From: Desulfobacteraceae bacterium
Lineage (GTDB): Bacteria > Desulfobacterota > Desulfobacteria > Desulfobacterales > Desulfobacteraceae
Direction of reading: 5' to 3'
Length of the DNA: 28,921 nucleotides
Assembly (NCBI GenBank): GCA_003354055.1
Contig: PIVQ01000022.1
Coordinates: 1 to 28,921 of the forward strand
Of the stretch, positions 1-28,921 are shown in pieces (position 1 is the stretch's first letter; each line of letters opens with the position of its first letter). Under the pieces are notes generated by a model. The model ran no database searches, had not been told where the DNA came from, and was given only the letters and a program-made list of their open reading frames with translations. A program made the position numbers and the translations under genes.

Positions 1-167
1 ATTGGTTTGAGGCAAAAGAAGATGAATTAGTGCAATATGCACTGCAGCACTTAGCAGAGCCCGAAAAAGCTAAGAGCTTGGCGGAAAGCGAGGGCTATCA
101 GAGTCTTTCAAAGTCGAGTAAGAGCACAACAATTGAAAATGTCGAGAAAAAATTGAATTTTGTCTAG
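1..167 (+). CDS. 3' end of an unidentified gene (partial)
   Basis: The window opens inside a reading frame that starts at base 3 and runs to a TAG stop at 165-167, giving the last 54 residues of a protein. The piece is hydrophilic, probably helical and charged, and contains no membrane segment. It begins WFEAKEDELVQYALQ and ends VEKKLNFV. I do not recognise the family. In F-like systems the genes just upstream of oriT or the tra operon often encode relaxosome or regulatory proteins (TraM, TraJ, TraY), so a DNA-binding accessory role is possible, but nothing in the fragment proves it. The start lies outside the window. Confidence 0.5.
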   Translation, partial: WFEAKEDELVQYALQHLAEPEKAKSLAESEGYQSLSKSSKSTTIENVEKKLNFV

Positions 168-236
168 AGATTGAAAAAGCGAGATATTTCGCATAGCGTT
201 TCAGGCAAATATGGGCTATCAGTCGCTTCTTGAATG

Positions 237-245
237 TGCGATAAT
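237..245 (+). promoter_or_regulatory. Possible extended -10 promoter
   Basis: TGCGATAAT matches an extended -10 element (TGn followed by a TATAAT-like hexamer with one mismatch). No good -35 hexamer lies 16-18 bases upstream. A transcript would start near 252 and run almost at once into the 262-285 hairpin, so it could make a short structured RNA or read into the A-tract region. This is a weak call based on one short motif. Confidence 0.25.
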
Positions 246-261
246 ACAGGTATTAGGTTTT

Positions 262-285
262 GTTACGGCCTCAGAAGGTCGTAAC
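262..285. repeat. 9-bp inverted repeat with 6-base loop
   Basis: GTTACGGCC (262-270) and GGTCGTAAC (277-285) pair over nine positions, one of them G-T, around the loop TCAGAA. No T-run follows, so it is not a classic intrinsic terminator. MOBF relaxases such as F TraI and R388 TrwC recognise a hairpin a few bases 5' of nic, so this compact repeat is one of several candidates for the relaxase recognition site. A regulatory protein site is equally possible. Confidence 0.5.
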
Positions 286-558
286 AGTGAGCGTAGAGCT
301 TAAAATAAAGATAGGTTTACCCCATGGCTAGCATGATTGTACAAATTAGCGTGAGATCTTTCGAGGTTGCGCCTTTTCCTTCCCCACCAAAAACACCTTT
401 GCCTTACGCTCGATTTGCGTCCGCATGTCTGGCTAAGTGCCGTGAAGTGGTTCGGGATGAGGGAATGTATATCAGCTTTCATGGGCGCTCTGTGCTTGGG
501 TTTTGGAGTGGCACTAATGCCCCCTTTTTGTTGTCACTCTCAAAATCCATTTTCAATT

Positions 559-630
559 CTTTTTTTGAAAAAAAGGCCAAAAAATACAGTTTTTTTCAAA
601 AAAAATTAGCGTCCGAAATTTTTCAAAAAA
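559..630. repeat. Three symmetric T-tract/A-tract palindromes (likely bent DNA)
   Basis: Three blocks of the form T(n)-one base-A(n) occur in a row: seven T, G, seven A at 560-574; seven T, C, eight A at 590-605; and five T, C, six A at 619-630. The centres are about 30 and 27 bases apart, close to three helical turns. Phased A-tracts bend DNA and are common at transfer and replication origins and at IHF-type sites. The lengths and positions are read directly; the function is inferred. Confidence 0.6.
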
Positions 631-638
631 CGGACGCT
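608..638. repeat. 8-bp perfect inverted repeat around an A/T-tract
   Basis: AGCGTCCG at 608-615 is exactly mirrored by CGGACGCT at 631-638. Between them lie 15 bases that contain the third T-tract/A-tract block. The core GCGTCCG is also present as a direct copy at 417-423, which suggests a protein-binding repeat and not just a hairpin. There is no following T-run, so termination is unlikely. Confidence 0.55.
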
Positions 639-676
639 CTCGCCTGGATGGCCTGCTATATCGAAAAAATGCAGGG

Positions 677-714
677 AGCACTAGACGTGTTTTTTGCTCT
701 TAACGTCTTGTGCT
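677..714. repeat. 12-bp imperfect inverted repeat
   Basis: AGCACTAGACGT (677-688) and ACGTCTTGTGCT (703-714) are inverted copies matching at 11 of 12 positions, with a 14-base T-rich loop. The repeat ends 24 bases before the -35 element of the promoter at 738-766, so it could be an operator for a tra regulator or an oriT arm. Confidence 0.5.
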
Positions 715-737
715 GCAAGGTATCTTGTATTTTTTTC

Positions 738-766
738 TTGACATGGAGGAACTCAGGGCATATGAT
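738..766 (+). promoter_or_regulatory. Near-consensus sigma70 promoter for the tra operon
   Basis: A perfect -35 hexamer TTGACA (738-743) is followed after exactly 17 bases by TATGAT (761-766), one mismatch from the -10 consensus. Transcription should begin near 773, leaving a leader of about 215 bases before the ATG at 990. It is the strongest promoter I can see in the window, and no comparable + strand promoter or terminator is visible inside the operon. It probably drives the 1742-residue gene and all tra genes behind it. The inverted repeat at 677-714 immediately upstream is a candidate control site. Confidence 0.75.
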
Positions 767-848
767 GGATTGAAAGGCTCAAGGGTTTTTTCAGATTCAC
801 ACTGTGGACGAGTAAAAAATCTATGCCAAATGAATTAAGTTGCGCCCC

Positions 849-884
849 CGCCACCCTCATTTTGTTTTCCGACAAAAGGTGGCG
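849..884 (+). promoter_or_regulatory. Leader stem-loop, two-part stem
   Basis: In the untranslated leader, CGCCACC (849-855) pairs with GGTGGCG (878-884). After a 4-base bulge, TTTTGT (860-865) pairs with ACAAAA (872-877), closing a 6-base loop. This gives 13 pairs in all. There is no T-run after it, so it is more likely an RNA stability or regulatory element, or a protein-binding palindrome, than a terminator. Confidence 0.5.
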
Positions 885-965
885 AAAGCAAACCAAATAT
901 TGCTACTATTCTAGCATATTTTTTCTTGTGTATCTAGGTTTCTAGAACTGGTGTGCGCAACTTGA

Positions 966-992
966 TTCTCCAACATTGAGGAGAAAAAAATG
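966..992 (+). promoter_or_regulatory. Ribosome binding site inside a hairpin
   Basis: The strong ribosome binding site GAGGAG (978-983) lies six bases before the ATG at 990. TTCTCC (966-971) is exactly complementary to GGAGAA (980-985), which covers most of that site, with an 8-base loop between them. If the hairpin forms, it would hide the ribosome binding site of the first gene of the operon. The complementarity is visible; regulation is inferred. Confidence 0.45.
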
Positions 993-3900
993 TTGTACAC
1001 TACCAAAAAAAAACTGAAACGATTCGGTCGAAATTTCGACATGGGGCACGTTCGCTCGCCATTTGCAAAAGGAGCGGTGAGTGCACGTGAAAAAGAAGAG
1101 TTTGAGCTGCTGAGACAAGCTGTTGAGGCTTGCTACACAGGGATTGAATTTTCTTGGAAATCTATTTTTGCCTTGGATGTCAATACGGGCAAGCCAAATG
1201 AAAATGGGGGCAGGCTTCCGCCATTAATTCGGCGTGACCATCCACCCGCAACTTATGGGCAGCTAAGCCAAATGCATGCATCTATTCTTCGATGGTCTGA
1301 GGAGCGTGCAAATCGATGGTGGGGGAAAGGCCATGCAAATGGATCAATTAGCCTTCTTCTGCGTTTTTTGGTGCAAGAAGTTGATCACTTGTCGAGCCTG
1401 CCAGCGAAAGAAGATGCATTGAAGCGCGTTGAAGCACTTCATACTTTCCTTGCGCGACTGCTCAACGCTAACGGTTCTGATATTTTTGTGACCGAATACA
1501 GCGATGGAGAGGACAGCATCTATGAGCTTTTGCAAAATCTGCAAAAGCGTACGCCAGTTTTGGAAAAAGTGATCAAGGCTGAGATAGCGAAAGAAGCTAT
1601 CCGAGACAAAATAGAGAGATTGAAGGCAGCGCGCCGACCTCTGCGAGTGCAGTTTTCAACCTATATTTTTCATAGCTTGGCCAATCATGAGTTTCTTCAA
1701 GCCAATGAGATTTCTAGCGATACTTTCGTTCCGTGCGATTCGCTGTATGAAAAGTTATTCAAATCTCGCCGCAATGTGTTGTTTCACCAAGTCCTGTATC
1801 AGGATGAGAACAATCGAGTAGCAGCGGGTCGCTCCTACGAGGTTGCCGAGACGCCAGATGGAAGGCTGCTAAATCAGGATGGGAGCGTGAACGCGGAATG
1901 GCTGATGCTGCTGAGCCAAGTAGAAGTTAGCGAGCCAGAGCCAGAACAAAAAGAAGGTGTCGAGCAAGGAAAGCCCAAGAAAAATGTTTTGCTGGGAAAC
2001 AAACCTGGTTTTCCTGACGATATTTTTAAGGGAGACAAGGAATCTTTGAAAGAGATTGTTGAACTCTTCATCCGCCTCAACGGCCTGCTCGAAATTTTCG
2101 ATGAATATAATCAAAAAATCGACACTCTTTCAGATGCTGCGGGCTACGGTGGAGACGCAACTGTTTTTGGTCGTTTACCAGAGTTTCTAAAGCGGACGCT
2201 TGAGGGTTCTAAGGTTCTGAATCTGAAGATACGGCAGACTATACAGGAGCTTGAGGAGGTAATCAAGGGAAATGCAGTGCTCAAAGCTTTGGACGATGAT
2301 CGTAATCACAATTTCAAAAAGCACCATGACACTGCCAAAGAGGCTTTCAGAAAATTCAAGCAGCACCAGATCACCTATGAGAATGATCTAGATGATCTGC
2401 TGCGTCTTTTCAACGACTCAAATCGATGGTTTGACGAGCGCAAGGGCAGAATCTTGCGCAAGCTTTGTGATACGGTTCAAAATGAGAGGCAAAGCACCGA
2501 ATATGTTAATGGCGCGCTTGGGCTGCAAGGTGATGAGCGAATTGAGTATGTCGATCATAATGAGCCACAAAATCTGTCTGAGGATCTAGAATTATTTCAG
2601 CAGGAAGAAAAAAAGAGGGGTGTAGTACTTTCTGAAGAAGAAGAAAAATATCCAAATGGTGTTGATGCTGATGTGCGGAGCGTGTCGAGCATTGAATCTG
2701 AAAATTTTCGGGGGCAGCTAGAGGAGCCTGCCCCTGGGGAGGCTCAATTTGAAATAGTTGATGTGATGCCTGCGAGTGACTGGAGCAAAGAGAAGCGTAT
2801 TGATATCAAAGGAAAAGTTGCAAGTTTCGATCAGATGCTAGTTGATTTTTTTGGCGAGGCTCAGGATACAAGTGCTATTTTGAAAGATGTGCCAAGTGGC
2901 AGTAGTTGGTTTCGTGGCAGACAGGCTCGTTTTCTCTATTTGAACCGATTGGCAGGCAACCTTGGTGTCTGGCAGGGGCTCATACAGGAACTCAAAAAAT
3001 TCCGAGAGGGTCTTGAGAGCTCTGGGCTGTATAGCTCGCGCCAATTGTGGGCAATCGTTGTCATATCAAATCAAATCAAAGAAGAAATTAGGCATATTGA
3101 TGCTTGCAATCGGTCGTTGCATTTTTGGAATGGCCTGAGCAAAAGAAAGATGAATCTTTGGCGGAAGCGTTTTACTGCGTTAGAAAATGAATCTGCAGAA
3201 ATTGAAAAGAAGGTTGAAAGTCGCTGTAGCTCCATTCTATGGAAAAAGGCGGATTCGGCCTTGAAGGCAGGCAATTTCGAGCAATTTTTTGAGACTGTCG
3301 ACTATCTAGACATGCAGCAGGATGAATTGGCTGGATTTACTGCCTCTTTCTTTGGAGGAAGAAAGTTGTCCGAAAAAGCATGTAACACCATGCTAAAGCA
3401 AGCAAAAGCAAGCTTCTATTGTATTGCGTCTACGCGGTTTGCAATCGTTTGTGCGGATGGAGAAGACAATCTTGCGATGCCTTCAATGAGAAAAATGATG
3501 CGCCAATATTCAAGCGTATTGGAAGCTTTTGCGAAGGGAACCCCACGCCTAGCAAGACGTCTTGCTAATTTCTATTTTGAGTATCGGCGTGGAATGTATT
3601 TTAAGAAGGCAGTTCATTTTTTGGATATAGCTATTGTGCTCGGGGACAAAGAAGCACTGCATCTACTCTATGCGCGCTTAGACGTTAATGGCATAGGGAG
3701 GCCTGAACGCCGCGCACTTCTTGGTGTTCTCAACAACCGCAAGACATGCCGTACAAAGGATATTTTTGAGCTTGCTGAGATGGCGAAAGCCGATGGTAAC
3801 AAGGAGAAAGAAATTGAGTACTTCCAAAAAGTTCTTGCATCAGACGATAAGACTTTTTTTAGTCGCGCCCAATGGGAGCTTGCCAATATTTATCTAGAAA

Positions 3901-6218
3901 AAGGCGATGAATCAAAGGTTGAGGAGGTTTTGCAGAATTTCAATTTCAGCCCCCCTGGATACGACAAACTCAATGATTGGTTGAAGGATGAAGATGCTGA
4001 ACACGATCTTGAAGAGAAAGATATAGAACTTCTTGAAGTTGTTGCAAAAACAGATGTTGGTGCTGCAAGAAGGTTTACGCGTTTGTATTCAGCTTCCACA
4101 CCTGGGGGGAAAAACACAGAAAAAAGCATGTTCTATCTGAAGAAAGCCATTGAACTCGGGGACGAGGAGTCTTTACAGGAAGCGTACGGGATTTTAGATA
4201 GGCGTCCTCAAAGGGCTGAGGATTTTTTTGAGTTGCTCAACTTTCTTTTTGAACAAGGCAAATGCAGAGCAACCGACATGTTTCGGCTCGCAGCATTGCA
4301 CAAAGAGAAAGGAGCTTTTGCAAAAGCTGAAAATCTCCTAAATCTCCTAACTTGGAGATATGGAAGCCGATACAGCGATCATCATGCAGATCAGGCGTAT
4401 CTAGAGCTTGCACGCGTCTATCTGTGCCAAAGAGATAACTGCCACGAGTCTAAGAGTGATCAAGATGATGAGGCAAAAAGTGACCAAGATGATGAGGAAG
4501 TTGATCGATATAGGGAGAAAGCTGATCAATGCTTGTCGGAAATTCGAGACTTGCCTCTGAAAGCCCTCGAAGATCTGAAGCGGGCTAGTACTACAAATCA
4601 TGCAGAAAGGGCTTTATTTGAGATGCTTGCCGAGCATCATGGCGATGCTGCATACGCGCTAAGCCTTTCTGAAAAAGATAGCCAAAAGCGCAAATATTTT
4701 AGAGAGAAAGCATTTCTCCTTGGGAGCAAAGAAGCATTGTTTGCAGTCACAAAGGATTTTGGTTGCAATGGCTATATTTTTGAGGCGCGGGAGCTGGTGA
4801 AGTTATGTATGGATGAGAACAGCGGATTGAGCTTTGAAGATTTTAGGCAAAAGACAGAGTTTCAGAAAAAAATTATTTTTGCGAAATACTATTTTCGGAA
4901 TGACGAAGAGGATAAAGCTTTTGCGCACCTTGAAAAAATTCATAACTGGAAAAAAACAGATTACTCGTGGATTATCTGTGCTGACGAGCTCGCTTTCAGG
5001 GAGTCTGATATTGTTCCCGACAGGGAAGATTTTTTGGTGTTACATTATTTTATCGATAACTCCTGCTTCAGAACGGGAAAATATAGAATTAGAGTGCTCA
5101 ATCGAATTGCGACATACCCATTGGAAGCAAGGTGGGCAAGACGAAAAGCAGTTGAGCTAGGTTGTATTCCACATATTAATAAAGTTTTGGGGCATCTACT
5201 ACAAGATATGAGTGCCCTTGTTTCTGCTGATGAAAGACAGGAAGTTGCTCTTTGGTTTTTCGACTATATTTTTCCAGATAGCCAAAATATGCTGCCAGCA
5301 GTGCTATCGAGATATGAGACGCTCTATAGGCTAGCAATGTTTCATGAGAAGGACGGGAGGTACGATAAAGTTGGTCGCTTACTTTACCAAATTAAAGGAA
5401 AGAAGATTAATGAAGATTTCTTGAAAATTTTGCGAGATGAATGTTCTGAGAAAACGGAGTGGATTCTAAGGGTTCTTTCCCATAAAAGTGAGAGTGTCAG
5501 CAGAATGCTTTTTGAAGAATATGCCCTTGGCAAAAAACTGAAATTTAGCATAAAAAAAGCCAGAAAATATTTTGAACGTTCTGAGGGGGTGGAGTGCTCG
5601 AATCTCTATTTTAGTGTTGTATTAGTCCGTCTGTATGTTTCAAAAAAAAGGTTCAAAGCAATACAAATTGTTTGGACTCCCGAACTAGATCAATGGTTCA
5701 TCCGCTATCCGCGGCCAATCGACAAGGATTTTTTCCTGAATAAAGTGCAGTTTGCATTGCAAAGCAGCGACTATAAGGGGTTGGCTTCTTTGAGCAATAT
5801 GCTTAATAACTGGATGAAACGTATCAGAAAAAAAACTACGTGGCACAAATCAGTCCGAGAGGCTGTGGATAGCGCACTCATTGATCTGGTGATGTCGAAA
5901 ATCGATTTTGAAACGGACGAGCTAAGCATTGATGAAAAATTGAAGTTGTTTAATGGCTACAAGGATCGTTTTTTCAAAGGAAAATACGCCCCAATGTCTC
6001 CTTGCGGGAGATATTACGTCAACCTTAGCGACACGCTGTCTAAAGAGGATGCGGAAAGTATTCTAGGCATCTCCAAGAGTGAGGAGATCAAAGATGCCAA
6101 GCATCCTGCTAGTCCAAAGCCGTCTGCTGTATTTGTCGGGGAAAAAGCTGAGTTTCTTCCAGTAACAGCGGATATTGAAAAAATTATTGAGCAGGAAGAG
6201 TCTGTGAAAAAAATCTAA
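990..6218 (+). CDS. Giant Sel1/TPR-like solenoid protein of unknown function
   Basis: A 1742-residue protein heads the tra operon; I do not recognise its family. There is no signal peptide or membrane segment: the N terminus is basic (KKKLKRFGR). Residues 1-310 and 340-530 look helical and are separated by a Glu/Pro/Lys-rich linker near 313-330; a second acidic linker covers roughly 540-610. From about residue 850 to 1600 the chain shows Sel1/TPR-like helical repeats, with signatures such as FLDIAIVLGDKEAL, YLKKAIELGDEESL and FREKAFLLGSKEAL. Such solenoids usually bind proteins. An 8-residue acidic repeat lies near 1155-1170. The ATG at 990 has a strong GAGGAG site. Its stop overlaps the next start (TAATG), which couples it to the tra genes. 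It could be a cytoplasmic scaffold or regulator of transfer, or a secreted effector. The frame is certain; the role is open. Confidence 0.85.
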   Translation: MLYTTKKKLKRFGRNFDMGHVRSPFAKGAVSAREKEEFELLRQAVEACYTGIEFSWKSIFALDVNTGKPNENGGRLPPLIRRDHPPATYGQLSQMHASILRWSEERANRWWGKGHANGSISLLLRFLVQEVDHLSSLPAKEDALKRVEALHTFLARLLNANGSDIFVTEYSDGEDSIYELLQNLQKRTPVLEKVIKAEIAKEAIRDKIERLKAARRPLRVQFSTYIFHSLANHEFLQANEISSDTFVPCDSLYEKLFKSRRNVLFHQVLYQDENNRVAAGRSYEVAETPDGRLLNQDGSVNAEWLMLLSQVEVSEPEPEQKEGVEQGKPKKNVLLGNKPGFPDDIFKGDKESLKEIVELFIRLNGLLEIFDEYNQKIDTLSDAAGYGGDATVFGRLPEFLKRTLEGSKVLNLKIRQTIQELEEVIKGNAVLKALDDDRNHNFKKHHDTAKEAFRKFKQHQITYENDLDDLLRLFNDSNRWFDERKGRILRKLCDTVQNERQSTEYVNGALGLQGDERIEYVDHNEPQNLSEDLELFQQEEKKRGVVLSEEEEKYPNGVDADVRSVSSIESENFRGQLEEPAPGEAQFEIVDVMPASDWSKEKRIDIKGKVASFDQMLVDFFGEAQDTSAILKDVPSGSSWFRGRQARFLYLNRLAGNLGVWQGLIQELKKFREGLESSGLYSSRQLWAIVVISNQIKEEIRHIDACNRSLHFWNGLSKRKMNLWRKRFTALENESAEIEKKVESRCSSILWKKADSALKAGNFEQFFETVDYLDMQQDELAGFTASFFGGRKLSEKACNTMLKQAKASFYCIASTRFAIVCADGEDNLAMPSMRKMMRQYSSVLEAFAKGTPRLARRLANFYFEYRRGMYFKKAVHFLDIAIVLGDKEALHLLYARLDVNGIGRPERRALLGVLNNRKTCRTKDIFELAEMAKADGNKEKEIEYFQKVLASDDKTFFSRAQWELANIYLEKGDESKVEEVLQNFNFSPPGYDKLNDWLKDEDAEHDLEEKDIELLEVVAKTDVGAARRFTRLYSASTPGGKNTEKSMFYLKKAIELGDEESLQEAYGILDRRPQRAEDFFELLNFLFEQGKCRATDMFRLAALHKEKGAFAKAENLLNLLTWRYGSRYSDHHADQAYLELARVYLCQRDNCHESKSDQDDEAKSDQDDEEVDRYREKADQCLSEIRDLPLKALEDLKRASTTNHAERALFEMLAEHHGDAAYALSLSEKDSQKRKYFREKAFLLGSKEALFAVTKDFGCNGYIFEARELVKLCMDENSGLSFEDFRQKTEFQKKIIFAKYYFRNDEEDKAFAHLEKIHNWKKTDYSWIICADELAFRESDIVPDREDFLVLHYFIDNSCFRTGKYRIRVLNRIATYPLEARWARRKAVELGCIPHINKVLGHLLQDMSALVSADERQEVALWFFDYIFPDSQNMLPAVLSRYETLYRLAMFHEKDGRYDKVGRLLYQIKGKKINEDFLKILRDECSEKTEWILRVLSHKSESVSRMLFEEYALGKKLKFSIKKARKYFERSEGVECSNLYFSVVLVRLYVSKKRFKAIQIVWTPELDQWFIRYPRPIDKDFFLNKVQFALQSSDYKGLASLSNMLNNWMKRIRKKTTWHKSVREAVDSALIDLVMSKIDFETDELSIDEKLKLFNGYKDRFFKGKYAPMSPCGRYYVNLSDTLSKEDAESILGISKSEEIKDAKHPASPKPSAVFVGEKAEFLPVTADIEKIIEQEESVKKI
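4452..4499 (+). repeat. Two tandem 24-bp units encoding KSDQDDE(A/E)
   Basis: Units 4452-4475 and 4476-4499 are nearly identical and encode KSDQDDEA and KSDQDDEE at residues 1155-1170 of the solenoid protein. The copy number is in frame and could vary between strains by slippage. The acidic stretch probably forms an exposed loop between helical repeats. Confidence 0.8.
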
Positions 6219-6406
6219 TGTTAGAAAAATTGAAAATTATAGGTGTTTTTATGTTGGTGCTTTCGATGGCTGCTTGCCAAAGCCAGGAGCTTGAGGCTGA
6301 GCGGTTGTTCAGCCTTGAGCAACCGAAATGGGAGTCATCAAAAGTTGGAAAAGGCTATCCGCCACGGTGGATTGTCAAAAAAATTAATGTTTGTAAAAAA
6401 ATTTAG
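6218..6406 (+). CDS. Small lipoprotein, possible entry exclusion or accessory protein
   Basis: The product has 62 residues. A positive N terminus and a hydrophobic stretch (IIGVFMLVLSMAA) lead to a lipobox LSMAAC with Cys at position 20, so it should be exported, lipid-modified and reduced to a mature chain of about 43 residues. The mature part is charged, has one more Cys near the end, and has no family signature that I recognise. The ATG overlaps the stop of the solenoid gene by one base, so translation is probably coupled. TraV, further down, already fills the VirB7-like lipoprotein role. Small lipoproteins in conjugation operons often act in entry exclusion (TrbK, Eex), which is a reasonable but unproven guess here. 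Confidence 0.65.
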   Translation: MLEKLKIIGVFMLVLSMAACQSQELEAERLFSLEQPKWESSKVGKGYPPRWIVKKINVCKKI

Positions 6407-6416
6407 GAGATTAGAA

Positions 6417-6704
6417 ATGAAAATTTTAAAGAAAATGTATGCTCGGGTCTTTTGTTCTGGCGTGCTCTTGATGACTAATATTGCTTTTGCTGGAGACAAG
6501 GCTGCGGCTGGCAAAGACCTGTTTGCAGGGATTTTCAATGATATTTATACGACCCTAAAAGGGTCGTTCTCAACAGCTATCCTTGTCTTTGGCTTCATTA
6601 GTGCCATCGTGGGGTTTGCTTGCAGGAAAGGAGTGCCCGCTATTTGCACGTTTGTCGGCCTAGTCATTTTTTGGAATCTTGGCATTGCATACATAGGTAT
6701 CTAG
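6417..6704 (+). CDS. traA: F-type pilin precursor TraA
   Basis: The major pilus subunit, 95 residues from the ATG at 6417, chosen because AGGAG lies at 6405-6409; the frame is open further upstream but has no such site. A signal peptide of about 25 residues ends in AFA, leaving a mature chain of about 70 residues, the same length as mature F pilin. The mature part has a short polar N-terminal segment (starting GDKAAAGKDLF) and two hydrophobic helices joined by a small basic loop, the F-pilin layout. Two Cys residues (mature positions about 44 and 52) flank the loop. It lies directly before traL, as in F. No traQ or traX, the F pilin chaperone and acetylase genes, is seen nearby. Sequence similarity to F pilin is weak; the call rests on size, topology and position. 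Confidence 0.85.
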   Translation: MKILKKMYARVFCSGVLLMTNIAFAGDKAAAGKDLFAGIFNDIYTTLKGSFSTAILVFGFISAIVGFACRKGVPAICTFVGLVIFWNLGIAYIGI

Positions 6705-6989
6705 ATGAATTCAGTTCGTATTCAGCAGCATTTGAAAAAAACGCTCATTCCTTTGGATGGGCTGGTTGTTTCATTGCTCACTTTTTTCATTGTTTGGCTT
6801 CTTCTTGGAAGAAGCGACAGCATTCTTTTCGGGATGGTTGCTGGTGCTTTGGCAGCCATTGGCTACAGCCGTTTGAAAAGTGGTAGCGATGGTTTCGCCT
6901 TGCTTCACGCAGTGTATTGGAATAGCCCGCACTTTGTTTGTCGGTTGCGGGCTGCCCCAGAAAGTTGTGAACGAATTTTGGAGAATTAA
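6705..6989 (+). CDS. traL: Type IV conjugative transfer protein TraL
   Basis: A 94-residue inner-membrane protein of the pilus assembly complex, the F counterpart of VirB3. It has the family layout: a basic N terminus, the LDGL segment, two hydrophobic stretches (around 20-35 and 42-54), then basic residues, a YW pair followed by P, and a C-terminal arm with LRAAPESCER, close to the LR..P.SC.R pattern of F TraL (91 residues). The ATG follows the traA stop with no gap, so translation is probably coupled. TraL is thought to work with the ATPase TraC at the inner membrane. Confidence 0.9.
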   Translation: MNSVRIQQHLKKTLIPLDGLVVSLLTFFIVWLLLGRSDSILFGMVAGALAAIGYSRLKSGSDGFALLHAVYWNSPHFVCRLRAAPESCERILEN

Positions 6990-6990
6990 T

Positions 6991-7551
6991 ATGGAAACAA
7001 AATGGTTTCAAGAATCTTTGAAACAAGTTGAAGCGCAGCGAAATGGCTTCTTGATTTTATCTTTAGGCCTGCTTTTGCTCTGCTTTGTACTCTCTAGCAT
7101 GCTGGCCACAGCTTGGAAAACCAAGCGTGTTTTTCTTGTGCCTCCGACACTAAGCCAGAAAGCCTGGGTTAGTGCTTCACAGTTCGATGCAACCTATATT
7201 CAAGACATGGCCGAATATTTCGCCATGATTAGGCTAAATGTTCAGCCTAAGAACACCAAGGCATATCGAGAATTGCTGTTGCGGTGGGTCGATGCAAAAT
7301 CCTATGAGTCTTTTTCCCATGCTCTTGATACCGAAATCCGCGATATCTTAACTAGAGGCATTACTTCGGTTTTTTCTCTGAAAGGACGTGCAAAAGTTGA
7401 TACATCGCATTTGAAAGCAATTGTTAGGGGCACTATCCAAAAAACCATTGCAGGCCAGCATCTGGATGCGAAAAAATCTAGCTGGCAACTGACTTTTGCT
7501 AATCAGGGCGGGAAGCTTCTGCTCAAAAAATTCAAGGAGATTCAACAATGA
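6991..7551 (+). CDS. traE: Conjugative transfer protein TraE (VirB5/VirB8-like core)
   Basis: A 186-residue inner-membrane protein of the transfer channel, about the length of F TraE (188). The start at 6991 follows TTGGAGAA and lies one base after the traL stop. One membrane helix near residues 17-39 anchors a periplasmic domain. Family marks include FLVPPTLSQKAWV, followed by YIQDMAEYFAMIRLNVQP, which matches the TraE pattern PPTL...WV...Y...M..FF...LNV.P. TraE is needed for pilus assembly and is structurally related to VirB8. The stop overlaps the traV start by four bases (ATGA). Confidence 0.93.
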   Translation: METKWFQESLKQVEAQRNGFLILSLGLLLLCFVLSSMLATAWKTKRVFLVPPTLSQKAWVSASQFDATYIQDMAEYFAMIRLNVQPKNTKAYRELLLRWVDAKSYESFSHALDTEIRDILTRGITSVFSLKGRAKVDTSHLKAIVRGTIQKTIAGQHLDAKKSSWQLTFANQGGKLLLKKFKEIQQ

Positions 7552-7901
7552 AAAGGCTCATCCTAGTCCTCATGTCTCTCGTTCTTTCCGCTTGCTCCAC
7601 AATGTCTTCGACATTTGAGTGCCAAACAGGGCATTGCCAGGACGTACAAACAGTTAACCGCATGGTCAATCGTGGAGACTTTAACAGGGGCGAGGATTCT
7701 GGCAAGTTTTTGGGATGGGATGAACATGGCCAGGGGGCGCATTATGGCAATCTTCGTGTGCCAGAACGTGTGCTGCGCATATGGATTGCATCCTATTCAG
7801 ATGAACAAAACAACTGGCATATGGCTCATACGCTCTACACAGTAGTAGAACATGGGGACTGGTCTCCAAATATCAAAAAGGAAAATGCTCATGCAGATTA
7901 A
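7548..7901 (+). CDS. traV: Outer-membrane lipoprotein TraV (VirB7-like)
   Basis: A 117-residue lipoprotein with lipobox VLSAC (Cys 16), followed by STMSSTFECQ, the TraV pattern in which further Cys residues (24 and 29 here) come soon after the lipidated one. The C-terminal half has RVPERVLRIWIASYSDEQNNWH and a final TVVEHGDW, matching the TraV signature R.PE.V.RIW.APY.D..GNWH. F TraV has 171 residues, so this one is shorter in the middle. TraV anchors TraK to the outer membrane in the core complex. In F it lies after traB; here it precedes traK, and its end overlaps the traK start by 11 bases. Confidence 0.92.
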   Translation: MKRLILVLMSLVLSACSTMSSTFECQTGHCQDVQTVNRMVNRGDFNRGEDSGKFLGWDEHGQGAHYGNLRVPERVLRIWIASYSDEQNNWHMAHTLYTVVEHGDWSPNIKKENAHAD

Positions 7902-8613
7902 AAAAATTTTCATGCTGCAGCTTATCATGCTGCTTCCTCTTCTTTGTATTTACTGCATTGCGCTAGCATCAGGCTCAACAACGGCAATATTCGACAAAAA
8001 CCAAGCTTCAGTTGTTGTGCCCAAAAAAGGTCTTGGGCATGTCCACATCAGAGATACTCGCATACAGAGCGTTCGAGGAAAAAGCAACTGTCTTAGAAGC
8101 CAGTTCGATAGATCGGCTGGCGATTGGTTCTTTCAGATACTGCCAGCTTGTGCAGCTCAACCATTTTCAGTCTTTTTGAAAACTGAAAATGGGCAGCATT
8201 TAGAGCTAAGACTAATTCCTACAGAAGGTGCACCGAGCAATATAGTTCTAGTTCAGAATGGCAATCGCTTGAAGGCTGCACATTGGGAAAAAAGCGGTCC
8301 ATTTGAAGAGCGAATCATTAGTTTAGTGCGTGCGATGTGGCACAACAAAGCACCTGAAGGATTTCGATTGATCATGCCAGAAGGCATGCAGAAAAAGCCA
8401 GTGGGCACTTTTGGTTATCTCTATGAAAAATTTCGGATGGAAGGAGAGAAATTGGTTGGCACCATATATTTGCTTAAAAATCGAAAAAATCACCCTATCC
8501 AAATCAAGGAATATTTTTTTAGAGGGCGCAGAGTCCGTGCTGTTGCACTTGCAGATACTAAAATTCCAGCGCATGGGTCAACAACGGTACTGATCATCGA
8601 AGGGAGGCACTGA
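7891..8613 (+). CDS. traK: Outer-membrane core protein TraK (VirB9/secretin-like)
   Basis: A 240-residue periplasmic or outer-membrane protein, close to F TraK (242). I place the start at the ATG at 7891, nine bases after AAAAAGG; the in-frame ATG at 7885 is only three bases from it and less likely. A hydrophobic export signal covers residues 5-28. The body is beta-rich with few motifs: a central FSVFLKTENG segment, the LRLIPTEGAPSNIVL stretch, and a C terminus with basic EYFFRGRRVRAVAL, typical of the TraK family. TraK forms the outer ring of the core with TraV and TraB. Family assignment rests on moderate similarity plus its place between traV and traC. Confidence 0.9.
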   Translation: MQIKKIFMLQLIMLLPLLCIYCIALASGSTTAIFDKNQASVVVPKKGLGHVHIRDTRIQSVRGKSNCLRSQFDRSAGDWFFQILPACAAQPFSVFLKTENGQHLELRLIPTEGAPSNIVLVQNGNRLKAAHWEKSGPFEERIISLVRAMWHNKAPEGFRLIMPEGMQKKPVGTFGYLYEKFRMEGEKLVGTIYLLKNRKNHPIQIKEYFFRGRRVRAVALADTKIPAHGSTTVLIIEGRH

Positions 8614-8614
8614 A

Positions 8615-11101
8615 ATGCAAAAAATACTCGGACAAGTTGCTAAATTTTGTGGGGAAGAAGAGTTTGAAAAATTTCCAGGCCTGCAATCTGGGCTCAAAGA
8701 AACAATCCCATCTGAAAGTCTTGTACGACATAGGCCTTTAATTCAAGAGTTGCATTTTGTGTCCTGGAATGAAGAAACGGGGATTTTTCAAAACAAAAAT
8801 TCGAGTGGTTTTGCTCTAGAAATCCATCCGCCGTCTTTTGTAGACTCTCAGTCTTTCGACAGTATCTGCACTTGGTTTTTGGCAGCACTGCCAGTGGATG
8901 TAGATTTTCAGTGGCTTTTGCACGCTTCTCCAGACATTAGCCCGTTTCTCAATACGTTTAGGGAGTTTCGTGGCAGAAGCAAAAATCCGACACATACACT
9001 TCTTGCGAAGAAGCGTACCGAGTTCCTCGCAAGCAAAACATGGGATTCGCTAGATCCTCTCTATCCATTGCTGCTGCGCAATTTTCGATTGTTTGCGGTT
9101 GTGTCGGTTGAGACCAGACTTTCAAAAAAAGTAGAGCTTCAATTTTTAGCAGAACGCCTCATGTCGGTGCTAAGAAGTGCACAGTTTCAGCCAAAATTGG
9201 TGTGTGCTACGGCACTTCTCAATCTTGTCCAAGAATGCATTCATCCTGGAAGCGAGACAAGGAATCAAGAGTGGCATCCTCGTGTGCCGTTGTTTGAACA
9301 AATGGCAGATGTTGCAAGCCGTCTAACAGTTCATCCGCACGAACTCTTGTCGGAGCGGATAGACACGGGCGAGATTCGTTCAATCCGTACATTTTCACCA
9401 AGAATGCTGCCCAGCGAATTCTCTCAAAGCTATGTGTCCGAACTCATCGGACAGATGTTTAGTCGAAATTTTCAATTACCATGTCCTGTTTGGGTCAGCT
9501 TAGCCATGCGAACAGCCAATCTAACTTCAAGTCGGCTGCATGCCAAGCGAAAAGTTTTATCGCTTAGGAGGCTTGCGGAGCAAGGATTGTCTCGATTTTT
9601 CCCTGCGATTCCAAGGCATCTTGAGGACTATGAGCATTTTGAGGCAGCACTGAATGCGGGCGACAAAGAATGCAAAGTGTTGATGCAGGTCGTTTTGGTT
9701 GCACCACAAGATTGTGCTGAAGATGCAGAAGCACGCATCAAATCCCTGTATAGCTCATTTGGTTTCAAACTTATTAAAAACAAGTATGTACAGTGCCCAA
9801 GTTGGCTTTCTATACTGCCATTTCGCAGCAGCGAGGGCGCGTTTCATGATGCCCGAATATTTGGCCAAACGCACTCCGCAACACTCAAACAAGCCATACA
9901 TATTGCCCCACTATCTGGCGAATGGAAAGGAAATGGTGCAGGAGGATTAATTTTTGCAGGTCGAAAAGGGCAGGTAGCCACCTGGTGGCCATTCAATAGC
10001 CCTAGCAACTACAATATTTGTGTGGCTGGCACCTCGGGTTCTGGAAAATCTGTTTTGATTCAGGAGCTTGCCAGTTCTATTTTGGCTGCTGGGGGTCGTG
10101 TTTGGATCATAGATTCGGGGCGATCTTTTGAAAAACTGTGCAGCCTCATGTCTGGTACTTTCTTATCTTTTGAGGCTGGCAAAAAAATCAGTCTCAACCC
10201 TTTTTCTAATATTGAGAAGCTCGACTTTGAGCAGCAGGAATTGCTAAAAAGCCTAATTTGCGCGATGGCACGGCCAAACTGCTCAGTTTCGAGGGAGGAA
10301 GAAAACCGCATTGAGCAAGCAGTGTCTGCAGTATGGCAAGACAAGGGTGCTGACGCCTCCTTAGAAGACGTTGTAGTTTGGCTTTCGAGCCATGAAAACA
10401 AAGTTTGTCGGGATATTGGTTTGCTGCTATATCCATACGGGCCAGAGGGGAGGTATCGCGACTATTTTTCAGGTAAGAGCAACTGGAACGTGGACGATGC
10501 TTTTTTTCTCTTAGAGCTTCAAGAGCTACAAAATAGCCCCGAATTACAAAAGATGGTACTGCTAATGGTGATTTTTCGTATCTATAGTGCAATGTGTCTT
10601 GGCGACAAAAGCCAAGTGAAATGTTGCATTGTAGATGAGGCTCATGGCCTTCTAGACCAAGGAGCCGCCACCTTCATTGAGAAAGGATATCGGACAGCCC
10701 GAAAATACAATACATCATTTGTATCCATTTCGCAAAGCGTGTCAGATTTTAAAGCAAGCGCGACAGGAGAGGTGATTTGGGCAAATTCAGCACACAAGAT
10801 CTGTTTCAAACAAACAGACTCTATTGTGGCAAAAATGCGCAAGGACGGAGATATTCAGGATTCGGATTTCATTCAAAAACTGCACAACACCTTGGAAAGC
10901 AGCCCCCTCTTTTCAGAGTTCATCATCCATAGCCCTGGTGGGGCGTCTATTCATAGGCTAATTCTAGACTCCTATTCACGACTGCTGTACTCCTCCAGCG
11001 CAGAGGATTTTGCTGCGGTTAAGGAGTTGATGGACAGAGGCTATAGCTGTGGGGATGCAATCGAATTAATTGTCGAAGGAGGCGAAAAAAATGTTAGATA
11101 A
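8615..11101 (+). CDS. traC: Pilus assembly ATPase TraC (VirB4 family)
   Basis: A cytoplasmic ATPase of 828 residues (F TraC 875) that powers pilus assembly. The N-terminal half is the VirB4-type domain; the C-terminal half is RecA-like with Walker A GTSGSGKS (472-479) and Walker B ending in VDEAHG with D674 and E675. The start at 8615 has GGGAGG just upstream and lies one base after the traK stop. After Walker A come the expected WIIDSGRSFEKLC and SLNPFSNI segments. Its last 11 bases overlap the start of the small traB-like ORF (ATG at 11091). In F, traC follows traV; here traK comes between. Confidence 0.97.
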   Translation: MQKILGQVAKFCGEEEFEKFPGLQSGLKETIPSESLVRHRPLIQELHFVSWNEETGIFQNKNSSGFALEIHPPSFVDSQSFDSICTWFLAALPVDVDFQWLLHASPDISPFLNTFREFRGRSKNPTHTLLAKKRTEFLASKTWDSLDPLYPLLLRNFRLFAVVSVETRLSKKVELQFLAERLMSVLRSAQFQPKLVCATALLNLVQECIHPGSETRNQEWHPRVPLFEQMADVASRLTVHPHELLSERIDTGEIRSIRTFSPRMLPSEFSQSYVSELIGQMFSRNFQLPCPVWVSLAMRTANLTSSRLHAKRKVLSLRRLAEQGLSRFFPAIPRHLEDYEHFEAALNAGDKECKVLMQVVLVAPQDCAEDAEARIKSLYSSFGFKLIKNKYVQCPSWLSILPFRSSEGAFHDARIFGQTHSATLKQAIHIAPLSGEWKGNGAGGLIFAGRKGQVATWWPFNSPSNYNICVAGTSGSGKSVLIQELASSILAAGGRVWIIDSGRSFEKLCSLMSGTFLSFEAGKKISLNPFSNIEKLDFEQQELLKSLICAMARPNCSVSREEENRIEQAVSAVWQDKGADASLEDVVVWLSSHENKVCRDIGLLLYPYGPEGRYRDYFSGKSNWNVDDAFFLLELQELQNSPELQKMVLLMVIFRIYSAMCLGDKSQVKCCIVDEAHGLLDQGAATFIEKGYRTARKYNTSFVSISQSVSDFKASATGEVIWANSAHKICFKQTDSIVAKMRKDGDIQDSDFIQKLHNTLESSPLFSEFIIHSPGGASIHRLILDSYSRLLYSSSAEDFAAVKELMDRGYSCGDAIELIVEGGEKNVR

Positions 11102-11391
11102 AAAACAAGAAAAAACGAAGCAGCCCGTATTCTCCAAAAAAAAGCAGTTCATTACGCCAGCTGTAGTTGCTCTGCTGGTTTTCTTGGCGTTAGTGGTGCT
11201 GCCAAGCCAAAAACCAATGCCAAAGAAGGAGGCTTCGCAAAAAAATGTTAGATGAAAAACAAGAAAAAAAGAAGCAGCCCGCATTCTCAAAAAAAATCAA
11301 AAAAAAACAGTTTGTTGCACTGGTTGTAGTCGTTGCGATGGTTTGCTTAGCGATAGGCGTACTGCCAAGCCACAAACCAACGCCAAAGAAG
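11075..11391 (+). repeat. Partial tandem duplication of the traB 5' end
   Basis: Copy 1 spans about 11075-11228 and copy 2 about 11225-11391. The two ATG codons are 154 bases apart, so the copies lie in different frames, and the second copy has three extra codons after the Lys-rich head. Ribosome binding sites GAAGGAGGC occur at 11075-11083 and 11225-11233. Both starts sit in the same overlap, ATGTTAGATAA and ATGTTAGATGA, each closing the upstream frame. Confidence 0.8.
11091..11255 (+). CDS. 54-residue duplicate of the TraB N-terminal membrane anchor
   Basis: This short ORF encodes a Lys-rich head (MLDKKQEKTKQPVFSKKK), one membrane helix (about 22-40) and a basic tail. It is a partial copy of the start of the following traB: head, helix and the LPSxKPxPKK end all match. 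At DNA level the first 44 bases differ from traB at 3 positions, and bases 11199-11228 differ from 11362-11391 at 2 of 30, while the helix core has diverged more. It has its own GAAGGAGGC site, overlaps the traC stop by 11 bases and ends inside the traB start region (ATGTTAGATGA). It may be translated as a small inner-membrane peptide or just couple traB translation. In F, trbI occupies the slot after traC, but this is clearly TraB-derived. Confidence 0.7.
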   Translation: MLDKKQEKTKQPVFSKKKQFITPAVVALLVFLALVVLPSQKPMPKKEASQKNVR

Positions 11392-12426
11392 ATGCCACAA
11401 AAAATAGAAGTTGTATCGATAGACCCCGCAGTGAAAAAAGATGAAGAGAATGTAGCCGTGGTGAAAAAAGTTGAAAAGAGTTTTGGTGATTTGCAATACG
11501 AAAACAAACAATTGCATGTCAAAGAGGATGCCAAGCTCGAATCGCTCCAAAAAACAGTTTTGGCACTCAAAGAGAGTCTCAAGAAACAGGCTGTACAATT
11601 GGCAGAAATTTCTGCACAGAAATTGAGAAAAATACCCCAAAACAAAAAGACTTCAAAACGAGACGAATCTGAGCAAATGAAAGTCTGGAAAGCAAATCTT
11701 TTGGCCAAAAAGGAGAAAAAGAAAAATATACGTACCACAAAAAACTATGTGCTTGGCGGAACTATCGCACGTGCTGTTGTTCTAGGTGGGGCAGATGTTG
11801 GCGCGGGAGTTCGAAGCCAAGCGAATCCAAATACTATGCTGCTACGCATATTGAATGATGGGGATATGCCGGGTCCTGCAAAAAGCCACTTAAAAAATTG
11901 CGTTGTTATCGCTTCTGTAAGTGGGGATATCTCAAGTGAGCGTGGTTTTGTCCGAGCTGAAAGTATTAATTGCAGTTGGCCAAATGGGCGCATTTTTGAA
12001 AAAAACATCAAGGCGGTTGTATTCGGCATCGATGGGAAAGAGGGTATACGCGGAAGGGCTGTTTTTCGCGAGGGAAGTATTCTCAAGCATGCGTTTTTGG
12101 CGGGAGCGATCGGAAGCATGTCTAAAGCTGCAGCCCAGACGATGACAACGCCGATTTCTCTGGCGGACGGATTTAGGAAAACTGTATTGCCAAAGGATGT
12201 TCTGAGTTTTGGAGCAGCACAAGGCACAGGGGACGCTATGAGCCAACTGGCTCAATATCACATCAAGAGGGCTGAAATGTATCACCCGATCATTCAGCTC
12301 AAGTCTGGTCAGCTCGTAGCAATCATATTTAAGCGTGGCTTTTCATTTGAGGAGGTGGATGATGTAGGGCGCAATGCTCTAGCCAACAGTTTCAAAATAG
12401 GTGGGGAGGCGACAAATGATGTTTAA
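11245..12426 (+). CDS. traB: Core channel protein TraB (VirB10 family)
   Basis: A 393-residue inner-membrane protein spanning the periplasm (F TraB 475). A Lys-rich cytoplasmic head is followed by a membrane helix at about 23-40, a linker, a coiled coil around residues 90-120 (KLESLQKTVLALKESLKKQ), a basic stretch, and a C-terminal VirB10-like beta domain with NTMLLRILNDGDMPGPAKSH, then CVVIASVSGDISSERGFVRA and an AFLAGAIGSMSKAAAQ helix typical of TraB. It links inner and outer membranes in the core complex. The start overlaps the stop of the duplicated ORF by 11 bases. In F, traB lies between traK and traV; here it comes after traC. A-runs near 11288-11308 are possible slippage points, but the frame is intact. 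Confidence 0.95.
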   Translation: MLDEKQEKKKQPAFSKKIKKKQFVALVVVVAMVCLAIGVLPSHKPTPKKMPQKIEVVSIDPAVKKDEENVAVVKKVEKSFGDLQYENKQLHVKEDAKLESLQKTVLALKESLKKQAVQLAEISAQKLRKIPQNKKTSKRDESEQMKVWKANLLAKKEKKKNIRTTKNYVLGGTIARAVVLGGADVGAGVRSQANPNTMLLRILNDGDMPGPAKSHLKNCVVIASVSGDISSERGFVRAESINCSWPNGRIFEKNIKAVVFGIDGKEGIRGRAVFREGSILKHAFLAGAIGSMSKAAAQTMTTPISLADGFRKTVLPKDVLSFGAAQGTGDAMSQLAQYHIKRAEMYHPIIQLKSGQLVAIIFKRGFSFEEVDDVGRNALANSFKIGGEATNDV

Positions 12427-13036
12427 GCATCTCATTATGGGGCTGAGCCTGCTTTTTTCAAGTCATCTTTGGGCTGTCACTTTTAAAGATTTGGGGGAAA
12501 TTGGCACTGTTTTTGCAATAGCAGAAACAGATCCGCGCGATGCTCTGAAGAAAGCAAAAAGCCTATCGATTGAACACGTGAGCCCCTCATTTCGCAAAGA
12601 TGAACCATTTCCGCTAAAAAAATCGAGGATGCTAACAAGAGGCTCAACGGTATACTACTACGAGACAAAATTTGAGTCTAGAGGAGATTCCAATGGCAAG
12701 CTTCTCGCAAAGAGTGGGCAAACCATTAATATCCTCAAGTCTGGCTTGCCATTTGAGCGCGTGCTCGTTTTCTATGATGCACGGGATGCTGAGCAGCTCA
12801 AAAATCTAAAAGCCCGCCTCAAATCAAAAATGATTGAGCGCGCTAATCTGAGAGTCATCCTAACTGGGGGTTCTGTCCAAGAGGCTCAAAAGGACTGGAA
12901 TATTCCAGTCTTCGCAGACCAGCAAGGAAAAATAATTGAAAAGCTAGGCATTCATCATATGCCTGCAATTGTTGAGAGAGAAGCTGACCGCCTCAAAATC
13001 ACTGAGATTGGGGAGGATGCAAATGAGCCTCAATAG
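12416..13036 (+). CDS. traW: Pilus assembly protein TraW
   Basis: A periplasmic protein of 206 residues (F TraW 210) specific to F-type systems and needed for pilus formation with TraU and TrbC. A signal peptide ends near LWA, followed by VTFKDLGEIGTVFAIAETD, the TraW N-terminal signature. The C-terminal half carries RVLVFYDARD, VRVILTGG-like segments and WNIPVFADQQGKIIEKLGI, followed by MPAIVERE, the usual thioredoxin-like tail of the family. The start ATG at 12416 (or 12419) follows GGGGAGG and overlaps the traB stop by 11 bases. Confidence 0.93.
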   Translation: MMFKHLIMGLSLLFSSHLWAVTFKDLGEIGTVFAIAETDPRDALKKAKSLSIEHVSPSFRKDEPFPLKKSRMLTRGSTVYYYETKFESRGDSNGKLLAKSGQTINILKSGLPFERVLVFYDARDAEQLKNLKARLKSKMIERANLRVILTGGSVQEAQKDWNIPVFADQQGKIIEKLGIHHMPAIVEREADRLKITEIGEDANEPQ

Positions 13037-14048
13037 AAAACATTTGCAATTAGCAGTGCATATTTTGCTTGCCTTGGCTGTAGGTTTTGCTATTTGCAAC
13101 AGCTTGCCAGCCTCAGCCAGCAAGCTCTGCAAGGGTCGAATACTAAATCCAATTTCTGATGTAGATTGGGATGGACTATTTCCAATTACTATTGGGGGGT
13201 TGCTGAAATTTTCTGGTGAAAATCCTGACACTGAAAATCCTGGCTCGCCCGTCTGTATGTGTTCAAATGAAAATGGCCTTACGCCTGTGCGCATTGGCCT
13301 GTCTTTGGGCTATTGGGAGCCAATAGCTTTGATTGAAGTTGTTCGACATCCTGGATGTTTTCCAAGCTTGGGAGGCATTTCATTTCCTATTGGTTCGGGA
13401 CAAGGCGGGAGCTGGAGAAATACCTTTGGCCGAGAGGGGCAAGCGAATTCTTTCTATCATGTCCACTATTATCCGTTTCCAGCCCTGTCGCTGTTGAATG
13501 CGGGTCTAGACGTAGCATGTATGTCTAGCAGCTTGAACCTGAGTTGGTTCTCTGAATTCGACCCCAGTTGGCGCGATGATCAATTGGCCATGATTCTTAA
13601 TCCTGAGGCTGTTCTATTTGCTACTCCTGCAGCTCAAGCAGTTTGCGCAGCCGATGCGACTGCTGTATTGGTTAAAAAATTGCCTATCGACAAACTTTTT
13701 TGGTGCGCTGGAACCCAGGGTGGCATGTATCCGCTAGATGGATACACCAGAGGATTAGGGGGCATACGCTCAGCATTGCTTTTGGCTGAAAGAATGCTTT
13801 TCAAACTGCATCGAATGCATATGATGCAGGACTCCGTTGGCAGTGATGGTGTGGATTTGTGCCGTATGCATAGTTTGCCACTATTGCCCAAATCTCGCTA
13901 TCGCCTACAGATGGTGTATCCAAAAAAACGTAAGGCCGAGCCAATTGGCCGATATACGGATAGTGCCTATGCGGGTGTTTTGCGACCAGACGGTGGAGAG
14001 GATTTTGTATTTCTAGTCTGGAGGAAAAGAAATTGTTGCGCTTTTTGA
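13023..14048 (+). CDS. traU: Pilus assembly / DNA transfer protein TraU
   Basis: A 341-residue secreted protein (F TraU 330), Cys-rich, needed for DNA transfer and pilus assembly. A signal peptide is followed by CKGRILNPISDVDWDGLFPITIGG, the most conserved TraU segment. Other marks are CMCSNENGLTPVRIGLSLGYWEP, GYWEPIALIEVVRHPGCFPSLGG, YYPFPALSLLNAG and a C-terminal FWCAGTQGGMYPLDG. The ATG at 13023 has GGGGAGG just upstream and overlaps the traW end by 14 bases. The many Cys residues imply oxidative folding, plausibly helped by TraF. Confidence 0.97.
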   Translation: MSLNRKHLQLAVHILLALAVGFAICNSLPASASKLCKGRILNPISDVDWDGLFPITIGGLLKFSGENPDTENPGSPVCMCSNENGLTPVRIGLSLGYWEPIALIEVVRHPGCFPSLGGISFPIGSGQGGSWRNTFGREGQANSFYHVHYYPFPALSLLNAGLDVACMSSSLNLSWFSEFDPSWRDDQLAMILNPEAVLFATPAAQAVCAADATAVLVKKLPIDKLFWCAGTQGGMYPLDGYTRGLGGIRSALLLAERMLFKLHRMHMMQDSVGSDGVDLCRMHSLPLLPKSRYRLQMVYPKKRKAEPIGRYTDSAYAGVLRPDGGEDFVFLVWRKRNCCAF

Positions 14049-14419
14049 GAAAAAACTGCTTGGCGTTTATTTTGCTAGGTTTTGCTTGTGTTTCTAATGC
14101 TGCTAGCAGCCAACCACCAATTGTGTTTGTTTCGTTTTCTATGCCAGAGGCGAGCTTGCGCGCATTGAAAGTACAGTCTGAGGATGTTGGTGCGGTGCTC
14201 ATATTTAGAGGATTCCATAGAAATTCTTTGAAAAGGACAGTTGCTGAGATCCAGCGCATTTTTGAGCTGAAAGCATCAGACAAAACAACAATACAAATTA
14301 ATCCGCTACTTTTCTCAGAATACAACATTGAGCAGGTGCCCTGTGTAGTTCATGAAGCAAAGAAAATTTGTGGAAATGTCCCCCTGATAACTGCTTTAGA
14401 AAAAATCCAGGGAGGTTAG
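14033..14419 (+). CDS. trbC: Pilus assembly protein TrbC
   Basis: A periplasmic protein of 128 residues that works with TraW in F-pilus assembly; F TrbC has 212, so this is a short form. The start is TTG at 14033, placed by the strong GGAGGAAAA site just before it; it overlaps the traU end by 16 bases. A signal peptide (FILLGFACVSNA) precedes PPIVFVSFSMPEASLRAL, the defining TrbC motif, then GAVLIFRGFHRNSLKRT and INPLLFSEYNIEQVPCVV. The thioredoxin-like arrangement of VSFSMP and a later VP is seen, without a CxxC pair. It is followed by traN after two bases. Confidence 0.93.
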   Translation: MLRFLRKNCLAFILLGFACVSNAASSQPPIVFVSFSMPEASLRALKVQSEDVGAVLIFRGFHRNSLKRTVAEIQRIFELKASDKTTIQINPLLFSEYNIEQVPCVVHEAKKICGNVPLITALEKIQGG

Positions 14420-14421
14420 GC

Positions 14422-15357
14422 ATGAAAATTTTAGCACCACTGACCCTTGGGTTGGTTCTTTGTTTTTTTGTGTCTGCTTTTGCAGAAGGAGCAGATTTTT
14501 TGCAAGAGCTTGAAAAGCTAGGACAAATGCCGATGGATGAGGCGGGCTTGGATGCGCTTCAAATTGCTGGCGAAAAAGCACTCAATGAGTGTGAGAGGGA
14601 TGCTTGCGTAGCTGCAAAAAAGAAAGTGCTCAAAAGAGATGAAAAAACTGGCGAAGCACTGCCAATTGAGAGGCAAACTCAGATTTTTGACAAGGAGACC
14701 GTCCGTGCCTTGGAAAAGGCTCAGAAACAAGGAGAAAATGCAGATAGTTCAATACTGCAAAATATGCCAGATATCCCGCCTGCCAAAGAAGTTGAAAATA
14801 GGCCAGCGAATGAGGCGTTGACGCAGCTACTAGCTGCCAAAGGTGGTGCAAACACTGCTTTAGATGAGGAGACGGGCGAAACATTACTTTTTGTAGGACA
14901 ATCGGCAGAGTGCTCAGAAGGTGGCGCAAATTTCCGAAATTGTTGCAAGAAAAAAGGCTGGGGACTCGACCTCTCATTGGCACATTGCAACAAGCAAGAA
15001 AAAGAACTAGGAGAGGCGCGCAGTCAAGGCCGAGCAATCCAAGTTGGTCGGTTCTGCGCACATCATAGTTTTCTAGGTTGCACTAGCCATCACGAAAGTT
15101 GGTGTATTTTCCCGTCCAAGCTGGCACGTATCATCCAGGAGCAAGGACGCTTGAAACAGCTTGGCATTTCTTTTGGACATGGCCACCACCCCGATTGTAG
15201 TGGTATTCGCCCAGACGACTATAAAGGCATCAATTTTTCTCAGATCGATCTAACAGCAGCCTTTTCAGAAACAAGTGATATGTTTCCCCAATTGGATTCG
15301 ATGCAATCCAATTTTGTTACTGAAATTGGAAAAAAAGCTAGGGAGGAGGAGCGTTGA
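14422..15357 (+). CDS. traN: Mating-pair stabilisation adhesin TraN (short form)
   Basis: An outer-membrane protein that contacts the recipient surface. It has 311 residues against 602 for F TraN. A signal peptide ends in SAFA near residue 21. The first 160 residues are charged and helical. The Cys-rich C-terminal core is clear: CSEGGANFRNCCKKKGWG, then FPSKLARIIQEQGRLKQLG, then HPDCSGIRPDDYKGINFSQ, all typical of TraN. What is missing is the large variable tip domain that in F meets OmpA. The start has GGGAGG at 14410-14415. The stop overlaps the traF TTG start by four bases. TraN sits in its usual place between trbC and traF. Confidence 0.9.
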   Translation: MKILAPLTLGLVLCFFVSAFAEGADFLQELEKLGQMPMDEAGLDALQIAGEKALNECERDACVAAKKKVLKRDEKTGEALPIERQTQIFDKETVRALEKAQKQGENADSSILQNMPDIPPAKEVENRPANEALTQLLAAKGGANTALDEETGETLLFVGQSAECSEGGANFRNCCKKKGWGLDLSLAHCNKQEKELGEARSQGRAIQVGRFCAHHSFLGCTSHHESWCIFPSKLARIIQEQGRLKQLGISFGHGHHPDCSGIRPDDYKGINFSQIDLTAAFSETSDMFPQLDSMQSNFVTEIGKKAREEER

Positions 15358-16133
15358 AAAAATATACTTTCTTGCTAGCCCTCTTTCTTTTGAGTAGCTC
15401 AACAGTATTTGCTGCCGATTGGTGCGAGCGCAACAGCCACGGCTTTTGTGCTCATGGTTGGCTTTGGTACGATGATACAGCAGAAAAAAAGGAACAAGAA
15501 ATCTCAGAGGGGGTGCTGTTTGGCACCAGTTCAGACCCAGTGGTACGCTTGAAGACCTTCAAGTCTAACTACTTTCGCTTGAAGGCACACGCACTAACAG
15601 ATCCTACAAGAAAAAATGTTTTGAATTTCATTCGTGCGCAAAAAGTGGCGACTAGCTTAAGTTCAAAATTTAGTTCCATTTGGATGGCCTTGTACGCTCG
15701 CCATCCTGAATTGAAAGATCCGACACTGCCAGATGGACGCTCTGAGCACGACAAGCTAGCTTCCCAAAAAATATTTGAAAAAAAAGTTGCTGCAGCAAAA
15801 CGCTATTTTGCTGATAGACACCATTCGCTTGCCTTTTTCTATAGGGCTTCTTGTCCGCATTGCAAAAAAATGGCATCAAAAATCAAAGCTTTTGTCCAAG
15901 AAATGGGCGCAAATTTTGTTGCCATTAGCTTGGACGGCAAGATTCTTCCAGAGTTTCCTGAAAGTATCATCGATCAAGAAATTGCTGCGTTTGAAGCCAA
16001 GAAACTCAAGCTACAAAGTGTTCCTGCCGTTGTGGTCTATGAGGGCAATCAGAATGGCGTTGTCCTATCAACTGGCGAAATTAGCAGAAAAGGCTTAGTT
16101 GAGCAGCTCTACTATTTGGGGTGGCAGAAATGA
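15354..16133 (+). CDS. traF: Thioredoxin-like pilus assembly protein TraF
   Basis: A periplasmic protein of 259 residues (F TraF 247). The start is TTG at 15354, directly after GGGAGGAGG, and it overlaps the traN stop. A signal peptide ending in VFAA is followed by a DWCERNSHGFCAHGWLWY segment seen in TraF proteins. The C-terminal half is thioredoxin-like, with YRASCPHC: Cys 167 and Cys 170 form a CPHC pair, and a later cis-Pro motif reads VPAVVVY. F TraF lacks this Cys pair and relies on TrbB. No trbB is present here, so this TraF may itself act as the disulfide catalyst for TraU, TraN and TraH. Confidence 0.93.
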   Translation: MKKYTFLLALFLLSSSTVFAADWCERNSHGFCAHGWLWYDDTAEKKEQEISEGVLFGTSSDPVVRLKTFKSNYFRLKAHALTDPTRKNVLNFIRAQKVATSLSSKFSSIWMALYARHPELKDPTLPDGRSEHDKLASQKIFEKKVAAAKRYFADRHHSLAFFYRASCPHCKKMASKIKAFVQEMGANFVAISLDGKILPEFPESIIDQEIAAFEAKKLKLQSVPAVVVYEGNQNGVVLSTGEISRKGLVEQLYYLGWQK

Positions 16134-17437
16134 GAATTTGGCTACTCTCCTTGTTGTTCGTGTCGTTTGTTGCACAGGCTATTGATCTGAACCCCTTCAA
16201 TAATCTAAATATTTCAGAGCCAACTGCTATCCAAAACCAAGAGGCTGGCATCCTATCGGGCGGGAGCATCATTGCGCGCAACTCAGTCAAAAACATTAAT
16301 CCAATGCACATCACAACCCCTCATGTTGGTGCGGGTTGCGGGGGAATCGATATTGTTAGTGGCGGGATATCATTCATCAAGTTGGAGAAACTCAAAGAAA
16401 CGATGCAGAGCATTTTGAATGATCTGCCAGGCGTTGCCTTCAAAATTGGACTAGATACTTTGACACCAATGATGGGGAATGTTGTGTCTGAGTTTTCTAG
16501 CTTGGCTCAAAAATTCAACCAATTTCAGATTAATAGCTGCCAGGTTGCAACGCAGCTAGCCGATTCTGTCGCTGGAAAAATGAAAGAGGCCTATTATTCA
16601 AATTGTGTAGATACAGCTTTAAGCTCGGGGAATGCTAGCAGCCGAGTAGAGGCTATGCGCTATTGCCAAAATAGCGGAAATGCAGAGAAAGATAAGGATA
16701 GAGAGAACAAAAAAAAGAACCTCAAAGACTTCAGTGGCAATGTCGCCTGGAAAACTATCAAAGATACAACCGCAGGTGCAGACCTCAAGCGTATTATGCT
16801 GTCTCTTTCAGGAACAATAATTATTCCAAATAGCCCAGAAGAGGAGTCCAAAATCTACCCACCACTGGCACAAAAAATTGAGTTTCTTGAGAAGTTGTTG
16901 AATGGGGGGAGTGTTGGGCTCTACAAATGTGTAGACGACAATTGCCTACGAATGGTAGAGGAATCAACAACTATAGAAGGGCTAGTGCCCTACGTGAGAA
17001 CAGCTATATACAACATGCTGGATAGCATCAAAAAAGATGAGGAGCTCAAGGAAGACTCAAAACAAATCATAGGGGCAGATTCTAGCCCCATCCTTTCCTT
17101 GGCAGAAACCTCATTTACAGCAGATGGCAGGGCTGCAACAGCCTTCATGCTCAACAACTACAAAGAATTTCTTGCTTTTCGCATTTTAGCTCGATATTTG
17201 GACGAGCTATCGACTCGCATCAGCACAGACATTGGAAAAGATATCTATCTTCCCAAAGATGTCAAAACTCAAATGAAAGAAAATCTAGCATCAGTTCGCA
17301 AGCTGCTTGCTTCGGAGTACAAAAAAATGCGCGTCAATTTCAACATGGCGCAGGATGCAGCACAACTAATCCGCTTCAAAGAAGAGCGTATGCGGATGGC
17401 GACTGCACAACTTTTGAAACAAATGGGAGGAATTTGA
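16130..17437 (+). CDS. traH: Pilus assembly protein TraH
   Basis: A periplasmic or outer-membrane protein of 435 residues (F TraH 458) required for pilus extension. I chose the ATG at 16130 (4-base overlap with the traF stop); a GTG at 16121 is possible. A signal peptide ends near AQA. Family marks include the Cys/Gly-rich GAGCGGIDIVSGGISFIKL, then NSCQVATQLADSV, a polar Lys/Glu linker, and C-terminal coiled-coil segments near residues 380-430. It is followed after one base by traG, its usual partner in mating-pair formation. Confidence 0.95.
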   Translation: MRIWLLSLLFVSFVAQAIDLNPFNNLNISEPTAIQNQEAGILSGGSIIARNSVKNINPMHITTPHVGAGCGGIDIVSGGISFIKLEKLKETMQSILNDLPGVAFKIGLDTLTPMMGNVVSEFSSLAQKFNQFQINSCQVATQLADSVAGKMKEAYYSNCVDTALSSGNASSRVEAMRYCQNSGNAEKDKDRENKKKNLKDFSGNVAWKTIKDTTAGADLKRIMLSLSGTIIIPNSPEEESKIYPPLAQKIEFLEKLLNGGSVGLYKCVDDNCLRMVEESTTIEGLVPYVRTAIYNMLDSIKKDEELKEDSKQIIGADSSPILSLAETSFTADGRAATAFMLNNYKEFLAFRILARYLDELSTRISTDIGKDIYLPKDVKTQMKENLASVRKLLASEYKKMRVNFNMAQDAAQLIRFKEERMRMATAQLLKQMGGI

Positions 17438-17438
17438 A

Positions 17439-20243
17439 ATGAATTTTGAAGTAACAACATTTGGTGGGGGCTATCCAATCTTTGAGATTTTCAACGGGAT
17501 TGCCATTATTGCAAAGGGCGCCAGTTTCATGACTTTGCTGAAAATCATGGGAGGCGTTGGACTGGTTTGTTTCTGTGTCATGGCAAGCATGGGTAGGCGT
17601 ATCTCCCTTCCAATCAAACACATTTTGGTCTATGCCTTCATTCTAAATATCGTGATTTTGAAAACAGCAACAGTTCTAATCACGGATAAAATTAGTGGGG
17701 ACAGCTATACAATAGACAATGTGCCAATTGGTATTGCAGCAATTGCAGGCATAACTTCAACAATTGGAACAAAACTGGCTACATTGTTTGAGGACGTATT
17801 TCATCTTCCTGATGATATGGCCTATACAAAGACTGGCATGGTTTTCGGTGCACAAGTTTGGAAGTCTCTGCATACCATGAAAATACAGAATCCAGCCTTG
17901 ATTGCGAATTTGAATGCCTTTGCGAACCATTGCATCCTGATTGATACAGGATTAAATCGCTTCACACACAATCGATACAGCTTGGCTGATCTTCGCGCAA
18001 GCAAAGATATGTGGAGTCTTCTCAAGGCCAAAAGCAGTAAACACATCATTCGCTTCAACTATAGTTCAGATGGGAGCACTCAGACAAAGGATGCCCAAAA
18101 TTCGGGAACTATGACGTGTTCCAAAGGGGCAGAACAACTAGAAAAAGATGTTGTCTCTGAGCTGCCAATAACTATAGAAAATTTAGCGCAACAGCTTGGC
18201 ATGCCACTTCATACACTCAAAACATCGAGCGGCACAAATGTCACAACTATTGCTGACGCCGCTGCCAAAGCCCAAATTGTAGGGGTGCTTTCTTCAACTT
18301 TTTCAACAATGCAGGGTATCGCCTCAGACGCAGAAAAAACGTTGCGAAATGCCATGACCTGGAGTGCTTTGTTGGATGCTACCGCTAGCCCAGGTATGAA
18401 CTATGGCTTTGCCAAGGCAATGATCAGCAAAAGCACCAACAATTGGATTACCAGCCGTTTGGCTGGTTATTGGTTGCCGCTCACTCGGGATTGCTTTTGT
18501 GGTTTGCTTTATGCCTCATTTCTAATAGTTGTTATTCTGGCATTGACTCCATTTGGACGAGGTATTTTTGTCCACTATATTGAGTCCCTCGTATGGCTAC
18601 AGCTCTGGCCACTATGCTTTGTTATTCTAAATTTTTTCGCGTCTAGTTGCATGGCACGCTTGGGGGTCGCTTCTGTTGGTACTTCTGGAGGGATTTCGGC
18701 TGCGGGGATCGGGCATATGGGATCTGTCGGCTCAATGATTGCGGGCTTAGCTGGCTATTTGTCGCTGTCTGTGCCATTTTTAGCGCGGGGTCTCATGAAG
18801 GGCATGATGGGGACTTTCACGCAGATTGCGCAATCTATCGGTGGCGCAACACAAAGCGCGATCATGTATGCTGCAAATGAAGTTGCAAGTGGAAACCTTT
18901 CGGTTGGAAATGCTTCGTTGTTCTCTCAAGCTGCAAATAATCTAAATTCAAACAATCTCAATACTGGCTCAAATATACATATGGGGGGTGGGATGTACAA
19001 TTTTGGGTCTCCCTCAACTGCAAGTTTTGACGCTGGGGGTGGTTTGAATATCCTCACGGTTGCTCAGTCACACATGCCAGGGAGTATTGGCCACAGTGAG
19101 ACAATTAACCAGCGTTTCAGCGAACTATCAGCAAGCGAGACCCGAGCATCTGAAGAAAATAGTCTTGCCATTGCTCAGAATATGCGCCAAGTCATGGCTA
19201 ATAGCCATGAGTTGAATAGTGCCGCCCATGAAGGTGGTTCAACAACCGAAAGCTGGACAACAGCCAAAAGCGCGCGCTGGGTCGAAGAAGAACACCAAAT
19301 CGATAATATTATCAAACACATCTCCGAAAAAAATAACGTTAGTAGAGAAAGTGCCCATGAACTTTTTTTTAAAGTGGTTGCAGAGGGGCATACACCAGAC
19401 TTGAAAAAATTTGGCATTTATAAAGTTGGGGCAGAAGGTGGCTACAACTGGCACGGCAAGTCGCTGGACACTGACAGTGTTGAAAAGCTTCTTGAATTCT
19501 CAAGAACAAACACGATTCAAAATCTGGTAGAAGATGCAAAACAATATTCTCATGATGTTGCAGAACATGCCGATTCTGGCCACACAAAATCTTTGGCAGA
19601 CGACATGTCTTCAAGGCTTGAAAATACTGCTGAGCTAGACAAACAACGTTCAGAACATCTTTCAAAAGCAAAAAGCTATAACCAGCAAGCCGAAGTCCAT
19701 AAGGATGATACCTTGACGTACCATGTCGACGATACTGATGATTTTATTCAGAAATATGATGAAGAGCATCCAAAGCAGCAGTTTGAAACACTTTCACGAA
19801 AAGAACAAACAGCAGCAATGGCAGCATATGCAGCTGAAACAGGCAAAAATTTCTATCAGGATGGACAAGCCCACGTTGGGACAGGGCAGCAGGTTGTCGA
19901 CAGCTATCAAGCAAAGAGCAGAGCCCTGGGGAATGAAGGAAAAAACATAGTTGAAAATGAAAACAAAAAATCTAATGAGAATATTTTTAGAAATGCTGGG
20001 GATCTAGCCAAAAAACCAGCACCAGGTCGGCCAAGCGTCAAGGACGTTGTCGAAAACAAAATAAACGATACATCCAAATATTTGGAGGGTGTCCGACAAA
20101 ACATAAGCACAGAAGGAAAAGTATTAGCCAAAAAAGCTGCCAAGAAACCCCGAGTATGGAAATCCCTCCATATAAAGGAGGGGCTAAATAAGAAACTTCA
20201 TCCAGATTCTTTATTTAAAGAGGGAAAAGATGAAAAAAAATAA
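17439..20243 (+). CDS. traG: Mating-pair stabilisation protein TraG
   Basis: A large inner-membrane protein of 934 residues (F TraG 938). The N-terminal third has membrane helices (about 27-52 and 58-85) and serves in pilus assembly with TraH. A second group of helices lies near 347-460. The C-terminal periplasmic half acts in mating-pair stabilisation and, in F, is the target of the recipient exclusion protein TraS. It opens with the low-complexity ASGNLSVGNASLFSQAANN segment that F TraG also has, then turns helical and charged, ending in a Lys-rich tail. The start lies one base after the traH stop. Its TAA (20241-20243) abuts the stop of the opposite-strand gene. Confidence 0.93.
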   Translation: MNFEVTTFGGGYPIFEIFNGIAIIAKGASFMTLLKIMGGVGLVCFCVMASMGRRISLPIKHILVYAFILNIVILKTATVLITDKISGDSYTIDNVPIGIAAIAGITSTIGTKLATLFEDVFHLPDDMAYTKTGMVFGAQVWKSLHTMKIQNPALIANLNAFANHCILIDTGLNRFTHNRYSLADLRASKDMWSLLKAKSSKHIIRFNYSSDGSTQTKDAQNSGTMTCSKGAEQLEKDVVSELPITIENLAQQLGMPLHTLKTSSGTNVTTIADAAAKAQIVGVLSSTFSTMQGIASDAEKTLRNAMTWSALLDATASPGMNYGFAKAMISKSTNNWITSRLAGYWLPLTRDCFCGLLYASFLIVVILALTPFGRGIFVHYIESLVWLQLWPLCFVILNFFASSCMARLGVASVGTSGGISAAGIGHMGSVGSMIAGLAGYLSLSVPFLARGLMKGMMGTFTQIAQSIGGATQSAIMYAANEVASGNLSVGNASLFSQAANNLNSNNLNTGSNIHMGGGMYNFGSPSTASFDAGGGLNILTVAQSHMPGSIGHSETINQRFSELSASETRASEENSLAIAQNMRQVMANSHELNSAAHEGGSTTESWTTAKSARWVEEEHQIDNIIKHISEKNNVSRESAHELFFKVVAEGHTPDLKKFGIYKVGAEGGYNWHGKSLDTDSVEKLLEFSRTNTIQNLVEDAKQYSHDVAEHADSGHTKSLADDMSSRLENTAELDKQRSEHLSKAKSYNQQAEVHKDDTLTYHVDDTDDFIQKYDEEHPKQQFETLSRKEQTAAMAAYAAETGKNFYQDGQAHVGTGQQVVDSYQAKSRALGNEGKNIVENENKKSNENIFRNAGDLAKKPAPGRPSVKDVVENKINDTSKYLEGVRQNISTEGKVLAKKAAKKPRVWKSLHIKEGLNKKLHPDSLFKEGKDEKK

Positions 20244-20726
20244 TCAGCGCATATATATGGAGCTTGAGGGGTTGGACATTCTCGAAGAAATGGAAGACCC
20301 AGAACTGCTATTGCTAGAGCTTGAAGAATGCGAAGAGCTCGAAGAGCCGCTGTATCTACGCCTGTTCACCTCGTCTAGAGCTGATGCTGCTTCAGATTTA
20401 GACATGCCCCTTTTGAGGGCTTCTGCAACAAATTTTTTATCAAAAGCTCGGGAATGCAAAAATATTGCGATGAAGAAGACTATGACACTGCTAATGATAA
20501 AAAATGTACAGGCATCAAACATGCCAAATAGTTGGCCCAACAAACCCACTGGTATGCAAGACACTGGAAGCCCCAACAAGAGCAGAAACGCTTTTGGAGT
20601 GAGGATTTTGTCTGTTGCACGCTCAATCTCTCGAAGTCTTTTTGATTTTTTTTCTGCTATTTTTTCTAGCTCTGTACTTAGAGCAAGTGCAAGCTCTTCA
20701 AGTTCTTTGGGGTCTTTTTTTTCCAT
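20244..20726 (-). CDS. Two-helix membrane protein on the opposite strand; candidate exclusion protein
   Basis: A 160-residue protein read against the tra operon. The start at 20726 is placed by AGGGA eight bases upstream. It has a charged helix or coiled coil (residues 4-40), two membrane helices (about 46-68 and 74-91) in a hairpin, the segment FVAEALKRGMSKSEAASALDEVNRRR, and a Ser-rich tail (126-157). A possible promoter lies at 20764-20772. Its stop abuts the traG stop. In F the surface and entry exclusion genes traS and traT sit exactly here, and TraS is a small inner-membrane protein that recognises TraG, so exclusion is a reasonable hypothesis, though I see no TraS homology. The other strand is also open over 20230-20820, but that product has no protein-like features. 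Moderately sure. Confidence 0.6.
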   Translation of the reverse strand: MEKKDPKELEELALALSTELEKIAEKKSKRLREIERATDKILTPKAFLLLLGLPVSCIPVGLLGQLFGMFDACTFFIISSVIVFFIAIFLHSRAFDKKFVAEALKRGMSKSEAASALDEVNRRRYSGSSSSSHSSSSSNSSSGSSISSRMSNPSSSIYMR

Positions 20727-20763
20727 GATTTTTTCCCTAAATATGCGCCATCCCAATTCTCTA

Positions 20764-20772
20764 ATTCTAACA
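20764..20772 (-). promoter_or_regulatory. Possible extended -10 promoter of the opposite-strand gene
   Basis: On the minus strand TGTTAGAAT reads as an extended -10 (TGn plus TAGAAT, one mismatch from TATAAT). A transcript would begin near 20757, giving a leader of about 30 bases before the ATG at 20726. No convincing -35 hexamer is seen. It is consistent with expression of this gene independent of the tra operon. Confidence 0.4.
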
Positions 20773-20822
20773 CACCACAACAGCTTTAACCACTTTTTTC
20801 ACAAAAAAACAGGAGTTTGAAA

Positions 20823-22880
20823 ATGTATAGAAGAAGTAATTCAATTGCCAACACCTCCCAATTAATTTCTCATAGATTTCGTATGTTCATGAAGCCTCTA
20901 AAGCATATGCTTGTGTGCTTTTTTCTGGTTTGGCTCGCCTTCAACTTCTACTTCTTGAAAGGCATGCTACACATGTCCGACCTGAGATGGATTCCCGACA
21001 TGATTTTTGGGCATATTTTCTATGCTATAGACCAGCTCAAACTGGGGCTTATAGGTGGGCATGAGAGATACGACTTTCCTTTGATCATGTGGCATGGCAG
21101 CACAACAGACTTTGAGCACATTTTTTGGTTGCGCCGTATCTACGTGGAGAACATCACCAATTTTTTCCACCATGAATTTCTTTTTGCAACCAAGGTTGCT
21201 GCAGCAACACCCTTTTGCATCTATATTCTCTACAAGCTCTGTGGTATCAGAATGAACCGCAAAAAAATAGTTGATGGTCGGCCTCTTCTTTCTGGTTGGA
21301 GGCTTGGGCTCTTTCGAAAAAAGCTAAGGTTTGCAGCCTGGATCAGGAGCATTCCAACTATCCGCCTGGGAAAAGGAAAAGCCAGCATCAAATTGCCAAA
21401 AAACTGGCTAACGCGGCATCTATTGCTTGTTGGACAAAGCGGGTCTGGAAAAACAACTGCACTAGTTCAGCTGCTCGACCAGTTGAAAGCCAAGGGCGAC
21501 AGGGTAGTCATCATCGACAAAGGATGTATTTTGTTGCCACGCTATTTTTCTGAGAAAAAAGATATCCTCATTAATCCGTTTGATTCAAGGTCTGAAAGTT
21601 GGCACCCGTGGGCAGATGCCAAAACGGAAGCTGATTTTGCTGCTTTAGCAACCAGCATGATTCCAGTCAAAAACCAACAATCTAGCAATAGCATCTTTTT
21701 CGATACAGCAGCCCGCTCGCTCTTAAAATCTATGCTGATCATCATGTCCCGAGAAGGTAACCACTCTGTAGCAGAGCTACGTAGACGGCTGAGTGGAATG
21801 CCAGCTAGCGAGCTAGAAGCAATGCTAGAAAATGCCGATATGAGTGCTGCACGCATGAGTGGCGACATGAAAGGAACGCGAGAAAATATATTGGCAACGC
21901 TGGAAAATCATTTGGAAATATTCGCTGCTTTGCCCGATGTTGCAGAAAACAAAAACGTGTTTTCTTTCAAGAAGTGGCTACATAGCGATACTGATAGTTG
22001 GCTTTTCATTGGGACAAATGCCTCAAATCATGACTCAGTTCGTGCTCTTGTCTCCCTGCAAACAGACATCCTCTTAAAGGAAATGCTTAACCTAAAGCCA
22101 GATACAGGCGAACAAATTTGGTTCATTATCGATGAGTTGCCCTCATTGAATTTTTTGCCTTCCCTGCTTGGTGGCATCGAACAAATCCGAAAATATGGTG
22201 GCTCATTTGTACTCGGCACTCAAAGCTATGCTTCCCTATTTTCCATCTATGGGCAGCATGGAGCAGCAGCCATCCTGGAAAATATTAGCTCCGCTCTTTT
22301 CTTTCGCTGTCGTAGCGACACAGCAAAATATGCTAGCCGAGAATTCGGCAAGTATTCTATTCAGACTAGCACAAGCAGTTCGACAATTTCAGCTAATGAT
22401 AATCGAGATAGCAGCTCCTACCACCAAAATGTCAGGGTTGAAGACGTCTTGAGCCCAAGCAAGGTAATGGATCTTCCGATAGGCTCTGCTGCCTTCTTTA
22501 GCTCAGGATGGACTGGCAAAAAATATTGGAGAATCAGAATGTGTCTGAAATTCCCAATGTTCAAAAAGAAAGAAATCGCACCCGCATTTCTCAAGAGTGA
22601 TAGTGTCGATCAGCCAATTCGAGCTATAGATGCTGCTAAAACAGAACAGATATTGTTGGAGACTGATGCAGGTTTGGATGCCCCAACAGAAGTGCCGACA
22701 GAAAAGGCAGAGGTATCGACAGAAAAGATAGAAGCATCGAGAGAAACGGCAGAAGTGTCGACCGAAATAGCGGAAGAAGTAGTGCCAAATTCTGTCAATG
22801 CCGCGCCAGTTATAGAGATTCAATCTGCTTGGGACGCAGTCCCTGGAGAAAAAAACAAGATTGCACAGGATGCCGAATAA
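20823..22880 (+). CDS. traD: Coupling protein TraD (VirD4 family ATPase)
   Basis: The inner-membrane ATPase that brings the relaxase-DNA complex to the transfer channel; 685 residues (F TraD 717). The start at 20823 has AGGAG at 20811-20815. Membrane helices lie near residues 28-45 and 120-140. The motor domain has Walker A GQSGSGKT (204-211), the VIIDKGCILLPRYF segment, INPFDSRSESWHPW, and Walker B FIIDELPSL with D437 and E438, followed by GGSFVLGTQSYASL. The C-terminal tail has four heptads of the type EVSTEKA (623-650) and ends acidic. In F the TraD tail contacts TraM; here the tail is different and may bind another relaxosome protein. The stop touches the traI start. Confidence 0.96.
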   Translation: MYRRSNSIANTSQLISHRFRMFMKPLKHMLVCFFLVWLAFNFYFLKGMLHMSDLRWIPDMIFGHIFYAIDQLKLGLIGGHERYDFPLIMWHGSTTDFEHIFWLRRIYVENITNFFHHEFLFATKVAAATPFCIYILYKLCGIRMNRKKIVDGRPLLSGWRLGLFRKKLRFAAWIRSIPTIRLGKGKASIKLPKNWLTRHLLLVGQSGSGKTTALVQLLDQLKAKGDRVVIIDKGCILLPRYFSEKKDILINPFDSRSESWHPWADAKTEADFAALATSMIPVKNQQSSNSIFFDTAARSLLKSMLIIMSREGNHSVAELRRRLSGMPASELEAMLENADMSAARMSGDMKGTRENILATLENHLEIFAALPDVAENKNVFSFKKWLHSDTDSWLFIGTNASNHDSVRALVSLQTDILLKEMLNLKPDTGEQIWFIIDELPSLNFLPSLLGGIEQIRKYGGSFVLGTQSYASLFSIYGQHGAAAILENISSALFFRCRSDTAKYASREFGKYSIQTSTSSSTISANDNRDSSSYHQNVRVEDVLSPSKVMDLPIGSAAFFSSGWTGKKYWRIRMCLKFPMFKKKEIAPAFLKSDSVDQPIRAIDAAKTEQILLETDAGLDAPTEVPTEKAEVSTEKIEASRETAEVSTEIAEEVVPNSVNAAPVIEIQSAWDAVPGEKNKIAQDAE
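22689..22772 (+). repeat. Four 21-bp tandem units in the traD tail
   Basis: Units at 22689-22709, 22710-22730, 22731-22751 and 22752-22772 encode EVPTEKA, EVSTEKI, EASRETA and EVSTEIA. The frame is preserved, so unit number could change without breaking the gene. Codons vary between units, so the array is not brand new. Confidence 0.8.
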
Positions 22881-25800
22881 ATGTTGTCCATAGTTTCTTT
22901 GAAAGGAGGCAGCGGGAGCTGCTCAAGCTATTATTCCGCCATGTACTACAGTGCGGGCAACATTGTTCAGCCTCAGTTCCATGGCAAAGCATCTGAAGCA
23001 ATGGGGGTCGAAGAATTTTCAGAAGAGGCTTTGGTTGCATTTCTTGAGGGAAGATTGCCAGATGGCACGCAGGTTGGAAAAATACACGACGGGAAAATCT
23101 TGCACCGCATGGGTTTCGATTTGACCTTGGCTGCACCCAAGTCAGTGTCCATCATGAGTGTTTTGGACGAGAGGCTTCAAACCGCAATGCACGATGCCGT
23201 GCAGGATACTATGCGCTTCATCGAAAAAAGTTTTGCCCAAGCCAGGCTAACAAAAAATGGAGAGACGAAATATATTCATACAAAAAACCTCATTTGGTCT
23301 ACTTTTCTTGAGCATACGAGCAGGAATGGAGACCCTCATCTGCATGCCCACAACTTGATTTTCAACTTGACACAAGTTGGGGGTGGCAAGTGGCGTTCGC
23401 TTGCTTCTGCTATGGCGCAGTATGGCCAAGGGAAAATGGATGTCCAAGGATTTGTGGAAAGTCTCCGAAGTTTGAAAATTGAAATCAGCCGATATTTTGG
23501 TGCTGCGCTAGCACACAAAGTTGTGCAGCTTGGCTACCAAATCGATGTTCAGCATTCAAAAGATTTCAGAGAAAGTGGGCTTTGGGAGCTTCGAGGTATG
23601 CCAAAAAATATCATGACCCATTTTTCTTCAAGAAAAGAAGAGATGAAAAAATTTGGAAATGAAAAAGGTGGCTCAATAGCTCAGGAACGAAGCCGAAAAA
23701 GCAAAGAGAGCTACAGCCCTGAGTCTTTGGCGGAGAGGGTCGCCCTATTCAAAGAAGAGATAGAGTCCTCTATTGAGGCTATCAAGCAAGAAAGAACGCC
23801 AACAACCGAAGGCATTGTACTAGCAAAAAAAGCAATTGGTTGCGCTCTTGAATCACTGAGCGAACGGCAAAGCGTCTTTTCAATTAGCGACATTCAAGGA
23901 ACTGCAAGTCTTTTCCTTGTCGGCCAATGGAGTCCTGCTTGCCTGGATGATGCGATGAAAGAAATGATTAATGAAGGGGAGTTGGTTGCCCAAGGAAAAA
24001 AACATGGCCAATATTTTTTTTCAACCAAAGTGAGCATTGAACTGGATGCCCAAAGGCTGAAAAATGCCAAAACTAAACAAATCGATGGCACAACTTTCAA
24101 AGAAAAACTTGGCGCAATCCCAAGTTGTATCGAAGCAAAAAAAATATTGGCACCATTTGCAGAGAGTGCAAATCAGTCTGTTTTTGTACTTGATGCACGT
24201 TATCGAAAACGTAGGGCAGGTTTTCTTCGAGAAATCGCGCTTGCATCTCGCAGATTCGGCAAGGTGGTTTTCCTGGCATCTGAAACACAAAAAAAATCGC
24301 TTGAAAAAAATTTGGCTAGCACTCAGATGCAGTGGCGAGGTGAAAATACACGAGAGACCCTACGCCTTGCAGGACGCAATCTTTTGTCTATGGCTGTCGA
24401 AAATAAATGGCACGTATATACAATTGGCACAGCTTTGCACAATACCAGCCTCATCGAAGAGGCTAGCACTATCATTGTAGACGGTGCTGAAAAACTGTCT
24501 GACAGCCAATATGATCGACTCAAAGCGGTTGCAGATGCGCGTGGCATACCACTTTTTCTTTCTGGAGACATGAGAAACGCAGGGTCGCGAACCAGTATCA
24601 TGCAAAAACTTGTAGACAATGGTGCGCCTACCGCCCATGATGGGGCTTCGACTGCTCCTAGAACTCATCTGGGGAAAGTATTGAGTGCGCTCTACAGGGA
24701 TCAGCCACAACAGGCCATCTCCCTGTTGAAAAAAAATATCCATGGTAGTCCCGACTTTGAACAAAAGGCAATTGCCTATTTTGTAGCCTCTATCCTCGCA
24801 AACAAAAAAGCTGAGCTTGTCGCCAATTCAAAAAATGACCTGCTTCGACTAACCGATATGGCACGCAATGCCCTGCGCGATGCTGGCAAGTTGAAAAATG
24901 GCGCGCCAATGGCAAGGCTTGTTCAAAAATATATCCCCAAAAAAGAACGTGGCCTTGCAGTACACTACGAAAATTCAAAAGTTAGAATTTTCTCAAAAAA
25001 CCCAAATATTGGAGGAGGTTTTTATGATGTTTTGGGGGTGGATTCAAAACAAAACACAATCTTGATTGGGGTTGGGGACGAGAAATTGGAGTTGAGACTT
25101 TCTGTGCTCTCAGATTGTGGGATATCGCTTAGCGTTTTCGAGCAGAAGGATTTGTTTGTTGAGGAGGGCGATCGCATTCAGTTTCGCGCCAACATCAAAA
25201 AAAAGGGCATTTGTTCTGGCGATATCTTTCAAATTAATTCAATTTCTGATGAACAAATATGCCTTCACTCCAGCGATGGCGAAATAATTGAGCTAGAAAA
25301 AGACAATCCTGCGCACCAGATATGGAACATGGCCTGGGTTCGGTTGCCAATGCAACAAGGCCAAAAGGATGCTGAACAAACTATTAGCATTCAGCGTGCC
25401 GACACAACGTGCCACCAAGGAAATCTGCTGCAAATTTTGAAATCTGCAGAAAAAGGCAAGCTAGATATTTTCACAGAAAATGCATGCCTGCATGGCCAAA
25501 AAATAGCAGGACATTTCGATCCATCTGCAAATTTGGAAGAAAAAACCAAAAAAATTCTGATCAAAACAGAAGAATCGCTACGCCAATCCATTTTCCCCTG
25601 CAAACTCGATGCAGATCAAGCCGAAGGTGTTGTGCAAGATACGATTAATGCAGTTTTTGAGAAAGAAGTTATAGCCAATCCGTTGGCAATGCTCAGAACA
25701 GCTTTGGGGAAAGCGATGGGATCTGTGCCCCCAGATGCCCTCATGGGAAAGATTGAATCATCCTATATGTCTAATTTTGAATCCACAAAAATGCCTGGAG

Positions 25801-28800
25801 CACTGAACTATAGGAAGCTAGAGTTGAAGCGTATCGACAGTGATACAAAAAATGCTGATGGTGAGCCAGTTGAACGGTTTGCGCTGTCTCTCCAGGAGAC
25901 TTCTGGTATCAATTTGGCCAGAAAAATCAAAGAAGATTGCCAATTGCTGGGTATCAAAAATTTTGTTTCTTGGGATGCGAATAGAAAGCTTTGCATACTA
26001 GAATTGAAAGCGCGTGAGGACGGAAAGCCTTTGGCAATTGTAGACGCCAGGGGAATGATGCCAGACAAATCGCCTAGAGGCTTTTCACTCAAGGCACAAA
26101 AGAAAATAGAAACCGCAGCATTAGCATGTGCAAAAAAAGCGAGCGTAGAAGCACAGGAAAAATCGACCTCTAAGACTATAGAAAATGCATCACAAGAAGG
26201 CTATAGCGAGGAGCAGCGTGTAGCAATACACGCCTTGGTGCATAGCAAAGACAAAATAGCGGTGTTGCAAGGCAGGGCTGGAACTGGAAAAACAAGGCTG
26301 CTCTCGGAAGTTGCTAGACAATTAGCAGAAAAGGGATGCCCTGCTCTAGCTATTGCACCAACACACGCAGCGGTTCAAGAGCTCAAAAAAGGCGACATAC
26401 AGAGCATGACGGTCGCTGCATTCTTGCTGGCTGACAGCCCAAAAAACTCGACAATAATTGTCGATGAAGCATCCATGTTGGATACCGAAACAGCCAAAGC
26501 AGTATTAGAAAAAGCACCAGACAGCCGATTGATTTTTGTTGGAGATACCAACCAATTTAGCTCGATCGGCTGGGGAAATTTTTTTAGCATGCTCCAAAAA
26601 GAAGGCCAAGCGATCACACACCATTTGGTTGATATGCAACGCCAAAAAACAGAGCACTTGAAACAAGCTGCCATCCTTCTATACCAAGAAAAAGGTATTG
26701 AAGCACTAGAAGTTCTTGAGAAAAACGGTGCGGTTTTGGAATCCAAGGGCAATGCGCAGGAACAGGCTGAACAAATAGCAGCACATCTTTTCGAGCGTTC
26801 CAAGGATGAGCGCGACAAAACACTAGTGACCGCCTCGCTCAATGAGCATCGCGTTATGCTCAATGATGCTATTCGAGCACAAAGAATCGTGTGCGGGGAA
26901 GTTGAAAAAACAGGAATACAAGCAACTGTTTTGGTTGCAAAACATATTGGAGAGGCTGAAAGTGACAAACACAACGCGCGCTACTATAGTGATGGGGATA
27001 TTGTACGTTTTAGCCGTGGTGGTGCTGGTGAAACCTCTGAGTACCACAAAGTGGTGGGCAAAGATGTTGAAAAAAATACCTTGCATCTGGCTGCAGAAAA
27101 TGGCAAAAATTTGGCAATCGATTTGGCGCGCATTTCCAAAGAACAAACACCCGAAGTCTATCAAGAAGAAAAACGAGAGTTTGCCGTAGGCGATCGAATC
27201 ATTTACACACGAAGCGAAAAAAATATGGGTCGAACTGGTGCAAGCTACGCCACAATCCAATCCATTCTCAATGATGGGAAAACTATCATGGTCGTTGCTT
27301 GTGAAGGAGCAGAAAACGGATGGAAACCAAGTGGAAAATTTTCTTTGTTGGACACCCGTGATTGCTCCAACCAGAATATTGAACACGCATACGCTGTCAC
27401 TGGCCACAAATCCCAAGGCCAAACTGTCGACCATATCCTGTCCTGGATACCATCTGATTCCAGGCTGAGCACACTAAAAAGTGTCTTGATATCTGGCACA
27501 AGGGCAAAATTTGGAGCTGAGATTGCGACTGAAAATCCCGCTTTGCTGAAAGCAAATATCATTAATCCTGGCAGAAACTTGGCAGTCGGCGATCTCGCAG
27601 AGCAAAAACAAGCTAACGCCAAACAACTATGGGGGCGAAATATAGCAGAAGAAGCAGAGAAGCCCAAACAAAGCAAAAGCATATCGCACGAAAAGCCAGC
27701 ACTAATCGACATTGCTGCGCTCAAATCCTCGCTCAATGCTCAAGCTGAAAAAATCGCGTCCCAGTTGCCACTTGGCACGCTGAAGCGAAAACAAGGACAC
27801 GAGCTATACTTTAGCGAAAGCGGGAAAGGAAACGGTAGCCTAGCAATTAATATCAAGGACGGCACGTGGTTCGATCATCAGCTTGGGAAAGGTGGTGGTA
27901 TGCTCGACCTCATTGAGCACGCAACAGGTATGAAGGATTTCAAACAACTTTGTTCGTATGCTGCAGGTATGATTGGCAGTTCACCTGAGACGCTAGAAAA
28001 AACCAAACAACTTCCAAAAAAACAGCAAGAAAAAAAACAAGGCTTCTCCCTGGAAGAGAAAAAGCGAATTGCTTTTGCTCAAAAAATAGCAGGAGATACA
28101 AAGCCTATAGAAGGCACTCTAGCTGAAAAATACCTTGTTGAGCACCGAAAGATCAACTGTGAGAAATGGCCAGAAAGCGTACGGTTTCACCCCATGTTCT
28201 ATTCTGGAATCAACAAAAAAATTGGCCCTGCTCTCGTTGTACTGGCAACTAACGAAAAAGGAGAGGTGCAGGCTATCCAAGCAACTTTCTTGGACAGAAA
28301 AACTGCCGAAAAAGCAACTAATCTCAAAACTAGCAAACAAACTTTTGGTATTCTCAAAGGCGCTTCCGTCTCACTTGGCAGGACTGATGAGCTTGATCAA
28401 ACAGTGAAGCAAAGTGCTATCGCTGAGGGCTTGGAGACTGGCCTGAGTGCATTCATGGCCTGTCCAAAAACTAATATAGAAGTTTCACTTGGAAAATCGA
28501 ATATGCGGAATGTTTCAACGCAAAAACTAGCAGAACACCTGCTGATTCTTAATGATCATGATGAGGATGGAGATGATGGCAGAGGCCGAACTGAAATGAA
28601 AATGCTGGCAGAAAAATACAGCACTCTTGGCAAAAAAGTATCATTTGTGAGGCCACGCACGCCTGGGCACGACTTCAATGATGTGCTCAAAGAGCATGGT
28701 GTAGAAGAAATCCAGCGCACTATAGATGAGGATTCGCATGATGCTGGAGAGCATCAGCAAGAAGAACAGCTAGAGATGCGCAGGCAGAACGCGCGAAGGA

Positions 28801-28835
28801 TGCGGGTAGTGCAACAGATGCAAATGCATGTCTAA
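22881..28835 (+). CDS. traI: TraI: MOBF relaxase, helicase and Toprim primase-like fusion
   Basis: A 1984-residue enzyme (F TraI 1756) that nicks oriT, stays bound to the 5' end and unwinds the transferred strand. Relaxase domain, about 1-330: Tyr pairs Y17/Y18 and Y22/Y23, and the three-His metal site in GDPHLHAHN (H153, H155, H157) after LEHTSRN, which places it in MOBF (TrwC/TraI). About 420-700 is a vestigial helicase with VDGAEKL (534-539) for Walker B and no Walker A. The active RecD-like helicase has Walker A GRAGTGKT (1131-1138), D1195/E1196 in IIVDEASMLD, and VTGHKSQG near 1506-1513. The C terminus has a primase-like WFDHQLGKGGGMLDLIEHATG segment near 1665 and a Toprim domain with AEGLETG (E1849), NDHDED (D1892, D1894, D1896) and DFND (1931-1934). 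The ATG follows the traD stop directly. I infer that the Toprim part primes or processes the transferred strand. Confidence 0.96.
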   Translation: MLSIVSLKGGSGSCSSYYSAMYYSAGNIVQPQFHGKASEAMGVEEFSEEALVAFLEGRLPDGTQVGKIHDGKILHRMGFDLTLAAPKSVSIMSVLDERLQTAMHDAVQDTMRFIEKSFAQARLTKNGETKYIHTKNLIWSTFLEHTSRNGDPHLHAHNLIFNLTQVGGGKWRSLASAMAQYGQGKMDVQGFVESLRSLKIEISRYFGAALAHKVVQLGYQIDVQHSKDFRESGLWELRGMPKNIMTHFSSRKEEMKKFGNEKGGSIAQERSRKSKESYSPESLAERVALFKEEIESSIEAIKQERTPTTEGIVLAKKAIGCALESLSERQSVFSISDIQGTASLFLVGQWSPACLDDAMKEMINEGELVAQGKKHGQYFFSTKVSIELDAQRLKNAKTKQIDGTTFKEKLGAIPSCIEAKKILAPFAESANQSVFVLDARYRKRRAGFLREIALASRRFGKVVFLASETQKKSLEKNLASTQMQWRGENTRETLRLAGRNLLSMAVENKWHVYTIGTALHNTSLIEEASTIIVDGAEKLSDSQYDRLKAVADARGIPLFLSGDMRNAGSRTSIMQKLVDNGAPTAHDGASTAPRTHLGKVLSALYRDQPQQAISLLKKNIHGSPDFEQKAIAYFVASILANKKAELVANSKNDLLRLTDMARNALRDAGKLKNGAPMARLVQKYIPKKERGLAVHYENSKVRIFSKNPNIGGGFYDVLGVDSKQNTILIGVGDEKLELRLSVLSDCGISLSVFEQKDLFVEEGDRIQFRANIKKKGICSGDIFQINSISDEQICLHSSDGEIIELEKDNPAHQIWNMAWVRLPMQQGQKDAEQTISIQRADTTCHQGNLLQILKSAEKGKLDIFTENACLHGQKIAGHFDPSANLEEKTKKILIKTEESLRQSIFPCKLDADQAEGVVQDTINAVFEKEVIANPLAMLRTALGKAMGSVPPDALMGKIESSYMSNFESTKMPGALNYRKLELKRIDSDTKNADGEPVERFALSLQETSGINLARKIKEDCQLLGIKNFVSWDANRKLCILELKAREDGKPLAIVDARGMMPDKSPRGFSLKAQKKIETAALACAKKASVEAQEKSTSKTIENASQEGYSEEQRVAIHALVHSKDKIAVLQGRAGTGKTRLLSEVARQLAEKGCPALAIAPTHAAVQELKKGDIQSMTVAAFLLADSPKNSTIIVDEASMLDTETAKAVLEKAPDSRLIFVGDTNQFSSIGWGNFFSMLQKEGQAITHHLVDMQRQKTEHLKQAAILLYQEKGIEALEVLEKNGAVLESKGNAQEQAEQIAAHLFERSKDERDKTLVTASLNEHRVMLNDAIRAQRIVCGEVEKTGIQATVLVAKHIGEAESDKHNARYYSDGDIVRFSRGGAGETSEYHKVVGKDVEKNTLHLAAENGKNLAIDLARISKEQTPEVYQEEKREFAVGDRIIYTRSEKNMGRTGASYATIQSILNDGKTIMVVACEGAENGWKPSGKFSLLDTRDCSNQNIEHAYAVTGHKSQGQTVDHILSWIPSDSRLSTLKSVLISGTRAKFGAEIATENPALLKANIINPGRNLAVGDLAEQKQANAKQLWGRNIAEEAEKPKQSKSISHEKPALIDIAALKSSLNAQAEKIASQLPLGTLKRKQGHELYFSESGKGNGSLAINIKDGTWFDHQLGKGGGMLDLIEHATGMKDFKQLCSYAAGMIGSSPETLEKTKQLPKKQQEKKQGFSLEEKKRIAFAQKIAGDTKPIEGTLAEKYLVEHRKINCEKWPESVRFHPMFYSGINKKIGPALVVLATNEKGEVQAIQATFLDRKTAEKATNLKTSKQTFGILKGASVSLGRTDELDQTVKQSAIAEGLETGLSAFMACPKTNIEVSLGKSNMRNVSTQKLAEHLLILNDHDEDGDDGRGRTEMKMLAEKYSTLGKKVSFVRPRTPGHDFNDVLKEHGVEEIQRTIDEDSHDAGEHQQEEQLEMRRQNARRMRVVQQMQMHV

Positions 28836-28921
28836 AGACACTTTGGATGATGCTCAAATGAAAAAAACTAAAAACTAATCAAAATTCATGATAAACACTA
28901 GTATTTTTCCAAAAATCATGT
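28836..28921. other. AT-rich end of window, no gene seen
   Basis: The last 86 bases follow the traI stop. CATGAT (28887-28892) and ATCATG (28915-28920) form a weak inverted repeat around an A/T-rich stretch, possibly part of a terminator that continues beyond the window. No reading frame of useful length starts here. Confidence 0.4.

What the first reader, a model, noticed from the sequence alone, without database searches (positions are those of the whole stretch)
990..6218. Uncharacterised 1742-residue Sel1/TPR-like protein heads the tra operon
The largest gene after traI takes up 5.2 kb at the promoter-proximal position and is coupled to the tra genes by a TAATG overlap, yet it matches no known F-type transfer component. 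It has no signal or membrane segment, two acidic linkers and a long C-terminal helical solenoid. A cell would pay a high cost to express it with every pilus gene, so it may be a transfer regulator or scaffold, a recipient-directed effector, or an anti-defence factor. It is the best candidate for an undescribed component.
Basis: partly seen in the sequence, partly recalled or inferred. Interest (0 to 1): 0.75.

Follow-up and report, generated by a model that had tools for sequence, protein, structure and literature searches.

The report
Orphan giant protein heads tra operon
A bacterial DNA-transfer operon, probably from a Legionella-like relative, begins with a very large soluble repeat protein for which no relative was found, and the nearest related operon lacks it, so it looks like an add-on made together with the transfer machine rather than a standard part of it.

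Summary
Window 990-6218 is an intact 1742-codon gene with tra-like codon usage. It overlaps the next gene as TAATG and heads an otherwise ordinary F-type/MOBF tra operon. No membrane segment. The C-terminal half models as helices; residues 830-979 look like a TPR/Sel1-type solenoid, and 843-979 is repeated at 1014-1158. No family cut-off is met. Searches found no relative beyond one generic TPR-like match and one chance match. The nearest related element held, G300, starts directly with a lipoprotein-like gene and traA. So it is not a conserved part of F-type machines. Best reading: a lineage-specific, soluble alpha-solenoid accessory protein co-expressed with the T4SS, more likely effector or adaptor cargo than pilus component; function untested. 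New here: the presumed 216-nt leader folds so that Shine-Dalgarno or AUG is occluded in each of two alternative folds, which could gate the head gene and, through TAATG, its neighbour. One other genome (G141) has two tra operons headed by a different pair of large uncharacterised proteins.

The parts
990..6218 (+). giant head gene, 1742 aa, soluble, no family (P0001)
738..766 (+). sigma-70-like promoter match TTGACA-17-TATGAT (pattern match only)
   Evidence: 11 of 12; 3 sites in 1100 bases, both strands, against 1.7 expected
774..989 (+). presumed 5' leader of the head gene (start site inferred from the promoter match)
   Evidence: fold z -4.1 (774-1020) and -5.5 (774-975), 0 of 200 shuffles as stable in each
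949..1005 (+). hairpin of the short transcript that pairs the Shine-Dalgarno 980-985 with 966-971 and spans the start codon
   Evidence: -20.6 kcal/mol, z -5.0, 0 of 200 shuffles; but 108 of 4122 66-nt windows of the whole sequence fold as well, and the traE start region gives -20.3
832..845 (+). arm 1 of a long-range inverted repeat formed in the full leader
   Evidence: 14 nt, 93%, 109 nt apart; 1 of 60 shuffles had such a pair
955..968 (+). arm 2 of that inverted repeat
3516..3926 (+). residues 843-979: first copy of an internal repeat, spacing about 170 aa, TPR/Sel1-like
4029..4463 (+). residues 1014-1158: second copy
   Evidence: score 113; largest of 100 whole shuffles 91 and of 100 block shuffles 89
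6218..6406 (+). 62-aa lipoprotein-like gene overlapping the head gene by TAATG
   Evidence: a lipoprotein-like gene precedes traA in G300 too (by eye)
6417..6704 (+). traA-like pilin
   Evidence: TrbC/VirB2 pilin E 0.0036, under the cut-off
6705..6989 (+). traL
6880..7551 (+). traE
7548..7901 (+). traV
7852..8613 (+). traK
8615..11101 (+). traC
11245..12426 (+). traB
   Evidence: E 9e-44, under the NCBIfam cut-off
12401..13036 (+). traW
   Evidence: E 3e-28, under the cut-off
12969..14048 (+). traU
   Evidence: over the cut-off
14033..14419 (+). trbC
   Evidence: over the cut-off
14368..15357 (+). traN, short (329 aa)
   Evidence: over the Pfam cut-off
15354..16133 (+). traF
   Evidence: E 9e-30 (TraF-like), under the cut-off
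16121..17437 (+). traH
   Evidence: E 1e-50, under the cut-off
17439..20243 (+). traG
   Evidence: E 5e-86, under the cut-off
20817..22880 (+). traD
22881..28835 (+). traI: MOBF relaxase, helicase, C-terminal DUF7146 and Toprim

Best explanation
The gene is a lineage-specific accessory (cargo-like) gene that came to sit at the head of an otherwise standard F-type/MOBF transfer operon. Shown: a real, intact, soluble protein; no relative in the collections searched; an internal repeat in a helical C-terminal half of TPR/Sel1 type (fold credible for about 150 residues only); overlap with the next gene; a leader whose predicted folds cover the ribosome site; absence from the nearest related operon heads read. 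Inferred: the solenoid is a peptide- or protein-binding adaptor made only when the transfer machine is made. It most likely acts as an effector-type protein, either passed through the T4SS to the partner cell or a host, or acting in the donor on host-cell proteins, rather than as a piece of the pilus. The leader holds its translation low until a signal (antisense RNA, RNA-binding protein, temperature or another ligand) opens it. Through the TAATG overlap this also affects the adjacent lipoprotein gene.
Confidence: 0.42

Rival explanations
1. Donor-side transfer regulator or scaffold: a cytosolic adaptor that takes the place, in this lineage, of the F regulators or relaxosome helpers encoded ahead of traA, and ties tra expression to a signal through its gated leader.
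For: Head position, TAATG overlap, structured leader. In F-like plasmids FinP antisense RNA pairs with stem-loops of traJ mRNA and hides its ribosome site (PMC7690428, passages). F traM/traJ/traY lie in this place (recalled).
Against: No DNA-binding family found; no orthologue in the related operon heads read.
Confidence: 0.27
2. Anti-defence or recipient-takeover protein passed with the DNA or made early in the recipient.
For: An F-type T4SS passes plasmid proteins that calm the recipient (PMC8406263, abstract).
Against: No anti-defence or defence family (PADLOC best is DrmC E 0.025, chance level). Leading-region genes enter first and lie next to oriT (PMC7690428, passages); oriT was not located here, and in F the tra region enters last (recalled).
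Confidence: 0.12
3. A separate question, not exclusive of the others: the leader inverted repeats are not an RNA switch but DNA sites (oriT or an operator), and the head gene is simply an accessory gene next to them.
For: MOBF operons often have oriT near the operon head (recalled); inverted repeats at 832-845/955-968 and 949-1005.
Against: No clear sequence shared between window 168-989 and nine stretches of relatives (best match 14 nt, E 0.64), which also speaks against a conserved RNA.
Confidence: 0.35
4. Assembly chimera or decaying passenger without function.
For: Single contig, no relative.
Against: Open over 1742 codons, tra-like codon use throughout, same strand, overlap with the next gene.
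Confidence: 0.05

Closest known systems
F-type (MPF_F) / MOBF conjugation operon, as on Aquicella lusitana plasmid 4 and Legionella plasmids
   Same: traA, L, E, V, K, C, B, W, U, trbC, N, F, H, G, D and I present; TraC 35-36% identical to Aquicella
   Different: extra 5.2-kb head gene; order V-K-C-B instead of K-B-V-C; short TraN; Toprim-bearing TraI (relatives' TraI domains not scanned)
Sel1 / TPR alpha-solenoid proteins (for example LapB, LpnE, LceB)
   Same: helical hairpins, internal repeats; Foldseek lists consensus TPR, LapB, OGT and LpnE
   Different: below the Sel1 cut-off (14.8 of 30.7 bits) and no TPR Pfam model reported at E up to 1; repeat spacing about 170 aa; LceB seen only in a search listing
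TPR cargo of RAGE elements (Rickettsiales) with F-type tra genes
   Same: TPR-type protein on an F-type element of a probably host-associated lineage
   Different: here it heads the tra operon; RAGE markers and sequence similarity to RAGE TPR proteins were not specifically tested
FinOP-controlled traJ leader of F-like plasmids
   Same: structured leader near the ribosome site of an early transfer gene
   Different: no antisense RNA shown here; no match of the head gene to a TraJ model; no Rfam match over gathering scores
P0081+P0080 pair of unnamed gammaproteobacterium G141
   Same: large uncharacterised proteins without hydrophobic segments, ahead of two F-type tra operons
   Different: no sequence or profile similarity; two genes followed by small genes and traA, not a TAATG overlap with a lipoprotein gene

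Membership tests
F-type conjugation operon | core MPF_F genes traL, E, V, K, C, B, W, U, N, F, H, G with trbC | tested here: met
   Over a curated cut-off: traL, E, V, K, C, N (Pfam), U and trbC (NCBIfam). traB, W, F, H and G match at E between 3e-28 (traW) and 5e-86 (traG), but under the NCBIfam cut-offs
F-type conjugation operon | MOBF relaxase and TraD coupling protein | tested here: met
   TrwC 183.9 bits, TrwB_AAD_bind 305.5 bits
known F-type transfer component (for P0001) | match to a Tra/Trb family model | tested here: not met
   none up to E 1 (Pfam) and 0.1 (NCBIfam)
Sel1 repeat family PF08238 | score over the curated cut-off | tested here: not met
   14.8 bits, cut-off 30.7
TPR/Sel1 alpha-solenoid fold | tandem helical hairpins with a superhelical stack | tested here: inconclusive
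secreted T4SS effector | translocation into another cell | not testable with these tools
   needs an experiment
FinOP-like leader control | antisense RNA complementary to the leader | not tested
   only a weak minus-strand promoter match at 936-908, 9 of 12
anti-phage defence protein | PADLOC family match | tested here: not met
   best DrmC E 0.025

The most novel reading that the evidence does not exclude
The operon head is a new kind of control unit: a giant solenoid protein whose translation is gated by a bistable leader RNA and which, through the TAATG overlap, links expression of the lipoprotein-traA segment to its own synthesis. Unrelated large proteins (here P0001, in G141 the P0081+P0080 pair) would then have been recruited independently to the same place, as transfer-linked effectors.
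Probability: 0.12. Interest if true: 0.72.

Novelty: new variant of a known kind. Interest (0 to 1): 0.42.

Why it matters
If the protein is passed through or made with an F-type T4SS, it would show such operons carrying very large dedicated effectors, linking conjugation and host manipulation. If the leader gate is real, it gives a testable further example of RNA control of an early transfer gene outside the FinOP plasmids. If neither holds, it is an ordinary case of an orphan accessory gene in a tra operon.

Tried and rejected
Homology: the one viral contigs match (L001, 29 residues) lies in a 411-aa reading frame of a region that I read by eye as phage-like; taken as chance. The one genome match (G351, E 0.003, residues 875-981) is a protein that I read by eye as a PrsT-like TPR protein (not scanned), generic similarity. 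The weak hits Stonustoxin_helical and mCpol, DrmC and PrsT were taken as chance or generic. PDB by sequence: one hit at E 0.51.

Analogues: large ORFs within 2 kb upstream of traL/E. L023 is a Calx-beta protein and L038 a SNF2 helicase; L024 (1327 aa) was not scanned. The 524-aa ORF of L013/L110 and the 592-aa ORF of L111 gave no Pfam match at E up to 1e-4; I read them by eye as replication-type. The 531- and 507-aa ORFs of L007 and L030 were not examined. The G326 pair ahead of traE is TraI_2 and TraD. I first thought P0081+P0080 might be a split P0001; profile comparison gave probabilities of 0.2 and 0.1 percent, so that is dropped.

Limits: no whole genome is held for the window, so neither the host nor the rest of the element is known. 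Empty genome searches lack a positive control, as the tool notes. Protein searches need shared 5-residue words, and the genome searches used a loose first look. In one search the observed repeat score was the best of 60 split points while its shuffles were tried at 20; one search repeats the control at all 60 points (100 whole and 100 block shuffles, largest 91 and 89, observed 113). In some searches my label set contained a traA frame shifted by one base, so the traA label was never usable there; the heads were found by traL/traE. The shifted frame was also used and set right.

Full report
What is there. The 1742-codon gene at 990-6218 is intact and coding. It starts behind GAGGAG, ends in TAATG with a 62-codon lipoprotein-like gene, and is followed by traA, L, E, V, K, C, B, W, U, trbC, N, F, H, G, D and I on the same strand. 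traL, E, V, K, C, N, U and trbC pass a curated cut-off; traB, W, F, H and G match their families at E 3e-28 or better but under the NCBIfam cut-offs; traA is weak (E 0.0036). The operon is F-type with a MOBF relaxase. The TraC tree (33 rows; I chose 32 of the 134 loci then held) sets the window with Aquicella, L. fallonii, G300, Piscirickettsia and L. longbeachae, 6 rows at 99/99; the tool flagged 13 rows, the window among them, for unusual letter make-up. IcmQ was found in 28 of 369 gammaproteobacterial genomes, G300 and the two other held genomes of its order, G195 and G056, among them. The contig's own host is not known; a Legionellales-like gammaproteobacterium is inference from the tra genes.

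Relatives. None found. 7987 and 7992 scored candidates out of 5.8 billion proteins gave only the query; plasmids no match; genome contigs 33 pattern stretches, none confirmed; viral contigs 4 stretches, one confirmed by the tool and taken by me as chance. Six-frame searches: 1 of 369 gammaproteobacterial genomes (generic TPR), 0 of 190 genomes of the phylum of a Chlamydiae genome, 0 of 143 and 0 of 16 genomes of the orders of two IcmQ-bearing genomes, 0 of 3 of the order of G300. No positive control exists for these. Among 17442 reading frames of 60 or more residues in the 138 loci held, the best match has E 0.19.

Position in relatives. Census: 94 rows (locus and strand) with traL or traE, 87 with more than 2 kb upstream. 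A reading frame of 500 aa or more ending within 2 kb upstream of traL/E occurs in 13 rows; 5 of these are the P0080 gene of G141's two operons. For a gene as long as P0001 many loci hold only about 5.5 kb upstream, so it would have shown as a cut frame. No row has a P0001 relative. In G300, whose TraC is 36% identical and whose TraN is also short, a lipoprotein-like gene, traA and traL stand directly together. The simplest reading is gain of the giant gene in the window's lineage ahead of a pre-existing lipoprotein-traA-traL start; loss in the relatives is not excluded.

G141 carries P0081 (753 residues stop to stop) and P0080 (888) ahead of both of its tra operons (57% and 53% identical between the two). 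A third, remote pair at contig C49 has no tra gene labelled in the 19 kb fetched. No Pfam. They are not related to P0001 by sequence or profile. Two unrelated cases of large uncharacterised proteins at the operon head is a pattern worth watching, not yet a class.

The leader. If the promoter match at 738-766 is used, the leader is about 216 nt. Alone, 945-1010 folds at -20.6 kcal/mol with the Shine-Dalgarno paired (z -5.0, 0 of 200 shuffles). In the full leader the arms 832-845 and 955-968 pair instead, which leaves the Shine-Dalgarno in an 11-nt loop (unpaired 0.92-1.0) but puts the AUG in a stem (unpaired 0.05-0.08). Enforcing the Shine-Dalgarno stem costs 3.3 kcal/mol (-65.5 against -68.8) and shortens the long-range helix by three pairs only, so the two overlap in part; with arm 1 blocked the whole local hairpin comes back (-61.2). 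Against over-reading: 108 of 4122 windows of this sequence fold as well as the hairpin, the traE start gives -20.3, the arms arise in 1 of 60 shuffles, there is no Rfam match and no relative for covariation. The same repeats could be DNA sites such as oriT.

How it probably works. Shown: a soluble, partly solenoid, unique protein tied to a tra operon start. Inferred: it binds other proteins, is made with the T4SS, and is an accessory effector or adaptor. The precedents are TPR proteins described as putative effectors on RAGE elements with F-type tra genes (PMC10732058, passages incl. part of the abstract), a TPR gene listed as a virulence factor on a Piscirickettsia plasmid, not the one with the tra genes (PMC6963756, passages), and protein transfer by an F T4SS (PMC8406263, abstract; PMC11288057, search listing only). 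A regulator at the head, with a leader controlled as in traJ/FinP (PMC7690428, passages), is the main rival.

Print. Searches for Sel1 with conjugative and tra operon (2 papers, neither about such a gene by title), for F-type tra with TPR and Rickettsia (6 papers, two looked into by passages) and for a first gene ahead of traA in Legionella F-type plasmids (0 papers) did not show this protein or a giant gene ahead of traA. The library is open-licence PMC only.

Verdict. A confirmed, moderately interesting orphan: a new variant of an F-type operon, not evidence for a missing part of the F-type machine.

Noticed in passing
window 20244-20780 (-): Between traG and traD the minus-strand frame (178 aa, about two hydrophobic segments and a Ser-rich tail, by eye) fits tra codon usage better (r 0.71) than the plus-strand frame 20230-20820 (0.61). 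Minus-strand genes with hydrophobic segments (by eye) stand in the traG-to-traD interval in L. fallonii (L134 22644-23099, Ser-rich tail) and Piscirickettsia (L132 15339-15656). No sequence similarity at E up to 1 by phmmer. The place is that of F entry-exclusion genes (recalled).
   Followed up: partly
window 22881-28835: TraI carries DUF7146 and Toprim_3 domains at its C-terminus behind relaxase and helicase, a relaxase-primase-like fusion.
   Followed up: no
window 14368-15357: TraN is only 329 aa and its best NCBIfam match covers only the C-terminal part of the model (400-553 of 572); the G300 frame is 314 aa, the Aquicella frame 601 aa.
   Followed up: partly
window 7548-12426: Gene order traV-traK-traC-traB differs from traK-traB-traV-traC in Aquicella, L. 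fallonii and Piscirickettsia.
   Followed up: partly
window 560-604 and 261-286: A perfect 15-nt A/T inverted repeat (arms 560-574 and 590-604) and a hairpin TGTTACGGCCT/AGGTCGTAACA upstream; the 324-773 ORF around the first has no clear coding signal (r 0.60, two reverse frames also 0.60).
   Followed up: no
L108/L117 and L116 (G141): Two tra operons of one genome each headed by the uncharacterised pair P0081+P0080; a remote third pair at L119 8016-11850.
   Followed up: partly
L134 4635-4811: L. fallonii plasmid II has a gene annotated carbon storage regulator, followed by traT, shortly ahead of its tra operon, a possible RNA-level regulator of transfer.
   Followed up: no
L085: A 65.5-kb contig filed as viral carries traC with traL/E upstream, so it is probably a plasmid or ICE.
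   Followed up: no
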